Positions 1 to 62,860 of a stretch of 62,860 bases of DNA are shown piece by piece (positions within the stretch are counted from its first letter, which is position 1; every line of letters begins with the position of its first letter). Source of the stretch: a virus. The stretch is from positions 1-62,860 of IMG/VR virus record IMGVR_UViG_3300023108_000024. One strand, given 5' to 3'. The notes under the pieces are model-generated. The model worked only from the letters and a program-made list of their open reading frames with translations, was not told the origin of the DNA and did no database searches. The translations under genes and the position numbers were made by a program.

Positions 1-1
1 T

Positions 2-502
2 TGTTCTACTTGGGTGTTGATGACAAATCTACAAAAGGGGGTTGAGTTACATACATGTGATACATTTGGTATGAACCACCCAGCTCTTAAACAAAGACAT
101 TATAATGGTGTTATGGCAAAGCATGGGCACAATTCAGCCATATCATATGCTATGAATCTTTACCTCGAAAAAGATCACAGAACATTGTTTAATCATAATG
201 TCAATCAACATCCAAGGCGTTATGAAGTACTTAAAGAAATTCATGCATATCCCAGCTTGGAATTATTAGCTAAAGATACTAATTGGGATATGGTCTACAT
301 TGATGGTCTACATTCATATGAAAATGTATCAGCTGAATTAAACTTCTTGAAGGATGTACCACTTCTATGTGGTGATGATTATCATCCCGCACATCCCGGT
401 ACCATGCAGGCCATTGATGAGTTTGTTGCTAAAAGAAAATTAAAATTAGTACATCACGAATTTGATACTGGTTCAGGATTTTGGAAGATTGATAATGCAT
501 AA
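2..502 (+). CDS. SAM-dependent methyltransferase, 5'-truncated by window edge
   Basis: The reading frame is open from base 2, and the codons before the first in-frame ATG (20) continue the same frame, so the gene probably begins upstream of the window. The segment VYIDGLHSYENV followed by CGDDYHPAHPG resembles the acidic strand/loop of class I methyltransferases of the Methyltransf_24 type. The glycine-rich SAM-binding loop would lie in the missing N-terminal part. The substrate is unknown. The stop overlaps the next ATG by 8 bases (ATGCATAA), so translation is probably coupled to the glycosyltransferase downstream. The pair may modify a sugar, lipid or cell-surface group. The family call is by motif only. 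Confidence 0.7.
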   Translation, partial: CSTWVLMTNLQKGVELHTCDTFGMNHPALKQRHYNGVMAKHGHNSAISYAMNLYLEKDHRTLFNHNVNQHPRRYEVLKEIHAYPSLELLAKDTNWDMVYIDGLHSYENVSAELNFLKDVPLLCGDDYHPAHPGTMQAIDEFVAKRKLKLVHHEFDTGSGFWKIDNA

Positions 503-1106
503 AAAATTATTCATAACGGGATGTGATAAGAAAACAAGATGGATGTTACCTTGGTTTGAACAAAACTTTAGGAAACATAATCCCGATGCTTTGTTACATG
601 TATATGATTTTGATAAAGAATTTTTATCCGAAAGTCATTGGTTTAAAAAACCAGCCGCCATGTTGGATGCTACAAGACGTGCTCATAAGGTTTGTTGGCT
701 GGATACAGATTGTCAGGTTAAAGATAATATTGAAAACATATTTGAATATACTTTACCAAATAAATTGTGTATGGTAGAAGATGTTCCGTGGTCTATACGT
801 AGAGGAGAGACTTGGCACAACTCAGGGGTAGTAGCATTTCAAAACAGGCCTATTATATTACGAGAATGGGTTAAGCAGATAAAGAATGTAACTGATACAA
901 CCAATCCTATGTTTGGAGATCAAGATGTACTTCATGCCATTCTCAGACAGGAAATGAATAGGTTAATATATATTAGAGATCTTCCAAGAAAATTTAACAC
1001 ACTCAGATTAGATTTGCTTGATAAGTCTGCTCCCGAAAAAATTAGTATCATGCACTGGACTGGTGCAAAAGGTAAAGAATATATTAGAGAAATGATTAAT
1101 GTCTAG
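495..1106 (+). CDS. Glycosyltransferase-like protein (GT-A fold, DxD motif)
   Basis: About 203 aa from ATG 495, chosen over an upstream in-frame ATG because it overlaps the preceding stop and begins MHKKLFITGCDKKT. VCWLDTDCQV carries the DxD metal/nucleotide-sugar motif of GT-A enzymes. The later segments HNSGVVAFQ and FGDQDVLH match the C-terminal half of small GT8/GT32-like transferases. It probably transfers a sugar from a nucleotide-sugar donor in the host cytoplasm; the acceptor is unknown. It overlaps its neighbours by 8 bases on both sides and so forms a coupled trio with the methyltransferase and the following gene. Family assignment is moderate. Confidence 0.7.
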   Translation: MHKKLFITGCDKKTRWMLPWFEQNFRKHNPDALLHVYDFDKEFLSESHWFKKPAAMLDATRRAHKVCWLDTDCQVKDNIENIFEYTLPNKLCMVEDVPWSIRRGETWHNSGVVAFQNRPIILREWVKQIKNVTDTTNPMFGDQDVLHAILRQEMNRLIYIRDLPRKFNTLRLDLLDKSAPEKISIMHWTGAKGKEYIREMINV

Positions 1107-1695
1107 AGTTGCTCATATTATCGGTAATGGTGATAACCATTCTTTATATAAACCCGCTAAGGGCATTAAGATTACTTGTAATCTACCACCACAGGAAATT
1201 GCAAACACATATGCAAGCTGCATTGTAGATTTTAAAATGTGCCATGCCCTCACTGAAGGTTCTGTGCAGATTCCTGGAAATTGGGTTATGGGATATAGAC
1301 CCAAGATTTGGTATGAACAAAACAAGGGTAATTTTAAGATGAGGTTTGGTCATAAGATCAGAGAGTTCTATACCGTATTGCCTGAATATGCGGGTAACTA
1401 TACAAATCTTAATTGTGGTCATTTCGCCGCACACTATACAGCAAATAAACTGAGAGCCGACGAAATACATCTATACGGCTTTGATTCTTTGTTTGATATG
1501 AATTTAAGAAGTACCACTGATTTTATAATTAATTCAGATCGTGGAGCTACTAATAACGTGAGACTTAATGATCGTTGGCGACCTATCTGGAAAAGTATCT
1601 TTGAAGAATTTAAAAATACTCAATGGGTACTACATCACAATCATCCTAACCTTAAATTTCCAAAAGGTGATAATGTAGAAATAAAAGTGCATTGA
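1099..1695 (+). CDS. Rossmann-like phage protein, possible glycan-related enzyme
   Basis: 198 aa. The N-terminal HIIGNGDNHSL and the later DEIHLYGFDSLFD resemble the GNGPS...hlyGfD pattern of DUF115/MptE-like and GT42 sialyltransferase-like proteins. This is a family resemblance, not a functional proof. The start is fixed by an 8-base overlap with the upstream gene (ATGTCTAG), mirroring the overlap one gene earlier. Co-translation with a methyltransferase and a glycosyltransferase suggests joint action on a surface or nucleotide sugar. The gene ends just before a strong promoter, so it is the last member of this cluster. Confidence 0.55.
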   Translation: MSRVAHIIGNGDNHSLYKPAKGIKITCNLPPQEIANTYASCIVDFKMCHALTEGSVQIPGNWVMGYRPKIWYEQNKGNFKMRFGHKIREFYTVLPEYAGNYTNLNCGHFAAHYTANKLRADEIHLYGFDSLFDMNLRSTTDFIINSDRGATNNVRLNDRWRPIWKSIFEEFKNTQWVLHHNHPNLKFPKGDNVEIKVH

Positions 1696-1700
1696 CCCCG

Positions 1701-1729
1701 TTGACATTTGATTTCAGATGAACTATATT
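1701..1729 (+). promoter_or_regulatory. sigma70-like early promoter
   Basis: TTGACA (1701-1706), a 17-base spacer and TATATT (1724-1729), followed by the leader ATAGAAGGAGAATCAA to the ATG at 1752. The promoter and leader are nearly identical to those at 2821-2849, with TTGACATTT, AGATG and CTATATTA shared. Confidence 0.85.
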
Positions 1730-1751
1730 ACTAATATAGAAGGAGAATCAA

Positions 1752-1916
1752 ATGAAAACATTTACTATCATCATCTCAGAAGAACAACTATCTCAATTAC
1801 AATCTGCTTTATGCGCAGATATCTTCTATACAGAAGAAGGTAATTATCTTATCGGTATGATTCAGGATGTTCTAGATCAAAAAGAAGAAGATATCATCAA
1901 CGATTTTACATCTTAG
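1752..1916 (+). CDS. Small hypothetical protein (54 aa)
   Basis: ATG 1752 sits 6 bases after a strong GAAGGAGA ribosome-binding site and just downstream of the promoter at 1701-1729. The product starts MKTFTIIISEEQLSQLQSAL, is acidic, and shows no domain I recognise. The pattern (strand, helix, acidic C-terminal helix) would fit a small regulatory or host-interaction protein made early, but no function can be assigned. The SprT-like gene follows after 9 bases and is probably co-transcribed. Confidence 0.75.
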   Translation: MKTFTIIISEEQLSQLQSALCADIFYTEEGNYLIGMIQDVLDQKEEDIINDFTS

Positions 1917-1925
1917 GATAATAAA

Positions 1926-2360
1926 TTGTTAGTCTTAGAATTCCAAACCAAAACAGCAAAGTATCGGCAGAAGGCTATTCAGCAGGCTGTCGATTTTGCT
2001 TTCTGTGAACTTATGCCTCGGGTTAGAAAGCCGATTTATATAAATATTCGTACGATACGTAAGTTAGCAGAAAAGCAAGGAGTTTACGGCGACTGTATGG
2101 ATGAAGGAGATCGTGAGTTTACGATCCGCATCGATGTATCTCTTCCCCTAGATGAAATGATATCAACAATTCTCCATGAGATGGTTCATGTGTGGCAGTA
2201 CGTCTCTAAACGTATGATCCAAAATTGGGTACATGAGGTACGATTTGCAAAGCAGGTGTATAGTTCTGATATGCCGTATGATGATCGCCCCTGGGAAATA
2301 GAAGCGCATCGTGTAGAGAAAGAATTAAAGGAAAAATGGGATGGACTTAGACGGTATTGA
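1926..2360 (+). CDS. SprT-like zinc metalloprotease
   Basis: 144 aa starting at TTG 1926, with AGGATAA just upstream; no suitable ATG exists before the conserved core. The zinc motif HEMVH (HExxH) lies at about residue 80, inside a helix typical of SprT/Spartan proteins. A downstream WEIEAHRVEKEL helix would supply the third ligand region. SprT-like proteins are associated with DNA-protein crosslink repair; related short versions occur in many marine T4-like phages. No C-terminal zinc ribbon is present, so this is a minimal catalytic domain. The stop overlaps the next gene by 20 bases. Confidence 0.8.
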   Translation: MLVLEFQTKTAKYRQKAIQQAVDFAFCELMPRVRKPIYINIRTIRKLAEKQGVYGDCMDEGDREFTIRIDVSLPLDEMISTILHEMVHVWQYVSKRMIQNWVHEVRFAKQVYSSDMPYDDRPWEIEAHRVEKELKEKWDGLRRY

Positions 2361-2634
2361 AAAAGCATGTATTGATATATGCGATGACAATCCTAATATG
2401 CTTATACCATGGTATTTAATGGCAGCCTATGCTTATTATGTTGAAGATGATCCAATATTGAGTGATAATAGGTTTGATCAAATGGCAAAACGTATTTTGC
2501 ATGTTTGGGATGATATAACACATATGCATAAAGAGTGTCTCACTCAAGATATGTTAAAGGCAGGAACATTTATTGGTGATTACCCCTCACGTATTAAAGG
2601 AGCATTGGATGACCTCAGACACGCCTACCGATGA
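2341..2634 (+). CDS. LigA domain-Ia-like small protein
   Basis: 97 aa. The central YYVEDDPILSDNRFD closely matches the signature of domain Ia of NAD-dependent DNA ligases (Y-YYvlDdP-iSDaeYD-L). In LigA this domain recognises the nicotinamide half of NAD+. No nucleotidyltransferase, OB-fold, zinc or BRCT part follows, so it cannot be a ligase alone. Stand-alone LigA-related proteins are annotated in other phages. It could bind NAD+/NMN or simply reuse the helical fold. It overlaps the SprT-like gene and the following small ORF. Confidence 0.65.
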   Translation: MDLDGIEKACIDICDDNPNMLIPWYLMAAYAYYVEDDPILSDNRFDQMAKRILHVWDDITHMHKECLTQDMLKAGTFIGDYPSRIKGALDDLRHAYR

Positions 2635-2782
2635 CCCTATTGACGGAATTGATTTGAACAACTTAGGTGGATGGACTAGTTATGACAGTAGTAGAATGCG
2701 CGAGAAGAATAATGGAGAAGGATTGGGAGGGGATTCAGGAGATCGATATCAAAACTCTTGGGTACGCCTTGGTGATGGTTGA
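2609..2782 (+). CDS. Small hypothetical protein (57 aa)
   Basis: ATG 2609 is preceded by AAAGGAG (2596-2602) and overlaps the end of the LigA-like gene. The product starts MTSDTPTDDPIDGIDLNN and has a Gly/Asp/Ser-rich C-terminal half. It looks largely disordered, and no domain is recognised. It is the last gene before the next promoter. Confidence 0.55.
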   Translation: MTSDTPTDDPIDGIDLNNLGGWTSYDSSRMREKNNGEGLGGDSGDRYQNSWVRLGDG

Positions 2783-2820
2783 AGCCGTAAAAAAAAGTTA
2801 ATTTATTTTGAAAATAACCG

Positions 2821-2849
2821 TTGACATTTCTGGATAGATGCCCTATATT
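2821..2849 (+). promoter_or_regulatory. sigma70-like early promoter
   Basis: TTGACA (2821-2826), a 17-base spacer and TATATT (2844-2849), followed by CATAGGATGAAGGAGA and the ATG at 2877. It is the sister copy of the cassette at 1701-1752. Confidence 0.85.
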
Positions 2850-2876
2850 ATTAACATAGGATGAAGGAGAATGAAA

Positions 2877-3254
2877 ATGGCTTTTACTTTTGCAAATGAA
2901 CTGATCTCAGATCTTCATAAAGATGCTTATGGTTTTCGCCCATCTCAACGTTTCTTTGATGATTGGAAATCATATTCTGACGAAGAGAAGCAAGAGGTTT
3001 GGGATGCTTTGATTCATACGATGGAGTATAATCAAAAAGAAGAAGCTCGTCATGAAGCTGATAACCTAAATAAGTTTCGTGAAACGGTTCGTAAAGTAAT
3101 GAATACATGTGGTGTAGCATGGAACGACGCTATTGATTATCTTTGGGATGCCGAAGATGATACTACTGATTTTGATTATTTCCTTTGGAATTATGGAATT
3201 GGTTATAACGATCGTCGCAATATACGTAAGCTATATGAGGAGGCTGCACAATGA
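2877..3254 (+). CDS. Conserved phage hypothetical protein (125 aa)
   Basis: ATG 2877 is preferred over ATG 2871 because AAGGAGA directly abuts 2871 and is correctly spaced from 2877. The product begins MAFTFANELISDLHKDAYGF, is acidic and helical, and is rich in aromatic residues (WNDAIDYLWDAEDD). I recognise no enzyme motif. It heads a small operon and overlaps the next gene by 4 bases (ATGA). Confidence 0.7.
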   Translation: MAFTFANELISDLHKDAYGFRPSQRFFDDWKSYSDEEKQEVWDALIHTMEYNQKEEARHEADNLNKFRETVRKVMNTCGVAWNDAIDYLWDAEDDTTDFDYFLWNYGIGYNDRRNIRKLYEEAAQ

Positions 3255-3469
3255 TGTTAAGTGGTGATCTGCAGGGAGCAATGGTTTTACATATTCTTGA
3301 GAAAGGATGGCATCAGCCTTTCGTTGATGGTAAAGCCAATGAATATCAAATAGAAGAAGCTATTACGGTTGGTTTGTATCAAGGAGACATACCTCCTTTA
3401 GATCAAGATGACGTTGATGTCATAATCTCTCTGGTAAATGATTTAATTAAAAATTATGGTACAGTATGA
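3251..3469 (+). CDS. Small hypothetical protein (72 aa)
   Basis: Begins MMLSGDLQGAMVLHILEKG. It overlaps the upstream stop (ATGA) and is overlapped by the next start, so it is translationally coupled on both sides. It is acidic and helical in appearance, with no recognised domain. Confidence 0.65.
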   Translation: MMLSGDLQGAMVLHILEKGWHQPFVDGKANEYQIEEAITVGLYQGDIPPLDQDDVDVIISLVNDLIKNYGTV

Positions 3470-4188
3470 AAAAAATTATATTAAAAGGCAATGCTCATTG
3501 GTTTGAGGCTTTTTCTAAACCCATAACAGCATTTAAAGCATTGCCTAAATGGTATAAAGATACTAAGATTGATGGACCAATTAAACAGGCAATGTTTAAC
3601 ACCAGAAATGATGGCACATTGAAAAAATGTGTTCCATTTCTAGATGCAATGACTGCGGGTTATGTTATTACGGCTGCTCAGGATTTTGGTATTAAATTAT
3701 ATTATGATAAGGAAGGAAAACATAATTGGCATTCTGAAAGCCCTGCACCAACTCTTCCACAGATTATTTCTTCTCATACATCACCTCAATTGGGGCCGTA
3801 TTGGAAACCGTTTAAGGATTTTGTGACCTTAAAATATGATAATCCATATGTATTAAACACACCTCCTGGGTATAGTTTGCTCTATACACCTTTACTAAAT
3901 AATTTTGAATTACAAAATAAAGGCATTCATTTTTTATCTGGTATAGTTGATGCTGACAGGTTCCCCATTGCTGTTGCGCTACCTTTTATTTGTACTAATT
4001 TTGATGATGAAATAATAGTAGAAAAAGGTACACCATTGGTTCAGGCAATTCCCATTAAAAAAGAAAATTGGGTTATGTCAGAGGCTATTATGGATTCTAA
4101 TGAATATGAATCTAACTACAATAAATTAACCACAAAATTTAGGGATGCTTATAAAAATATGTTTTGGAATCAAAGCAAATATAGATAG
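3466..4188 (+). CDS. DUF6065-like protein (240 aa)
   Basis: The conserved elements CVPFLDAMTAGYVI, TPPGYSLLYTPLLN, FLSGIVDADRFPI and EKGTPLVQAIPIKKE match a cupin-like family in phages and bacteria (DUF6065 as I recall it). Its function is unknown. The C-terminal part looks like a double-stranded beta-helix, so a small-molecule or metal-dependent enzyme is possible. No metal-ligand set is obvious. It overlaps the upstream gene by 4 bases. Confidence 0.6.
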   Translation: MKKIILKGNAHWFEAFSKPITAFKALPKWYKDTKIDGPIKQAMFNTRNDGTLKKCVPFLDAMTAGYVITAAQDFGIKLYYDKEGKHNWHSESPAPTLPQIISSHTSPQLGPYWKPFKDFVTLKYDNPYVLNTPPGYSLLYTPLLNNFELQNKGIHFLSGIVDADRFPIAVALPFICTNFDDEIIVEKGTPLVQAIPIKKENWVMSEAIMDSNEYESNYNKLTTKFRDAYKNMFWNQSKYR

Positions 4189-4196
4189 GAAAGAAA

Positions 4197-4655
4197 ATGT
4201 TTAAATTCATTATACCATTACTTTTAGTTGCAGGGTCGGCCGCGGCAGATAATGTTGATCGCATTAAGATCTATGACCATACAACAACGGTTGTTACTCA
4301 AATCCCTACTACTCAGACCCGTTGTCAGAATGTAGAAGTACCAATCTATCAAGAAGTGCAGAGACAAGGTGATGCAGCTGGTGGTGCGTTAGCCGGTATG
4401 ATTATTGGTGGTCTTCTTGGCAAAGGGGTTTCTGGTAATGATGATGGAGCTGCTGCAGGTGCTGTGATTGGTGGTCTTATAGGGGCTGACAAAGGCTCTA
4501 AGCCTAAGACAGAGCGGCGAATAGTTGGATATGAGACTCAACGTCAATGTAGTGAAGTTGTTGTATATGTGGATGAGAAAGAAGAGCGTTACAGCCACTC
4601 TACAATTCGTTTCTATCTGAATGGTAAGCGTTATGTATTGGAATTTATAAAATAG
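4197..4655 (+). CDS. Exported glycine-zipper protein
   Basis: 152 aa with a clear Sec signal peptide, MFKFIIPLLLVAGSAAA, and likely signal peptidase I cleavage before DN. Residues about 60-100 form a glycine-zipper 2TM module (GGALAGMIIGGLLGKG, then GAAAGAVIGGLIGAD), as in 17-kDa-antigen/SlyB-like envelope proteins. There is no lipobox Cys, so it is probably periplasmic or inserted in a membrane. An envelope protein made by a phage could affect lysis, superinfection exclusion or membrane integrity. That role is inferred, and host acquisition is plausible. Confidence 0.75.
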   Translation: MFKFIIPLLLVAGSAAADNVDRIKIYDHTTTVVTQIPTTQTRCQNVEVPIYQEVQRQGDAAGGALAGMIIGGLLGKGVSGNDDGAAAGAVIGGLIGADKGSKPKTERRIVGYETQRQCSEVVVYVDEKEERYSHSTIRFYLNGKRYVLEFIK

Positions 4656-4664
4656 GAGTTTATT

Positions 4665-4877
4665 ATGGGTTTTGTAATTTTACTAACATTGTTTGCATAT
4701 GATAATCAAGAGTTCTTAGAAATGGAAAAAGCTAAACGAGCTGAAGGTTATACGTGGCAACAAATCGAAGGCGGTTGTCGTGAACCATATCCTGGTTTTG
4801 TTGAGGGTAAGGATTATATTTCACAGGGGAAAACTGATACACATCCAGGATATGTTTGTCATCAGTTAACCAAATAA
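4665..4877 (+). CDS. Small hypothetical protein with hydrophobic N-terminus (70 aa)
   Basis: Preceded by AGGAGTTTATT. Begins MGFVILLTLFAYDNQEF, a short hydrophobic stretch that may act as a signal or anchor. Two Cys residues (GGCREPYPG and GYVCHQ) could form a disulfide outside the cytoplasm. It overlaps the next start (TAATG). No family recognised. Confidence 0.6.
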   Translation: MGFVILLTLFAYDNQEFLEMEKAKRAEGYTWQQIEGGCREPYPGFVEGKDYISQGKTDTHPGYVCHQLTK

Positions 4878-5074
4878 TGGCTTGGTTATTGGTATTCATG
4901 ACATACTGGGATGGTCAGATTATGACAGTTGGTAATGGTGTGTTTGAAACTCATATAGAATGTTTTGCTGAACGTGAAAAGCTCAGTACTGAGGTTGGTG
5001 GTATGAATGGATACTTTCCACCTAACATGCAAGCCATATGTATGAAGATAGAGTTGAAAAAAGATTCTATATAG
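4877..5074 (+). CDS. Small hypothetical protein (65 aa)
   Basis: ATG 4877 overlaps the previous stop as TAATG. The product begins MAWLLVFMTYWDGQIM, hydrophobic at first and then a soluble tail with two cysteines. With its neighbours at 4197 and 4665 it forms a run of three genes for envelope-directed or membrane-associated small proteins. No function can be given. Confidence 0.6.
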   Translation: MAWLLVFMTYWDGQIMTVGNGVFETHIECFAEREKLSTEVGGMNGYFPPNMQAICMKIELKKDSI

Positions 5075-5082
5075 GTTATAAT

Positions 5083-5159
5083 GATTCCGTAGCTCAACTG
5101 GATAGAGCAACTGACTTCTAATCAGTAGGTTGAGGGTTCGAGTCCTTCCGGAATCACCA
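5083..5159 (+). tRNA. tRNA-Arg (anticodon UCU)
   Basis: 77-nt cloverleaf: acceptor GATTCCG/CGGAATC, D arm GCTC...GAGC, anticodon stem ACTGA/TCAGT with loop CTTCTAA (anticodon TCT, 5117-5119), T arm GAGGG-TTCGAGT-CCTTC, discriminator A and an encoded CCA (5157-5159). It reads AGA/AGG, the dominant arginine codons in the structural genes of this window but rare in gp32 and several early genes. Confidence 0.95.
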
Positions 5160-5174
5160 GATAAAGGTAACGAT

Positions 5175-5390
5175 ATGCAACTAAGTTGGGAAAAAATTAG
5201 AGATCCAGAAACATGTGAATTATATCATGTTATGTGGGATCCTATTATATCAAAAGAAGTTGCATCAATACATAAGGTAAAATTTAAAAAACCTTATCAA
5301 GTAAAAATATTAGATAGAGTACCTTGGCATCGTAAAACACTTAAACAGGCTAAAGCAGATTGTGAATGGATATATGGCAACACAAAATAG
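5175..5390 (+). CDS. Small hypothetical protein (71 aa)
   Basis: ATG 5175 follows AAAGGTAACG, 15 bases after the tRNA. The product starts MQLSWEKIRDPETCELYHV, has no transmembrane segment, and looks like a compact alpha/beta protein. It overlaps the sulfotransferase gene by 17 bases. No family recognised. Confidence 0.6.
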   Translation: MQLSWEKIRDPETCELYHVMWDPIISKEVASIHKVKFKKPYQVKILDRVPWHRKTLKQAKADCEWIYGNTK

Positions 5391-5988
5391 TTTTATGATC
5401 TTTGGTCTACAACGATCTGGTACAACATTTCTTGAAAAACTTATTACATATAACTATGATGCTACGGTTGCCAACGGATCTATATGGAAACATCAGTTAG
5501 AAGTTCCGGATAGTGATATACCATCTGTAGCAATTATTAAATCTCCATATACATGGGTTGAGTCTATAGCATGGCGTGAACCAGCAGACATTGCAAAAAC
5601 ATATCCTGAGGTTACAGAACCCGGAAAAATAATGATAGACAATTCTTATGGTGAATGTATCTTAAATCTTCATAATTTAATAAACCTATATTGCAAATGG
5701 TTTAATAATTGGTATGAATCAGCCACACATTTTTTTAGATATGAAGATCTTCTGGTTGCTCAAGACCAACAAATCCAATTGGGTCGTTTAGATTTTGTAA
5801 GACCTTATGATGATTGGGAGGCTCCTGCATATGGAAGCCTGTTTATGTCTGAAGGATTTAAGGGTGAAGATCTTTTTTATTATAAAAGCCAAACGCCCAA
5901 ACATCTCACAGACAACCACATTGATATTATAAATGATGTCTTGGGGAATGATTTTTTTAACGAGACTAAGTATAAGAGGATAAGATGA
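5374..5988 (+). CDS. Sulfotransferase-family protein
   Basis: 204 aa from ATG 5374. Residues 11-19, GLQRSGTTF, form the P-loop-like 5'-phosphosulfate-binding motif of PAPS-dependent sulfotransferases. A second block, IIKSPYTWVESI, sits where the 3'-phosphate-binding strand and helix are expected. The reaction would be transfer of sulfate from PAPS to a hydroxyl or amine; the acceptor is unknown. Short sulfotransferases are scattered among marine phages, possibly for virion or surface glycan decoration. It overlaps both neighbours. Confidence 0.75.
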   Translation: MATQNSFMIFGLQRSGTTFLEKLITYNYDATVANGSIWKHQLEVPDSDIPSVAIIKSPYTWVESIAWREPADIAKTYPEVTEPGKIMIDNSYGECILNLHNLINLYCKWFNNWYESATHFFRYEDLLVAQDQQIQLGRLDFVRPYDDWEAPAYGSLFMSEGFKGEDLFYYKSQTPKHLTDNHIDIINDVLGNDFFNETKYKRIR

Positions 5989-6197
5989 CACAAGTTCTAG
6001 TATATAACACAGGACCTGGAACTGAATTCCAGAGAGTTATGATTGGCGAGACGACTCTAGAAATGGCACTCCGAAACTACCTAGATCAGGATCCTGAGCT
6101 AAGAGAAACCAAAAAAGCTGAATTTGAAGCTAATGGCCGCGCAATATTTAACCGTACTGCTGAAGAATATGAAATAGAATTAAAAGAAAATTCTTAA
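5985..6197 (+). CDS. Small hypothetical protein (70 aa)
   Basis: Begins MTQVLVYNTGPGTEFQRVMI and overlaps the sulfotransferase stop by 4 bases. It is acidic with a helical C-terminal half. No domain recognised. It is the last gene before a terminator-like hairpin. Confidence 0.6.
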   Translation: MTQVLVYNTGPGTEFQRVMIGETTLEMALRNYLDQDPELRETKKAEFEANGRAIFNRTAEEYEIELKENS

Positions 6198-6221
6198 AAA
6201 ATTATAACCCATTGATTTTAA

Positions 6222-6258
6222 ACGAAAACAAAATGCACTTTTCTGCACTTTTTTTCGT
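6222..6258 (+). terminator. Probable intrinsic terminator (imperfect hairpin)
   Basis: ACGAAAA pairs with TTTTCGT at the base, with an inner TGCA/TGCA stem and a CTTTTC loop, in the gap between two transcription units. The stem is AT-rich with mismatches, so strength is uncertain. Confidence 0.5.
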
Positions 6259-6266
6259 GTGCCCGG

Positions 6267-6295
6267 GGTGAAATCTCTGAAATAATCATTATATT
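6267..6295 (+). promoter_or_regulatory. Early promoter with weak -35
   Basis: TATATT (6290-6295) is followed by the leader ATAAGATGAAGGAGATCAAA, matching the cassettes at 1701 and 2821. The -35 position 17 bases upstream is only GGTGAA. Confidence 0.6.
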
Positions 6296-6321
6296 AATAA
6301 TATAAGATGAAGGAGATCAAA

Positions 6322-6639
6322 ATGGAAATCATCGTAAAACATATGGATCGTAACGAAGTAACAGGTGATATGGAAGGATATACATCTGTAGCGAAGGTTG
6401 ATGTATCTGATTTTGTTAATCATGGTACCAATGAAATGTTGGAGTATGCATTCCGTTGGACTAACAACGTAATGGGTAGCTGGTCTAAGAAGATTGGTGA
6501 AGATGCTAATGATGATGTAACAGTTCTTGTTGAGCGTGAAGATGGTTTGGGACTTCGTTCTACATCAGTATTTGATCGTATGGAGCTTGACGGTGTTGAG
6601 TACGAAGTTGGTATGGTAGGATTCAAGGAGGTAGCATAA
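6322..6639 (+). CDS. Conserved phage hypothetical protein (105 aa)
   Basis: ATG 6322 is chosen over 6307 because GAAGGAGA (6310-6317) is then correctly spaced. The product begins MEIIVKHMDRNEVTGDMEGY and looks like a beta-rich domain of about 100 aa. Arginine is coded mostly by CGT, as in gp32. It heads a run of overlapping small genes to 8327. No function recognised. Confidence 0.65.
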   Translation: MEIIVKHMDRNEVTGDMEGYTSVAKVDVSDFVNHGTNEMLEYAFRWTNNVMGSWSKKIGEDANDDVTVLVEREDGLGLRSTSVFDRMELDGVEYEVGMVGFKEVA

Positions 6640-6926
6640 TGTCTATTAAAGTAATGCATGAGCAAAAAGAAAATCGTCGGACTGGCAACATAGAAGGTGA
6701 GACAATTTATTTTGAATCATCAGGCTGGTGGGGTAGTGGTCCTATCTCATTCCGCCGTAGATATGGTTCTTGGTCAATGTCTACAACATCAGGTGGTCAA
6801 AGCCAAGGCATTGATGTTCTTGATCAGATTCGTGAAATGAAAGCAATGTTAGATTATGCCGAATCAGCTATCTTAGAGTATCGTGCAGTTGAGCAAGAGT
6901 ATGACGGTCTGGAGATCGTGGAGTAA
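6639..6926 (+). CDS. Hypothetical protein (95 aa)
   Basis: Starts inside the preceding stop (TAATG). It has a Trp/Gly/Arg-rich middle (SSGWWGSGPISFRRRYG) followed by an amphipathic C-terminal helix. No domain recognised; co-translated with both neighbours. Confidence 0.6.
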   Translation: MSIKVMHEQKENRRTGNIEGETIYFESSGWWGSGPISFRRRYGSWSMSTTSGGQSQGIDVLDQIREMKAMLDYAESAILEYRAVEQEYDGLEIVE

Positions 6927-7159
6927 TGAGATATGTTGAATTCGAAGGAGAAGAATATGATGCTCGGCATGGAGGTCCTTTTGATCGCGGATCGGCTGAT
7001 TCGTATTATGGTCGTCGCTTTGATCCTCATTTTTTTATCGGCGCAACTAATACTACACCTCGCGTAGATAGATCGGGAATGTCTGATCGTCAAGTGGAGG
7101 AGTATTATAAGGGTTATGCTTATAATGAATCCACTGGAGATAAAAAGGATTGGGGATGA
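6926..7159 (+). CDS. Conserved phage hypothetical protein (77 aa)
   Basis: The core GPFDRGSADSYYGRRFDPH recurs, as I recall it, in small proteins of many myoviruses infecting diverse hosts, where function is unknown. It is polar and rich in Tyr, Arg and Gly. It overlaps the upstream stop (TAATG) and the next gene (ATGA). Confidence 0.65.
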   Translation: MRYVEFEGEEYDARHGGPFDRGSADSYYGRRFDPHFFIGATNTTPRVDRSGMSDRQVEEYYKGYAYNESTGDKKDWG

Positions 7160-7344
7160 AGTTCGTTCATGATAACCAGCCAGATAAGGTATACTATATC
7201 ACCGAGTCTTGGCATGGTGGCGGAGCAACAATGAAAGAACACTTTAACGGTTGCTTTCGTACTAAAATTGAGTTAAACTCTAATGAGTATAAAAAAATGT
7301 TAGAAAGGTTGGCTGAGAATGGCTGGAAAGAATCTATTCGCTAG
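7156..7344 (+). CDS. Small hypothetical protein (62 aa)
   Basis: ATG 7156 overlaps the previous stop as ATGA. Begins MKFVHDNQPDKVYYITESWH, with a beta-hairpin-like start and a helical end (EYKKMLERLAENGW). No family recognised. Confidence 0.55.
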   Translation: MKFVHDNQPDKVYYITESWHGGGATMKEHFNGCFRTKIELNSNEYKKMLERLAENGWKESIR

Positions 7345-7561
7345 TGAGTTGAAAAAAGAGCTTACAAAGTTTCGTAATGCGGAAAAGCGTAAGCAGGCTA
7401 CCTTTATGAAGAAACAGGCTCGTCAGGCTAAAGTAAAGCGTGAGGATCGTTCTATGCTTCGTAAAGAAGAGATGCATTGGACTGATGCATCTAAGTATGC
7501 TAAACAATATTATGGAGAGACCTTCTATGAAACAACAAGACATGATAACGATTGGGATTAA
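7319..7561 (+). CDS. Lys/Arg-rich small protein (80 aa)
   Basis: Begins MAGKNLFASELKKELTKF. The first 55 residues are strongly basic and helical (KRKQATFMKKQARQAKVKR), the tail acidic. Charge suggests nucleic-acid binding, but no domain is recognised. It overlaps neighbours by 26 and 35 bases, unusually long for this operon; the basic frame looks like true coding sequence. Confidence 0.55.
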   Translation: MAGKNLFASELKKELTKFRNAEKRKQATFMKKQARQAKVKREDRSMLRKEEMHWTDASKYAKQYYGETFYETTRHDNDWD

Positions 7562-7676
7562 GGCAATAGGTGTTATTGCCTTAATTGGATTTGGGGTTTG
7601 GTATACAATACATGTATGGTCAGATTGTCTTCAAGAAAATTCTTTTTTAACATGTGGAAGGATGTTGTATAAATGA
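7527..7676 (+). CDS. Small single-pass membrane protein (49 aa)
   Basis: ATG 7527 follows TATGGAGAGACC. Residues about 7-29 (ITIGIKAIGVIALIGFGVWY) form one transmembrane helix, followed by a short tail with two cysteines that would lie outside the cytoplasm. Small early membrane proteins of this type may affect host membrane functions. No specific role can be given. Confidence 0.55.
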   Translation: MKQQDMITIGIKAIGVIALIGFGVWYTIHVWSDCLQENSFLTCGRMLYK

Positions 7677-7825
7677 GTGATACTCGGCAACTAGAAATGA
7701 AATTGCATGAGCAGGCTGATCAGATTGGTTACCTGCGTCATGAAGTAGCTAAGCTAAAGCAACAGCTTGAAAAGAGTGATGCTATTCTTAAGAATCTCTG
7801 TGAAAGGTTATATGTGCAGGGATGA
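7673..7825 (+). CDS. Coiled-coil small protein (50 aa)
   Basis: Begins MSDTRQLEMKLHEQADQIGY and continues with a heptad pattern (LRHEVAKLKQQLEKSDAILK), so a short parallel coiled coil is likely. It overlaps the upstream stop (ATG 7673 inside AAATGA) and the next start (ATGA). It resembles small multimerising adaptors, but function is unknown. Confidence 0.6.
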   Translation: MSDTRQLEMKLHEQADQIGYLRHEVAKLKQQLEKSDAILKNLCERLYVQG

Positions 7826-8130
7826 CCGGAATTTTTTATGATACAAAGGAAATGGAAATGATTTTACAAGAACAAGAGGACGGTACTATGACATATGATC
7901 GTAGCTGGATGATTCAGGAATTGCATAAGCGGGTCTGTCGTGTAATCTTTACTAAGGTTAATGGTGAAACGCGGGATATGCAATGCACTCTAATGGAATC
8001 AGCATTAACCACTGCTGGTGATAAACATGATCCTAAACGCCAGCGCAATGAAGATACAATTGCTGTTTGGGATACTCTAAAATGTGAATGGCGTTCATTC
8101 CGTGTAGATCGCGTAATTTCATTTACATAA
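7822..8130 (+). CDS. WYL_2 / DUF2693-like SH3-barrel protein
   Basis: 102 aa. The blocks CRVIFTKVNGETRDMQCTL and IAVWDTLKCEWRSFRVDRV fit the small Sm/SH3-like barrel family WYL_2 (formerly DUF2693), common in T4-like phages. The barrel resembles ligand- or nucleic-acid-binding WYL domains; a regulatory role is possible but unproven. Start overlap ATGA couples it to the coiled-coil gene. Confidence 0.65.
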   Translation: MTGIFYDTKEMEMILQEQEDGTMTYDRSWMIQELHKRVCRVIFTKVNGETRDMQCTLMESALTTAGDKHDPKRQRNEDTIAVWDTLKCEWRSFRVDRVISFT

Positions 8131-8138
8131 ATATAATC

Positions 8139-8327
8139 ATGTTTGATATAATTTGGATACTTTTCGCTGCGGCTTCTTTCTGTTCCTTTATGATCGGTAG
8201 ATCATGGAGTAATAGATTTCCGCCCGAATTCATCATTGAGAATACTATAGAGTATTTAATCGCCGAAGGCTATATACATGCCGAACGAACCGAAGATGGC
8301 GAATGGGAAATAAGTAAAGTAGATTAA
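8139..8327 (+). CDS. Small membrane-anchored protein (62 aa)
   Basis: ATG 8139 begins MFDIIWILFAAASFCSFMIG, one N-terminal transmembrane helix, followed by a cytoplasmic or periplasmic tail containing EYLIAEGYIHAERTEDGEWE. No clear ribosome-binding site is visible, so translation may depend on coupling to the upstream gene 8 bases away. The stop overlaps the halogenase start by 1 base (TAATG). Confidence 0.55.
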   Translation: MFDIIWILFAAASFCSFMIGRSWSNRFPPEFIIENTIEYLIAEGYIHAERTEDGEWEISKVD

Positions 8328-9493
8328 TGAAAAAACTTGCAATTGTCGGTAAAGGCACCATTGGCTGCCTTGCCATTAATTATTTTTTACAACGTACTGA
8401 TTGGCATATTGATTGGATATTTGATAGTAGTATTCCTACTACATCAGTTGGCGAAGGAACTACATTAGCAGTTGCAAAACTTTTACAAACATTTGATTGG
8501 ACCAATAATGCTATGTCGGAATTTAATGCGGTTCCTAAATTAGGCATTTATAAAAAAAATTGGACTGAGGAAACGTTTTCACACTCTTTTCCTTTTGGTG
8601 AATTTGGTATCCACATGTCCGCAGTTGATCTCCAAAATAAGATATATGATTTTGTAAAAACCTCACCACGCATTAATATTATTAACATGTATGTAGAGAA
8701 TCCAAATGATCTTGACGCTGATCATGTAATGATTTGTTCTGGCTCTCCTAAAGATTATAGTGATTATACACCACTTGATCATGTATCGGTTGACAGTTGT
8801 TTTGTGACACAGTGTTATTGGGATCGCCCAGAATTTATGGAAACATTAACTATAGCCCGGCCCTATGGTTGGGTGTTTGGCATCCCCATACAGAATAGAT
8901 GTTCTATTGGTTATCTTTATAATTCTAATTATACTTCTCTGTCAAATATAAAGAAGGATGTACAAAGTGTATTTGAAGATTTTGGTTTGACACCAAGTGA
9001 TACTACAAATCATATACAATTTAAAAGTTATTATAAAAATAATAATTTTTCAAATAAAGTTGTATATAACGGCAATGCATCATTTTTTGTAGAACCATTA
9101 GAAGCAACAACGTCAGCTTCAGCCATTAAGATAATGAATACAGCATTAAATTTATGGCACGGTGTGTTTCCATCCGAGTTTGCACAGAACCTATATGAAA
9201 ATGAAATTAATGCCGTTGAGTCAATCATATGCATGCATTATATGTCAGGCTCTACATTTAAAAACGATTTCTGGAATGACGCAAAAAAACGTTCCACACA
9301 AAAATTACAAAAAGATTTTAAAGAAGGATCTGAGTTTAGTAACATAGTCAAATTGGTTACCAAAGAAAATATAGATCATATGGAGATGATGAACATTGAA
9401 CTTGGTACATGGGAAGCCCAAAGTTATAAATTTAACATTGAAAGACTTGGTATCAAAGACACTTTAATTGAAATGGCTAAAAATAATTCGTGA
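8327..9493 (+). CDS. Flavin-dependent tryptophan-halogenase family protein
   Basis: 388 aa, shorter than bacterial tryptophan halogenases (about 510-540). The FAD motif is GKGTIG (residues 8-13). SVGEGTT matches the family's conserved post-GxGxxG block. K71 in PKLGI aligns, from memory, with the catalytic Lys79 of PrnA (FKxGI). The signature WxWxIP appears as WVFGIP (182-187), with the second Trp replaced by Phe. FVEPLEATTSAS matches the second FAD-contact block. It could halogenate a small molecule or a residue using FADH2, O2 and halide. A cyanophage member (VirX1) is reported active, so activity is plausible. Arginine codons are mixed. Confidence 0.8.
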   Translation: MKKLAIVGKGTIGCLAINYFLQRTDWHIDWIFDSSIPTTSVGEGTTLAVAKLLQTFDWTNNAMSEFNAVPKLGIYKKNWTEETFSHSFPFGEFGIHMSAVDLQNKIYDFVKTSPRINIINMYVENPNDLDADHVMICSGSPKDYSDYTPLDHVSVDSCFVTQCYWDRPEFMETLTIARPYGWVFGIPIQNRCSIGYLYNSNYTSLSNIKKDVQSVFEDFGLTPSDTTNHIQFKSYYKNNNFSNKVVYNGNASFFVEPLEATTSASAIKIMNTALNLWHGVFPSEFAQNLYENEINAVESIICMHYMSGSTFKNDFWNDAKKRSTQKLQKDFKEGSEFSNIVKLVTKENIDHMEMMNIELGTWEAQSYKFNIERLGIKDTLIEMAKNNS

Positions 9494-9518
9494 CATTTGT
9501 TTCGTTTGATGTTATAAT
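9490..9518 (+). promoter_or_regulatory. sigma70-like promoter
   Basis: GTGACA (9490-9495), a 17-base spacer and perfect TATAAT (9513-9518), overlapping the halogenase stop. GTTGGAGGATACAA precedes the ATG at 9542. Confidence 0.8.
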
Positions 9519-9541
9519 AAATTATATGTTGGAGGATACAA

Positions 9542-10078
9542 ATGGTCAAACCTTTAAAGAAGAAAAGAGTTCTCACACCAAAGCAAAAAGAAGAGTTGAC
9601 ACTTCGTTTGGAAAAAGCACGGGCAGCTAAGGGCCCCGCTAAGAATGTCAGCGTACATGAATCCATTAGAGATCTGACTGATGATCATCCATTATCACCT
9701 AAGAAGGTTCGTAAATGGATTAAGGATCAGCAATTGAAACTTCGGGCCATGAAGGCGTTGAAGAATTCTAATGACCGTAAGGAAAAAGCTGCATATCATG
9801 TTGAAGAAGGTTATCTACATAATATGCAGGCCTATATTAGAACTGGTATCTGGCTTGATAATAGAGCAGGCGCTGATAGAGAACAAAAAGTAAAATTACG
9901 TTGTACACATTTAGCTTATGATAAGAATGGCAATGTAAAAAGAACATTAGGCGTCTACTATCCTGATTTAGGAGGTGAGTGGACTTTAGAAATGGAATTA
10001 GGAAATAATGCAGGAAGAAAGATTTCTAACAAAGGCAAGGTTCACAAAGCTCGTAGAAAGAATCGTAAAAGAGCATAA
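9542..10078 (+). CDS. Highly basic phage protein (178 aa)
   Basis: Strongly basic at both ends (MVKPLKKKRVLTPKQKEEL at the start, RKISNKGKVHKARRKNRKRA at the end). In between is a helical segment (SPKKVRKWIKDQQLKLR) and a small beta domain (KNGNVKRTLGVYYPDLGG). Charge and position just before gp33 and gp32 suggest nucleic-acid binding, but no named family is recognised. Its last 71 bases overlap gp33 in another frame, so the basic tail and the gp33 N-terminus are encoded by the same DNA. Confidence 0.75.
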   Translation: MVKPLKKKRVLTPKQKEELTLRLEKARAAKGPAKNVSVHESIRDLTDDHPLSPKKVRKWIKDQQLKLRAMKALKNSNDRKEKAAYHVEEGYLHNMQAYIRTGIWLDNRAGADREQKVKLRCTHLAYDKNGNVKRTLGVYYPDLGGEWTLEMELGNNAGRKISNKGKVHKARRKNRKRA

Positions 10079-10238
10079 GTCATCTTACATGGATGCAATC
10101 ATACATGTTTGTGATGATGTTGATTTAGATCTAGAGGATGTTAGAAAATACATAGCCCCAGCCATAAAAGACAAACTTGAAGCTGAGGCTATGAATTTAA
10201 ATTTTTTACCAAAAGGCAACACTTTGCCGATTGACTAA
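10008..10238 (+). CDS. 33: Late promoter transcription accessory protein gp33
   Basis: 76 aa. The core SYMDAIIHVCDDVDLDLEDV, then KLEAEAMNLNFLPKG, matches marine T4-like gp33. In T4, gp33 (112 aa) bridges the RNA polymerase beta-flap and the gp45 sliding clamp and works with sigma gp55 on TATAAATA promoters. T4 gp33 also lies close to gene 32. The start at 10008 has AGGAAATA upstream and lies inside the basic-protein gene. Its stop overlaps the -35 of the gp32 promoter. It provides the expected partner for the late promoters described here. Confidence 0.75.
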   Translation: MQEERFLTKARFTKLVERIVKEHKSSYMDAIIHVCDDVDLDLEDVRKYIAPAIKDKLEAEAMNLNFLPKGNTLPID

Positions 10239-10259
10239 TACTATATAATTCTTTATAAT
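10231..10259 (+). promoter_or_regulatory. Strong sigma70-like promoter for gene 32
   Basis: TTGACT (10231-10236), a 17-base spacer and TATAAT (10254-10259). A 50-60 base AT-rich leader leads to ACGGAGAATACAT and the gp32 ATG. The -35 overlaps the end of gp33. Confidence 0.85.
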
Positions 10260-10315
10260 GATATAGTGGACAATAAAATACACAAAGATATACAATTAAT
10301 ATACGGAGAATACAT

Positions 10316-11245
10316 ATGAGTTTTGCAGCACTAAAACGTAACCGCACAGACCTTTCGGCTTTAGTAGAAGCAGCAGGTAATGCAGGTCCAGAAGAACAGA
10401 AGAAGCATAATGTTACTGATGATCGTTTCTGGCAACCAACTCGAGATAAGGCTGGTAATGGTTATGCTGTAATTCGTTTCCTTCCTGGAGACGCAGAAGC
10501 ACCTACTCCTTGGGTGCGTTACTGGGACCATTTCTTTAAGGGCCCAACAGGTCAATGGTATGTAGAGAAATCTCTTACATCTATTGGTCAAGCCGATCCA
10601 TTAGCAGAGATGAACTCTAAGCTTTGGAACCAAGATGGTTCAGAAGAAGCAAAGCGGACAGTTCGTGAACGTAAACGTAACCTACGTTATGTTGCTAATG
10701 TGTTGATTATCTCAGATCCATCTGCACCAGAGAATGAGGGTAAAGTAATGCTCTATCGCTTTGGTAAAAAGATCTTTGATAAGATTATGGATACAATGCA
10801 ACCTCAGTTCCCTGACGAGAAACCTATCAATCCATTTGATATGTGGGAAGGGGCTGACTTTACATTGAAGATTCGTAAGGTAGAAGGTTATCCGAATTAT
10901 GATACATCCGCCTTTAAGTCTGCATCAGCCATTCCTGGTAGTGATGAAGAACTAGAAGCAATCTATAATCAACAACATGATCTATCAGAGTGGACAGATC
11001 CTAAGAACTATAAGACATATGATGAATTGCAATCTCGTCTGGCTGTGGTATTAGGTGAGTCTTCTACTCCAATGACAGCAAAGGTCATGGAGAGCCTAGA
11101 CGATATTGATTCTATTCCGGGCTTTGATTCTCGTCCAGCTCCTACAGCAGCTACAGCACCCGAACCAACTATTCGTACGGCTGAGTCTTCTATGGAAGAG
11201 GATGATACAATGAGTTATTTCGCTAAGCTGGCAGCGGAAGACTAA
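10316..11245 (+). CDS. 32: Single-stranded DNA-binding protein gp32
   Basis: 309 aa, near T4 gp32 (301). The N-terminal LKRNRTDLSA parallels the T4 KRKST cooperativity motif. The core APENEGKVMLYRFGKKI is almost the T4 sequence. The C-terminal tail is acidic (MEEDDTMSYF), as needed for contacts with replication partners. It coats ssDNA during replication, recombination and repair. The T4 zinc ligands are not kept: the His in YWDHFF remains, but the positions of Cys77, Cys87 and Cys90 read EKSLTSIGQADPLAE. Arginine is almost wholly CGN, unlike the structural genes. The gene has its own strong promoter. Confidence 0.95.
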   Translation: MSFAALKRNRTDLSALVEAAGNAGPEEQKKHNVTDDRFWQPTRDKAGNGYAVIRFLPGDAEAPTPWVRYWDHFFKGPTGQWYVEKSLTSIGQADPLAEMNSKLWNQDGSEEAKRTVRERKRNLRYVANVLIISDPSAPENEGKVMLYRFGKKIFDKIMDTMQPQFPDEKPINPFDMWEGADFTLKIRKVEGYPNYDTSAFKSASAIPGSDEELEAIYNQQHDLSEWTDPKNYKTYDELQSRLAVVLGESSTPMTAKVMESLDDIDSIPGFDSRPAPTAATAPEPTIRTAESSMEEDDTMSYFAKLAAED

Positions 11246-11249
11246 GAAA

Positions 11250-11513
11250 ATGGATATACAAGGGGCTTCAAAGAATATGCCGTTTAATACGATCTATCCA
11301 AACTCGGAGAATATTCCGCCCCCTGTATATCCTACCAAAGAAGCCAAAAGAGTTGTTGAGCCGTCTACTCGTGCTTCGATTAATATGGATGTTTTGAAAA
11401 AGTATTATGAAGCAAAAGACAGAATGACGGAAACTATTAATGATGAAAGATTACAGAAATACCTTAATGCTGCGGAATATCGCCCAGGGGATGTTGTAGA
11501 TATTGAGGTATAG
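11250..11513 (+). CDS. Hypothetical protein downstream of gp32 (87 aa)
   Basis: Starts 4 bases after the gp32 stop, so it is co-transcribed and probably translationally coupled. N-terminal half is Pro/Asn-rich (NSENIPPPVYPTKEAKRV); the C-terminal half has a helix (MDVLKKYYEAKDRMTETI) and an acidic end. A gp32-linked accessory role is a guess from position only. It is the last plus-strand gene before the convergent boundary. Confidence 0.7.
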   Translation: MDIQGASKNMPFNTIYPNSENIPPPVYPTKEAKRVVEPSTRASINMDVLKKYYEAKDRMTETINDERLQKYLNAAEYRPGDVVDIEV

Positions 11514-11611
11514 AAACCCATCCCTGCAGTCTGCAGCTCAGGAATGGTCGGTGAGTCGCTGGTACCGATTGGAAAGCTAGCCGGGTGCTGTACTGCGAAA
11601 CGAACAGATAG
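11514..11611 (+). ncRNA. Candidate structured RNA in GC-rich intergenic island
   Basis: Between the convergent gene ends 11513 and 11646 the DNA is about 57% G+C (69 of the 120 bases 11521-11640), far above the surroundings. It contains complementary segments: CTGCA/TGCAG with a 3-base loop (11524 onward), GGTCGGT/ACCGATT enclosing 11 bases, and CTGT/ACAG. There is no convincing ORF. It could be a small RNA processed from the gp32 transcript or an extended 3'UTR structure. I matched it to no known riboswitch, ribozyme or tRNA. The strand could be either; plus is chosen because the gp32 operon reads into it. Confidence 0.4.
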
Positions 11612-11642
11612 AAAGGGCGTCACCTAGGAAGGGCGCCCTTTT
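11612..11642 (+). terminator. Intrinsic terminator between convergent operons
   Basis: AAAGGGCG (11612-11619) pairs with CGCCCTTT (11634-11641), loop 14 bases, followed by TTTTGATTT. The stem is equally readable on the minus strand, so it can end both the gp32 and the minus-strand transcripts. Confidence 0.8.
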
Positions 11643-11645
11643 GAT

Positions 11646-13469
11646 TTAATTATTAACTGTAAGATCGTTTGTTACGGTCGTAACGTTTTGAGGTGGAAGT
11701 GGGGGTATATCACTGCCTCCACCTGATGCAGAACCATTTACAGTATTGGTATCTCCACCATTAAAGATATAGGTATCACCGGATTGAGTAATTGTTCCAC
11801 CTTCTATGAGTCTTGAAACAATATCATTTACGGCTCCGCGTTCTGCATAGGCTTGAGTACCTATTCTGGTTTTTCCACTACCACTACCTCTAAAGAATCT
11901 ACTGCGAATACCGAAGAGGCCGCGGCCTGCCATTTTTTCTAGTCTTCTGGCACTTAGATTTTCAATAGGTAAGAATCCATCATTTGGATCTTCATTTGCC
12001 ACAACATTATAATCCATTATTTGTTTATAGCTATCCCATGTAGTATAATCATCAGGATCAAATCCAGGAGCCTTTTCTGGGAATCTAAAGAAATGTTTTT
12101 CTTGAGCCCATGTCTTTAATTCTTCTGTGGACATTTTCATTAGTAATTCACAATAGACACCCCATTCGCCTTGAGGCATACCTTGGCCACCAGTGGTTTT
12201 TATCCAATCCTTCATACCTTTTTGAATTGCTAATAATACTGCTATAGCACCTTTACCTCTATCAGCAGCAACTTTTTCCATATCAAAAGCAGCTTGAATC
12301 ATAGGTGCATCAATAGAACCATCAGCTAAAGAGCTTGGAGCTATCATCATTTGTAGTGCGGCACCAGGCACTGACCCTGCAATTTTAAATGCAGCTGATA
12401 TTGTCTTGCCAGGTATTGATACCCCACTCACAAGAGTTCTACCAATCATATTGTTGAGAGGGTTGTATTTTCCCTTTGTGATCGTTTGGGCTTTAGCTAA
12501 TACATTTGCGGCTGTTTCTGCTGCAGCTTCAACTGGATTAAGAGCAGCCACAAAAGCTGTTGCCCCTACTCTGTTCCTTATCATCATACCATAATTTTTA
12601 TATCTATTTCCTCTACCTCTTTCATCATTCATAGCGGTGAATCTACGGTTTGGATCAATAGACTTGGTAGGATCTGCTACTAGTGGCTTAGCGGTAGTTG
12701 TATCTATTTTAACCGCGGATTTAGATGTGTCGGGAGAGGCTAACGCCTGTGCTTCTTTTCTAACAACCATTGCATCGGCACCACCTGTAAGTCTAGTAAC
12801 TTTACCATTCTTTACACTGTAATTTTTTCCAGTAGCATCCCTAAAGGTATTTGTACCAACATTTTTTTGGAGATCTAATTTTTTCCCCTGATAATCAACT
12901 GTTACTTTTGGAATTGGTTTTGGTAAAGTTGGTGTTACTTTTGTAACCGGCGATGGTGGTTTAAGTGTAGGTGTAACCTTTGATACCTTAGGTGTTGTGT
13001 AAGGAACCTTGGTATTTTTTTTAATCTCTGAATTCTGAGATTGAATATCATTTAATCTTTGATTAATTTTGGCAATACTTAAGGTAATGTTTTGATCTAA
13101 TGGATTCAATACAGTTTCTACAGCTTCTTTGACCTCTGTCTTTTGTCTTGAATCCAATTTATCTACAAAAGCTTTTATTGCTGCAGCACCTGCTGCTAGG
13201 CCCAAAGCACCTTGAGCCAAAGCACCCATTGAGGGTCTGCTGGTTTCACCCGAAGATTTGTCTACTCTAGAACTTGCCTTCTGCGCCTGAAGTTTTTTAT
13301 TCTGAGCCTCTAGTTGATCAAACTTATTTCTGTCTTGACTTTTTAAAAAGGCCGTAAAGTTTTTATTGAGTCCCTCAACACCATCACCGACACGATTAAT
13401 GCCCTCAAGAGTATCGGCATTAAGTTTCTTTTGCTCTTCGAGCTTCTGGGCTAGGTTTGTTAAACTCAT
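11646..13469 (-). CDS. Tail tape-measure-like virion protein
   Basis: 607 aa, close to T4 gp29 (590 aa), with no clear sequence motif of its own. The first 75 residues are coiled coil (LAQKLEEQKKLNADTLEGI). Hydrophobic Ala/Gly segments follow at about 80-105 (ALAQGALGLAAGAAAIKAFV) and again near 310-340. A Pro/Lys/Thr-rich linker (about 165-200) and a Gly/Ser/Pro C-terminus complete it. Coiled coil plus hydrophobic segments, position directly after a chaperone-type frameshift pair, and length matching a T4-sized tail support a tape-measure or central hub role. It could instead be another internal baseplate protein. Confidence 0.55.
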   Translation of the reverse strand: MSLTNLAQKLEEQKKLNADTLEGINRVGDGVEGLNKNFTAFLKSQDRNKFDQLEAQNKKLQAQKASSRVDKSSGETSRPSMGALAQGALGLAAGAAAIKAFVDKLDSRQKTEVKEAVETVLNPLDQNITLSIAKINQRLNDIQSQNSEIKKNTKVPYTTPKVSKVTPTLKPPSPVTKVTPTLPKPIPKVTVDYQGKKLDLQKNVGTNTFRDATGKNYSVKNGKVTRLTGGADAMVVRKEAQALASPDTSKSAVKIDTTTAKPLVADPTKSIDPNRRFTAMNDERGRGNRYKNYGMMIRNRVGATAFVAALNPVEAAAETAANVLAKAQTITKGKYNPLNNMIGRTLVSGVSIPGKTISAAFKIAGSVPGAALQMMIAPSSLADGSIDAPMIQAAFDMEKVAADRGKGAIAVLLAIQKGMKDWIKTTGGQGMPQGEWGVYCELLMKMSTEELKTWAQEKHFFRFPEKAPGFDPDDYTTWDSYKQIMDYNVVANEDPNDGFLPIENLSARRLEKMAGRGLFGIRSRFFRGSGSGKTRIGTQAYAERGAVNDIVSRLIEGGTITQSGDTYIFNGGDTNTVNGSASGGGSDIPPLPPQNVTTVTNDLTVNN

Positions 13470-13658
13470 TTAAATACCCTGCGCAACCTTTCTTTCTTCG
13501 GCTATTCTTTTCATTTGCTCGATCAATAGATTTACATAAATTTCTCTCTCCCATGGCATCATCGATTCTATGTCGCTGAGTGAATAGTTATGGTTCTCCA
13601 TTAATTGAAAATTCACTTGATAAAAATTCACTAGTGTGTCATGTGAGAGAGCTATTAA
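13470..13658 (-). CDS. -1 frameshift extension of gp26 (tail assembly chaperone-like, gp51-like)
   Basis: In the -1 frame relative to gp26, 62 codons follow the slippery run and stop right before the tape-measure ATG (TAAATG). The peptide contains ALSHDTLVNFYQVNF, NYSLSDIESMMPWEREIYV and NLLIEQMKRIAEERK. The MPWEREIYVNLL pattern is typical of tail-assembly chaperone second domains. No Shine-Dalgarno precedes any possible internal start (GTG 13631, ATG 13601), so independent initiation is unlikely. The expected product is a gp26-extension fusion of about 297 aa. Position directly upstream of the tape-measure gene matches the G/GT arrangement of other tailed phages. Confidence 0.7.
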   Translation of the reverse strand, partial: LIALSHDTLVNFYQVNFQLMENHNYSLSDIESMMPWEREIYVNLLIEQMKRIAEERKVAQGI

Positions 13659-14365
13659 AAAAAATCCTGTAATCCCTGTAATGTATATTTATTCTCTTTT
13701 TTACATTTTTCACAAGTAAATTCTGCATCATGTTTCAATGATGGTAGATTGTTTACATATTCCAAAATCTTTTGATAGTGATCAGTAGAAAGACTATCCA
13801 TAAATTGTTTAATTTCTTCTTCCGGTTCATCTTTAAATAAGAATGTATCATCTTCTGTATGAAGTGTTTGTAGGCACATCAAAGATAAGTTATAAAGAAT
13901 CTCAGTATAGCTTTCACCTTCTAGGATCTTTTCTTTTTGAATTGCATCCTTATATTTTGGAAATCCCATTACCAATTCAATATCATCATTTAATTTGATT
14001 TTTGGATTTGGAAATTCTTTTGATTCAATCTTAATAGTAGATACATCAATATCAACTGAGTTGGGATGCTCACATTCACATCTCAGCAAGATAGTACTTG
14101 TCTCACCAACTGACTTTGATCTAATCTGTAAGAACATATATTCAACGTCAAATGTCGATAGATTATTAATGTCTATATCTTCTTCGATACATTGTTTTAC
14201 TATATCAAGAATAGCCTGAGCTGCCATTAGACTATCATCAGATTCAAATGCCATAAGCAATACTTTTTCTTCACCTACATTGTAGGGTCTAAAATGAATC
14301 TTTTGTTGGAGAGAAGGTAATACTGTATTAAATTTAGGATAATTGTTTAGTTTGGGTAGAGCCAT
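13655..14365 (-). CDS. 26: Baseplate hub assembly protein gp26
   Basis: 236 aa (T4 gp26 has 208). The N-terminal IHFRPYNVGEEKVLLMA is the hallmark of the T4 baseplate family PF12322. CECEH (about residue 110) and the C-terminal CEKCKKENKY may form a zinc ribbon, which T4-like relatives often show. gp26 is required for hub assembly, and in other phages the related proteins act as tail chaperones. It ends in the slippery T-run that can add a 62-residue extension. It is preceded by gp54-like and followed by the tape-measure candidate on the same strand. Confidence 0.85.
   Translation of the reverse strand: MALPKLNNYPKFNTVLPSLQQKIHFRPYNVGEEKVLLMAFESDDSLMAAQAILDIVKQCIEEDIDINNLSTFDVEYMFLQIRSKSVGETSTILLRCECEHPNSVDIDVSTIKIESKEFPNPKIKLNDDIELVMGFPKYKDAIQKEKILEGESYTEILYNLSLMCLQTLHTEDDTFLFKDEPEEEIKQFMDSLSTDHYQKILEYVNNLPSLKHDAEFTCEKCKKENKYTLQGLQDFF
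13657..13664 (-). other. Programmed -1 ribosomal frameshift site
   Basis: Eight T residues on the minus strand, read by gp26 as GA-T-TTT-TTT-TAA. The heptamer T TTT TTT (13664-13658) is a canonical X-XXY-YYZ slippery sequence placed immediately before the gp26 stop. A slip of -1 reads TTA-ATA-GCT into the 62-codon extension. Confidence 0.7.
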
Positions 14366-14381
14366 TTCAAAGCCTCATTAA

Positions 14382-15092
14382 TTAAAAAATATTATTTACA
14401 AACCCTATAATGTTAGATCTAATTGTACTAGTCAAAGCATCTTTAAGATTTGATGGAGATACGATAAATGGAGCTTTCCAGTCAGTAAAACTTAATTGAA
14501 TATTTAATTCAACTATACCATCCATCTCATTGTTTAATTGTATTGCATTCATAGTTGTTGGGAATGCATCAATAAGTTTACATTTATAGATCACAAGATC
14601 GTTTAGTTGATCATTAAGACCCAAAATAGTTTCGCCAAGTTCAAAGTCAGAAATTTTAGGAAGAACATTTCCTATACCACTTGAGAATTCCTGTCTATAT
14701 CTTTGAGGTAGGCTCTTGACTTTTTTAAACTGTTCTATTTCAACATCTCTAGAATAGTCTTTTTTGTAACCTACTTCATATGTATTTGTGTTTGTTGCAA
14801 GGTTTTGCCATGTTTCAAAATATTCCCTTACACCATAATCATTAAGAACATGGAATGTCATAGACACATCTTGAATTAAAAATCCATTGGCAACACGCTC
14901 TTGTATTAAACCATAATTAAAAGTATTGGTAGTAATCTGCCTACCAGGTAATTGAACATCCCTACAAAGTATATTCATTTCCTCAGATCTAGCCCCAGGA
15001 AGGCTTGGAAGCTTTACGCGCCATAGGTTATTACGGGCAAGGCCACCTTTAGCACTTACTAAACTTTTAAACTGATCAACTGTACCAGCCAT
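14382..15092 (-). CDS. 54: Tail-tube-fold baseplate protein, probable gp54
   Basis: 236 aa. LPSLPGARSEEMNILCRDVQ is followed by QLPGRQITTNTFNYG, the typical tail-tube (gp19-like) pattern in which the chain turns into the stacking loop. The C-terminal MDGIVELNIQLSFTDW fits the closing strands. Two T4 proteins with this fold start the tube, gp48 and gp54; a longer gp48 candidate lies at 16230, so this is best read as gp54. An alternative is the main tube protein gp19, but that normally sits with the sheath gene. Its start overlaps the next gene's stop by 1 base. Confidence 0.55.
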   Translation of the reverse strand: MAGTVDQFKSLVSAKGGLARNNLWRVKLPSLPGARSEEMNILCRDVQLPGRQITTNTFNYGLIQERVANGFLIQDVSMTFHVLNDYGVREYFETWQNLATNTNTYEVGYKKDYSRDVEIEQFKKVKSLPQRYRQEFSSGIGNVLPKISDFELGETILGLNDQLNDLVIYKCKLIDAFPTTMNAIQLNNEMDGIVELNIQLSFTDWKAPFIVSPSNLKDALTSTIRSNIIGFVNNIF

Positions 15093-15676
15093 TAGATTTT
15101 CCTTCTTGAATCAGAATATACTTTGTTCTTACCAGCCTTTTGGAAATCAGCGGTAGGAAGAAATGTAGCAATCTCCCACTCAGGAGCTTCTACTCTGGCA
15201 AATCTACTTCTGACATGTTCATTTAAATAATGCTTTACACATGGTTTAAAGTGTTTATATTTACCGGCTCTCTTTAGTAGATTATATGAAACATTAAATT
15301 TAGTTGTCTCATCATATCTTTTGTTATTCGTAATATCTAACAGACTATCCAAGAACTTGGCTCTTAGTATTGGTGGTAGATAATGAAGATTGAGACCCAA
15401 GAATCCCTTTTCTGCGGGACCAATAACAATCACTAAAGGAAAGCTATCATAGTAGGGCAGAGTTGATTTTAATTTTGGGTCATAGAAAAACATATACATT
15501 GAACCAACGATTTGTCTATTCGACAATTGTATTGGTTCTTCTTTCATAAGAGCGTTTCTATTTACACTTCTCATAGCCGAAGCCTTACGACGAAACCATT
15601 CACGAGACTCCTGAGTTCGTGGTGTAATCCCGTTGCGGAAAGCTTCCATTTCTAATTTGTAAAATAAATTTGACAT
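15092..15676 (-). CDS. Conserved marine T4-like protein next to gp4, possible gp2
   Basis: 194 aa. Conserved-looking blocks are IVGSMYMFFYDPKLKSTLPY, FPLVIVIGPAEKGFLGLNLH, YLPPILRAKFLD and KPCVKHYLNEHVRSRF. I recall this family throughout marine T4-like phages, without a secure function. In T4, gene 2 (DNA end protector) neighbours gene 4, and this gene follows gp4 here after 8 bases, so gp2 is a position-based possibility only. It is basic overall, compatible with DNA contact. It has no catalytic motif I recognise. Confidence 0.6.
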   Translation of the reverse strand: MSNLFYKLEMEAFRNGITPRTQESREWFRRKASAMRSVNRNALMKEEPIQLSNRQIVGSMYMFFYDPKLKSTLPYYDSFPLVIVIGPAEKGFLGLNLHYLPPILRAKFLDSLLDITNNKRYDETTKFNVSYNLLKRAGKYKHFKPCVKHYLNEHVRSRFARVEAPEWEIATFLPTADFQKAGKNKVYSDSRRKI

Positions 15677-15684
15677 ACCATTAT

Positions 15685-16176
15685 TTATCTACGTTTTTTC
15701 ACTTTTAGGGGTTTTAAAGGTTTAAGAGTTCTTTTTGGTTTGGGCAGAATACCCATTGAAGATAATTCTTTCTCTGTCCAAACCTGAAATCCCCAACCTC
15801 TATCAGCTGCATAGTTTTGAGCTGCAGCCCATTTATTCATATTCTTTATGTATGTCATTCCTTCAGAGATATACTTTTTTGTCTTGCGACCCTTGAACTC
15901 TGGTGGGGATGTTTCTTTCTCTGGTTTGATCTCAACTAAAAAAGTCTTGCCATCACTGTAGGTAATTTTGAGATCCATGAAGTAACGATGATACTTTTTG
16001 TCGACTTCATAGAAGTAGGGTATAACAACCTCTTCTGATGACCAAGAACGTATTGACGAATTTTCATCACACCACTTAAAAGCATTTCTCTCCCATAAAG
16101 ATCTAAATATTACATTATCTGGATCACCTTTATACTTGGTTCTGTTCTTTACCTTATATCTTCCAGAATATGCCAT
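15685..16176 (-). CDS. 4: Head completion protein gp4 (TnsA/PD-(D/E)xK-like)
   Basis: 163 aa (T4 gp4 has 150). The N-terminal YSGRYKVKNRTKYKGDPDNV, then FRSLWERNAFKWCD, is diagnostic of gp4. YFMDLKI followed by FLVEIKPEKE gives the D...ExK core of the TnsA-like nuclease fold. The C-terminus is very basic (KRTLKPLKPLKVKKRR). gp4 acts after packaging to finish the head for tail joining, perhaps trimming DNA. It is the first gene of the minus-strand operon, 33 bases downstream of an AATAAATA late promoter. Confidence 0.85.
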   Translation of the reverse strand: MAYSGRYKVKNRTKYKGDPDNVIFRSLWERNAFKWCDENSSIRSWSSEEVVIPYFYEVDKKYHRYFMDLKITYSDGKTFLVEIKPEKETSPPEFKGRKTKKYISEGMTYIKNMNKWAAAQNYAADRGWGFQVWTEKELSSMGILPKPKRTLKPLKPLKVKKRR

Positions 16177-16184
16177 AATTACCT

Positions 16185-16192
16185 TATAAATA
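16185..16192 (+). promoter_or_regulatory. Late promoter TATAAATA (plus strand)
   Basis: Perfect T4-type late -10. Expected start is about 16198, leaving about 31 bases to the gp48 start codon. It faces the minus-strand late motif at 16209-16216. Confidence 0.75.
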
Positions 16193-16208
16193 CTTTAAAG
16201 TTTTTTAA

Positions 16209-16216
16209 TATTTATT
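16209..16216 (-). promoter_or_regulatory. Late promoter AATAAATA (minus strand)
   Basis: Minus-strand AATAAATA fits the NATAAATA form used in marine T4-like phages. Expected start is about 16203, about 26 bases before the gp4 ATG at 16176. Confidence 0.6.
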
Positions 16217-16229
16217 AGGATAAAAACCG

Positions 16230-17315
16230 TTGCGTATCAAAATCACAGAAGGCAATTTGTCATATAACTTTCCAATAGAAAATAATAGTGACTATAAGGC
16301 CAAAGTTCAGTTTAGAGCTACCCAAGAAAGCTATGCAGGATTGTGGGATGCTGGTGTTTCAGTATTTGGCAGCCAGGTGCAAGCGAATATTCCAAATGAA
16401 AGCTTTATCCCAAATAAAGATCTAGCTAAGAAAGCACAACAATCTATTGATGTGCAAAAACATAAAGGTATAAGTTACTCCCAAAAGTTAAGAAACAACA
16501 AAACAATTAAAGGCTCCGTTGAATTATTTTTACCACAATCTATACAAATTGCAGATAAAATTGATTATACTCAGCCTGAATTAGGTATGCTTGGTGGAGC
16601 AGCCTTTATGGGAGCCAGAGCAGCTGCTATGGGTGCTTACGTTGGTGTAGGCACTATGATGGATGCCGGGTCTAAAATGGTTGGGCAGACACTTGGAGCT
16701 TTGTTTAATGGCAATCTTGGTAATACAGCCACTTCACTTGCTGTACAAAGAGCAGCCCAAAAAGCTAGTATGCCAGAGGTTTCAGGTGCGGTTGCATCAG
16801 CAACAGGCATTGCCGTAAATCCAAATAAAAGAAATATTTTAAATGGCATTGCTCTAAGATCATTTAGATTTACATTTAAGTTGATACCCCGCACCGCTGA
16901 AGAGTCTCAAAGGATAAAGGACATAATTTATTTCTTTCGAAAAAATATGTATCCATCTCTAACTGATGATTCTAAAATATTTGATGGTGAAGATGAAGGC
17001 ATTGGTGCTACATCAGCTGGAAATGAAATTTTAAACTTTGAGGGTATGTCTGCTGGTTTAGAATACCCATGCAAGTGGGAAATTGAAATGTATTATCTTG
17101 GTGAAGATGTATATGGAGAAACCTGGACTAAGATAGGAACAGAAATTCTGCCATGTTTCTTAGAATCATTTGAAGCTGTTTATAACCCAAACACTATGGC
17201 ATTTCATACAGATGGATCTCCTCAGGAAGTAGATATCTCTTTAACCTTTGTTGAAGAACGTGCCATGAATGCTACTGATATTAAAAAGCCCGCTCCATTA
17301 GAATCTACCTTTTAG
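16230..17315 (+). CDS. 48: Baseplate tail-tube cap gp48
   Basis: 361 aa (T4 gp48 has 364). It starts at TTG 16230 after ATTAGGATAAAAACC; no earlier ATG fits. The N-terminal part has an Ala/Gly-rich hydrophobic stretch (LGMLGGAAFMGARAAAMGAYV). The C-terminal half, NPNKRNILNGIALRSFRFTF with PRTAEESQRIKDIIYFFRK, is the conserved gp48/gp54 tube-like core. gp48 caps the hub and, with gp54, starts tail-tube polymerisation. It opens the plus-strand structural operon directly after the divergent late promoters. Confidence 0.75.
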   Translation: MRIKITEGNLSYNFPIENNSDYKAKVQFRATQESYAGLWDAGVSVFGSQVQANIPNESFIPNKDLAKKAQQSIDVQKHKGISYSQKLRNNKTIKGSVELFLPQSIQIADKIDYTQPELGMLGGAAFMGARAAAMGAYVGVGTMMDAGSKMVGQTLGALFNGNLGNTATSLAVQRAAQKASMPEVSGAVASATGIAVNPNKRNILNGIALRSFRFTFKLIPRTAEESQRIKDIIYFFRKNMYPSLTDDSKIFDGEDEGIGATSAGNEILNFEGMSAGLEYPCKWEIEMYYLGEDVYGETWTKIGTEILPCFLESFEAVYNPNTMAFHTDGSPQEVDISLTFVEERAMNATDIKKPAPLESTF

Positions 17316-17328
17316 AAAGTTTTAAACT

Positions 17329-18372
17329 ATGCCAATGTTTGCTAATTTTCCAATTACAACCTATAATTTTGGTGAAGAGACATCAAATGTTTTATTTGAT
17401 AATATCACCACCTATATAGATCTTGTTGATGAATTTAAAGATGATTTAAGTTATTACTCAGAATACTTTATTCAGGACGGCGAAAGACCAGACATACTTT
17501 CTTACAAACTTTATGGCACAACTGAATATTATTATCTATTTTATCTTTTAAATGATAAGTTAAGAGTAAGTGGCTGGCCGCTAGATGAATCTGAATTGAT
17601 TGAAAAGGCAAACGAATTCTACCCACACAAAGCAATTCAGACTGATAACAACATAGCAGTAGGAATGTATAAAGGTGATTGGGTTGCATCTAGTGATTAC
17701 AACACCGTAGAATATCCAAGCTTTAAAGGTAAGATCATAGAGAAAAATCTCATGCTTGGACAATTAATTGTAGAGCCAGCAACTGAGATCAGAGACATTA
17801 ATATTACTAATCCAGGTTCTGGATATACATCCCCTCCCACAGTAACCATAACAGGTGGTAATGGTGAAGGCGCAACAGCAATCGCAACAATTGCCAATGG
17901 ATCAGTAACAGCTGTTACCATTACTAACAGAGGCACTGATTATACATCTATACCTACAATTACTTTATCATCTCCTCAGGTTGGTGCTAATACAGCAACT
18001 GCTGATGCTCTTATTTCATCTACTACAATTAACGCAGGTGACAGATTATATTCAGATCCAGGTGAAGACAATATTGACAATTGGAACCAGGTACCAAGTT
18101 CTATTCCCAACTTTAGAGTTGTAGGAGTAAAGGATCAAACTCTTGGTATTCATCATTATGAAAATGCAGATGGGGAATGGATTGATCTGGATGTACTAAA
18201 TACTGGTGGAGTTAATATATCCCAATTTGTTGGAGATACAACAGGTGCTGGTGGAGTAACATACCGCCAACAACTACGTAAAGAAAATGATGAATTAAGA
18301 CAAATAAATGTTTTTCTTCCACGAATTGCACGACAGCTGCATTTACAATTTAATAAACTTTTAAGGGTTTAA
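17329..18372 (+). CDS. 53: Baseplate wedge protein gp53 with inserted beta repeat
   Basis: 347 aa versus 196 in T4. The N-terminal YFIQDGERPDILSYKLYG with YYYLFYLLNDKLR and WPLDESELIEKANEFY is diagnostic of gp53, which joins wedges at the hub. From about residue 155 to 225 an insertion appears: ITNPGSGYTSPPTVTITGG is followed by a second copy, ITNRGTDYTSIPTITL. This Gly/Thr-rich beta repeat is also found in other virion proteins and a similar piece occurs in gp8 here. The C-terminus, RQINVFLPRIARQLHLQFNK, returns to gp53-like sequence. Confidence 0.8.
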   Translation: MPMFANFPITTYNFGEETSNVLFDNITTYIDLVDEFKDDLSYYSEYFIQDGERPDILSYKLYGTTEYYYLFYLLNDKLRVSGWPLDESELIEKANEFYPHKAIQTDNNIAVGMYKGDWVASSDYNTVEYPSFKGKIIEKNLMLGQLIVEPATEIRDINITNPGSGYTSPPTVTITGGNGEGATAIATIANGSVTAVTITNRGTDYTSIPTITLSSPQVGANTATADALISSTTINAGDRLYSDPGEDNIDNWNQVPSSIPNFRVVGVKDQTLGIHHYENADGEWIDLDVLNTGGVNISQFVGDTTGAGGVTYRQQLRKENDELRQINVFLPRIARQLHLQFNKLLRV

Positions 18373-18373
18373 C

Positions 18374-19828
18374 ATGGCCTATTTGACGCCAGAATCTTTT
18401 GATTTAGGTTCAGTATACTTTTATACAAATCGCATGTCGGTTGATAATCCTAATGTTGATAATAAAATTGACATTAAAGAGGGTATAAGTGAATTTAGTA
18501 TATATGAACATCTAGGTAAGGCATATCTTACGGCTGAGATGATATATGTGGACGATCTTAATCTTTTTGAAATGCCTGGCATCATTGGCACTGAAAGAAT
18601 TCAATTTAATATTTCTACACCTCTTACTGAATCCGAATCAAATGTGTTTACGACTACCAAAAACTTTGTCATTAATGGAATAAACAAATTTAATAAACAC
18701 AATGAAGGTACATCCGTATATCATATTTCTCTTATAGAAGACCATGGATATTTTAATTATGTTCAGAAGATCAGTAAATCTTATTTTGGTAGTGGCGAGG
18801 ATATTATACAAACTATATTAAAAGACAATCTTAAAAAAGAAATTGATTTTGAATTTAATGACGGTAATCCATTTAGAAAGTCAGTACAGGGTGATATGAG
18901 GTATAATGTACCATTCCTTAAACCTCTTGATGCAGTAAAGGCTATTCTTGGTAAAATTACAACTTCTCATGGAATGCCATATCTACTCTATTCAAGTATA
19001 CACAGTGATAAACTTATTTTTACCGATCTAGAAACACTACTTGAAAAGGAACCATTTAATAAAGATAGAGCAGCTACGTTTAATCCGACCATGTCCTATA
19101 CTTCTGGTAACTTTATAGAGCAGATGTATAATATAAGTAAATATTCAATAACATACTCTACAGCAGAAGATACACTTAAACTTGCTCAAAATGGCGGTCT
19201 AGGGTTTAGATATGAAAACGTTGATACTAATGATGGTACGTATTATAATCAAAGTATGAATCTTAGAAATTTTATTGTGCCTTGGTTGGAAAATATATTT
19301 GATAAAAATGCATTGGGCTTTTTGGTAGATGATGATGTATTTGATCCTGATCCTTCAAACCAGAATGAAACAAATGTATCAGCACCGACTTTAGGTGATT
19401 ATAATTCTCAGGTGTATACTACTCTCAAGTCAAGTAACTTTGCGCCTAATAAAGAAAAAGGTATAAATGAGTCTCGTTCATTTCTTAATGATGTAGTAAG
19501 AGATGCTACTATGCATTATCTCACAAAAAATGTTTATGATATTGAAATGGCTGGTATGATATGGCTGGCCACTGATACGTCAAGAAGTGTAGGCGGCCAA
19601 GTTAACATTGCTGTAAATCAAGATACTGGTTTAAGTACTAATCAACATAATTATTCTTTAACAGATGATAAAAGATCTGGACCTCATTTAATAATTACTA
19701 AAAGACATCTATTCACACCCCATAATAAAAAAACAAGAGTAAGTGTTCAGGTATCAAGACTAGCCAACAGAGTATCTAAAGTAGGTGTTCGTGTAGTTGA
19801 GAATCAATCTTTGGTCGGGAGAGTATAA
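18374..19828 (+). CDS. 27: Baseplate hub protein (gp27-like)
   Basis: 484 aa. ISEFSIYEHLGKAYLTAEMI, then MPGIIGTERIQFNISTP, matches the first hub tube domain of gp27-like proteins; YHISLIEDHGYFNYVQKIS follows as the connecting strand. The C-terminus (HLFTPHNKKTRVSVQVSRLA) closes the second tube domain. gp27 forms the trimeric torus that carries the gp5 spike, and the spike gene follows with a 1-base overlap. T4 gp27 has 391 aa, so this protein is enlarged, mainly around residues 290-370. Confidence 0.75.
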   Translation: MAYLTPESFDLGSVYFYTNRMSVDNPNVDNKIDIKEGISEFSIYEHLGKAYLTAEMIYVDDLNLFEMPGIIGTERIQFNISTPLTESESNVFTTTKNFVINGINKFNKHNEGTSVYHISLIEDHGYFNYVQKISKSYFGSGEDIIQTILKDNLKKEIDFEFNDGNPFRKSVQGDMRYNVPFLKPLDAVKAILGKITTSHGMPYLLYSSIHSDKLIFTDLETLLEKEPFNKDRAATFNPTMSYTSGNFIEQMYNISKYSITYSTAEDTLKLAQNGGLGFRYENVDTNDGTYYNQSMNLRNFIVPWLENIFDKNALGFLVDDDVFDPDPSNQNETNVSAPTLGDYNSQVYTTLKSSNFAPNKEKGINESRSFLNDVVRDATMHYLTKNVYDIEMAGMIWLATDTSRSVGGQVNIAVNQDTGLSTNQHNYSLTDDKRSGPHLIITKRHLFTPHNKKTRVSVQVSRLANRVSKVGVRVVENQSLVGRV

Positions 19829-20799
19829 TGTATTATGGAGATAAGACCCGTTGGTTTATAGGTACCGCAATTGAAATCAATAAAGATTTTCCTGGGAAGA
19901 TTAAGGTAAGAATATTTGGTATTCATGGACCCGATATTGATAATGCCAATTTACCTTGGGCAGACATTTTAATACCCACCACAGAAGCCGGGACATCAGG
20001 TATTGGTAAAATACCTCAGATACATCCACCGGCTAGGGTTTATGGGTTTTTCTTAGATGGTGAAAATTCACAGTCTCCTATTGTATTAGGATCAATGTTT
20101 ACCACAGAAAGAGAATCAGCAACCCAACAAAGATTGAGAACCACTGTCAATAGAGGTTCCACAAGCAGCAGTGTAGACGCAAGTAGTACTATTAAGCATG
20201 ATGGGTTTATACAACCCAATAATCTTATAAAGAATTACAATACAGTTGAAAGGGCTGCTGGTGGTTACGGTTCATCAGCCATGGTAAAAAAATCTGTAAT
20301 TATTATGAGTTATCTTACCCAAAATGGATATACACCATTACAAGCTGCCGGTATAGTAGGCAACCTCACAAAAGAAAGTTTTAATGCAAAGGACAATGTG
20401 TATTTTGATCCTACTGCTTTGGGTGACAACGGTAATTCTTATGGCTTGGCACAATGGAATAATAGTGCTAATGCAGGATTTAGATGGAATAAATTAAAAA
20501 ATTATGCCAACCTTAGAAATTTACCCGAAAGTGATTTCTTTGGGCAGTTGGGTTATTTGGTTAATACTTTAAACGGTTCATTAGGTGGTAAAGATACTGA
20601 TGCGTCAGAATATTCTTATGTGCATCGTAGGCTCATAAACAGTAATAGAATAAACGGTCCTAAAGGTGATAATAACGCAACGTGGGTTTTTCTTGATAGA
20701 TATGAAAACCCTGCTAATAAGGATAGTGAGTATATTACACGGTCTAAATATGCAACAGATGCCCTATCTTGGTATGAAGCATCTATTAATGGAGTATAA
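19828..20799 (+). CDS. 5: Spike protein gp5: OB domain plus tail lysozyme
   Basis: 323 aa. Residues 1-110 form the gp5 OB-fold (RWFIGTAIEINKDFPGKIKV, IFGIHGPDID, SPIVLGSMF). After a Ser/Thr-rich linker, residues about 155-300 match phage tail lysozyme (Phage_lysozyme2): AAGIVGNLTKESFNA with the expected catalytic Glu, then YGLAQWN. The T4 C-terminal beta-helix is missing; the gene stops after the lysozyme. Beta-helix-like sequence appears two genes later, so the T4 gp5 functions seem to be divided among three genes. Starts in the hub stop (TAATG). Confidence 0.85.
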   Translation: MYYGDKTRWFIGTAIEINKDFPGKIKVRIFGIHGPDIDNANLPWADILIPTTEAGTSGIGKIPQIHPPARVYGFFLDGENSQSPIVLGSMFTTERESATQQRLRTTVNRGSTSSSVDASSTIKHDGFIQPNNLIKNYNTVERAAGGYGSSAMVKKSVIIMSYLTQNGYTPLQAAGIVGNLTKESFNAKDNVYFDPTALGDNGNSYGLAQWNNSANAGFRWNKLKNYANLRNLPESDFFGQLGYLVNTLNGSLGGKDTDASEYSYVHRRLINSNRINGPKGDNNATWVFLDRYENPANKDSEYITRSKYATDALSWYEASINGV

Positions 20800-20801
20800 T
20801 T

Positions 20802-22448
20802 ATGTCACTGTCAAATGATCTTAACTTTATTGCGGCTACCGTAACATCAACTGCTAAAAAATTAGACCACTCTGTAAAAGAAAAATTAAATGATGCCCAG
20901 GCCCAACAAATACTTGAAAATACATCTAAGGCAGGTCTTAAAGTAAATGAGGAAATAGGTGGTATAATATCTTTAAATGCCTCTAGTGATATGATTAAAA
21001 ACGTAGAGGGTAGTATACCGACTCAATCTATAGGCCAACTACCAATCACAAAGCTTACTTCAAATATGAAAGGCCTGAAGGCAACACTAGAACCTGTTGC
21101 ATCTACAGTGCTTAAAGAAACAAGTAAAAATCTTACTAATGCTACCCTTGCAGTTGAAACAAATTTAAATGAAGTTATATCGTTGGGGTCAATAGAAGCA
21201 ATATCATCATCGCTAAAATCTATTGTACCTGACATTAAGGCAAATGAAATAAATTCTATTATTAAAGAAGCCGTTGTTGATGTATCAAAGCCCATTGTAG
21301 ATCTAAAGGCTGCTGGTAGTAACTTTGATGAATTTTTAGAAGACCTAGATGAGATTAATGAAATTCTTGAAAAAAACCTTAACAATGTAATTGCAACTGT
21401 CGCTGGCACTAGTGGAGTAAAACCAGGTCTTGCCGGGCTTCTAAATAGTGTATCTAGTGATGTAATAAAATTTAAAAATGAAGCTCTATCTATTTTTAAC
21501 ATTGGATTTAATTCAATGGTTGAAAATGCTATTGAAAAATCCTTTGCCCCCGCCACAAATATTCTTAATGAATTTGCAACTAAGAATGGTATTCCTATAA
21601 AAATAAAAGATAAAGATAAAGCAGCAATTTTTACAAATATACAAAACGGAAATATTTTGGCAGCGGTCAATATTTTACAAAAATATAGTGATAGACCTCT
21701 AGATGATTTAGTAACAGGGGTCAGAAAAATTGATAATAGAATGTCAACATTTCAACATAAAAAATCAGAGGCTGCTGTTTCGGTAACTCCAGTATCAAGA
21801 GATCTTTCTAAAATAGAAGTTGACTGGAGAAATGGATATCCAGTAAATAATGGATATGATTATTACTTAGACTATATAGTATCTTCAGAAGAAGAATTAA
21901 TTACAGAAATATCTACTATCAAGAGAGCTTTCACTGAAGTAATAATTGATTGTACTGGTACACCATCTGATGTAGCAAATGATATGTACAGCATTCATTA
22001 TCATGAAGCCCGAGACTATATTAAAAGTAATGGGTTTCCATGGCACTATTATATTTTAAAAACAGGTATAATAGAAAGAGTGAGACCCGTAAATATTGAA
22101 TCTATTAATGTTGGTGGTACTAAAAATCATGACAAGAGATCTATTATTATAATGATTGATGGAGGTACTACTACGCCATATTATGAAGACTATGATTTTA
22201 ATAAACATGCCGTAAGAGATAAGGGTATTAATCAAGCCCAATATGCGACTCTAGAAAAGATACTTAGAAACATTTATTATTACTATCCGGGCACACAGGT
22301 TTTTGGTTATCATGAAATAAACAAAGAAGCATTTCCATATCTCAATGTACCTAATTACATTCAATCAAAATTTAATAAGAAAAATATTTTTAACCCATTT
22401 GAAAGAGATTCCTTGACACTTGATGAACTAAGAAGGGGCGGTGTATAA
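20802..22448 (+). CDS. Spike-associated protein with degenerate amidase_2 domain
   Basis: 548 aa. The first 360 residues are helical with Ala/Ser/Ile repeats and no named domain. Residues about 375-525 resemble the T7-lysozyme/amidase_2 fold: EVIIDCTGT (for IFVHCSAT), GFPWHYYILKTGIIERV (for VGYHFIIKRDGTVEAG), and FGYHEINKEAFPYLNV (for RAHHEVAPKACPSFDL). By this eye alignment zinc ligands His17, His122 and Cys130 become D383, Y503 and F511, and Lys128 becomes Glu. The domain is probably catalytically dead and may bind peptidoglycan. It lies between the lysozyme and peptidase spike genes. Confidence 0.65.
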   Translation: MSLSNDLNFIAATVTSTAKKLDHSVKEKLNDAQAQQILENTSKAGLKVNEEIGGIISLNASSDMIKNVEGSIPTQSIGQLPITKLTSNMKGLKATLEPVASTVLKETSKNLTNATLAVETNLNEVISLGSIEAISSSLKSIVPDIKANEINSIIKEAVVDVSKPIVDLKAAGSNFDEFLEDLDEINEILEKNLNNVIATVAGTSGVKPGLAGLLNSVSSDVIKFKNEALSIFNIGFNSMVENAIEKSFAPATNILNEFATKNGIPIKIKDKDKAAIFTNIQNGNILAAVNILQKYSDRPLDDLVTGVRKIDNRMSTFQHKKSEAAVSVTPVSRDLSKIEVDWRNGYPVNNGYDYYLDYIVSSEEELITEISTIKRAFTEVIIDCTGTPSDVANDMYSIHYHEARDYIKSNGFPWHYYILKTGIIERVRPVNIESINVGGTKNHDKRSIIIMIDGGTTTPYYEDYDFNKHAVRDKGINQAQYATLEKILRNIYYYYPGTQVFGYHEINKEAFPYLNVPNYIQSKFNKKNIFNPFERDSLTLDELRRGGV

Positions 22449-24991
22449 TGTTAAGTAAAAGCAATCTAGCCAAAACTGCAGCGCAGAATCAAAAAAATAA
22501 TCAGCATGAAGATATTACAGGTACTTACCCCACCATTGATTATGTTGGTGCTTTTAATTATTCTAAAGAAGCCTTAGGTAATAAAAGGACAGAACTTTAT
22601 TATAATGGCGCAATTGATGGAATACCTATTGATAATACAGATTTGATTCAATCTGAATATCCCCTTAATCAAGTACAAAAAAGCTTTTCAGGCCACAGCT
22701 TTGAAATGGATGATACACCAGGTGCTGAACGTATCATTATAAAACACACTACAGGTGCAGGTGTAGAAATAGGTAAGGATGGTTCTATCTCTATTTCAAC
22801 AATTAAAAATAGTATTCAAGTTACGGGTGGTGATCAATTTATTACAATTACTGGAGACGGTACAATTAATTATGGTGGTAACCTTGAACTAAATGTAACA
22901 GGTGATTTTAACATAAATTGTATGAATTTTAATGTAAAGACCAGAGGAAACAAAACTGAAAACATTAGTGGCTTTAGCAAATCAAAAAGTCTTGGTCAAG
23001 AGAATATTGTAAACGGCCCATCATTTGAGGTCTATACTCAACAGGTAACAGAATTGATGTTGGCCAATCATGATCATATGGTAAAGGGTGTATCTACTCA
23101 TCTTGTTGAGAATGATATGAAAACCTTTGTAGGTGGAAATCTATACATGACAACAGAGGGCATCTTGGCTCAGTCTGCAGACGATATGAACCTATCTGCT
23201 AATAATATGACTGTGCAGGGTGGCACGGGTATTATTGGCGGTACTGCTGTTGACTTTGTCGGCAATGGAGCTGTATTTGATCAAGGAGTCAAGGCTCCAA
23301 CATTTCATGGAGATCTAACAGGTAGAGCTGATGAAGCAATTTCGGCAGACACATCAGTATTTGCTGCTACAGCAGGAGCTGCACCAACTGGTCTGGCAGG
23401 AGCAGCAGAAAATTGGACAAATACAAATACAGCTGTGCCCGCAAACATTGAGGATGTAAATGCAGCAAACTATGCTGTACCAGATGCATCTTCGGTAGCC
23501 GAATATCTTACAAAACTTAATGGCGGTATTCGTAAGGTCAAGGTAGACAATAATAATTACATTAAAAACAAAATTGACCCTAAAGTAGATACTGGTGGCA
23601 TTCTCTATAATATTGATGAGGTGACACCTGACTTAATTAGATCAAGACTTAGAAATAAAAAGAATGCTGAGAACAAAGCCTTCCTTGAATTTATTCTTAA
23701 AAATCAATTAATCAACAATAGTTATTTTGAAGAAAAAACACCAGCTGGTTATGGTAGATCAACACAAAGAGAGACATCGCCTGTTGTTGGTACTACTTCA
23801 TTTGGTCCTAGTGGGCAGACTAATACAGTATCAACATCTACAAAAATTCCTACTAAAAATATTATACCAGATCCAGAATTTAATTATTTAAATCTCGGAG
23901 ATATAACGTCTCGTACCAAGTTGTCAAAAAATATTACAATGGCAACTTTCTTGGGTACCAAAGATCCAACAAACATTGATTTTATCAGAGACCAAGAAGT
24001 CAAACGACAAATTGCAAAGTATTTAACAATACATGCAAACATACTTGAAATAGTTAATAATGAAAAAACGTTATTGAAAAATCTTATTGTAAAACCAGTT
24101 GAAAGTATTTACAGACCTGGTGAATTCGAAATATTTGATACCGGATCTGACACTGATTTAAAAATTAAGGGTCGATTGGTAATATATGATATTGTTGATA
24201 AAACCACAGGTAAATCTAATCCAACCCAAATGTATGATCTTGCTGTATTTCTTAAAGACAGAATACCATTTGATATCATTTCTCTTGAATATGATAATAT
24301 TAATATTGTGGATGATGAATATAATGCTAGAATGGCTATCTATCTACCTGAATTAAATCAGGACTATCAGGGAGATTTTAAACAAAAAATTAATACCAAA
24401 TTTAATGGTGAGATAGTATCGCAAAACGAGTTTATAGAACTACAAGCAAATAAGAAAGAAATTACACCCATACCATATACTGAAGAAATAAAAAATAATA
24501 AAACATTTGATTATAAAGTATCAATAAAGAATTCAACTATTGATCGTAAATATATTAAAGACCAATGGGTATTGAGAAACCTATCTGATAATGCTGAAGA
24601 AGTATTGCTTAAAATTCTTGAAAACGAATTTAGTGATCTTATGTCTTTATGCAACTTTCAAATCTATACAACACCACAAGGTATACTTCCCAAAACTAAA
24701 GGTAGTAGAAAAAAAACCTCTCAGCATTTAAAAGGTAAAGCCTTTGATATAAGTGTTGCTGGTTGGTCTAATGATCAAAAGAAATTATTTATTAACAATG
24801 CACTTACGGTAGGTTTCCAGGGCTTTGGGTTTTATCCAGAGACTGGTGAATATAACTTTATACACATTGATATGGGCCCAGCAAGGTGGTGGAAAGCAAC
24901 AGAGTCTTGGGCGGGTGAGAGTGTCGAAAATGATTGGGTACCTCACATAAATAAGAATCGCAAACGAGAAAATCCATATTTAAGCTTATAA
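22448..24991 (+). CDS. Spike beta-helix protein with C-terminal M15 peptidase
   Basis: 847 aa. Residues about 95-260 resemble the gp5/VgrG needle (VEIGKDGSISISTIKNSIQV, ITITGDGTINYGGNLELNV). A long middle region has no recognised domain. The C-terminus is a peptidase M15-type (D-Ala-D-Ala/L,D-peptidase) domain: SQHLKGKAFDI at about residues 756-766 is the SxHxxGxAxD zinc motif, and FIHIDMGPARWW at about 803 gives the third His. It would cut peptide stems of peptidoglycan at the tail tip. Overlaps the previous gene by 1 base. Needle assignment is moderate, peptidase strong. Confidence 0.75.
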   Translation: MLSKSNLAKTAAQNQKNNQHEDITGTYPTIDYVGAFNYSKEALGNKRTELYYNGAIDGIPIDNTDLIQSEYPLNQVQKSFSGHSFEMDDTPGAERIIIKHTTGAGVEIGKDGSISISTIKNSIQVTGGDQFITITGDGTINYGGNLELNVTGDFNINCMNFNVKTRGNKTENISGFSKSKSLGQENIVNGPSFEVYTQQVTELMLANHDHMVKGVSTHLVENDMKTFVGGNLYMTTEGILAQSADDMNLSANNMTVQGGTGIIGGTAVDFVGNGAVFDQGVKAPTFHGDLTGRADEAISADTSVFAATAGAAPTGLAGAAENWTNTNTAVPANIEDVNAANYAVPDASSVAEYLTKLNGGIRKVKVDNNNYIKNKIDPKVDTGGILYNIDEVTPDLIRSRLRNKKNAENKAFLEFILKNQLINNSYFEEKTPAGYGRSTQRETSPVVGTTSFGPSGQTNTVSTSTKIPTKNIIPDPEFNYLNLGDITSRTKLSKNITMATFLGTKDPTNIDFIRDQEVKRQIAKYLTIHANILEIVNNEKTLLKNLIVKPVESIYRPGEFEIFDTGSDTDLKIKGRLVIYDIVDKTTGKSNPTQMYDLAVFLKDRIPFDIISLEYDNINIVDDEYNARMAIYLPELNQDYQGDFKQKINTKFNGEIVSQNEFIELQANKKEITPIPYTEEIKNNKTFDYKVSIKNSTIDRKYIKDQWVLRNLSDNAEEVLLKILENEFSDLMSLCNFQIYTTPQGILPKTKGSRKKTSQHLKGKAFDISVAGWSNDQKKLFINNALTVGFQGFGFYPETGEYNFIHIDMGPARWWKATESWAGESVENDWVPHINKNRKRENPYLSL

Positions 24992-24994
24992 ATA
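24987..24994 (+). promoter_or_regulatory. Late promoter TATAAATA before gp25
   Basis: Perfect TATAAATA overlapping the stop of the spike gene and lying 17 bases before the gp25 ATG, so the expected leader is about 12 bases long, including AAAGGTTGAGAC. Confidence 0.6.
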
Positions 24995-25011
24995 AGACTA
25001 AAGGTTGAGAC

Positions 25012-25455
25012 ATGGTAACAAGAGTAAAATCAGCAGAAGATGGTAATTTAAATGTCGGTACAATACGGGCCGCCAGAAGTGTGCCATTTTCTGATATTGA
25101 TCTTACCTTTGCCATTAAGGATAATGGTGAACTTAGAAAGAAAAAAGAAGCGGCCGCAGTAAAGCAGGCCATTAGAAATCTTCTTCTTACTAACAAATTT
25201 GAAAAACCATTTAACCCCGACTTTGGTGGCAACCTAATAAATCTACTTTTTGAATTGGCTGGTAGTTCAACTAATATTATTTTGAAAAAAGATATCATTA
25301 AAACCATAAATGTATATGAACCACGTGCAAATGTATTGGACGTTTCTATACAAGATGGTACTGATTATAACTCAATATATGTGACAGTTACTTTTAGAGT
25401 AATGAATAGTAGAGAAGTAATTTCAACAACAACTGCTTTATCAAGGTTGAGATAG
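25012..25455 (+). CDS. 25: Baseplate wedge protein gp25
   Basis: 147 aa (T4 gp25 has 132). The block LLLTNKFEKPFNPDFGGNL, followed by INVYEPRANVLDVSI, contains the EPR motif shared by gp25, P2 gpW and R-type pyocin homologues. gp25 forms the sheath-like handshake that starts sheath polymerisation on the baseplate. ATG 25012 follows GGTTGAGAC and a late promoter. gp6 starts 1 base after its stop, as in other T4-like phages where wedge genes are tightly packed. Confidence 0.9.
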   Translation: MVTRVKSAEDGNLNVGTIRAARSVPFSDIDLTFAIKDNGELRKKKEAAAVKQAIRNLLLTNKFEKPFNPDFGGNLINLLFELAGSSTNIILKKDIIKTINVYEPRANVLDVSIQDGTDYNSIYVTVTFRVMNSREVISTTTALSRLR

Positions 25456-25456
25456 T

Positions 25457-27457
25457 ATGGCAACAACAATAAAATCATCATCATTAGATTTTAATTCTTT
25501 AAAGAATAATCTAAAAACCTATTTGCAAAATAGTGAAGAGTTTGCGGACTATGATTTCGAAGCATCCGGTCTTTCAAACATTCTAGATGTGTTGGCACAT
25601 AATACACATATGAATGGCCTCTTGGCAAACTTTGCTCTTAATGAATCATACTTATCAACTGCTCAATTAAGAAGTTCCGCTATCTCTTTGGCAGAAGGCA
25701 TTGGTTACATACCCGACTCTGCAACAGCTTCTCAGGGCCGTGTTAGAGTATATTATACAACTTCTACTACACCACGTGAATCACCAGTAACTCTTCCGGC
25801 CTATACTCAGTTTAATGCAACAGTTGATAATGAAACATATACATTTCTTACAATTGAGCCATATGTTGCTACTGATGATGGAAATGGTTTTTATGAATTT
25901 AAGACTGATCTTGGTCTTAATGAAATTACAATTTATGAGGGCACACTTAAAACTAAAACATTTCTTGTAGGTGAATATCAGGATAATCCCGTATACGTAA
26001 TTCCAGATACAGGTTTATTTGCCGATAGTGTTACCGTAAGGGTTTATCCAGATGCTACTTCAAGTGAATTTACAGACTATACAAATATTCTTAATGCAAC
26101 AACTATTAACGCAAGTACCAAAGTTTACATCTTAAGAGAATCACCTAATGGTTATTTTGAATTGTCTTTTGGTGATGGTAATACGTTTGGTATTGCTCCC
26201 ACATCAGGTGCTAAGATAGAAGTGATTTATCTTTCCACTTCAGGAGCTGAAGCGAATGGTGCTAATAGATTTACTGCTGCGCAACAATATACAACAGGTG
26301 GTGATAATTCAATTACAGTTGATTTGATTACTACGACCCTTCAAAGAAGTGTTGGTGGCAAGCCAAAAGAATCTATAGAATCAATTAGAAAAAATGCTCC
26401 ATTCTCATATGCATCTCAAAACCGTATGGTGACAGCTGCTGACTATTCGTCTTTGATTCTTAAAAACTATTCCTCACTCATTAAGGATATTATTTCTTGG
26501 GGTGGTGAAGATGCAGCTCAGCCTGAATTTGGTGCCGTGTTCACTTCTATACTATTTGAGGATGGTATTTCAGATAGTACAATACAATCAGTTAAACAAG
26601 GTATAGTAAGTCTTGCCGAACAACTTGCTGTAGCGTCATTTAATCTAAGATTTGCAGATCCTGTTACTACTTATATTGAGGTTGACACATATTTCCAATT
26701 CAACCCAACTAAAACCGATAAAACATCTAATACTGTAAAAGATGAAGTAAACACAGTAGTCAGCAATTATTTTACTAATACTACGGGTGTTTTTAATAGT
26801 TCATTTAGAAGATCAAATATGTTATCTTTGATTGATGATGTAAACACTGCTGTGCTATCATCTCGTGCTGATATTAGAATGCAGAGAAGATTTACCCCAA
26901 CTAATCCTAATCTAGTAACTGTAATTAATAATATTACTGATACTGGCAATCTTACAGGTGCCGAACTTGATTATGTTGTCAAACTAGTAAATTCAAGAAA
27001 CTATAATGGCGCGGCCAATTTCCTTTTGGATTTCTCATCACAGAACTATACATCGATTCGCACTACACTGTCAACTACCGCTATATCAAATGTACAACAA
27101 ATTATATATCCAGTGCCATTATCAGAACCCGATAATGATCAATATATTATAACAAGTAATACTTTTGTTTACAATGGTATTAACTGCCAATTGAGAAATG
27201 CTCTTAATAGTAGAACAATCAATATTATTAATGCCGGTTCAGGGCTCACCGTATTAGAGGGTGTTGGTACCTGGCAGGATAACAAAGTTACTATTGATTA
27301 CTTTATTCCATCTACTATTTCAGGTACAGATACTCAAATAGCTTTGTCAGCAGTGCCTGCAAACCAAAGCGCCATTACGCCAATTAGAAACGATCTTTTG
27401 GTTTATGATCCAAATAGATCTTCGGTGAATGCTGTATTGGTAACAGCGGAGAACTAA
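25457..27457 (+). CDS. 6: Baseplate wedge protein gp6
   Basis: 666 aa (T4 gp6 has 660). The N-terminal FDYDFEASGLSNILDVL-type segment (YDFEASGLSNILDVLAHNTH), then LNESYLSTAQLRSSAISLAE, is the conserved gp6/baseplate-J core. GDGNTFGIAPTSGAKIEVIY and SFRRSNMLSLIDDVNTAV lie in the later domains. gp6 dimers form the iris ring of the baseplate. The gene follows gp25 directly, and the gp7-like gene begins immediately after its stop. Arginine codons are largely AGA, in contrast with gp32. Confidence 0.9.
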   Translation: MATTIKSSSLDFNSLKNNLKTYLQNSEEFADYDFEASGLSNILDVLAHNTHMNGLLANFALNESYLSTAQLRSSAISLAEGIGYIPDSATASQGRVRVYYTTSTTPRESPVTLPAYTQFNATVDNETYTFLTIEPYVATDDGNGFYEFKTDLGLNEITIYEGTLKTKTFLVGEYQDNPVYVIPDTGLFADSVTVRVYPDATSSEFTDYTNILNATTINASTKVYILRESPNGYFELSFGDGNTFGIAPTSGAKIEVIYLSTSGAEANGANRFTAAQQYTTGGDNSITVDLITTTLQRSVGGKPKESIESIRKNAPFSYASQNRMVTAADYSSLILKNYSSLIKDIISWGGEDAAQPEFGAVFTSILFEDGISDSTIQSVKQGIVSLAEQLAVASFNLRFADPVTTYIEVDTYFQFNPTKTDKTSNTVKDEVNTVVSNYFTNTTGVFNSSFRRSNMLSLIDDVNTAVLSSRADIRMQRRFTPTNPNLVTVINNITDTGNLTGAELDYVVKLVNSRNYNGAANFLLDFSSQNYTSIRTTLSTTAISNVQQIIYPVPLSEPDNDQYIITSNTFVYNGINCQLRNALNSRTINIINAGSGLTVLEGVGTWQDNKVTIDYFIPSTISGTDTQIALSAVPANQSAITPIRNDLLVYDPNRSSVNAVLVTAEN

Positions 27458-28306
27458 ATGAGTCATTCGGGCGATAAGACACTTTTAGACAATAAAAGAA
27501 ATAATTTAAATCTTCACAGGTCTGAAGTAAAAAAACTTCTGCCTGCTTACTTTCAAGATGATTATCCTAAGCTAATTCGTTTATTGGAACTATACTATGA
27601 GTGGTTAGATAAGCAGGATGGCTTTGAAGATAAGATACACAGACTAAATGAAAAAAGAGATGTAACTATTGTTTCAGAATCTTTGCTTGAATTTTTAGAA
27701 GATGAATTATTATTAGGTAATGCCTACTTTGGTGGTTTCCTCAATAAAAGAGAAGCCATAAAATTTAGTAATCTTTTATATCGTTCTAAAGGTACTAAGT
27801 ATTCCATTGAACAATTTTTTAGGGGATTCTTTGGTGTAGACCCGGTAATCATTTATCCTAAAGAAAGTATTTTCAAAGTTGGACCTGAAATTGATTATGA
27901 ATTAAATGCCACAAATACTAACGGCGAACAGATTAAGCAACCTGCTTCAACACTCGGACCCGAATCCTTTAAATATATTACTGATGATAAATTATATCAA
28001 GTACTTTCAATTTTGATTAGGGTTAATATTCCTATTGATCAGTGGGTAGATGTTTATAAACTCTTTGCTCATCCAGCAGGTTTTTATATTGGATCAGAGG
28101 TTCTCATTGAAGTTGTAAATGAAAACTGGGATTATGATGGTGATACCAATGTTGGCCTATTTACACCATTCTCTGAAGAAGAGGGTATAAGTTATACTAT
28201 GGAATTTGGTCCAGGCGAAGAACTTACTACATTTACAGCATCTACATCAATTGCTACTACCCAGCCTGATGCCTATGTAAGTGTAACAACAATCGAGGAA
28301 GAATAA
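27458..28306 (+). CDS. Baseplate wedge protein, gp7 core-like (P2 gpI-like)
   Basis: 282 aa. LPAYFQDDYPKLIRLLELYY, then EWLDKQDGF, is a pattern common to marine T4-like wedge proteins. FLNKREAIKFSNLLYRSKGT and YSIEQFFRGFFGVDPVIIYP resemble the tail-protein-I/gp7 core that completes the (gp6)2-gp7 trimer bundle. T4 gp7 has 1,032 aa, so only the core would be kept. The C-terminal 60 residues are acidic and low in complexity. It begins in the base after the gp6 stop. Confidence 0.65.
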   Translation: MSHSGDKTLLDNKRNNLNLHRSEVKKLLPAYFQDDYPKLIRLLELYYEWLDKQDGFEDKIHRLNEKRDVTIVSESLLEFLEDELLLGNAYFGGFLNKREAIKFSNLLYRSKGTKYSIEQFFRGFFGVDPVIIYPKESIFKVGPEIDYELNATNTNGEQIKQPASTLGPESFKYITDDKLYQVLSILIRVNIPIDQWVDVYKLFAHPAGFYIGSEVLIEVVNENWDYDGDTNVGLFTPFSEEEGISYTMEFGPGEELTTFTASTSIATTQPDAYVSVTTIEEE

Positions 28307-28881
28307 TGGGATTCCGAAGACAAGTTGTATATCAAAAAATTGATGATCTTGAAAATTATGGCTTGGAAGCTTTTGAAGGTTTTGATCTTGAAGAACTCTT
28401 TGATCCTAGTGGTGTAACCTTTGATGATAGTGATACAAATTCCGATGCGGAATTTAGTGATGCTGTGTTTATGGATGAGGATGATTATGGAAACGGTTTT
28501 TATGACAGTGTTGCAGCCCAGATAACATCATTAGTAAATGGTGCTACATCATTGCCTGAACGCTGGACCTTTTTACAGGAATTGGTGGGTATATACCAAA
28601 AAGCTGATATTACAAATACAGCAACAGTAAGTACAAATGATGTGCAGGCTATTTTAAATTTTAAAGCTGGTAATAACTCTAATACATTTGAACAAGATAA
28701 TTGGATAAGAAAACATATTTTACCCTACAATACTTTATCACAACCAAGTGTTTTGACTTCTAGGTTTGATCAAAATAAATGGTATACAAAATATGATAGT
28801 ATAAATGATTTTGATTCTATAGGTAGAGCATTAGTTGGTACAGATTCCATAGGATATCACGGAATTACTCAGTGGTGGTAG
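28306..28881 (+). CDS. Acidic virion-associated protein (191 aa)
   Basis: Begins MGFRRQVVYQKIDDLENYGL and is very rich in Asp (residues about 30-70, DDSDTNSDAEFSDAVFMDED). It contains a helical middle (LPERWTFLQELVGIYQKADI) and an aromatic C-terminus (GYHGITQWW). Its place between gp7-like and fibre genes points to a virion or assembly role. I recognise no family. Overlaps the gp7-like stop by 1 base. Confidence 0.6.
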   Translation: MGFRRQVVYQKIDDLENYGLEAFEGFDLEELFDPSGVTFDDSDTNSDAEFSDAVFMDEDDYGNGFYDSVAAQITSLVNGATSLPERWTFLQELVGIYQKADITNTATVSTNDVQAILNFKAGNNSNTFEQDNWIRKHILPYNTLSQPSVLTSRFDQNKWYTKYDSINDFDSIGRALVGTDSIGYHGITQWW

Positions 28882-28889
28882 TATAAATA
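28882..28889 (+). promoter_or_regulatory. Late promoter TATAAATA
   Basis: Perfect motif immediately after the stop at 28881. Expected start is about 28895, with TTGGTAGGCAGATAA before the ATG at 28917. Confidence 0.75.
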
Positions 28890-28916
28890 ATACAAAGAAA
28901 ATTGGTAGGCAGATAA

Positions 28917-29894
28917 ATGGCTAGACAAATTATTAACACAGGTACAGTTGCTAATGATGGCACAGGTGATACATTACGTGTTGCTGGTACCAAAATAAAT
29001 GAAAACTTTGCTGAGTTGTATTCGACCGTTGGTGGTGACGTTGGTGGATCAACAAGATTAACCGATAGTGGTGTTACCTTCTTGGGATTATCATACAATA
29101 CAAGACTTGGTTTTGTTGAAGGCACATCACTTGTATCTATTGACCTGCCAAATACTGGTGGTACATTATTAGTTGATACGGCAACACAGACAATTACTAA
29201 TAAAACCATTAGTGCGGATGATAATGATATATCCGGTTTGCCAGCTTCTAGTTTTGTAATTACTAATGGTTCTGGAGTTGTTGATGGTGCAGCTTCTGCC
29301 AAAGCAATTCCTTCTGGTGCTGTGGTTGGTACGACCGATACACAAACCATAACCAATAAAACACTTACTAGTCCGACAATTTATAGACCCAATATTCAAC
29401 AGTCTCTAAGAGATTCTGCAGGATCTGACATTATTAGATTTGTAACAGTAGGTTCGGCTAATTCAATTCAGGTTTCTAATGCAGCAACAAGTAATAAACC
29501 AAAAATTGCTGCTGTTGGTAGTGATACTAACGTAGGCCTAGATATTAATGCTAAGGGCACTGGACAAATTAATCTTAATTCATCTTTAGTATTGGGTAAT
29601 AATTCTATTGATTCTGCTGCTCCTACACTAGCGGCATATATGAAATCCCCCCTTACTATTTTTAATCACAGTGCATCAATTGCCGCAACCATGCCAAATG
29701 GTACTACAGTAGGTCAAAAGAAAACCTTTGTCAATAAAAACACAGGCACGGCAACAATTACTAAGACAGGTAGTAACTTAGGACCACATAATACATTTGC
29801 TGTAGCAAGGTATGGATCAGCTTCATTAGTGTGGGATGGAACTGAATGGATAGTTCTTAACGATCCAACATCTACATACTTAACATTTACATAA
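28917..29894 (+). CDS. Tail fibre-like protein with NTGTVANDGTGDTLR N-terminus
   Basis: 325 aa. The first 35 residues (IINTGTVANDGTGDTLRVAG, then KINENFAELYS) are a recurrent N-terminal module of marine phage fibre proteins and probably anchor to the baseplate. The shaft has the repeat TDTQTITNKTLTSPTIY (and an earlier TQTITNKTISADDNDI). The C-terminal GTATITKTGSNLGPHNTF and FAVARYGSASLVWDGTEW resemble trimeric fibre tips. It follows its own late promoter and precedes gp8. Confidence 0.7.
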   Translation: MARQIINTGTVANDGTGDTLRVAGTKINENFAELYSTVGGDVGGSTRLTDSGVTFLGLSYNTRLGFVEGTSLVSIDLPNTGGTLLVDTATQTITNKTISADDNDISGLPASSFVITNGSGVVDGAASAKAIPSGAVVGTTDTQTITNKTLTSPTIYRPNIQQSLRDSAGSDIIRFVTVGSANSIQVSNAATSNKPKIAAVGSDTNVGLDINAKGTGQINLNSSLVLGNNSIDSAAPTLAAYMKSPLTIFNHSASIAATMPNGTTVGQKKTFVNKNTGTATITKTGSNLGPHNTFAVARYGSASLVWDGTEWIVLNDPTSTYLTFT

Positions 29895-29904
29895 GAGATA
29901 AACC

Positions 29905-31425
29905 ATGGTAGCAATTATTACTAAAAAATTAAAAAAACTTTTTATACAGGATTTGCTTGATCAATACAATGTTGAAAACATTGGTGATTCAAATAATTAC
30001 TATTACATTGGTTTAAGTAAATCTCAACCATATAATATAGAAATTGGGGGTACAAACTCAGTATATGATCCTGATCCATCTGATTGGGATGAACGTAGTT
30101 TTAGAATGTCTCTTCAATCTGTAAAATTAGCCGAAGCTGTATCATTTGTAGTACCTATTGAAACCTGGAGTACTAATACTAAGTATTTTCAATATGCTGA
30201 TAATCTTCAACAGGACCCAAGATTTTATGTACGTACAAATGATAACAATGTATATGTTTGTATTAGGCATGGTAAAAACGCGGTTGGTACACATGTTGAA
30301 TCAACGGTAAAACCTGATCATACTGATACCACATTGCCTATTGAGTCTGATGGATATGTATGGAAATATCTTTATACTATTACAACAACTGATGCTAACA
30401 ACTATCTTACTGATACGTGGATGCCCGTAAAGTATGTTGATTCTGCAGCTGCTACTGCACCTGAAGCTCCACAAAAAGCTGTACAGGATGCAGCCATTGC
30501 AGGGCAAATTATTGGGTATAGAGTCGTTGCTAATCAAGCTGGTGCTGCAGCACAATATTCACAAGCACCATCTTTGACTGTAGTTGGAAATGGTTCTGGT
30601 GCAACTGCAAGACCTATTATGTCAGCAACTTCAGGAAACGCAACTATTGTGGCGGTTGAGGTAGGAGACTCAGCTAATGCAGGAGCAACTGGTTATGGTA
30701 GTTTGTCAACCTATATGGGTAGTAATTACAAATATGCCAATGTTGAGGTAGATAATACTTACTTGGTTTCTGGTGCTGCACCTACAATTTATCCTGTATT
30801 CGCTCAAGACTCTGGTATGGGAGCCGATCCCACAGTTGATCTTAAAACTAGAGCTATTATGTTTAACGTTAAACCCACTGGCACTCAAAATAGCAAGTTC
30901 GTAATTGACCAAAATTACAAACAAATTGGTCTTATTAAAAATCCAAGACAATATGGTTCAAATAATTTATTTACAAATGCTGAAGGCCTTGGTCTTAAAA
31001 AATTAAGAATTAGTCCAAAGCCAGCAGGAGCCGTTGGAGATCCATCTACTGGATATGCATTAACATTTAGTGATAATACACTTATTAATCAAACCACTGG
31101 CACAAATGCCGGTGCCAAAGCTTATTTAACATGGTATGATGATTCAGATACATTATGGTACCATCAAGACGAATATACAGGATTTACACCATTTGATTCT
31201 GGTGAAACTATTACTATTGATGGTAACAATGACCTAAGTACGACATCTATTTTTGGTATCTATAACACTGATACCCTACCAGCAGGTGCAGGCGCAAATG
31301 GATATACATCATTTAATCCTGATATAGATAATTACTCTGGTGAAGTACTTTTCATTAACAACCAACCTGCAACTACACGTAACAGACTTGGTACTGAAGA
31401 CATCAAACTTGTAATACAACTTTAA
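29905..31425 (+). CDS. 8: Baseplate wedge protein gp8-like
   Basis: 506 aa versus 334 in T4; marine versions are also enlarged. The N-terminal YYYIGLSKSQPY, DPDPSDWDERSFRMSLQSVK and GYVWKYLYTITTTDANNYL segments are the conserved gp8 pattern. Around residues 215-270 there is a Gly/Thr-rich insertion (QAPSLTVVGNGSGATARP) of the same style as that in gp53. The C-terminus ends YSGEVLFINNQPATTRN, matching the gp8 closing strand. gp8 forms dimers at the baseplate periphery that hold gp7 and gp10. Confidence 0.75.
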   Translation: MVAIITKKLKKLFIQDLLDQYNVENIGDSNNYYYIGLSKSQPYNIEIGGTNSVYDPDPSDWDERSFRMSLQSVKLAEAVSFVVPIETWSTNTKYFQYADNLQQDPRFYVRTNDNNVYVCIRHGKNAVGTHVESTVKPDHTDTTLPIESDGYVWKYLYTITTTDANNYLTDTWMPVKYVDSAAATAPEAPQKAVQDAAIAGQIIGYRVVANQAGAAAQYSQAPSLTVVGNGSGATARPIMSATSGNATIVAVEVGDSANAGATGYGSLSTYMGSNYKYANVEVDNTYLVSGAAPTIYPVFAQDSGMGADPTVDLKTRAIMFNVKPTGTQNSKFVIDQNYKQIGLIKNPRQYGSNNLFTNAEGLGLKKLRISPKPAGAVGDPSTGYALTFSDNTLINQTTGTNAGAKAYLTWYDDSDTLWYHQDEYTGFTPFDSGETITIDGNNDLSTTSIFGIYNTDTLPAGAGANGYTSFNPDIDNYSGEVLFINNQPATTRNRLGTEDIKLVIQL

Positions 31426-31434
31426 AGGTATAAC

Positions 31435-34400
31435 ATGGCTACTCAATATACACAAACTACATTTTTAAGTCAGTATAATGATGACTATCGAGACAGTGAT
31501 CACTTTCATCGTATATTGTTTAATAACGGTCGTGCTTTGCAGGCTCGTGAACTTACTCAGATGCAGACCATTATTCAATCTGAGATTGCACGTATTGCAA
31601 CATATCTTTTTAATGAAGGTGCAATTCTTAATACTAACGTAAGCCTTGCATCTGGTCCCAATGAAGGCGCCTTTACATTTATTAAATTAGACAACCTTTC
31701 AAACATTGCAACGCCATCAGCCTTAGTTGGTACAGAAATTACAGATGGCACATTATATGCAACTGTAAAGGCTGTTATACCATCAGAAACCGTAACTCGT
31801 AATGGTGTGGTAGTTACAGACCCTGATACACTTATTGTAAAAATGGGTAAGGGTGAACCAAACGTTGATACGTCATCTACAACTCCTGAACTTAATTCTT
31901 TAAGATTCCAAGCAGGTGCCACTATTACAACAGATGAGGGATCGGTAACTATAAAAGTTGGTACCGATGTTGTGGGCACTTGTACTCTTATTGATACTCC
32001 TCGTTTTGAATCATTTGCTGCTGGCCATATGATTATGGTTGAAGCCCAAACTTTAGTTATTGATAAGTATTCTCCTACAGGATCAGGTATTGTTGGTTTT
32101 AGAGTAAATGAAGAAATAATTACTTCTGGCGACAATGTAGCTCTATATGATAATTCAGGTACCACACCAAACCTCACATCACCTGGTGCCGACAGATATA
32201 AAATTACTCTTACATTAGGTCTTAAATCACAAGCACCTGCAGGTTCTACATTCTTTGAACTATATCATGTAACCAAAGGATTGTTTACTCTTGTAAAAAC
32301 AAAAGACAATAATCTAAATTATGTTGGCGATCTAATAAATCAACGTACAAAATCAATAAGTGGTAATTTTATTGAAAGAAATACAAGTGGAGAATTAAGC
32401 CTTACTGTAGAAAATGATTCTACCGATGATAATTATTTGGTATATTCAGTTACAGGCGGTACTGCATTTATTGAAGGTCAAAAGATTACACGTAAGTTTT
32501 TTAACACACAACGTGTTGAAAAACCAAGATCTCTTGTAAACGACATTCACACAGAAACCAATGAATTTGTTTCGGCACGCTATGGTAGTTATTTCCTTGC
32601 AGATAGTGCCTGGGGACTTCTTGGTAAAATAGATGATTATTCTGTTGTTAATTTATACACCATTGACAAGACCGGATCAAATCAATATCAACTTAGTTCT
32701 TTTGATTCAGCTGCTGGTGTAAACATTGGTACAGCAAGAATTAGACAAATCGATGAATATAACAATCAATATAGAATTCATGTTTTTGATGTAAGAATTA
32801 CCGATGCTCAAAAGGGTATTAAAGATGTAATATCATTAGGTACAGATTCTGATAACCATGCTAACCTAGTATCTGTTTTGGGATCTACTGACATCTATGA
32901 CAGAGCCGATGATAATCTGTTGTTCCCTTTAACAAGGGATAGAGTACAGACTATTTCTAATCTAACTACTACTATTGGTGTAATAAAAACCGATACTACA
33001 AGTGGTGCTGGTGTTGCAACAAATATTAACTCTACCGGTAGTAATACTCTTACTGATGCTGAGCAATGGCTGATTACAGTAGACAGCAGTGGAGAAATTT
33101 TCTCTGAAGCAGCTATTACCATTGCTGGAGATGGTCTATCTGCTTCTATAAGTGGGTTGCCATTTAACTCAGCTATTACAGTATTGGCATATGAAAATAC
33201 AACACTAACACAAAAAGTCAAAACAATTTCTGCCAACACAACTGAGGCTGGTCTTTCTTTAAATTCAGACAATGAATTTAAACTTAACAAGGTTGACATT
33301 TATAAATTCATTAGTATTACAGATGATACATCTGGTGAAGATATAATGTATAAATTCCTAAAAGACAATGGTCAAAGAGACAACTTCTATTGTGCAGGTG
33401 GCGGTAAATTAAAGGCAGGAGTTTCAGCACCTGCAGGTACCATTACAGTTGTATATCAATATTTTGATCATGGTGCAGCACCTTCTGGATCTGGGTATTT
33501 TGGTGGTAAGGCTTCCTATCCAAGTCTTACATATGATAAAGTGCCTGTTTATACTACATCTACTGGCATTAAACAAAGACTTACCGATGTTATTGATATG
33601 AGACCTATTCAAGATCCAGTATCTGGTAACTTTGATACCGGTCAAGCCAGAATTGAACGCATACCGCGCAACACAGATACATTAACTATAGGCACTGCGG
33701 AATATTGGAAACCAAGAGTTGATATGATAACAATGGCACCTGACGGTAGGTTGCATTCTCATCAAGGCACATCAAGCTTTAGACTCTTAGAACCTAGAGA
33801 TATTGATCCAACCCATATGATATTGCATAAGGTTACATTGGCTCCATATACCATTGACCATAAAGATCTTAACACATATACTTATGACAATCGTGGCTTT
33901 AAAATGTCCGACATAAGAAGTATGGAACGTAGACTGACTAATATTGAGGCTATATCGACCCTAAGTCAGACCGAATGGAAACTTTCTCAACTAACAGTGT
34001 ATGACCCCGACAATCCAACTGATGTCAGACAGACTGAGGGTCTATCGGGTGATGGATTTAACAACCTTGCACAGACCTCATGGGATGATGATGATAATAG
34101 ATCAGCTGTTTATACTGGTTATGGTATTTTGGCTCCTTTGCAATTTAAGAGACAAATCGGCACCACTTATGATTCAGATGCATCTTCTGATGTAATAAGA
34201 AAAGGAGATACAATCTGGCCAGTATATACAGAAACCGTTGCTGACTGGAGTATGGATTCTGCTACCAGTTATATTGCAGTAAATCAATTTGAAACTGGTA
34301 GAACAATTGGTGTTGGAGAGTTAACACCACAGGCCGATATCTGGACTGAAAGAAGGAAAGTAGATGAAAATTATATCTCCGAGCAAGAGGAATCATTTAT

Positions 34401-34509
34401 TGATCCAGATGGAGTAACAGTAACCATAAGTAACTCGGTTGGGTTTACGCAACCTTCAGGACCGCCGCCAATGTTTAACGGAGAGCAGCTACCGTCCTAT
34501 CACCGGTAA
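31435..34509 (+). CDS. DUF4815-type virion structural protein (1024 aa)
   Basis: The N-terminal FLSQYNDDYRDSDHFHRILF, then NNGRALQARELTQMQTII, is the DUF4815 signature of large baseplate/fibre proteins in marine myoviruses. The middle is beta-rich with repeated Thr/Gly strands. The C-terminal third has ERRLTNIEAISTLSQTEW and LTPQADIWTERRKVDE. In relatives this protein seems continuous with the next gene's GLRPNIPHYFFF block, so the structure may be divided here. It probably forms the outer wedge or short fibre connector (gp10-type role, inferred). Starts 9 bases after gp8. Confidence 0.75.
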   Translation: MATQYTQTTFLSQYNDDYRDSDHFHRILFNNGRALQARELTQMQTIIQSEIARIATYLFNEGAILNTNVSLASGPNEGAFTFIKLDNLSNIATPSALVGTEITDGTLYATVKAVIPSETVTRNGVVVTDPDTLIVKMGKGEPNVDTSSTTPELNSLRFQAGATITTDEGSVTIKVGTDVVGTCTLIDTPRFESFAAGHMIMVEAQTLVIDKYSPTGSGIVGFRVNEEIITSGDNVALYDNSGTTPNLTSPGADRYKITLTLGLKSQAPAGSTFFELYHVTKGLFTLVKTKDNNLNYVGDLINQRTKSISGNFIERNTSGELSLTVENDSTDDNYLVYSVTGGTAFIEGQKITRKFFNTQRVEKPRSLVNDIHTETNEFVSARYGSYFLADSAWGLLGKIDDYSVVNLYTIDKTGSNQYQLSSFDSAAGVNIGTARIRQIDEYNNQYRIHVFDVRITDAQKGIKDVISLGTDSDNHANLVSVLGSTDIYDRADDNLLFPLTRDRVQTISNLTTTIGVIKTDTTSGAGVATNINSTGSNTLTDAEQWLITVDSSGEIFSEAAITIAGDGLSASISGLPFNSAITVLAYENTTLTQKVKTISANTTEAGLSLNSDNEFKLNKVDIYKFISITDDTSGEDIMYKFLKDNGQRDNFYCAGGGKLKAGVSAPAGTITVVYQYFDHGAAPSGSGYFGGKASYPSLTYDKVPVYTTSTGIKQRLTDVIDMRPIQDPVSGNFDTGQARIERIPRNTDTLTIGTAEYWKPRVDMITMAPDGRLHSHQGTSSFRLLEPRDIDPTHMILHKVTLAPYTIDHKDLNTYTYDNRGFKMSDIRSMERRLTNIEAISTLSQTEWKLSQLTVYDPDNPTDVRQTEGLSGDGFNNLAQTSWDDDDNRSAVYTGYGILAPLQFKRQIGTTYDSDASSDVIRKGDTIWPVYTETVADWSMDSATSYIAVNQFETGRTIGVGELTPQADIWTERRKVDENYISEQEESFIDPDGVTVTISNSVGFTQPSGPPPMFNGEQLPSYHR

Positions 34510-34529
34510 CACCATTAAGGAAATAAAAA

Positions 34530-35261
34530 ATGAGTCATGGATACTATAAAAATAAAACGGTTACTACCTATTCTGATGAAAATATAGGCTTTGATCAGAT
34601 CTCAATTCAGAGACCTCAGTTTATCTATTTTGAATTCGAGGGGCTAAGACCAAACATACCGCATTATTTTTTCTTTGGTGGTAAAAATGTTACTACTTAT
34701 GTAAAGACAGGTGTTGCCAAAACCACATTTACTAATGCAGGAAGAAATTCTAAGTTAAAGGAACCTGGTGATTCATATATTAATGATACAGCATATCCTT
34801 CTGCTCAGGGCGGTCCCACGAGCTCAAATGGTGATGGTATCAAAACCGATAATACCGGAAAAATTTACGGGTTGTTTTATTTACAATCTAATAGTACACT
34901 TAATTGGCCCACAAAATATGATGGTACAGAATTTGTAGTAACTGATGTTGCAACAGCTGTCAAAGAAAATTCAACTTCATATGGAGTATCTAAATTTAGT
35001 GCATTTGGTCAGATACAAAATTACTGGGTCAAGACAAATGTAACTACAACTCCTATTTGGGTGGCTTACACACATTCACCAACTCCATCAGGTAGCAATA
35101 AAGATGATAATTATACAGCGCCATTATTGTCAGTAAGAGTTGGTAATAAATGGCATAATGCTTATACTGACACACAAGCCAAGGCATTAGAAGAAAAGCT
35201 TGTAAACGACGACAACGCTGTACAAGTATCCAGTAATGGCAGTTATGGTTGGGGTAATTAA
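34530..35261 (+). CDS. Virion structural protein with FEGLRPNIPHYFFF block (243 aa)
   Basis: ATG 34530 follows AAGGAAATAAAAA. The segment FIYFEFEGLRPNIPHYFFFG is, as I recall, normally found inside much longer DUF4815-linked proteins. The rest is beta-rich (GKIYGLFYLQSNSTLNW). The C-terminal region contains a helix (DTQAKALEEKLVNDDN). It appears to be a separated domain of the upstream protein and likely assembles with it on the baseplate rim. Confidence 0.6.
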   Translation: MSHGYYKNKTVTTYSDENIGFDQISIQRPQFIYFEFEGLRPNIPHYFFFGGKNVTTYVKTGVAKTTFTNAGRNSKLKEPGDSYINDTAYPSAQGGPTSSNGDGIKTDNTGKIYGLFYLQSNSTLNWPTKYDGTEFVVTDVATAVKENSTSYGVSKFSAFGQIQNYWVKTNVTTTPIWVAYTHSPTPSGSNKDDNYTAPLLSVRVGNKWHNAYTDTQAKALEEKLVNDDNAVQVSSNGSYGWGN

Positions 35262-36941
35262 ATGACTAGTCTTTTAAATATTACAGAAAAAAGAAATCCT
35301 GCGGCTCAAGTATTTAAGGTGCCAGAACCTACAGTTATTACCAAGATTGGTATTTTCTTTGCAAAGGCACATGCATCATTACCTATTACTCTTGAACTTA
35401 GACCAGTAACAGAAGGTGGGATTCCTTCTTCTCTTGAATTTGTTCCAGGTTCTAGAGTCACTATGCCAGCTTCTGCTTTTACTAATGCAAGTAGAACTTT
35501 TAATAAAAATACTGAAGTAGTATTTGAATTTAATAATCCTGTTTTAATACCACAACAAATGTATATGAGTTTCTGTCTTTACACTTCAGCTCCAATCGGT
35601 GCATATGAAATGTGGATTGCAGAAGGCGGAGAGTTTATCACAGGCACTAATACTAAGAAATATATTACATCTGCTGGTGGTGGTGGCTTCTATGGATCAT
35701 CAAATGATATTTCATGGGAAGCTGATAATAATAAAAACATTGCATTTAAGATATATAAAGCTCAATTTGAAACTGGTAAACAATTTAGAGCAAGAATTAA
35801 TACCAATATTCCCCCAGAAAAGAAACTAACAGAACTTACAAATATTGATAATAAAGCAAGATATACATATGATCCTTTATATTTCACACAAGGTGATGCT
35901 ACTCTAAAGGTAAACCATCCTGGACACGGATTTAGAGTTGGCGATAAAGTAGAATTATTTTCAGATGGTGTAAATAGTTTTGACAGTGCTGATACTATTA
36001 ATGGTGTAAGTGGTGCTGCTATCTTAGGTCCTCGAGTAATTAATGCTGTAGATCCATATGGGTATTCATTTGAAATGGATGCAGGTTCAAACCCAACTGA
36101 AACCATAAGAGCTGGTGGCACGGGTTTAAGTGCTACAGAGCAATATGAAATTGCTCAAATGTTATTTAACATACAATATACAACACCTCGAGGAACTGCA
36201 CTAAACACCGAAGCAAGTTTAACAACTACTTCCAGCTTTGCAGGTTCTGAAACTCCATATGTAAAACGTCAGGGGCTTTTGGTAGAACCTAATATTTTAT
36301 CACATTTGAAAAATCCATACGTTATTGCATCTAATGCTCAGGAGCAACCAACTACAGGAGATTCCGCTGGCGGTAGAGGTTTAAATGAATCTACATTATT
36401 TGATGTCTATATGGAAACTCAAGATCCAAACGTTGCACCATACTTTAATGCAGCTACATGTACACTTGACGCCACAAGCTTCTTTGTAGATTATCAGGAC
36501 TCCGCATCAACTGATGGTAGAAATTTAATTACTACTATACCATGGACATCTGAGACAGAACCTGATGGTGGTACCACTGCTTCTAAACATATTACTATAC
36601 CATATTTCTTAGAATATGCATCAGATTCATTAGTTGTATATGTTGATGCAAGCAGACCAGTAGGATCTGATTTCTCAGTTTGGTATAGAACATCTCAGGG
36701 TGGCGAAGACCATATTCATGAAAAGAATTGGGTTGAATTTAGTAAGGATGTAAAAAATGTAAAGGGTAAATCTTATTCAGAAATTTCTACCAATAGAAGT
36801 TATGATGAGTATAGTGAATATGCATTTGCATCATTTAACTTGACTTCATTTAAAGAGTATCAGATTAAAATTACTTTTAACACTAAAAACCAAGCACAAC
36901 CTCCTATCTTTAGAAACCTTAGAATTGTGGCAACTTCTTAA
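35262..36941 (+). CDS. Virion structural protein (559 aa)
   Basis: Starts in the base after the previous stop. Residues 1-165 form a jelly-roll-like segment (VFKVPEPTVITKIGIFFAKA, LPITLELRPVTEGGIPSS). A middle motif, VNHPGHGFRVGDKVELFSDG, resembles the H-x-G-H-G-F-x-x-G-D pattern found in many phage fibre/baseplate proteins. The C-terminus is another beta-sandwich (ASFNLTSFKEYQIKITFNTK). It forms with the two preceding genes one wedge/fibre-connector unit, by position and style. No enzyme signature is seen. Confidence 0.65.
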   Translation: MTSLLNITEKRNPAAQVFKVPEPTVITKIGIFFAKAHASLPITLELRPVTEGGIPSSLEFVPGSRVTMPASAFTNASRTFNKNTEVVFEFNNPVLIPQQMYMSFCLYTSAPIGAYEMWIAEGGEFITGTNTKKYITSAGGGGFYGSSNDISWEADNNKNIAFKIYKAQFETGKQFRARINTNIPPEKKLTELTNIDNKARYTYDPLYFTQGDATLKVNHPGHGFRVGDKVELFSDGVNSFDSADTINGVSGAAILGPRVINAVDPYGYSFEMDAGSNPTETIRAGGTGLSATEQYEIAQMLFNIQYTTPRGTALNTEASLTTTSSFAGSETPYVKRQGLLVEPNILSHLKNPYVIASNAQEQPTTGDSAGGRGLNESTLFDVYMETQDPNVAPYFNAATCTLDATSFFVDYQDSASTDGRNLITTIPWTSETEPDGGTTASKHITIPYFLEYASDSLVVYVDASRPVGSDFSVWYRTSQGGEDHIHEKNWVEFSKDVKNVKGKSYSEISTNRSYDEYSEYAFASFNLTSFKEYQIKITFNTKNQAQPPIFRNLRIVATS

Positions 36942-37159
36942 TGAAAAGAAATTTGATACCTATTGATAATCAACCAGATCTAGCTCGAGACGGAAAAACT
37001 GGGCTTATAGTTAATATAAATAAAGAGAAACACAATAGACGTCAGTTGATGAAACAAAAAGAAGCTGAACAGCGTGAAGAAATAGATGAAATAAAAAATG
37101 ATGTTCGTGATATAAAATTGATGTTGCAAAAACTATTAGAGAACGGTACAAATGGCTAA
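36941..37159 (+). CDS. Small coiled-coil protein before fibre (72 aa)
   Basis: MKRNLIPIDNQPDLARDGKT, then GLIVNINKEKH, is a pattern I recall in many T4-like marine phages. The C-terminal 40 residues form a coiled coil (REEIDEIKNDVRDIKLMLQK). It overlaps both neighbours by 1 and 8 bases. It may be a virion connector or assembly adaptor for the fibre that follows. An in-frame TATAAATA at 37015 lies within it. Confidence 0.65.
   Translation: MKRNLIPIDNQPDLARDGKTGLIVNINKEKHNRRQLMKQKEAEQREEIDEIKNDVRDIKLMLQKLLENGTNG
37015..37022 (+). promoter_or_regulatory. Possible internal late promoter TATAAATA
   Basis: Perfect motif inside the 36941-37159 gene, 130 bases before the long fibre gene. It could give extra fibre transcripts, but the motif occurs by chance in AT-rich coding DNA. 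Confidence 0.3.
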
Positions 37160-40100
37160 TAATACAAAAATACCTTTCGTGCAATTAAGTGATACAATTA
37201 ATACGCACAGAAAAAGATTTAATCAATTAGTTGATTCAGTTGGTGATATCACCTCTTTGACTACCGATGCAGTTGACGTTGTACAATCAATTAATGAACT
37301 AGACGCAAAACTTGATTCTATACAAAACACCGGTTTGTGGACTCCGGGTGCACATTTTTCTGATAGTAATTTTGTAAGTCATTTTGATGGTCAACTTAAT
37401 GTTGATACTCGGATTTGGACATCAAATCTCGAAGCAGATTCTGCCTATGTAGGCCAATTAAATGCTTCTCAAGTTGATATAGATTCCGCCTATGTAGATG
37501 TACTAGATGTTCATTTCCTGCACGCAGACAGCGCGTATATCGACGGAGATCTATCAGTAAAAGGCAATCTTATAGTAGATGGTGTTTCTTCTCTAAAGGC
37601 TGGTAATGCAAGCCTTGTTACAATTGGTGATACTAATACTGATGCTGTTGTTTTTCAAGCACAAGTAGGTTCAGCAATTATTCCCAATAATAAACATGAT
37701 CTGGGTGGTCAAACAGATAAATGGGGAACTCTTTGGGTAGAAAATGCATCTATTGATTCCGCGGCTATAAATCAATTAGATGTAGATTCCGCAGACATAA
37801 GACAATTGCGTCTACGTGATGGTATTATTGATTCGGCCTATGTTACACAACTTAATGTAGCAACAATGGATGCCGATAATGTTGTATTGGATTCTGCCTA
37901 TATCGGTCAACTTAATGTTTCTCAGGCTGACATTGATTCAGCATATGCTGATCAGATTAATGTAAATAAACTAGATGTTGATTCAGCGTATGTAGTACAG
38001 TTAAGCGCATCTCAAGTAAATGTTGACTCAGCTTATTTTAGTCAAATAAATGTAAGTCAAATTGCTGGTGATTCTGCGTACTTCTCACAATTAAATTTTA
38101 AAGATGTAGATGTTGATTCTGCATTTATGCATCAACTTAATGTTCTTCAAGCGGATATAGATTCGGCTCATATTAGTCAATTGGATGTAGATTCAGCTGA
38201 CATAAGACAGCTACGTCTACGTGATGGTATTATAGATTCCGCTTATGTTACACAGCTTAATGTAGCAACAATGGATGTCGATAATGCTACACTTGATTCT
38301 GCTTATATTGGTCAACTTAATTCCGCTAATGCTGATATTGACTCAGCTCATATTAGTCAATTACATGTTGATTCTGCAGACTTTGGAACTCTAAGCACCA
38401 GTGGGTTTATAGGTATTATTGATTCTGCTGCTGCAAGCAACTTGCATGTTAATACACTTTCAGTTAATAGTCTTGTTGCAGCAACCCAAGTTGTAGAAGG
38501 TAATGTTAGAACTAGTGATGCATATGTAGTTCTACTTTCTGAAAATACACCAGATCAGGGTCAACCTACTCAAAATGCAGGTATAGCAGTTCGCAGACGG
38601 TCCTACGATTCTGCGGTAATTGAATGGAATGAAAATGGCAACTATTGGGTTGCTAATTATGACTCATCTAATACTTCTCAAATTCTTACAGCAAGTAACA
38701 TTGACGGTTCTACACTAGAATTTTCATCTGGTACAGTAAATGTTAAGGATAATGGTATTGCCCTAGGTACTAAAACTACTGGTAACTATGTACAGTCAGT
38801 TGGAGTAACTGCCTCAACTGGTATTAGTGCATCTGGTACAGGTGAGGGGGCTACCGTAACAATTGCTGGCGTAAATGCCACAACCTCGGTTAAGGGTGTG
38901 GCCTCATTTAGTTCTGATAACTTTAGTGTAAGTAATGGTGCAGTATCTGTTAAAAATAATGGTATTACTCTAGGTACAGAGACTACCGGCAACTACATGT
39001 CTGGTATTTCTGGAACTACCAATGAGATTACAGTATCTCATACACCAGGTGAAGGTTCATCAGCAACAATTGGTTTGCCAGATGATGTTACTATTACAGA
39101 TCAATTGAGTGTAAATAGAATTGCTGTATCAAAAGGTATTACAGCAGACTCAGCTGATATCAGTCAATTTGCCGCAGACTCTGCAAATATATCTGGTAAC
39201 CTATGGGTCGGTGGAAATACTATACTAAAAGGTAATTTAACAGTATCAGGTACAACTACTACCGTCAATACAGAGACAATTAACCTTGCTGACAACATTA
39301 TAGTTCTCAACAGTAATTTGGGAAGTAGTATTGCTCCAACACAAGACGGCGGTATAGAAATTGAGCGTGGCAATCGAAATAATGCAAAGCTGGTGTGGGA
39401 TGAAAGTGAAAATTACTGGGCTGTACATGATGACTCTGCAGCCACAAAAACAGATACTCTTTCAAGAATTGCTACTTCTAGTTGGTTAGATGCAACCGCC
39501 CCCATTTCATTTAATTCAACCTTTGGTTCTATTACACACGATAATGCCACTAGAACCGATACAACCTCTGAGGCCACCGCATCATACTCGGGCGAACAGG
39601 AGGTTATTGACAGCATTACTACTAATGCAACGGGCCATGTTACTGCCGTCAATACAAAAACAATTACGTGGCCAGCCGCAGTTACCCCAAACAACTCTAC
39701 TATTACTATTTCAGCAAGACATGGTTTAAAAACCGGTGGTAATTTTACATTAGACCAGTCATTTAATGAAACCATATCCATTGATATTGACTCAAGTGAC
39801 CTTGAAGGTAGATATAGAATACCACTTCTTAACAGTGATCCATCAACTGGTACTTTCTGGTATGATGGTCTAAACTCGGTAAACAACTCTAATGGTGTTT
39901 CAAAGATGATTATCGGTAACAGTTCTTATGACTGGAATGATAATGGATCTCCAACACTAGAATTAAGACAATATGGTTATAGTTCAAGCGTTGGTGGCGG
40001 TGGCTTAACTGCTGAATTACTTGGTATGCATAAGGTTAACTTTACATATAAGCAACAAAATACTGCTAGTGGTGGTGATGATACTGCAGTTGATGTTGTA

Positions 40101-41393
40101 ATGGCTGATATCACAACCGATATTGAACATACAGCAAGTAGTAAAGTACAACGTGGTGCATTGAACCTTGCGGCGTATACAACAACATCAACAAATGGTG
40201 CTACAAACGAAACTGCTAAACTAGTTCTTGGAAGTGGTGCTACTTATAATGACGCAACACTAAGTGCAGATAATAATGTTGTCCTTGACGCTGCAGGGGA
40301 TATTACACTAGATGCAGATGGTAATAACATTAACTTTACAAATGGTAGTGGCGCTGATACTTGGATCTGGACATTAAATAATGATGCTACTGGTTCTTTT
40401 GTTTCTCCTGATTATTTTACATTAGAAGGCGTTGGTGGACTTGAACTTAAATCTAGTTATCTCTTTGGTGGTGATAATAATTTAAAATTAACTTCATATG
40501 CATCCATATATGCAGATGGCAACTCATTTGTTATTACTGGTGATTCTGATCTTCAGTATTTGAGATTCTATGGATTTGATGGTGTTAATAATGCTCAAGA
40601 AATTCAAGCCACAGATGGACTAAACATTTATGCAAATGAAGAAATAGAAATTAAAACTGGACAGTCCATTAATGATAAAGCGGGCGGGCACGGTGGTAAT
40701 ATTGTTATTGAATCTGAAAGCTCAAATCCGGCGGTTGGAACCGATGGCTATGTTATTATTGATGGTGAAAATGGTGTCTGGCTTGAAGCAGATAACGGCA
40801 GCATTATTATGTCAAGGGGTTCTGCCTATCAAACTACGCAGGGTATTACTTATAGTATAGGCACTGCTGAACAAACTATGTACGCAACAAATACATTAAC
40901 GATAAACAGTGGAAATTATACCAGCATCCAAGCCAATCAAGCCGTGCTGCTTGAACCAGATAATGGTAAAGTGTATTTCCAGACAACTGCCCAACAAGGC
41001 TTTTTAGATTTTGCTACTACATCAACTATTAAACTTTATACAGGCACATATAGCGGTACTCTTAACTCAACATGGTCTGGTGATGATCTAACAGTTCAAG
41101 GTGACGTCACATCTATCTCAGACATCCGCACCAAAGAAAACATTGAAACTATAAACGGCGGCGTTGATCTTGTATCGCAACTACGTGGTGTTTGGTATAA
41201 TAAGATTGGTGAAGAAGAAAGAAAAGTTGGTGTAGTAGCACAAGAGGTAGAAGAAGTTCTACCAGAAGTTGTCAAGACAGACGAAGAAGGTATGAAATCG
41301 GTTGATTATGGAAAGATGGTTGGTGTATTAATAGAGGCTATTAAAGATCTGAAATCTGAAGTAGATATGTTAAAACTAAAACTAGGAGAATAA
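37152..41393 (+). CDS. Long tail fibre with S74 self-cleaving chaperone
   Basis: 1413 aa. Residues about 90-430 are a shaft of repeats of the form DSAYVxQLNVxxxDxDSA, one of them duplicated as a block. Then come beta-rich repeats with two copies of NGIxLGTxTTGNY and paired NIxxLNSNLG-type units. The C-terminal 91 residues are an intramolecular chaperone: S1323 in SDIRTKENIE, then VGVVAQEVEEVLPEVVKTD and a final helix. Peptidase S74 domains trimerise the fibre and cut themselves off before this Ser. Overlaps the preceding gene by 8 bases. Probably a main side-fibre, but receptor unknown. Confidence 0.85.
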   Translation: MANNTKIPFVQLSDTINTHRKRFNQLVDSVGDITSLTTDAVDVVQSINELDAKLDSIQNTGLWTPGAHFSDSNFVSHFDGQLNVDTRIWTSNLEADSAYVGQLNASQVDIDSAYVDVLDVHFLHADSAYIDGDLSVKGNLIVDGVSSLKAGNASLVTIGDTNTDAVVFQAQVGSAIIPNNKHDLGGQTDKWGTLWVENASIDSAAINQLDVDSADIRQLRLRDGIIDSAYVTQLNVATMDADNVVLDSAYIGQLNVSQADIDSAYADQINVNKLDVDSAYVVQLSASQVNVDSAYFSQINVSQIAGDSAYFSQLNFKDVDVDSAFMHQLNVLQADIDSAHISQLDVDSADIRQLRLRDGIIDSAYVTQLNVATMDVDNATLDSAYIGQLNSANADIDSAHISQLHVDSADFGTLSTSGFIGIIDSAAASNLHVNTLSVNSLVAATQVVEGNVRTSDAYVVLLSENTPDQGQPTQNAGIAVRRRSYDSAVIEWNENGNYWVANYDSSNTSQILTASNIDGSTLEFSSGTVNVKDNGIALGTKTTGNYVQSVGVTASTGISASGTGEGATVTIAGVNATTSVKGVASFSSDNFSVSNGAVSVKNNGITLGTETTGNYMSGISGTTNEITVSHTPGEGSSATIGLPDDVTITDQLSVNRIAVSKGITADSADISQFAADSANISGNLWVGGNTILKGNLTVSGTTTTVNTETINLADNIIVLNSNLGSSIAPTQDGGIEIERGNRNNAKLVWDESENYWAVHDDSAATKTDTLSRIATSSWLDATAPISFNSTFGSITHDNATRTDTTSEATASYSGEQEVIDSITTNATGHVTAVNTKTITWPAAVTPNNSTITISARHGLKTGGNFTLDQSFNETISIDIDSSDLEGRYRIPLLNSDPSTGTFWYDGLNSVNNSNGVSKMIIGNSSYDWNDNGSPTLELRQYGYSSSVGGGGLTAELLGMHKVNFTYKQQNTASGGDDTAVDVVMADITTDIEHTASSKVQRGALNLAAYTTTSTNGATNETAKLVLGSGATYNDATLSADNNVVLDAAGDITLDADGNNINFTNGSGADTWIWTLNNDATGSFVSPDYFTLEGVGGLELKSSYLFGGDNNLKLTSYASIYADGNSFVITGDSDLQYLRFYGFDGVNNAQEIQATDGLNIYANEEIEIKTGQSINDKAGGHGGNIVIESESSNPAVGTDGYVIIDGENGVWLEADNGSIIMSRGSAYQTTQGITYSIGTAEQTMYATNTLTINSGNYTSIQANQAVLLEPDNGKVYFQTTAQQGFLDFATTSTIKLYTGTYSGTLNSTWSGDDLTVQGDVTSISDIRTKENIETINGGVDLVSQLRGVWYNKIGEEERKVGVVAQEVEEVLPEVVKTDEEGMKSVDYGKMVGVLIEAIKDLKSEVDMLKLKLGE
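37776..38321 (+). repeat. Segmental duplication in fibre shaft (two copies, offset 405)
   Basis: Copy 1 at 37776-37916 and copy 2 at 38181-38321 encode the same stretch, including DSADIRQLRLRDGIIDSAYV and TQLNVATMD, with mainly silent differences. The offset of exactly 135 codons keeps the frame. Confidence 0.8.
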
Positions 41394-41394
41394 T

Positions 41395-42984
41395 ATGGCC
41401 TTTAAAGCTGGAACTAGTGACCGCCCTCATTCTACGATAGACGGAATACCATATCTTTATGATTCACCAAAAGCAACATTTGCATATCCGTCATACAGGA
41501 ATATTTTTAGAAAAATAGCTGTTGATGAAGATGCAGCAGACGGTTCTGATTTATTTTTAAATACTGCCTTGACCCCTTATACCGGCCAGCCACGTATGGT
41601 TTATGGTGGCGGTAAAGTATTTTTTGCATGCCCAAGACATAGCAACGCTGGGCAGGAAACAAGCGCTGGCATGTTGTTCGGACTTAACCCAGGCAGAGTT
41701 CATCAAAACAACAAAACAAGATATGGCTATTTAAATGATGTGACCCTTAAATCTAATGATAGGTTTTTTGGAGTATTTTATTATAATGGTGAAAGAGATA
41801 AAAATAATGGATGGGATGATGGAACCCCTTGGGAAAAAATAGATATATGGTCTGGGGGTGCAGGTGCCCAGGCAAACAAATCTATAGCATATACAGCAGG
41901 ATGTATAATATCAGGTGCACCTGGTTATGATGACACCGGTAATAATGTTACAAACGCGGGTGGTGTTCGTGTACAAACTGACTCAGAGCAATATAGTGGT
42001 AATGGGGTAAGATATCATTTACCGTCTTTTTATGGAAATTATTATTATGGAGATGGTCCAAGTCCAGCAGGTGGTGGTGGTCAAAAGGGCGGCATGTACG
42101 ATACTAATGCTTCTGGCTATCAGTTTAATTATATGGGCGCTTCTGTATCAGCTGCTAGTGGAAAAATGGTTGTTGGGTTCAACCGCTCTTTGTATAAACC
42201 TAATACTGCCATAGGTGAAGATAATAAGGTTTGGTTTTATGATGATATGCAAAGTGTATATAGTCCATTTAATGGCTCAGGCAAGGTTATCAAAATGAAG
42301 GATATACCTATTGCTAAATGGTATCATGATAATGCATCAAATTATACTCAATGGGGTGAGTCTCACGATATTGGATGTGGGAGGATTGTGGTAGGAGCAC
42401 CACGTGAAGACATACTTGATGGTGATGGTAATGTGGTAACAAATTACGAAAATCAAGGTGCAATTTATATATTTGACTATAGAGGTAATTTACTAAGAAG
42501 AGTTGCAAATCCAACTCCTAATACTTCTGGTGCAAAGGGCCAATTTGGCCGTAACGTGAAAATTGGTGGTGGAAGAATAGTAGCAAGCGGTTATTCACAG
42601 AGTACTCATGTATTTGATCTTGATGGTAATCATATAAAAGACATTTTAACAGAAACTTCTGGGGTATATTTGGGTGGTTATGAATCTTTTGGAGATCAAA
42701 TAGATGTTGGTTTTGGTTATATTGTAATTGGTGCATACTCTGATTTTATTAACCGTGGTAAAGTTTACTTATATGATCTTGATGGGAATTATTTGGCTTC
42801 AATAACCGGTGATGCTACAAACGAACGTTTTGGTTCCGGAGTATGTTTAGGACCAGGTCAACTTTATATTGGAGGACAGGGGCCCTCTTCAGGCCGAGGG
42901 TATTGTACAGCTTATGAATTAAATTATGGCCGCGGAATCTTTACCCCATATGATGTACAGGCAATGGAAGATGGAGATAAGTAA
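41395..42984 (+). CDS. FG-GAP-like beta-propeller adhesin 1 (529 aa)
   Basis: Repeated blades of the form G-x-G-R-I-V-x-G-A-P...YDLDGN. Examples are IGCGRIVVGAPREDILDGDG, IGGGRIVASGYSQSTHVFDL and VGFGYIVIGAYSDFINRGKV, each followed by YLYDLDGN-type strands. This is an FG-GAP/integrin-like propeller, a fold used for ligand or carbohydrate binding. The N-terminus (PHSTIDGIPYLYDSPKATF) would attach it to the virion. The first of three adjacent paralogues; begins 1 base after the S74 fibre stop. Candidate receptor-binding protein. Confidence 0.7.
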   Translation: MAFKAGTSDRPHSTIDGIPYLYDSPKATFAYPSYRNIFRKIAVDEDAADGSDLFLNTALTPYTGQPRMVYGGGKVFFACPRHSNAGQETSAGMLFGLNPGRVHQNNKTRYGYLNDVTLKSNDRFFGVFYYNGERDKNNGWDDGTPWEKIDIWSGGAGAQANKSIAYTAGCIISGAPGYDDTGNNVTNAGGVRVQTDSEQYSGNGVRYHLPSFYGNYYYGDGPSPAGGGGQKGGMYDTNASGYQFNYMGASVSAASGKMVVGFNRSLYKPNTAIGEDNKVWFYDDMQSVYSPFNGSGKVIKMKDIPIAKWYHDNASNYTQWGESHDIGCGRIVVGAPREDILDGDGNVVTNYENQGAIYIFDYRGNLLRRVANPTPNTSGAKGQFGRNVKIGGGRIVASGYSQSTHVFDLDGNHIKDILTETSGVYLGGYESFGDQIDVGFGYIVIGAYSDFINRGKVYLYDLDGNYLASITGDATNERFGSGVCLGPGQLYIGGQGPSSGRGYCTAYELNYGRGIFTPYDVQAMEDGDK

Positions 42985-44582
42985 TGGCTTTTTATATAGA
43001 TAACGATCCTACTAATAATAATCCACCAGCTGCCAAAAAATTAGTATTAGATGATAGGGATATTATTGTATCTAATCCCAAAGAAAATTATTCACACCTA
43101 ACAACTGATTATACACAAAAAAAGATAAATGTAACAGTTGGAGGTGGTAACAACCAGCAAATGGTGGCTGGATGTGGTATTATAGTACAAAGTCAACAAA
43201 GTTGGACCTATGGCTCGCCCTTCGAAGGTATGGGCCGCGTTATTGTATATAATAAAAAGGGTGAAGAACTTTATAAAATTGATCCTGTTAATGCCACAAC
43301 CCTTCCGGATGGCACAGATCCTGAGTTTGGGGGTGAAGAATTTACACCAGGTATGAGAGACGGTCTGCGTTTTGGAGAAGCCGTTGCGGTTGGTAATGGT
43401 ATATTGGCAATAAGAGTTGGTGGAGCCCATGACAGTGATAATAATGGAAATTTAATAACTCTTAACTTTGCCGCTGGTGCAAATCAGGCTGCTTCAGAAA
43501 ATCAGGGTCATATTGTTTTTTACAGAGCAGCCGATGGTAGATATATTGGCCACGTTGATAGACATAAAAGTATGAACGGTTTAGACAATTCACGTGAAAC
43601 TGGATGGTCTAAGCAATCAAAACAATTGGCAATTACTGGGGGAACATACCCTGGATTTTCTTTATGTATATCATCAGATCATTATATGGATAGTAACTAT
43701 TCAACTACCGGTACAGCTAGTTATGGTTCTAATGAAAGGCCTGGTAGAGTATATGCTCATACTAGTGGTCAATACAATTATAATTCAGGATCAATTGGAT
43801 CGGCTAATAATAAATGGCAGACACATCTACCATCTGCTCTTAATCTTACTAACGCTTATGCAGATGGTCAATACCCAGTTGGATTTTTTGGTATGGTTGA
43901 TTCTTTAGGAGATTCTGCTCAGTGGTATTCAAACCCACAATTTGGAGAATCTTTGGCAGCAGGATTTGGGAGGGTTGTTATAGGAGCACCCGGTGATGGA
44001 ACAAATAATTTTTATTATGATGGGCATGGACCTGGTTCAGCATTTTTGTACAGTACATCTTTAAATCCTTTAAGAAAATTGGCCAACCCTGATCGCAATT
44101 TAAGTAACAATGATGGCTTTGGACATCATGTAGCCATAGGTTGTGGGCTTGTGGGTGTATTGGCTCCATGGTATAATAACAATCAAGGTGCTGCATATAT
44201 TTACGGCTTAGAGGGACAATTTCAATTTAAAGTAGAGGGTATGGCTAATATGAATCCTCTAACCATGTCTATAGCAAACAATCAAATTACTATAGCAGGT
44301 TCTGGAGGATCCTTAGGAGGTCATTTGAGAATATTTGATCTTGAAGGTAATTTATTAGATTCAATTAGAGGTGGTGCCGGTTGGGGATATCTTTTCGGCA
44401 GACCAAGTGGCTGGGGCAAATATATGTCATCAGTTGATGAAACAATTGTTGTTTTGGATCATGGTGATGAAAATTGGGGTGATGACCTAATTTATCAAAA
44501 CGTTGACAGTGGAGCATTCTATATATACGAAACACCAAAAAGACGCAGTAGTGTCTATGATCAAAGTATTAGAGGCGTATAA
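42984..44582 (+). CDS. FG-GAP-like beta-propeller adhesin 2 (532 aa)
   Basis: Overlaps adhesin 1 by 1 base (TAATG). Blades include VAGCGIIVQSQQSWTYGSPF, AVGNGILAIRVGGAHDSDNN, AGFGRVVIGAPGDGTNNFYY and IGCGLVGVLAPWYNNNQGAA, with LFDLEGN/IYGLEGQ-type connecting strands. Same architecture as its neighbours but strongly diverged in the loops, as expected of a duplicated receptor-binding module. C-terminus ends with a short basic tail. Confidence 0.7.
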   Translation: MAFYIDNDPTNNNPPAAKKLVLDDRDIIVSNPKENYSHLTTDYTQKKINVTVGGGNNQQMVAGCGIIVQSQQSWTYGSPFEGMGRVIVYNKKGEELYKIDPVNATTLPDGTDPEFGGEEFTPGMRDGLRFGEAVAVGNGILAIRVGGAHDSDNNGNLITLNFAAGANQAASENQGHIVFYRAADGRYIGHVDRHKSMNGLDNSRETGWSKQSKQLAITGGTYPGFSLCISSDHYMDSNYSTTGTASYGSNERPGRVYAHTSGQYNYNSGSIGSANNKWQTHLPSALNLTNAYADGQYPVGFFGMVDSLGDSAQWYSNPQFGESLAAGFGRVVIGAPGDGTNNFYYDGHGPGSAFLYSTSLNPLRKLANPDRNLSNNDGFGHHVAIGCGLVGVLAPWYNNNQGAAYIYGLEGQFQFKVEGMANMNPLTMSIANNQITIAGSGGSLGGHLRIFDLEGNLLDSIRGGAGWGYLFGRPSGWGKYMSSVDETIVVLDHGDENWGDDLIYQNVDSGAFYIYETPKRRSSVYDQSIRGV

Positions 44583-47164
44583 TGTTTTTTTCTTCAACAA
44601 GAACAATGGGAACACATTTTAATGTTGAACATGATTCTCAACAGTCTTTATTAGCCACATATGCTGATTATGGACAGTCATGGCCACAGGACGGAACCCA
44701 AGATAATTATTCTAGTATAAGCGCCCCTCTCTGGTTACAAGATCCAGTTGATAGGACTCAGGGTGGTACATATACGGTGTTTAACTACAAGGCGCAAGAA
44801 AACCCTGATTATAATCAGTATAAGAGATCCAAGAGTATTCAAATAGGTAATGGCCTTTTAATAGCAAATTCTCCGTATACGGGTGCTGCAGGTAATATAG
44901 ATGGAAGGCTTGATATTTTTGGCCTTAATGGTCAGTTTAGAAGAACACTGTTGCCATATGACGCGTCAAGTAGTTTTACCAATGCTAAGAGAGGGTCGTG
45001 GGCTATTGGGCAGGGTTTAATCGTTGGTGGTAATCAGGATGATGTGTCAGAACGAGGTCGTTGTGACCTTTATAATCTTAATGGGGAAAAACTAGGTCAG
45101 GTCCAAGTAGGATGGGAGTTCTATGATCATTTTGGATGGTCAGTTGCTATTAATGAAAATAGAATTGTAATGGGCGCACCTGGTGCTCACGATCCAAATC
45201 CATCATTTGGTGGCAAAGCTCACGGTAGAGGTTCTATAATGATCTTTGAATATGGTGGAGGTGGTAGATCTGCTAACCTTGGCAGGGCACAAGATGTATA
45301 TATGTTGGCGCATATTTATAATTATGATGATGGATATACACCCACAAGTTCTACTGAAGGTTGTTATGCTATGATGGGCCACGACGTTGCAATTGGTTGT
45401 GGCCGTATTGTAGCAGGTGCACCTGGATATCGCACTGCAGCCGGCAATGGATATCAAACTGGAGCCATTTATATTTTTGATCTTAATGGGGTGAAAATTA
45501 CTAAAATTATTGGTGGTACTTCAGCAAATAAAACTGAAGCGCAAGCTAATGGTGGTGGTGTGGCTAATAACAATGTTTATACTACATCTCAGGTTTTTGG
45601 CAATACATTTGGAATGTGTGTAGACATTGGTCATAATATGATTGTGGTTGGTGACCCAAATGCATTCAACCAAAAAGGTGCTGTATATGTATATGATCTT
45701 AATGGCAATTATATAGGTTATAGAAAAGGGGCTGCGGCAGGAGATCATCTAGGAATGTCGGTTGCCATTGGTGATGGACGTATTGTTGCTGGAGCTCCAC
45801 AAACCTTATTTCCTGACACTGTTTCTACTAATAATGGAGCTGGATATGTTGAAGTACTTAGACTTCCCACTATTTACCAAACTGACAGTGACGCCAATGG
45901 ATCTCTTGTTTTAGAAACAACTCTTTATCCCTGGACATATGCACCTAATGGTGGTGGATATGGTCAATGTGTTGCTATCGGCGAAGGTAAAATAGCAGTA
46001 TCAGACCCATCACGTATAAAGAATGTTCCGGGTGTATCACCATCACCGTACCATGGAGCTGTGTATTTATATGATACCTATAAAATAAATTCACACGAAA
46101 AATTTGCTTTTAATTTAGGTATGGATACAGATATGGGCAAATATAATGAAAACAGACTTGATGATTCTGCATCTTATACAAATAGATCCGGCAGTTTTAC
46201 ATTAAGGGGTATGCTTCCAGGTGTTAGAGCTTCAGAGCTTGTTGAACCGGGAGGTTCTATTTTTATTGATAGTAATTCATTTGTTTATTCTGATGATAGT
46301 ACTCAACCGGGATTACTAATAGATACTGATAATATTACTATAACAAATGCTGGTATTATAATGGGCCGTGGTGGTAATGGAGGTTCGGAATGGTTGGGAG
46401 ATTCTAATGGTAGGGATGGTAGTCCCGCGATTAAAATCCAACCGTGGGTTTCAGGCACAACTATTATCAACAGGCCCGGCGCCGTTATTGCAGGCGGTGG
46501 TGGCGGAGGTAGTGGTAAAGCTGGTGGTGGTGGTGCTGGAGGCGGCCACGGCGGTGTATATAGTATAATGATGGATGCATTGGATTCCAATGCAGATGGT
46601 GTTGTTCCTATGACCGTTTCAGGAGATAATTACACTCAAAGTATTGCGGGTGAATCACTACGAGGCATTGATACCTCAGGTGTAAGTCTAAGTGGCCTTC
46701 CATATGCGAGAGGGTTTGATGGATGGGCAGTAAAACAAGGCAACCCAACTAATCCATCTTCTCCTAGAGCTCTAGGTGGAGAAGGTGGCGGTGCAGGTGG
46801 TTATAGATATGCAAGCGGTGGTACTAGTATATTAGACGCTACTCAAAACATTTGGGGAAGTGGTGGATGGGGTGGCCGTGACGTCTCAAATATATCTAAT
46901 ACTACTAGTGTTTGTAATTCTGGTACTTATGGTCATGGTGGTGGTATAGGAAGTGCTACTGGTACTGGCGGAAATGGATGTGGTAGTTTAGGATACTGGA
47001 ATGGCGGCGGCGGTGGATACGGACAAGCTGGCGCAGCAAGTAATAGCTGGGCTTCAGGCAGTTATACATCATCAGGCGGTGCTAGTATTGAAGGTACCTC
47101 TTTCTTAATTGACAGTGGTACTATGTATGGCGTTCACACAGACACAACAGATATATCTTATTAA
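44582..47164 (+). CDS. FG-GAP adhesin 3 with glycine-rich gp38-like tip (860 aa)
   Basis: Residues about 80-500 form FG-GAP blades (IGQGLIVGGNQDDVSERGRC, IGCGRIVAGAPGYRTAAGNG, IGDGRIVAGAPQTLFPDTVS). Residues about 598-840 are packed with glycine-rich motifs: GRGGNGGSEW, AGGGGGGSGKAGGGGAGGGH, GGEGGGAGGYRY, WNGGGGGYGQAG. Such arrays resemble the polyglycine-II tip of T2/T6/S16 gp38 adhesins, with variable loops between them acting as receptor determinants. It ends shortly before a late promoter, so it closes this three-gene cassette. Confidence 0.75.
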   Translation: MFFSSTRTMGTHFNVEHDSQQSLLATYADYGQSWPQDGTQDNYSSISAPLWLQDPVDRTQGGTYTVFNYKAQENPDYNQYKRSKSIQIGNGLLIANSPYTGAAGNIDGRLDIFGLNGQFRRTLLPYDASSSFTNAKRGSWAIGQGLIVGGNQDDVSERGRCDLYNLNGEKLGQVQVGWEFYDHFGWSVAINENRIVMGAPGAHDPNPSFGGKAHGRGSIMIFEYGGGGRSANLGRAQDVYMLAHIYNYDDGYTPTSSTEGCYAMMGHDVAIGCGRIVAGAPGYRTAAGNGYQTGAIYIFDLNGVKITKIIGGTSANKTEAQANGGGVANNNVYTTSQVFGNTFGMCVDIGHNMIVVGDPNAFNQKGAVYVYDLNGNYIGYRKGAAAGDHLGMSVAIGDGRIVAGAPQTLFPDTVSTNNGAGYVEVLRLPTIYQTDSDANGSLVLETTLYPWTYAPNGGGYGQCVAIGEGKIAVSDPSRIKNVPGVSPSPYHGAVYLYDTYKINSHEKFAFNLGMDTDMGKYNENRLDDSASYTNRSGSFTLRGMLPGVRASELVEPGGSIFIDSNSFVYSDDSTQPGLLIDTDNITITNAGIIMGRGGNGGSEWLGDSNGRDGSPAIKIQPWVSGTTIINRPGAVIAGGGGGGSGKAGGGGAGGGHGGVYSIMMDALDSNADGVVPMTVSGDNYTQSIAGESLRGIDTSGVSLSGLPYARGFDGWAVKQGNPTNPSSPRALGGEGGGAGGYRYASGGTSILDATQNIWGSGGWGGRDVSNISNTTSVCNSGTYGHGGGIGSATGTGGNGCGSLGYWNGGGGGYGQAGAASNSWASGSYTSSGGASIEGTSFLIDSGTMYGVHTDTTDISY

Positions 47165-47188
47165 TTAACTCTTTAAGTTTCTTTTTCT

Positions 47189-47196
47189 TATAAATA
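47189..47196 (+). promoter_or_regulatory. Late promoter TATAAATA
   Basis: Perfect motif in the 86-base gap between 47164 and 47251, the widest gap in the fibre region. Expected start is about 47202. Confidence 0.75.
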
Positions 47197-47250
47197 AGAA
47201 CAACGGAGCAGGGGCACGTGGTGTGTCCGACAAAGAAACTGGAGAGTTTT

Positions 47251-47610
47251 ATGGCCCAATACGAAGAATTTACTATCGATAAAGGTAGCGATATCTCTAT
47301 CGAACTACATCTTGAAGATGCAAATGGCAATACTAAAAACCTGGCTAATCATTCGATTACAGGTACTATGAAAAAATCATATGCAGCAACTACTTCTATT
47401 GAATTTACTACAATAGTTGCATCACCATCTACTGACGGAATTGCTACTCTCTCCCTTACAAATGCTCAGACCGCCCTGTTGGATACAGGCAGATATGTTT
47501 ATGACATTAACATATCTTTTTATGACAGTGATAACAACGAGATTATTGAACGCGTTATGGAGGGAAGAATTCAGGTTACACCCAATGTTACAGAACCACG
47601 ATCTGAATAA
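47251..47610 (+). CDS. BppU-N-like Ig-domain virion protein (119 aa)
   Basis: ATG 47251 is preferred to GTG 47218 because GGAG (47239-47242) precedes it and the family starts here. MAQYEEFTIDKGSDISIELH and TNAQTALLDTGRYVYDINIS match the small immunoglobulin-like N-terminal domain of baseplate upper protein (BppU) type, widespread in marine phages. It probably docks fibres onto the baseplate or caps them. First gene after a late promoter and followed 19 bases later by the giant fibre. Confidence 0.65.
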   Translation: MAQYEEFTIDKGSDISIELHLEDANGNTKNLANHSITGTMKKSYAATTSIEFTTIVASPSTDGIATLSLTNAQTALLDTGRYVYDINISFYDSDNNEIIERVMEGRIQVTPNVTEPRSE

Positions 47611-47629
47611 AGCAATTTCGGAGACTTAA

Positions 47630-50600
47630 ATGCCAATTCAAACATCTCAGCCTAAAAGTACTTATGTAAGAAAAGTAATAGTAGGTACACCTATACGTAG
47701 GGTAACGTCTGGTGCATTTTCCATATTTAATATTACAGGTGTTAATCTTACTAATTTATCAGATAATGATCTTTTACAATTTGATTCTGATACACAGACT
47801 TTTATTAATAGACAAGAGTTAAACGTATTAAAAATTGATGAGATTACTATTGATAGTGATACTATATCTCTTGCTAATGATCATCTTAATATTGAAGGTA
47901 ATGTTGATGTTACTGGCAATATTACTCTTACTGGTATAGGCAATGCTAATATTTTCAGACAAGACATTCTTGGCGCATTTAATGATTCAGACCTTACCAC
48001 AAAACACTATGTAGATGGTGAAGTTGATAAAGTTAAACATGCTATCTTTGTAACTGATGATAATTTTACTGATTCTATTTCTCTTTATGATGCAGAGACA
48101 TTTAGAATTATTGGTGGTAATTCTATTAGTACCTCTGCCACTAAAATTGGATCAGAATACAGACTTGTATTAGACGTTGATTCAACTGGTGTAACTCCTG
48201 GAGAATATGGTTCAGGAGCACAAGTTCCAGTTTTAACCGTAAATGATCAAGGGCAAGTGACCGCCATCAATACAGTTGCTGTTGCTGGTGTTACAAATCT
48301 AGAATATGATTCTTCTGACAATAGTGGTGAAATTACCATATCAACGGCTGACGGTCAAACATTTACTACAGCCGTAACACTTAGTCCGTTCTCTACAAGT
48401 GATTTAAAAGAAAGTGATAACCTTTATTATACAAGAGCAAGATTTGATTCTGCATTAGGAGACGCAACCTCTACATCTACAATTAGAGGTATGATTAGTA
48501 CTTCGGGTGACCTACAATATGATGCTAATACTGGAGTCATTTCAGTTGACATCCAACAGGTTTACACTAGTGAAGACTTTGACTCAGATCTAGATCAAGC
48601 AATTGAAAATAGTGTAAACATACATTGGTATCCTGATTCTAACTATTTTGATTTAAACGTTACAGGTGTTGATTCTGGTACATTTGGTTCAGCAACCGAG
48701 ATTCCAACATTTACTGTTGATAGATATGGTCGTCTATATGACATTACGACTACAACTGTTGCTGGTGTTGACTCAACTAGCTGGTTATCAAATTTAAATA
48801 CATTTAGAATTAATACTGCAGATGGTGGAACTTATGATCAGGTAATTGATTCATTCGGCCAAGACATTAGATTTCAAAATGATGTAAAGATTACTTTAGG
48901 ATCAACAGATGGTATAGACGTTGATCTTTATCATGATGGCAGTAATTTCTTTGTAAAAAATAATGCATCGGGCAAAGTGGAAGTATGGTCTGATCAACAA
49001 TACTTTAAGACCGGTGATGGTAATACTTTATTTGATGCCGAACGTCTTGGTGAAGGCGTAAGACTATTCTATGACAATTTGGTTAAATTCCAAACTACCG
49101 ATAGTGGTGTAAATGTATTAGGCAATATATTACCAGACCTTGATTCAACTTATGATCTTGGTTCACTTAATCGTAGATGGAAAGATCTATATCTTTCTGG
49201 TCAGTCAATATATCTCGGCTCACTTGTATTATCAGATAGTGATGGTGCCCTTGCTGTTAAAAATGCCAATGGTCAAACAGTAGATCTTGTAGCCAAGCAT
49301 GCTAGATTTGATTCAGCCTATATTTCACAATTGACGGTAGATAGTCTAAATGTTTCTCAATTACATATTGACTCTTCATTTATCAATAACTTCAACATTG
49401 TTAATATGGAAGCCAATACTGCCGAGATACAACAATTAGCAGTAGATTCAATTTCAGCTCAAACACTAAATGTTGTAACTGGTGATATTGATCAGTTTAC
49501 TACAGACTCGGCTTATGCAATTCAACTTAACGTTGTAACTGGTGATATTGATACTCTTACATCTGCCAATGCAATTCTTGATTCAGTATATGCGGGACAA
49601 CTTAATGTAGCAACTGGTGATATAGATGCATTAACATCTGCTAATGCTACAATTGATTCAGGTACTATTACTAATCTTAATGCAGTAGATGCTTTAATTG
49701 ATTCAGCACGTATAACAAATTTAAATGTTATTACCGGTGATATTGATACGGCCACATTTGGTCAAGTATCAATTGATTCCGCATATATTTCTCAATTTAA
49801 TGCTGATAGTGGTGTAATTACTAATCTTAAATCTACTTCAGCAATTGTTAATGATAATCTCTTAATTAAAGAAAATGGTTTTATTGAATTTGAACCCACT
49901 GATTACCTATCAGCACCATCATATCAAGAAGGTAGATTGTGGTATAATCAAGATGCTAAGACTCTTTACCTACAAGGTGCAAGCGACAGCCTAGATATCC
50001 TTTTAGGTGAAAGAGAATGGATTAGAGCCAGAAACAATTCTGGTACAACAATTGAAAAAGGTAAGCCTGTTTATATTACCGGAGTTCATATTCCGGGGCA
50101 TCCAATACATGGACGTCATCCTCACATAGCATTAGCAGATGCTTCTGATGTAAATAAAAAAGATGTTATAGGTCTTGCCGGTGAGACTATTGCTGATGGC
50201 TCACATGGGTATGTGGTTGTTCGTGGTGTGCTTAATGGAATAGACACATCTAATCTTACAGAAGGTGAAAGAGTACATTTAGGATTTAATACACCAGGTG
50301 CTCTTACTTCAACTGCTCCTGAATATCCAAATTATCCTATGGATGTTGGTACTTGTCTAACTGCAGATTCTGCTGGTGCTGGTGGTTCTTTATATGTTAC
50401 ATTGTATGATCATACCTTTGAAAGGTTCCGTGTAACTGGTGCTACCCGTATTGATGGTAATGTTACTATTGCGGGTAACCTACAGGTTCTTGGTACACAA
50501 ACCACTTCATCTTCAGCAGCACTAAATGTTTCTGACACATTCATTTATCTTGGGGGTGGTGATACTATTGGCGAAGCTGGTACTAACTTCCAGGGTTTAG

Positions 50601-52921
50601 GCTCAGGTGGTACGGGTCTTGATGATGCGACAATATCGGGACACTTTACCGGTGAAGCAACTACTACTTATTGGGTTAGAATTAAAACTGCAGGTGCTCA
50701 AGATGTAATTGAGTGGGCCAAAGATTCAGACTTTAGTTCTATAGAATATTTTGATTCAGCTGGCACTGGATTGACTGAATGGAATTTGTCTACCGATGGT
50801 TTAGCTGCTATGCTGGCTGGACAAGACAATCAGGTAATTACATTTGGTGCGTCTACAGGTCACACCCAAGGTGATAGATGGAAAGGTACAGCTTCTCCAA
50901 TTAACGTACAAATTGGTATTGCTGGTAACTATAATAACCCAGCTGATTCATATGCACATTCTGGTTTGTTTAGAGATGTATCTGATCAACGTTGGAAATT
51001 CTTTACGGGGTATCAACCGGAACCTGAAGGCAATATTAACACAAGCGATCCAACATTTGCACTGGCTCCTGTTCAATTTAGTATGGGTTATGGTAATCTA
51101 ACCGGTAATGTTACGGGTCAGGTATCCACTCTCCAAAACCATACTACTGATGCTCTTAATGAAGGTTCAACAAATCTTTATTATACTGATACAAGAGCAG
51201 ACAGTGACGCTAAACATGCTATTTCTGTTACGGATACTGGAGGAGATGGATCTTTAAGTTATGCTCCTACAACTGGTATTATTACATATACAGGCCCTTC
51301 CGCGGCTGAGACACAAGCTCATTTTACAGGCGGGACTGGTATTAATTATAATGCAGGTGAAATAAAAATTGACTCTGCAGAACTAGAAAGTTACTATAAA
51401 CAAGACATAAGAGGTTACTTTACTGCCAGTGGAGATCTAACATATAATAATCAAACCGGTGAATTTAGTTTTGACGTAGAACAAGTTTACACAGCAGATA
51501 ATTTTGATTCGGATTTTGGAATAGCCATTCAAACAATTGATGGTCATTTAGTTCCTGCAATCAATGAGACATACGATCTAGGGGATTCAAACTACCGTTG
51601 GAAAGATTTATATCTATCTGGAAACACAATTAATCTTGGTGGCACTCTTATATCTGTTGACTCAAATGATGGCGGAGTAAGATTCCATAATCCTGCATTC
51701 GACAGAGTGCCTATGAGAGGTCTAGAAATTGATCTAGGTGGTACTGGCCCAAAAATTACTCTTAAGAAACACAGTACGAATGGTTTACTACAAGTAGTTG
51801 ATTCTGATAATACTCAACTGAAATACGACCTATCACAACAAACTACAGATAGTTTAGGTGAAGGTTCCTTAAATCTTTATTATACAGCAACTAGGGTTGA
51901 TAGTGATATTGACGCAAGATTGGTTGGTGGTACTGGAATTACGGTAGCATCAGGTGATATTTCTATTACCAATACCACAGTCACTGCAGGTACATATGGT
52001 TCTGCATCTCAAGTGCCAGTCTTTACGGTTAATGCCCAGGGTCAATTAGATTCTGCGGGATCAGTTAGTGTTGCAGGAGTATCATCCACATCATTCGATT
52101 CTGCTACAGGTGAATTTATTATTAATACAGCCGATGGTGGCAGTTTTGCAACACTCATACTTGATTCTGACTTTACATCACAACGTGCAAGAGATGTAAT
52201 GGTAGCAGGATCTAACATTGTATATGATTCTGCATCAGGTCTAATATCACTTAATACAAATCCATCAGTTGCGGATATTACTGCTTCAGGTAGAGTTACA
52301 ATAAATGATGATAGTAATGGTTCATTTATAGTTGATAACAACACCATTCTAAGAACCTATGGTGGCAGAGATTCTGATAATGCTAATACAAACATTCCAG
52401 CATTAGTAGGCCTAGTTGATAGCTATGGTGATGATATTATTAACATTTATGTAAGATCTGGCTTTAAGACATCAGCACATCGTTATTATGGTTCAGGCTC
52501 TGCGAAAGGTTATTACATTGCCTTTGATTCAGATGATCTATATACAGCAAGAGAAATTCAAGCTCCTCATTTAGATCTTCAACCTGGTACTACATATAGA
52601 TTCCATCAAAACGATTCTTCAATGTCTACACATGACATAAGATTCTATTTTGATAATGAAAGAAATGGTTCTATTACCGACTCTGCAGCAAAAGTAATCT
52701 ATAGTGGAACAGCCGGGGATATTAATGTTGGCAATACTTGGTCTCAAATCAGAGTTCATGATTATGGACCTAGAACAATTGCATATCAATGTTTAAACCA
52801 TCCCTATATGGGCAATGCAGCTAATACAAATACAACCGGTGGAGGTAGAATTTGGTCTACGGCAGATGGTGTAAAAATAGAGGGACTTATTTACGGTACC
52901 CTTGATGGTGGTACATATTAA
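47630..52921 (+). CDS. Giant tail fibre with cupredoxin-like C-terminal domain (1763 aa)
   Basis: Contains shaft repeats (DSAYISQLTVDSLNVSQLHI; NVVTGDIDxxT units), two copies of YRWKDLYLSG/RRWKDLYLSG followed by NLGG-type strands, and paired YYTxTRxDSD units. Near residue 800 a domain, REWIRARNNSGTTIEKGKPV, marks a distal fibre insertion. Residues about 1640-1740 resemble a cupredoxin: PGTTYRFHQNDSSMSTHDIR with H1668, and AYQCLNHPYMGN with C1721, H1724 and M1727. No S74 domain is seen. Probably a trimeric long fibre. The copper site is inferred from ligand spacing. Confidence 0.75.
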   Translation: MPIQTSQPKSTYVRKVIVGTPIRRVTSGAFSIFNITGVNLTNLSDNDLLQFDSDTQTFINRQELNVLKIDEITIDSDTISLANDHLNIEGNVDVTGNITLTGIGNANIFRQDILGAFNDSDLTTKHYVDGEVDKVKHAIFVTDDNFTDSISLYDAETFRIIGGNSISTSATKIGSEYRLVLDVDSTGVTPGEYGSGAQVPVLTVNDQGQVTAINTVAVAGVTNLEYDSSDNSGEITISTADGQTFTTAVTLSPFSTSDLKESDNLYYTRARFDSALGDATSTSTIRGMISTSGDLQYDANTGVISVDIQQVYTSEDFDSDLDQAIENSVNIHWYPDSNYFDLNVTGVDSGTFGSATEIPTFTVDRYGRLYDITTTTVAGVDSTSWLSNLNTFRINTADGGTYDQVIDSFGQDIRFQNDVKITLGSTDGIDVDLYHDGSNFFVKNNASGKVEVWSDQQYFKTGDGNTLFDAERLGEGVRLFYDNLVKFQTTDSGVNVLGNILPDLDSTYDLGSLNRRWKDLYLSGQSIYLGSLVLSDSDGALAVKNANGQTVDLVAKHARFDSAYISQLTVDSLNVSQLHIDSSFINNFNIVNMEANTAEIQQLAVDSISAQTLNVVTGDIDQFTTDSAYAIQLNVVTGDIDTLTSANAILDSVYAGQLNVATGDIDALTSANATIDSGTITNLNAVDALIDSARITNLNVITGDIDTATFGQVSIDSAYISQFNADSGVITNLKSTSAIVNDNLLIKENGFIEFEPTDYLSAPSYQEGRLWYNQDAKTLYLQGASDSLDILLGEREWIRARNNSGTTIEKGKPVYITGVHIPGHPIHGRHPHIALADASDVNKKDVIGLAGETIADGSHGYVVVRGVLNGIDTSNLTEGERVHLGFNTPGALTSTAPEYPNYPMDVGTCLTADSAGAGGSLYVTLYDHTFERFRVTGATRIDGNVTIAGNLQVLGTQTTSSSAALNVSDTFIYLGGGDTIGEAGTNFQGLGSGGTGLDDATISGHFTGEATTTYWVRIKTAGAQDVIEWAKDSDFSSIEYFDSAGTGLTEWNLSTDGLAAMLAGQDNQVITFGASTGHTQGDRWKGTASPINVQIGIAGNYNNPADSYAHSGLFRDVSDQRWKFFTGYQPEPEGNINTSDPTFALAPVQFSMGYGNLTGNVTGQVSTLQNHTTDALNEGSTNLYYTDTRADSDAKHAISVTDTGGDGSLSYAPTTGIITYTGPSAAETQAHFTGGTGINYNAGEIKIDSAELESYYKQDIRGYFTASGDLTYNNQTGEFSFDVEQVYTADNFDSDFGIAIQTIDGHLVPAINETYDLGDSNYRWKDLYLSGNTINLGGTLISVDSNDGGVRFHNPAFDRVPMRGLEIDLGGTGPKITLKKHSTNGLLQVVDSDNTQLKYDLSQQTTDSLGEGSLNLYYTATRVDSDIDARLVGGTGITVASGDISITNTTVTAGTYGSASQVPVFTVNAQGQLDSAGSVSVAGVSSTSFDSATGEFIINTADGGSFATLILDSDFTSQRARDVMVAGSNIVYDSASGLISLNTNPSVADITASGRVTINDDSNGSFIVDNNTILRTYGGRDSDNANTNIPALVGLVDSYGDDIINIYVRSGFKTSAHRYYGSGSAKGYYIAFDSDDLYTAREIQAPHLDLQPGTTYRFHQNDSSMSTHDIRFYFDNERNGSITDSAAKVIYSGTAGDINVGNTWSQIRVHDYGPRTIAYQCLNHPYMGNAANTNTTGGGRIWSTADGVKIEGLIYGTLDGGTY

Positions 52922-52924
52922 CTA

Positions 52925-52932
52925 TATAAATA
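52925..52932 (+). promoter_or_regulatory. Late promoter TATAAATA
   Basis: Perfect motif 4 bases after the giant-fibre stop, in a 61-base gap. Expected start is about 52938, then TTTTTAGGAATTAGAT before the ATG at 52983. Confidence 0.75.
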
Positions 52933-52982
52933 ATGACAAGTGGGATTTTTATCCAATTAACTTACCTTTTTAGGAATTAGAT

Positions 52983-54191
52983 ATGGCAGCAAATATTAAG
53001 CTAAAGAGATCGGCTGTTGTAGGCAAGCAGCCTCAAGCAGGAGACCTAGACTATGGTGAGCTAGCTCTTAACTATAGTGATGGTATTCTCTATTATAAAA
53101 ATTCAGCAAATGTAATTAATAGTATTTCTGGTGGTGGTGCTATTACTGATAGTGATGCGCCGACTCAGTCTTTACAAGATGGATCACTTTGGTGGGATGC
53201 CACAAATGGTAAATTAAAAATTTATTATATTGATGAAGATGCTCAAACAACACCACAAACAATATCTCTTACTTCTACAGCTTCTACTAACCATGACTAT
53301 GAAATATCAGGTTCCGATAGAATCACAACACATAGTAGTGCTTTAGATCCCAACATATATCTTATTCAGGGTGACACATTACAAATCACCCAGAACTCAG
53401 GTGCCACGCATCCCATGTATTGGGTTACACAACTTAGTATTACAGACTCTTATGATGCCCAGTATAATATATCAGGTGTAACAAACCAAGGTGCTTATGG
53501 CGGAGTCGTAATTTCACATCAATTTAATACAGTTGGTACTTTTTATTACATTTGTTCATCACACCCTATGATGGTCGGCACTATTACTGTCGTGGCAGCA
53601 GAAGCTGCAGGAGCACAATGGGTTGATGCAGCGCCTGGTTCCATTGGTTATACAGGTTCTGCCGGTGCAATTTTTCAAGGGGAAACAGCTCCTGCTAATC
53701 CAACAGACGGTCAGATCTGGTACAATTCACAGACAGGTAAATCATACATTTATTACACAAATCCTGCCACTTCTCAATCTCAATGGGTATTACAAGCAGA
53801 TCCTACTGTAACCGATGGCGATACTGGATATTCTGGATCAAGAGGTTATACAGGATCACAGGGTGCTTTAGCACCAAGATTTATCTCTATTTCTTCACCC
53901 ACCGCAAATAATAATAGAACTCTTATGTATGTTCATACAGCGATTACAGTAACAGCCGCACGAGCCGCTATTGTGAATGGTACAAACGTGACTTATAATC
54001 TTTATTTTAACAGTAGTCGCAGTGGCACTGGCACACAAATCTGTGGAGAAACTACAACAAGCACTACCACAGGATCAACACCAACGATTGCAAATGCATC
54101 AGTACCTGCAGGTAGCTGGATCTGGGTTGAGATAACTGGTGTAACTGGATCGGTAGATGAATTTAATTTAAGTATAGACTTTACAGGGTAA
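52983..54191 (+). CDS. Fibre protein with head-binding N-terminus, cupredoxin-like domain and tip (402 aa)
   Basis: The N-terminal KLKRSAVVGKQPQAGDLDYG, then ELALNYSDGILYYK, is a common virion-binding module. Residues about 98-205 form a cupredoxin-like domain: ISGSDRITTHSS, GDTLQITQNSGATHPMYW with H143, then FYYICSSHPMMVGTI with C191, H194 and M197. Short collagen-like pieces follow ([20 protein letters not shown]). The C-terminal 100 residues form a beta-sandwich tip. Carries the fullest GSDR/GTDR plus H/C/H/M arrangement of the four domains in this window. Confidence 0.7.
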   Translation: MAANIKLKRSAVVGKQPQAGDLDYGELALNYSDGILYYKNSANVINSISGGGAITDSDAPTQSLQDGSLWWDATNGKLKIYYIDEDAQTTPQTISLTSTASTNHDYEISGSDRITTHSSALDPNIYLIQGDTLQITQNSGATHPMYWVTQLSITDSYDAQYNISGVTNQGAYGGVVISHQFNTVGTFYYICSSHPMMVGTITVVAAEAAGAQWVDAAPGSIGYTGSAGAIFQGETAPANPTDGQIWYNSQTGKSYIYYTNPATSQSQWVLQADPTVTDGDTGYSGSRGYTGSQGALAPRFISISSPTANNNRTLMYVHTAITVTAARAAIVNGTNVTYNLYFNSSRSGTGTQICGETTTSTTTGSTPTIANASVPAGSWIWVEITGVTGSVDEFNLSIDFTG

Positions 54192-54196
54192 TTGAT

Positions 54197-55168
54197 ATGG
54201 CAGCTTTAACATTTCCATCTAATCCAACTCACTTAGACCTCTATACTGATCCTAACCAAGCCAAATGGCAGTGGGATAGTGATAATACTGTTTGGAATGT
54301 AATAACATCAACAACTAGAAAAAACTTTAGTGGAGTAAAAAGAAATATTATTAATACTGATTTTTCTGTTACTAACTCCTATCTTCCAATAGAATTTGAA
54401 GTTTCCCAATATGAGGTTGATAATTATTTTATAAACAGTGATACTACCGCAACAGCACCATCAACCGGATATTATAGAATTATATCAAATATATTTGCAG
54501 GTACAGAAGGTTCTGGTGCATCCTATACGGTAGAACTAAGAAAAAACAATGTTGAATTGTATATGATTCAGTTTGGTCCTAATCAATCTGTAACAATTGA
54601 TGAAACACTTAGTCTGGTTGCCGGTGATTATATTAATCTTTATGTAAAAGAAAATGTTGGCGTAGGTACATTGCTTGCTGCAAGTACATTTACTATGTAT
54701 AGATTGGGTTATTCTCCGGGCACTGGTATAAGTAATCACAATGCGTTTAGTGGTGTTAAAACTATAATTACTCAACCGTTTAATACAACCTCGACATTAA
54801 CTCCAATATCTTGGGGTACGACTGATTTTAATGCCAATGCTAACGTTCTTGGTGACCTTTATTGGTATTCGGCGGTGCAAGAAAGAATTACGGCAAGAAC
54901 AACAGGATATTATAGTTGTAAGGTTTTTGCACAATCTGGAACAGCAGGTTCTGGAAACTCTTATACAGTTACCTTAAAGAAAAATAGAAATCTCCCCAGT
55001 GAAACTGATTTATTTACAATATCTATTAGTCCAAATGATTTTGTACAATTGGATGAAACTCTTTATTTGCTTGAGGATGATTTTTTAGAATTAATGGTAT
55101 CTAATAGTGATAACACAGGTAGTTTTACTACCGATACATATTTAGAAATCGTCAGAGAAGGAGTATAG
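54197..55168 (+). CDS. Tandem C1q-like jelly-roll fibre protein (323 aa)
   Basis: Starts MAALTFPSNPTHLDLYTDPN with a WQWDSDNTVWNV aromatic segment. Two similar halves follow: STGYYRIISNIFAGTEGSGA with YTVELRKNNVELYMIQFGPN, and TTGYYSCKVFAQSGTAGSGN with YTVTLKKNRNLPSETDLFTI. The GYY...GSGxSYTVxLxKN...xxDExLxL...GDYxxL pattern matches C1q/TNF-type jelly rolls, which trimerise and bind ligands. An internal duplication is clear. Could be a fibre tip or bridging protein. Confidence 0.65.
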   Translation: MAALTFPSNPTHLDLYTDPNQAKWQWDSDNTVWNVITSTTRKNFSGVKRNIINTDFSVTNSYLPIEFEVSQYEVDNYFINSDTTATAPSTGYYRIISNIFAGTEGSGASYTVELRKNNVELYMIQFGPNQSVTIDETLSLVAGDYINLYVKENVGVGTLLAASTFTMYRLGYSPGTGISNHNAFSGVKTIITQPFNTTSTLTPISWGTTDFNANANVLGDLYWYSAVQERITARTTGYYSCKVFAQSGTAGSGNSYTVTLKKNRNLPSETDLFTISISPNDFVQLDETLYLLEDDFLELMVSNSDNTGSFTTDTYLEIVREGV

Positions 55169-55171
55169 TAA

Positions 55172-55540
55172 ATGGCGTTTGTTAAATCAACTAGTACACT
55201 ATCTGCTGATGCCGTTACAGTACCAAACCTATCAGGCGGTGATAATGGTAAGATAGTAAGAATGACCGGATCTAACACAACAGTTAATGCATTAAATACA
55301 GATACTGTAACACAACTTATGGCCGTATTGTGTAAAATGGGTGATGAATATTATGCAGCAGGTGTTGTTTCTGGATTTACAGGACTCACACCCGGCGCGC
55401 CATACTTTTTGGATGCAACTGGTGGTATTATATCATCACCGCCCACACCAAGTGCAAGTACAAGAGCCTTGTATATTGGTTTTGCTACTAACTCAACAGA
55501 TATCGTCTTTAGACCAGGAATTCCAGTTTCAGGAACTTAA
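55172..55540 (+). CDS. Small fibre/tip protein with LTPGAPYFLD motif (122 aa)
   Basis: Begins MAFVKSTSTLSADAVTVPNL. The C-terminal half, FTGLTPGAPYFLDATGG, then STRALYIGFATNSTDIVFRP, matches a widespread beta-structured module at the ends of phage fibres. Two bases separate it from the preceding stop region. It probably oligomerises as a tip or clip for the large neighbour downstream. Confidence 0.6.
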   Translation: MAFVKSTSTLSADAVTVPNLSGGDNGKIVRMTGSNTTVNALNTDTVTQLMAVLCKMGDEYYAAGVVSGFTGLTPGAPYFLDATGGIISSPPTPSASTRALYIGFATNSTDIVFRPGIPVSGT

Positions 55541-55543
55541 TAT

Positions 55544-58500
55544 ATGACTATTGCCAATCTAACACAGCATTATACTTTAGTAGACTCAGATTTTTTGGGT
55601 TTACCAGTTATGCATCATATATCTAATGATGGATATTGGTATACCTATCATCCATCTGATCTTACTAATAATGCTACACTTACAGGTAATGCTATATCAC
55701 CCTACCAATGGGATTCTGCACTAGATATTGCAACAGCTTCTGCACTATCAGGTGAACCTGAAAAAATGGCATTAGATGGTACCATTGCATTTATTGATGA
55801 AACACATAATGGATCATCATTAAGATATCATGGAGGCTGTATTCAAAATATCGGAACAGGCGTTAATGATATTACCAATATTAATGAACAAGACGCGTTT
55901 TTCTTTGGACATATTGGTACATGGGGTGATGATGGTACCCAAAATGGTGGTTTGTTAGAAGATGATGCTTTTTATTGGGATAGGGCTTATCATACATCTG
56001 CAGGAGCAGATTGGGAATTTTATCAATACCACAAACACCTTCCTTCCAACTACGCTCAGTTTGATGACGGCAGATTAGTTTGGGATGCTGATGGATATAT
56101 TAGACCTGCTGATAAACAGTATGGTTATCTAATTACTATCCGAGCTACATCAGGCGGTTCTTCTTATAATGTTCCACTTGCACGTATCCACACGCCATCA
56201 GTAGGTGGTGCACATAACTCACACAATGATGTTACTTTGCCATCAACCGCTGGTATTAACTATCTTGCCGGTGGTATTTTAAAAGGATCATCAAATAGAT
56301 TCCATGCTTTTTATATGGATTCCTCATCAACAGATGGTGAATGGAATGTGTATTCAAGAACCTATACATCATCTTCAGGTTCGTTTACTCCTCAGGTTAA
56401 TTATGGATCATTTGATCTAGCAACTCCTACATTTGTGCCATATCCTGGTGGTAATGCTCAAGCTGAAGGTATTATGAGTCAATATCCAATGAGGGTATCA
56501 GCAGGTCATACATTTGGTTCTTATGTATACTGGCCGACAATTATGAAGGCAGAAGTTATTGACTTTGGCGATCTAGTTGTTACTGCAAATGGTGGTAACC
56601 TTTATCAATTAAATGGTACGGACAGACAAGCCCCAGGTACACTTGATGGTGTGGCTAACCATCCGACTGTAAGATTAAAAGTTGGAGATACCGCAAGATG
56701 GGCATTTGCAAATTCTGGTGATGCATCTACACATCCACTTTATATTAAGACAAACAATCAAACGAACACGACTGGTCAGGCTGCGGGTGCTTCAGGGCAT
56801 GGTACACAGTATATTACCTTTACACCACAAACAGCAGGTACATATTATTATGTCTGTGTTGTACATAGTGGTATGTATGGTACTATTATTGTTGAAGATA
56901 TAGATGATACTTATGATACTCAGATTTGGCGCGTAACGGATGCTAATACTATTTCACCTGGTACTTTAACACGTATCAATATGCCATGGAATTTTAGAAG
57001 TACACCGGAACGTCCTGATGTCTTAATAACAAGTGTTGGTACAAAGTTATATGTAGCTGGTACTGGATCTTTAAGAGGTGGTGCCGATCTCTACAGCGCC
57101 GAAACTTTGATTGATTCTACTGGATCACTATATGATGAAGGACAAATTGTCACTAATACTGTTGCTAATGATTTAAGAATTCATGGCTTTAAATACAATG
57201 CTACCAACACTAAGTTCTACACACTATTAAGTGGTACTCAAGGTACTGGTACATATTCTGGAAAGGGTCTTTATAGTTTTGATCTTGCTGGTGGGTCGTT
57301 TGCAGGTTATGATCATTTAGATTATGATGTAGCTACAGGAAGTTTTATTACTAAAGGGCCTAATACATCTGGGCATATTCAATATACTCACTCAAATGCA
57401 GAATTTGTAAAAAAGACAACTTCCGAACCTGAGGGTATTACACAAGGCACTTCTATTCTACAATACGATGTTGCTTCCCCGATATTCTTTAATAAAAAAG
57501 AAATTAATACAGGCGCAGAGGAATATTATTATCAAGGTATCTATCTTTCTGATGGTCGCAAATGTCTAGTGGGGCGTGTTGAAGATAATGTGCAAAATAC
57601 TGGCCTTGGTGGTGATCTATTATTAACTATTATTGATAACGAAAACAACTCAATTAGCTATACATACACAGCTGAAGGTGATGATTATATTACAGGTGTT
57701 ATCGAAGATGTGGAAAATAACTCCTTAATATTATCTGGATACGCAAAGGGCGAATTGACTAGTAAAGGTTCACAATTGGTTCATGGATGGGGCAGAAACC
57801 TTAAAGAAACCGCTGATTCGGCTGATATGTCATTTACAAGTTTGTTTAAAACTAATGATAATGGATTTAAACTTGTAGGCAATGATGTAAGAATTAAATC
57901 ACCGTTTTTGGCTACTTATGATGAGAATTATAACTATACTGGTGCAAAATATTTTTCATTGGGGTTTGACTCTGATGAAATACATACTGTAACCCCACTC
58001 GCAAATCATAAAGATTATATTGTATCAGGATGGACAAAGAATGGCACGTTGTATAAAAATGGTTATCTTGCAAGACTTGATTCAGCAGATAATGTAATCT
58101 GGTCAAAGCGGTTTGGAGTAAGCAATAACTACAGTGAAATTACAAGCCATGCAGTAATAAATAATAATGGAATTGATAACATTGTAACATTTTTAACAAA
58201 TGAAACTAATGATGACTCCTCTAGGGGAGCTGGTATTTTATCAGTTATTAATGCTGCTAATGGCGATATTGCGACTTCTAAACTTATGCAGTTTTCAAAC
58301 GCCGATTTTCATATTAATAGAATAAGACCAGGTAGACCAAATACAGGTGAGTTTTTATTTGCAGGATCTGATAAAACTGGTAATTATAGAGCACCTAGTT
58401 GGGGTATTGGTAATGTTAATTCTAGTACTTTAGTTGATTATGTAAGACATCATTCTTGGGCAAGTACATCTGTTGCAGATGCTCAGATCCGTTCAATTGA

Positions 58501-60766
58501 AGCTGGTTATAATGATATCAGATTAACCAGATATGATTCTGATAATGCTCAATGGCGGATTGTTGTTGCTGGTAAAAGAGAAGATATATCATTAGCAGAC
58601 TCAGCACAAACTCCTGTAAACTATACTTCATATGGCCACAGATCTTTTGCGATTGCTGGTAGATATGATTTAAGAGATTCTGCAAATGGATGGGTGTCGG
58701 ATATTGTATGGGAAAAACAATATCAAAGTTTAAGAAATGAAGCTTATGTTGAAGAAATTAATACTCTTCTATCAGAAGATTCCAATCAAAGAGAATGGTA
58801 CTTAAATGAGCCTGATCATAATAACAATATGGGCAACAACCGTGTTATTATGTTAGCCACTGGTCTTAATCTTGATAGTGACGCATCTAATAGTTTTGGT
58901 ATGCTTTGGAGAAATGATACACTTGTTGCGGGTATAAATGATTCAGATGGCTCATTGTATTTTGCAAATACTCTTGGGCATATGGGCGAGGACTTTATTA
59001 ATAAAGATATGGTTTGGGATCGTCTCGGTAAAAACTTTGTATTTGGTGGAAGTTCAACTTCGCACTCCTATGGCAGAGATGCTGTAATGTTTAGACAATG
59101 GAAAACTGGATTTGGAACAGGTGTATATCATACATCATATTCAACTTCAAATGCTTATTATTATGATTCTAATCCCATTACTGCAATAAATGATACAGTT
59201 TTACAAAACAATACCACTGAAATATTGGACCCAACAATGTTTACTGTAAACATTGATACAAACAATATTTCAACAAGTGTATTGGATAAAACTTATTATA
59301 GCACGGAATATAATGGTTCATATGGTGCAAATGGTTTGTTTACTGGATTTCTTGGCATTGTAGAGTTGTCTGGTTTACAAGAATTTTTAAACACACCAAG
59401 ATATCAAGAAGAAAGAAATAAAGGATATAATATCCACGCTGCAAATGAACTCTTTGAAATATACCAGATGTCGACGGTTGGAGATGCGACCGCGGACGAT
59501 GGTAATATATTTGCTTACGATGTTATTAAATCTTCTGATAATGAATATTATTATACAGGCGGCCAAATATCTGGTAATATGGCAAAGACTAATACTGGTC
59601 TTTCCGGTGTTTATGATTATTGGTTAGGTCAATTTAATATCGCAACAAAGGAATTTCGATTCTGGCAGAACGGATCTGCGGACGATGAAGAAATATATGC
59701 AATTACAGAATTAAGGGGTTCTACTCCTTCAAACTTAGTTGAAGATCCACCTGTTACAAATAATGGGTCTGTAAACGGTGTTGTTAGCTGGACTCCCGAT
59801 ACTGCGGGAACATATTACTATCAATGTGGCAATCATGCTAATATGAATGGTATTATCACTGTTACTGATCAATCAAGTGGCACAGGAACCTATAACCTTA
59901 ATGTTACATCAACATTTACCGGAGGAGCGTTGTATTGGGCAATTTCTGGAACTGATAGAGCTACTACTCATAGCAGTGCTCTTAATCCAACCATTACAAT
60001 GGATACCGGTGATACAGTTAATTTTAGTGTAAGTACAACTAGCAATAATCACCCATTCTATATTCAGGTGTCACCCGGTATTTCACCAAAGGCAGGAAAT
60101 ATTGCAGTTGTAGGTAGATCAACTGGTGATCTCGCGGGGCCAGGCACAACTATTGGTGGATATGATATTTTCTTAGGTATATTCAATCCTACTACATGGA
60201 GCGGAGAATATTATGTAAACGGTTCAGGGTTTAATGATAAAGCAATGAACGTACATGATATTGACGACACCATAGAGAATACACTAGCTATTGTATATAC
60301 AACTTTTGGTAGTGTAAATGGTTCAGCAACATTTGGTTCTGAAGATATTGGGGTTATTACGTTTAACTATGCAACTGATACTTGGAGTCAAGGATATAAT
60401 ACTGGATCAGAAACCTCAGAAGAAATTGAACAAAATGGTAAGCCAAGTTCAAGATTACCAGACGGAAGAATCGGAGTTGTCTGCAATAGCGCCGGAGCCT
60501 TTGCTGATGATGCCAACACCTTTGGTCTAAAGGATATCGGATTAGGTATCTTTGATTTTGATAGTGACGGTTCTGGCAACTTTAATGGTTGGTCTAAATA
60601 TCAAGTAGGATCCGGATCTTCTGATTTCTCATATAGCATAGATAACAATGGATCTACATTCTTAGTAACAGGATATTCGGAAGCAACATGGGATAAAGAA
60701 GTACATGGTGTGTTTGTTGAATTCGACCCCGAAAGAGGGTTCTTAGCGAAGTCCGCAGGGAGTTAA
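55544..60766 (+). CDS. Giant propeller-type adhesin with cupredoxin-like domains (1740 aa)
   Basis: Contains repeated WD/SBBP-like propeller strands such as YLARLDSADNVIWSKRFGVS. A cupredoxin-like domain at about 345-455 has NLYQLNGTDRQAPG, H397 in ASTHPLYIK and C438/H441/M444 in TYYYVCVVHSGMYGTI. A second one near 1400-1515 has its halves in reverse order: TYYYQCGNHANMNGIITV (C1428, H1431, M1434) comes before WAISGTDRATTHSS and NNHPFYIQ (H1503). No transmembrane or enzyme signature. It probably forms a large, sugar- or protein-binding adhesin at the tail. Confidence 0.65.
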   Translation: MTIANLTQHYTLVDSDFLGLPVMHHISNDGYWYTYHPSDLTNNATLTGNAISPYQWDSALDIATASALSGEPEKMALDGTIAFIDETHNGSSLRYHGGCIQNIGTGVNDITNINEQDAFFFGHIGTWGDDGTQNGGLLEDDAFYWDRAYHTSAGADWEFYQYHKHLPSNYAQFDDGRLVWDADGYIRPADKQYGYLITIRATSGGSSYNVPLARIHTPSVGGAHNSHNDVTLPSTAGINYLAGGILKGSSNRFHAFYMDSSSTDGEWNVYSRTYTSSSGSFTPQVNYGSFDLATPTFVPYPGGNAQAEGIMSQYPMRVSAGHTFGSYVYWPTIMKAEVIDFGDLVVTANGGNLYQLNGTDRQAPGTLDGVANHPTVRLKVGDTARWAFANSGDASTHPLYIKTNNQTNTTGQAAGASGHGTQYITFTPQTAGTYYYVCVVHSGMYGTIIVEDIDDTYDTQIWRVTDANTISPGTLTRINMPWNFRSTPERPDVLITSVGTKLYVAGTGSLRGGADLYSAETLIDSTGSLYDEGQIVTNTVANDLRIHGFKYNATNTKFYTLLSGTQGTGTYSGKGLYSFDLAGGSFAGYDHLDYDVATGSFITKGPNTSGHIQYTHSNAEFVKKTTSEPEGITQGTSILQYDVASPIFFNKKEINTGAEEYYYQGIYLSDGRKCLVGRVEDNVQNTGLGGDLLLTIIDNENNSISYTYTAEGDDYITGVIEDVENNSLILSGYAKGELTSKGSQLVHGWGRNLKETADSADMSFTSLFKTNDNGFKLVGNDVRIKSPFLATYDENYNYTGAKYFSLGFDSDEIHTVTPLANHKDYIVSGWTKNGTLYKNGYLARLDSADNVIWSKRFGVSNNYSEITSHAVINNNGIDNIVTFLTNETNDDSSRGAGILSVINAANGDIATSKLMQFSNADFHINRIRPGRPNTGEFLFAGSDKTGNYRAPSWGIGNVNSSTLVDYVRHHSWASTSVADAQIRSIEAGYNDIRLTRYDSDNAQWRIVVAGKREDISLADSAQTPVNYTSYGHRSFAIAGRYDLRDSANGWVSDIVWEKQYQSLRNEAYVEEINTLLSEDSNQREWYLNEPDHNNNMGNNRVIMLATGLNLDSDASNSFGMLWRNDTLVAGINDSDGSLYFANTLGHMGEDFINKDMVWDRLGKNFVFGGSSTSHSYGRDAVMFRQWKTGFGTGVYHTSYSTSNAYYYDSNPITAINDTVLQNNTTEILDPTMFTVNIDTNNISTSVLDKTYYSTEYNGSYGANGLFTGFLGIVELSGLQEFLNTPRYQEERNKGYNIHAANELFEIYQMSTVGDATADDGNIFAYDVIKSSDNEYYYTGGQISGNMAKTNTGLSGVYDYWLGQFNIATKEFRFWQNGSADDEEIYAITELRGSTPSNLVEDPPVTNNGSVNGVVSWTPDTAGTYYYQCGNHANMNGIITVTDQSSGTGTYNLNVTSTFTGGALYWAISGTDRATTHSSALNPTITMDTGDTVNFSVSTTSNNHPFYIQVSPGISPKAGNIAVVGRSTGDLAGPGTTIGGYDIFLGIFNPTTWSGEYYVNGSGFNDKAMNVHDIDDTIENTLAIVYTTFGSVNGSATFGSEDIGVITFNYATDTWSQGYNTGSETSEEIEQNGKPSSRLPDGRIGVVCNSAGAFADDANTFGLKDIGLGIFDFDSDGSGNFNGWSKYQVGSGSSDFSYSIDNNGSTFLVTGYSEATWDKEVHGVFVEFDPERGFLAKSAGS

Positions 60767-60769
60767 TAA

Positions 60770-62860
60770 ATGGCAGCGTTAAATTTTCCAATCAACCCAT
60801 CACATGGTGATACATATAGTACTAATAGCATATCATATTTTTATGATAGTGATACTACATCTTGGGTTGCATCTACATTTATTGGCTATACTGGATCTCA
60901 AGGTTTTACGGGATCTAAGGGGTCGGGTTATACTGGATCTCAAGGTAACCTAGGATTTGTTGGTTCGGTAGGTTTTACAGGATCTATTGGTTTTACAGGT
61001 TCTAGAGGTTATGGTGGATCTGCAGCTGCTCAGGGCTTAAAATACGAAGCTGATCCAAGTTCAACAACTGTTAACCAAGCCGCTAGTGGTTCTATTCGTT
61101 GGAACAATGCTACACTTACATCTGCCTCTCAGATTGGTATTCACAGAACAAGTTCAGATGGTCATGATAATATTAACTATTTAAATACCTTTGACGATTA
61201 TGGGGGTACTACTGATCGTGGTTATCTAATGATAAGATCTGCAGATGCTAACTCATCTGACTTTTTACTTTATAGAGTTACTGGAAATAGTACTTTCTCT
61301 AATAGTGTAATGTTGTTTGATGTTACATACCTTGGAGGTACAGCTGTATTCTCAGCAAATGAAGACACTATTTTATCTTATACCCATAGAGGTAATTCAG
61401 GCTTTGTGGGCTCACAAGGTGATCAAGGGTTTACAGGTTCACAAGGTCTCAGAGGATATTCTGGATCGTTAGGTTATTCTGGATCAGTTGGTGATAAAGG
61501 AGATATTGGATATACTGGATCACAAGGTAACCAAGGTGTGCCAGGTATTAGTGGTTCTGGAGGAGGTATATTCGGGCTTGTCGGTGAAAAGTCAGCAACT
61601 CCTGCTTCTGGAGATCAATTCTCATTTGGTAACGGTGCTACTGGTAATATCTATGGTGTAAAAATACCAGAAGATATGGTTCTTGAAGCTATCACAGTTA
61701 CAACCCAAAATGCTGTAACAACTCCTATGAACATTTCTGTAAGAAGAGGTGGTGCTGCTATTGCACAGGCCCAAGTTGGCTTTGGTAATAATGATGTAAG
61801 AATATCAAATTTAAACGTATCAATAAACGCAGATGATGAAATTTCTATACGATGCGAAACATCTTCTACTGGTTCGGGTGCAGTAATTGCAACTGCTTGG
61901 TTTACCACAAATGGAGCTAAAGGTTATACAGGATCTCAGGGTATTCAGGGTCCTCAGGGTCCTTTAGGTGATACAGGTTATACTGGATCTCAGGGTGTTA
62001 TTGGTTATACTGGATCTCAGGGAGATATTGGTTATACAGGATCTAAGGGCGATCAAGGTATTCAGGGACCTATCGGCTATACTGGTTCTCAAGGTATACA
62101 AGGTCTTCGGGGATATACAGGGTCTCAAGGTATACAAGGTGTAAGAGGCTACACAGGTTCTCAAGGTGTTATTGGTTATACAGGATCAAGAGGCTCAGAC
62201 GGTACATCGATTGCAATTCAAGGGTCTGTTGCTACAACAGGTAATCTACCAAGTTCTGGCAACACAGCAGGTGATGCTTACATTGTTACAGCTAATGGTA
62301 ATCTATATGTTTGGGATGGTTCTGCATGGATCGACGCAGGGCAATTTGCTGGCTATACTGGATCTCAAGGGGTAAGAGGTTATACTGGTTCTAAAGGTGA
62401 TACGGGAGCTGGAGGCCCAGGAGGTGCACAAGGTCCTAGAGGATATACAGGTTCTCAAGGTATTCAAGGTCCTGGTGGTCCTGGAGGTCCTCAAGGCCCT
62501 AGAGGTTATACAGGATCTAGAGGTGCAACAGGACCAGGTGGCGGTACTGGTCCTCAAGGCCCTAGAGGTTATACGGGCTCTAAAGGTAATACGGGTCCTG
62601 GAGGTCCTAGAGGATATACAGGTTCTCAGGGTAATACGGGTCCTGGAGGTCCAGCGGGTCCTGGAGGTCCAGCGGGTCCTAGAGGTTATACGGGCTCTAA
62701 AGGTGATACAGGTCCTGGAGGTCCAGCTGGACCAGGTGGCGGTACTGGTCCTAGAGGTTATACGGGCTCTAAAGGTAATACGGGTCCTGGAGGCCCAGCG
62801 GGTCCTGGTGGTCCTCAAGGCCCTAGAGGTTATACAGGATCTAAAGGTTCAAACGGAACC
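60770..62860 (+). CDS. Collagen-like tail fibre, 3'-truncated by window edge
   Basis: ATG 60770 follows GCAGGGAGTTAATAA and the frame is open for 697 codons to the window end. N-terminus [16 protein letters not shown] resembles the start of the C1q-like neighbour. Gly-X-Y segments ([20 protein letters not shown] style) alternate with three non-collagen domains: about residues 85-210, 265-380 and 485-525, the last containing [20 protein letters not shown]. The final 170 residues are uninterrupted Gly-X-Y ([18 protein letters not shown]). Collagen-like stalks give long trimeric fibres; the receptor domain must lie beyond the window. Confidence 0.85.
61918..62860 (+). repeat. Collagen-like direct repeats at DNA level
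   Basis: Units such as GGTTATACAGGATCTCAAGG recur at 9- or 18-base multiples throughout, with one non-collagen break at about 62200-62350. The end (62380-62860) is more GC-rich because of GPG/GPA units. Confidence 0.85.

Follow-up and report, generated by a model that had tools for sequence, protein, structure and literature searches.

P0001, a gene of a T4-like myovirus, may well encode an active halogenase of the two-component, FADH2-dependent kind that belongs to a compact phage clade, a reading based on sequence and predicted fold to which we give a probability of about 0.55. The protein is a member of the flavin-dependent tryptophan-halogenase family, far above chance, and its short length and WxFxIP motif mark one phage-dominated clade rather than being peculiar to this gene. 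Hydroxylation is the main rival to halogenation, and the altered motif alone is indecisive. The window, i.e. the whole stretch of DNA that was analysed, is the IMG/VR virus record IMGVR_UViG_3300023108_000024 (62,860 bases), and its PHROG matches (gp32, gp33, DNA end protector, head closure, tail tube, baseplate hub and wedge) identify the T4-like myovirus. When the first 25 kb were compared with named phages at the nucleotide level, only tRNA matches were returned and therefore the window phage has no named close relative. The tRNA-Arg(tct) gene at 5083-5159 is the only tRNA gene found in the window. A 607-aa ORF without Pfam or PHROG match (11646-13469, minus strand) heads the minus-strand structural block. 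Previously, P0001 had been labelled an auxiliary gene, which fits the phage context. The gene and its relevant parts are:

8327..9493, plus strand, compact flavin-dependent-halogenase-family gene P0001 (Pfam, PHROG, AlphaFold2 model, PDB fold matches)
8348..8365, plus strand, GKGTIG, residues 8-13, dinucleotide/FAD-binding GxGxxG (sequence)
8537..8539, plus strand, Lys71 codon, aligned with the catalytic Lys (HMMER to RebH, hhalign to long phage FDHs, MAFFT)
8588..8593, plus strand, approximate point (residues 88/89) at which a 62-residue segment (VirX1 96-157) is missing (multiple alignment)
8870..8887, plus strand, WVFGIP, residues 182-187, WxFxIP variant of WxWxIP (alignment)
9086..9109, plus strand, FVEPLEAT, residues 254-261, halide/tunnel motif including Glu259 (RebH alignment, column statistics)

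The ORF is uninterrupted from its ATG start and encodes 388 aa, and the protein occurs at 100% identity on five contigs of other metagenome assemblies. The sequence-only reading had recognised a halogenase homologue with an intact FAD loop, and this was borne out by matches to Pfam PF04820 (Trp_halogenase; E 2.6e-29, 102.8 bits, curated cut-off 21) and to PHROG 2928 'tryptophan halogenase' (E 5.1e-64), although these names are inherited annotation. The loop reads G8-K-G10-T-I-G13; Gly8 and Gly10 are present in 68/68 compact sequences and Gly13 in 67/68. In profile searches of the PDB, RebH was matched at E about 1e-30, and a 53-sequence compact profile retrieved 30 tryptophan-halogenase-type chains at E <= 1e-16, the next family being PltM with E 0.013. 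An AlphaFold2 model of P0001, built from the alignment of the 53 compact sequences, reached a mean pLDDT of 92.8 and a pTM of 0.90, residues 251-260 being the block of lowest confidence. This structure prediction, which had been proposed earlier, yielded the FDH fold: all 50 PDB fold matches listed are flavin-dependent halogenases, VirX1 included (E 8e-21 to 5e-18). The TM-scores to PDB halogenases are moderate (0.65-0.78 by query), as is to be expected because large segments differ. Thus, tryptophan halogenases come first in both fold and profile searches, in line with halogenation. P0001 matched no NCBIfam model at a threshold of 0.01, the QhpG and LodB models included, and QhpG was absent from the PDB matches of the compact profile when searched to E 10. 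Kinship of the compact proteins with LodB or QhpG found no support in these NCBIfam and PDB profile searches. Clustering with non-halogenating flavin monooxygenases, the outcome named beforehand as speaking against a halogenase, was not seen; sequence, fold and tree all place P0001 with the halogenases.

As had been suggested, the catalytic-Lys region is kept, since Lys71 (context NAVPK71LGIYKKNW) aligns with the RebH and VirX1 lysine by HMMER, hhalign and MAFFT. In RebH, it pairs in the HMMER alignment with the lysine of NASYKVAIKFINW, chain residue 99, and in VirX1 with that of NATYKNSIRFTNF, which is K75 in ORF numbering. From a count on the alignment, we take RebH residue 99 to be the native K79. 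The catalytic glutamate is kept as well, Glu259 being aligned with a RebH residue that, by the same count, is presumably native E357. Lys71 is invariant in 68/68 distinct compact sequences, which are down to about 21% identical to P0001; at residue 259, 65 of them have Glu and 3 have Gln. Halogenase-type chemistry would be the best explanation for the conservation of both residues over so large a divergence. However, the lysine is not unique to EPLE-type halogenases because an equivalent is also present in 7/8 outgroup proteins. It appears very improbable that the FAD protein P0001 is degenerate or without catalytic activity and is retained for some other purpose; such a protein would account for the altered motifs and for the lowest model confidence at 251-260, but the ORF is intact in the window and on the five contigs, and the Lys, Glu, Trp and Gly residues are strongly conserved over large divergence.

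For a halogenase, we infer the following course of reaction. FADH2 from a host flavin reductase would bind to the GxGxxG fold and react with O2 to C4a-hydroperoxyflavin. A halide near EPLE259-A-T261 would then be oxidised to hypohalous acid, which would be passed to Lys71, and Lys71 together with Glu259 would steer the electrophilic attack by which an electron-rich aromatic group is halogenated. One point against this reading is that the scan of window genes revealed no flavin reductase.

The claim that WVFGIP stands in place of WxWxIP is correct, W182-V-F184-G-I-P being aligned with WVWNIP of VirX1 and with the bacterial WxWxIP. Trp182 is invariant (68/68). At position 184, 67 of the 68 compact sequences have Phe and one, from Campylobacter phage CP21, has Trp, whereas long phage and bacterial FDHs have W or Y there. 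A sequencing error or a gene-specific change behind the W->F exchange was ruled out because the five other contigs agree and the exchange is clade-wide. A pattern within NGN..FxE served to find the loci on viral contigs, so that conservation in this stretch is partly selected; the pattern took in neither position 184 nor Lys71. Phe at 184 was found in 150/152 loci from two scans, the second of which was biased (RPYGWVF was one of its two patterns), and in an unselected tblastn set of named phages all compact members examined except CP21 have Phe. FxxPxxSxG has been proposed as the motif of all active FDHs. P0001 departs from it as well, with F254, P257, A260 and T262 (S->A, G->T) in FVEPLEATT, while FxEPLEATS is found in some full-length phage and bacterial proteins.

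Both departures weigh against halogenation and bring in hydroxylation, which we consider possible, if somewhat unlikely. Here, P0001 would be a flavin monooxygenase in which Phe at the second Trp position and a more open site let the substrate, perhaps a protein-bound aromatic residue as for QhpG, come directly to the C4a-hydroperoxyflavin and be hydroxylated. One proposed role of WxWxIP is to screen the flavin so that hydroxylation does not occur, although the function of its residues has also been called unclear (PMC10696468); the clade is without the second Trp in 67/68 sequences, and the tunnel motif differs at its Ser and Gly. Moreover, QhpG (7CTQ) is an FDH-like-fold enzyme that hydroxylates peptidyl tryptophan, and 2OG-Fe(II) oxygenase genes are frequent near clade members (see below). 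However, Trp181 and Trp183 are listed in the channel of QhpG (PMC7876137) and thus the loss of Trp is not what makes a hydroxylase. Conversely, some halogenases, Bmp5 among them, have a variant of WxWxIP (review, PMC8407142). Because of the Bmp5-type variants and the QhpG pair, the two Trp residues are neither sufficient nor clearly necessary for halogenation. Further points against hydroxylation are the invariant halogenase lysine (68/68) and the compact profile, which matches tryptophan halogenases and not QhpG or LodB/GoxB-type maturases. The earlier suggestion of an oxidase owing to the changed motif is a conceivable one, but the motif is weak evidence for it.

In one viral collection, 471 compact relatives were found; the S-RIM4 protein as sole query gave no match on viral contigs, while an alignment query succeeded. 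The phylogeny with VirX1 and bacterial halogenases that had been proposed was computed from 59 proteins (compact, long phage and bacterial halogenases, CP21 and a DPxxSxG-type outgroup) and sets the compact clade apart, nearest to the halogenases. One side of a branch with 100/100 support holds 29 compact proteins, and the other VirX1, 9 other long phage proteins and 11 bacterial halogenases, all with Trp at the second motif position bar one Tyr. The compact clade is thus sister to the VirX1/bacterial WxWxIP group, which, like the activity of VirX1, argues for halogenation, and the DPxxSxG-type FDH-like proteins fall outside. CP21 falls with the WxW side on a long branch with weak support. Phe at position 184 is probably the derived state, judged from the outgroup, which mostly carries WxW. 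Furthermore, long WxWxIP-type copies and a compact WxFxIP copy occur together within the single genomes of P-TIM40 (L015/L108) and S-SSM7 (L014/L109), and therefore the compact form is not necessarily a replacement for the long one.

Six compact matches lie in bacterial or archaeal records (L101-L106), and a bacterial origin of the compact forms was considered and set aside for L106 and L104. The Nonlabens xiamenensis record (L106, NZ_RMVE01000006.1) holds P-TIM40-like cyanophage sequence with a compact protein, with long copies elsewhere in the genome, and is probably contaminated; L104 looks viral. By contrast, L102 looks cellular: its compact WxFxIP gene (L102:3929-5095) lies on a Poribacteria MAG contig with otherwise bacterial genes (transporter, Ste24-like peptidase, flagellin), and it is a possible cellular member of the clade. 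A phytanoyl-CoA-dioxygenase-like gene is located near it.

P0001 is shorter than tryptophan halogenases, as had been stated (388 aa versus 497-554 aa for those in the PDB and 530 aa for VirX1), but its oddities, taken at that time as belonging to this gene, are clade-wide. An alignment with VirX1 and long phage and bacterial FDHs shows that, besides the 62-residue segment, VirX1 residues 192-209 (18 aa) and most of 475-530 are missing, the latter giving a shorter C terminus. Tryptophan-binding motifs have been placed at PrnA 101-105, PyrH 160-163 and PrnA 443-461, and loss of the Trp4 motif has been tied to loss of tryptophan activity (PMC8269204). By sequence alignment rather than 3D comparison, the Trp2 and Trp3 segments coincide with or adjoin the 62-residue gap, and of the C-terminal Trp4 region only a shortened, degenerate GTWEAQSYKFNIERLG is left. 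As the 62-residue loss and the C-terminal shortening would take away much of the free-tryptophan-binding module of PrnA/RebH-type enzymes, we expect a more open active site and, probably, a substrate other than free tryptophan. It is accordingly improbable that P0001 is a conventional tryptophan halogenase, a metabolic gene product acting on free tryptophan or indole, in which all these differences are neutral. The relatives' automatic annotation as 'tryptophan halogenase', a C-terminal profile that aligns to RebH through the Trp4 region, and an antibiotic-protection role once suggested for cyanophage prnA (PMC2984593) would agree with it, but the state of the three Trp motifs speaks against it, as do the age and distinctness of the clade (100/100 branch) and the presence of long and compact copies together in some phages.

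The following genes were identified in the neighbourhood of P0001:

3466-4188, DUF6065 / PHROG 7084 protein
7822..8130, plus strand, WYL_2 (Sm-like barrel) protein, upstream (Pfam PF10902, 2e-15)
8139..8327, plus strand, small ORF of 62 aa from the ATG at 8139, directly upstream (sequence)
10008..10238, plus strand, gp33-type late promoter transcriptional regulator (PHROG 254, 5.1e-23)
10316..11245, plus strand, gp32-type single-strand DNA-binding protein (PHROG 224, 3.1e-105; Pfam gp32, 3.5e-43)

The stop codon of the 62-aa ORF, which has no Pfam match, overlaps the ATG of the halogenase gene (TAATG, 8325-8329), which suggests that both are translationally coupled. Relatives of the DUF6065 protein are also encoded close to compact halogenase-like genes in L026, L046 and L048. 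A conserved neighbourhood of the window gene was not supported, as only the gp33/gp32 proximity and the DUF6065 gene recur, in few loci.

For the relatives, compact loci were grouped at 80% identity into 62 clusters and their surroundings compared. Within 2.5 kb, a 2OG-Fe(II) oxygenase gene is present in 19/62 clusters, such genes being common in these phages, and a Nol-like carbamoyltransferase gene in 7/62; the latter adjoins the compact gene in L049, L063, L084 and L096. In 10/62 clusters, a tail fibre gene followed by a tail-fibre-assembly (Phage_tail_APC) gene lies directly upstream of the compact gene (L059, L061, L062, L064, L076, L085, L088, L092, L097, L098, L210, L231, L235), with joints of 0-4 bp in the loci measured, except for 39 bp in L076. 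With mutual identities below 80%, these ten clusters make up a single clade (100/99 support); its only other member, L248, has 119 bp of upstream sequence, too little to reveal the arrangement. The fibre linkage is one inherited arrangement and not ten independent ones. The compact WxFxIP enzymes could thus be a distinct class of phage enzymes for the halogenation or hydroxylation of phage proteins, tail fibres being the best candidate, an idea that we regard as a long shot. This lead rests on the relatives and not on the window copy, which is without the fibre arrangement and lies beside gp33/gp32 instead.

Tryptophan-halogenase-like genes in cyanophages have long been known. Short members of T4-GC 212 (1104-1167 bases) were already tabulated in 2010 (PMC3037559). 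No description of the compact WxFxIP clade or assay of a member was found in the literature searched, which lay mostly outside subscription journals. The compact group offers a natural test of the need for WxWxIP in halogenation and of the minimal size of a flavin halogenase, and might be a source of small biocatalysts whose active sites are open. Moreover, cyanophages with both forms allow a natural comparison of long and compact enzymes.

Among known systems, VirX1 from Cyanophage Syn10 (PDB 6QGM) is the only phage halogenase with published activity that was found, and it shares with P0001 the phage origin, the Pfam/PHROG family, the fold and the aligned Lys and Glu. It iodinates, brominates and chlorinates (review, PMC8407142), so that the earlier statement that a related cyanophage enzyme halogenates holds for the activity. 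The relatedness is not close: VirX1 is 24% identical to P0001 over 235 aa, lies on the opposite side of the 100/100 branch and has WVWNIP and FIEPLESTG instead of WVFGIP and FVEPLEATT. PrnA, RebH and PyrH (PF04820) have in common with P0001 the GxGxxG motif, the equivalents of Lys79/Glu357 (RebH), the first motif Trp and the overall fold. However, P0001 is without some 62 residues that would follow residue 88, an 18-residue stretch and the long C terminus (as measured on VirX1), its second Trp is Phe, and the Trp-binding motifs are absent or degenerate. QhpG resembles P0001 in its FDH-like fold and similar size (NCBIfam model of 423 positions), but is unmatched by the compact profile and keeps its Trp pair in the channel. 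The CP21 halogenase-like protein is likewise phage-encoded and short (399 aa); unlike P0001, it keeps WCWTIP and VGL and falls outside the compact clade. This clade includes, besides P0001, proteins of S-SSM5, S-SSM7 and S-ShM2 (the short T4-GC 212 members) and the S-RIM4 hypothetical protein. These compact cyanophage proteins are 21-41% identical to P0001 and their genome neighbourhoods differ, but they match it in size and in the WxFxIP, NGN and EPLE/Q motifs.

Follow-up and report, generated by a model that had tools for sequence, protein, structure and literature searches.

Cupredoxin-like domains with a predicted type-1 copper site in tail proteins of a putative marine T4-like phage

Four cupredoxin domains with an intact type-1 ligand set appear to be inserted as modules in three tail proteins of what we read as a marine T4-like phage. 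Two of the domains are canonical and belong to a subfamily that we call type A, a third represents a second subfamily, type B, and the fourth is inferred to be a natural circular permutant of type A. Binding of copper by these domains is likely, and rests on prediction without metal data.

Four domains in the tail-fibre block

The window, by which we mean the whole stretch of DNA analysed (62,860 nucleotides), is a viral record whose baseplate genes are T4-like. For its gp6-like baseplate protein the closest match is in phage C48C1 (37% identity), followed by marine T4-like phages and Sinorhizobium phage phiN3 (27–35%). The features of the tail-fibre block are listed below in window coordinates, with the basis of each assignment in parentheses.

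47630..52921, + strand: 1763-aa giant tail fibre with a type-B domain near its C-terminal end (ORF)
52442..52837, + strand: predicted type-B cupredoxin domain, giant fibre aa 1605–1736 (profile match, AlphaFold, Foldseek)
52631–52633, 52790–52792, 52799–52801 and 52808–52810, + strand: giant-fibre ligands H1668, C1721, H1724 and M1727
52983..54191, + strand: 402-aa fibre (ORF; PHROG tail matches)
53265..53597, + strand: type-A cupredoxin domain, 402-aa fibre aa 95–205 (Pfam Copper-bind; A1 profile)
53409–53411, 53553–53555, 53562–53564 and 53571–53573, + strand: 402-aa fibre ligands H143, C191, H194 and M197
55544..60766, + strand: 1740-aa adhesin, both cupredoxin domains inserted in its repeat body (ORF; orthologue alignment)
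56573..56899, + strand: type-A cupredoxin domain, adhesin aa 344–452 (Pfam Copper-bind; PDB phmmer)
56732–56734, 56855–56857, 56864–56866 and 56873–56875, + strand: adhesin canonical-domain ligands H397, C438, H441 and M444
59741..60082, + strand: putative circularly permuted type-A cupredoxin, adhesin aa 1400–1513 (A1 profile, orthologues)
59825–59827, 59834–59836, 59843–59845 and 60050–60052, + strand: permuted-domain ligands C1428, H1431, M1434 and H1503

Residues 1613–1736 of the giant fibre give a PHROG tail fibre match (E 5.5e-23). The 402-aa fibre is laid out as an N-terminal segment, the type-A cupredoxin, a collagen-like GYTGS stretch and a C-terminal domain. Judging from its repeats, the body of the 1740-aa adhesin is probably propeller-like.

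The earlier note, made from the sequence alone, had described cupredoxin-like domains with the ligand set of blue copper proteins, marked by four C-x2-H-x2-M motifs in three tail proteins with a His 41–53 residues ahead of the Cys. The motifs were all found at the residues it named, and the His-to-Cys distances hold (53 residues in the giant fibre, 48 in the 402-aa fibre and 41 in the adhesin). The cupredoxin assignment also held, on the evidence of Pfam, the PDB profile search, the alignment of type A with type B and a structural model. Its description of YYx[CI]-type strands held only in part, since the strand in the giant fibre reads AYQC rather than YYxC.

A chance origin of the four motifs was rejected on composition shuffles of the three proteins. 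These contain 2, 2 and 5 Cys residues, four of the nine being C-x2-H-x2-M ligands, and over 20,000 trials the shuffled sets held a mean of 0.00225 motifs and a maximum of 1, against the four observed. A six-frame translation of the window contains just two further C-x2-H-x2-M motifs, and the frames that hold them, 25–42 aa long, are spurious. Profiles of type A and type B run over the window detected these four domains and none besides.

Type A domains and known cupredoxins

The canonical type A domains of the 402-aa fibre and the adhesin are cupredoxins by sequence, and their fold is inferred from homology. Against Pfam PF00127 (Copper-bind) the adhesin domain at 344–452 scores 22.7 bits, above the 21.2 cut-off, and the domain of the 402-aa fibre 19.9 bits, just under it; 10 of the 11 members of the type-A alignment match this family. 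A phmmer search of the PDB with the adhesin canonical domain returned auracyanin, NiR and amicyanin, and the type-A profile (11 relatives) matched plastocyanin, amicyanin, Cu nitrite reductase and rusticyanin at E 8e-7 to 2e-5. Pfam matches of type-A members are mainly to Copper-bind or Cupredoxin_1, Ig-like matches being weak and limited to a few members, and the phage domains do not meet the Pfam sequence criterion for the immunoglobulin superfamily.

The amicyanin of Paracoccus shares with the phage domains the upstream His, the type-A profile match (E ~1e-6) and a C-x2-H-x2-M motif of identical spacing (CTPHPFMRGKVVV in amicyanin and CSSHPMMVGTITV in the 402-aa fibre) that runs on into x-G-x-(V/I)-x-V. 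The earlier description of the Cys-His-Met spacing as shorter than in plastocyanin can thus be made more exact, the spacing being precisely that of amicyanin. Amicyanin differs in being a free electron carrier of the periplasm and in having Asn next to its first His. At that position the phage family usually has Pro, and the giant fibre Asp, where blue copper proteins commonly have Asn; the phage domains are embedded in virion proteins of 402–1763 aa and are not free carriers of methylamine dehydrogenase. Plastocyanin, pseudoazurin and rusticyanin (PF00127) share fold family, ligand set, and Pfam and PDB profile matches with the phage domains, but have a longer Cys-His-Met loop and are soluble electron carriers. 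The plastocyanin encoded by cyanophage petE genes is likewise a free host-like protein and not a fibre domain. The type-1 sites of multicopper oxidases and Cu nitrite reductases also lie in cupredoxin domains inside larger proteins, and were among the Foldseek matches described below; these enzymes differ in their trinuclear or type-2 copper ligands, none of which were seen in the phage domains. The HP at the first ligand resembles the type-1 His of the HPxH motif of laccases.

Given that the related cellular proteins are electron carriers, the domains could be redox modules, acting in electron transfer or as a copper-triggered conformational switch during attachment or injection. We regard this as very unlikely, as no redox partner domain was seen in the three proteins and the domains are scattered across many virion proteins and often single.

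The type B domain of the giant fibre

The relationship of type B to the cupredoxins is argued through type A because direct matches to PDB and Pfam are weak. The type-B profile found only pseudoazurin in the PDB (E 0.12), and no consistent Pfam family was recovered, a weak At5g54830-like match appearing in 9 of 47 sequences. Aligned with the type-A profile in hhalign, type B gave a probability of 96.7% and E 4.7e-10, with all four ligands in register. The AlphaFold model of the domain has a pLDDT of 92.2 and a pTM of 0.86. Its Foldseek matches are mostly of cupredoxin fold, namely rusticyanin, laccases, nitrite reductase, amicyanin, pseudoazurin and factor VIII; the scores are modest (E 0.005–0.05, TM ~0.3–0.5, probability up to 0.98), and the top match, SO1698, is not a cupredoxin. 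We take the giant-fibre domain to be a second subfamily of the phage cupredoxin family. The absence of a cupredoxin beta-sandwich from predicted structures would have refuted the original proposal; such a sandwich is predicted by the model, in which the distances between the ligands are unmeasured.

Conservation of the ligand set

Loss of the ligands among homologues would likewise have counted against the proposal, and the ligands proved to be conserved. They are invariant in alignments with named phages 28–44% identical to the window, and among the orthologues of each of the three window proteins, including five distinct orthologues of the 402-aa fibre besides the window's own and four full-length orthologues of the adhesin canonical domain. 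Nine columns are invariant across 47 type-B sequences, the four ligands among them, and in both subfamilies the ligands rank at or near the top for conservation. The full set (HCHM) is present in 172 of 184 distinct full-length type-A domains and 196 of 222 type-B domains. Seven further domains replace the fourth ligand, Met, with Gln, a variant known from stellacyanin; stellacyanin-like Gln-for-Met domains were observed at loci L044, L049, L054, L059, L087, L098 and L074.

Since the Cys motif was part of what the domain scans looked for, ligand conservation could be biased, and we therefore recounted on the 74 distinct non-seed domains only. Of these, 55 carry the site (48 HCHM and 7 HCHQ); most of the remainder are missing at least two ligands or match only in part. 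Where the site is retained in these 74 domains, it is mostly retained whole. About a quarter lack part of the ligand set; consequently, copper is not needed by every copy.

A site for another ion, for example Zn(II), has in its favour that Cys/His sites can bind Zn and that there are no metal data. It is very unlikely nonetheless, since the fold, the ligand order, the amicyanin spacing and a fourth ligand of Met or Gln are all traits of type-1 copper.

A putative circular permutant in the adhesin

The fourth site, C1428/H1431/M1434/H1503, had been called rearranged in the earlier note. Its ligands held, and we amend the reading to a conserved circular permutation. The adhesin copy matches A1 profile positions 55–116 and then 7–85 in succession, so that the C-terminal half of the type-A profile corresponds to adhesin residues 1380–1444 and the N-terminal half to 1452–1539 (both ranges in ORF numbering, one residue ahead of protein numbering). 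The permuted order and all four ligands are present in nine of nine distinct orthologues (the window and eight others, 48–75% identical), and in none of the nine is the permuted copy preceded by a His half or followed by a Cys-His-Met half. The dN/dS of this copy is 0.01–0.46, with synonymous change near saturation in most pairs.

The core of the permuted domain was modelled with block pLDDT values of 89–96, with strands where the two halves predict them. Foldseek comparison of this model with the PDB, which aligns in chain order, returned nothing significant; because of that constraint the missing match is expected and is not proof. Against predicted viral structures (BFVD), the only significant match was the proximal tail fibre of Synechococcus phage S-CAM1 (E 3.4e-5). 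This S-CAM1 protein (L012:2407-4662) is subtilisin-like and holds a second permuted cupredoxin; its halves stand in the same order as in the adhesin copy, and the chain is broken elsewhere, immediately ahead of the Cys-His-Met hairpin. We infer that the adhesin site is a natural circular permutation and that such permutation has arisen at least twice; that the halves form a single barrel is unproven without a structure. Relatives with tandem canonical domains (L238–L249) are plausible intermediates for permutation by duplication, and arrays with truncated copies also occur. The permutant may have originated by tandem duplication followed by loss of the outer halves.

The alternative is that recombination left two half-domain remnants at this site that are unrelated to each other. 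The lack of a significant PDB match and the truncated copies in arrays are compatible with this. However, the nine distinct orthologues retain both halves, their order and all ligands under purifying selection, the core is confidently modelled as one unit and S-CAM1 shares the half order, so that we consider remnants unlikely.

Distribution and relatives

A single type-B query found matches in 229 of 50,697 phage records, comprising 164 from Synechococcus phages, 32 labelled cyanophage, 20 Prochlorococcus, 4 Pelagibacter, 4 Methylophilales and 5 others. For scale, the gp6-like protein of the window has matches in 373 Synechococcus, 61 cyanophage and 627 Escherichia records; at the query threshold, no Escherichia record in this collection carried the type-B domain. 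A single-sequence scan of viral contigs recovered near-identical contigs only, for which reason alignments were used for two further contig scans; these gave at least 539 and at least 406 confirmed matches. Copper-type modules on phage fibres, which the earlier note had expected to be unusual, thus belong to a family widespread in marine phages. The annotations of the matched phage proteins are tail fibre, structural protein of the virion, baseplate wedge or hypothetical protein. The search for the family in other virion proteins that had been proposed at the outset placed it on fibres, on wedges of the baseplate and on subtilisin-like or other protease-like spikes.

The cupredoxin fold and the type-1 site have long been known. 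In the open-access literature searched, we found no description of a cupredoxin as a phage fibre domain or as a natural circular permutant, nor was virion proteomics of a domain-bearing protein established there.

Cellular relatives of type A are found mainly in marine Flavobacteria and other Bacteroidetes; archaeal and other metagenome-assembled genomes (MAGs) hold a few more. Proteins of marine Flavobacteria and other MAGs (L183–L193) look secreted and have the type-A domain at their C-terminus, and are a possible cellular source of the domain. Six loci (L065, L074, L084, L097, L100 and L101) encode proteins of ~2,770–3,310 aa with seven cupredoxin domains each, some of which have lost ligands.

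This distribution may reflect a large and promiscuous family whose surface domains have been exchanged between tail fibres, wedge proteins of the baseplate and protease-like spikes, much as happens with Ig-like domains in other phages. The Ig-like decoration domains of tailed phages are similarly promiscuous beta-sandwich modules on different virion proteins, but differ in that the phage cupredoxins have a conserved metal site and, in the collection searched, come largely from marine phages. On a structural-relic reading, the domains would be Ig-like spacer beta-sandwiches whose ligands are kept for folding or are unloaded in virions. The promiscuous distribution, like that of decoration domains, is in keeping with this, as are the ligand-less copies that persist in relatives (YCYY, HNTM and YETL types), from which it follows that the fold works without metal. 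Against it, the ligands are conserved as a set at or near the top of the ranking, the main substitution tolerated being the stellacyanin-like Gln, and they survive circular permutation in nine of nine orthologues. We consider a relic unlikely.

Possible role on the virion

The explanation that we favour, with moderate confidence, is that the domains are surface modules with a copper site, in which metal loading, stabilization and adhesion are all inferred. The proteins would fold copper-free in the reducing cytoplasm of the host and take up Cu(I) or Cu(II) outside the cell after lysis. The metal may then lock the Cys/His loop and stabilize the exposed adhesion module, and the stabilized module could help the tail to hold or recognize a cell surface. 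The adhesion role is inferred from location and analogy, without virion or adsorption data, and our confidence in it is well below that in copper binding. The roles suggested at the outset, namely stabilization of tips, sensing of copper and binding of cell-surface copper proteins, have no supporting data.

In a copper version of the Trojan horse, drawn by analogy with the iron hypothesis for phage tails, the copper-loaded site would itself be the receptor-binding element and dock to host surface proteins that acquire or bind copper. A precedent exists in the iron-binding HxH motifs proposed as receptor mimics on tail fibres of a marine phage (PMC11705849), which are likewise proposed metal sites and differ in metal, ligands and fold. 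The position of the giant-fibre domain near the C-terminal end of its fibre and the occurrence of the family in phages of cyanobacteria, Pelagibacter and Methylophilales also speak for this idea. However, the domains occur as well on baseplate wedge and protease-like proteins, which are not necessarily receptor-binding tips; one phage may have several different copies, and some copies have lost ligands; and the hosts differ widely, with no known receptor. The Trojan horse is accordingly judged unlikely.

Should copper be bound, the attachment organelles of cyanophages and pelagiphages would bear metalloprotein modules, infection would be tied to trace-metal chemistry, and virions would belong to the marine pool of copper ligands. 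A bolder reading, slightly more apt to be wrong than right, is that of a large undescribed family of copper-binding tail modules in abundant ocean phages, in which permuted type-1 sites (ligand order Cys-His-Met...His) have arisen at least twice, each with its own break point; virions would then carry copper and depend on the copper of seawater for attachment or stability. The copper link is open to work on cultured phages such as P-SSM2, P-HM1, S-TIM5 and Melnitz. In the conserved putative permutants, the blue-copper ligand set would have survived a natural change of chain order, and the cupredoxin family provides a name for domains now annotated as tail fibre or hypothetical protein.

Other genes of the window

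Beside the tail-fibre block, window positions 44582–47164 encode a protein of 860 aa in which VAIGxxxIVxGAP motifs (FG-GAP-like) recur and whose tail is rich in Gly; a PHROG search gave no match for it. A long collagen-like protein of GYTGSQG/GPQGP repeats occupies 60770–62860 and runs past the end of the record. At 8327–9493 the window contains a tryptophan-halogenase-like gene (PHROG 2928, E 5e-64).
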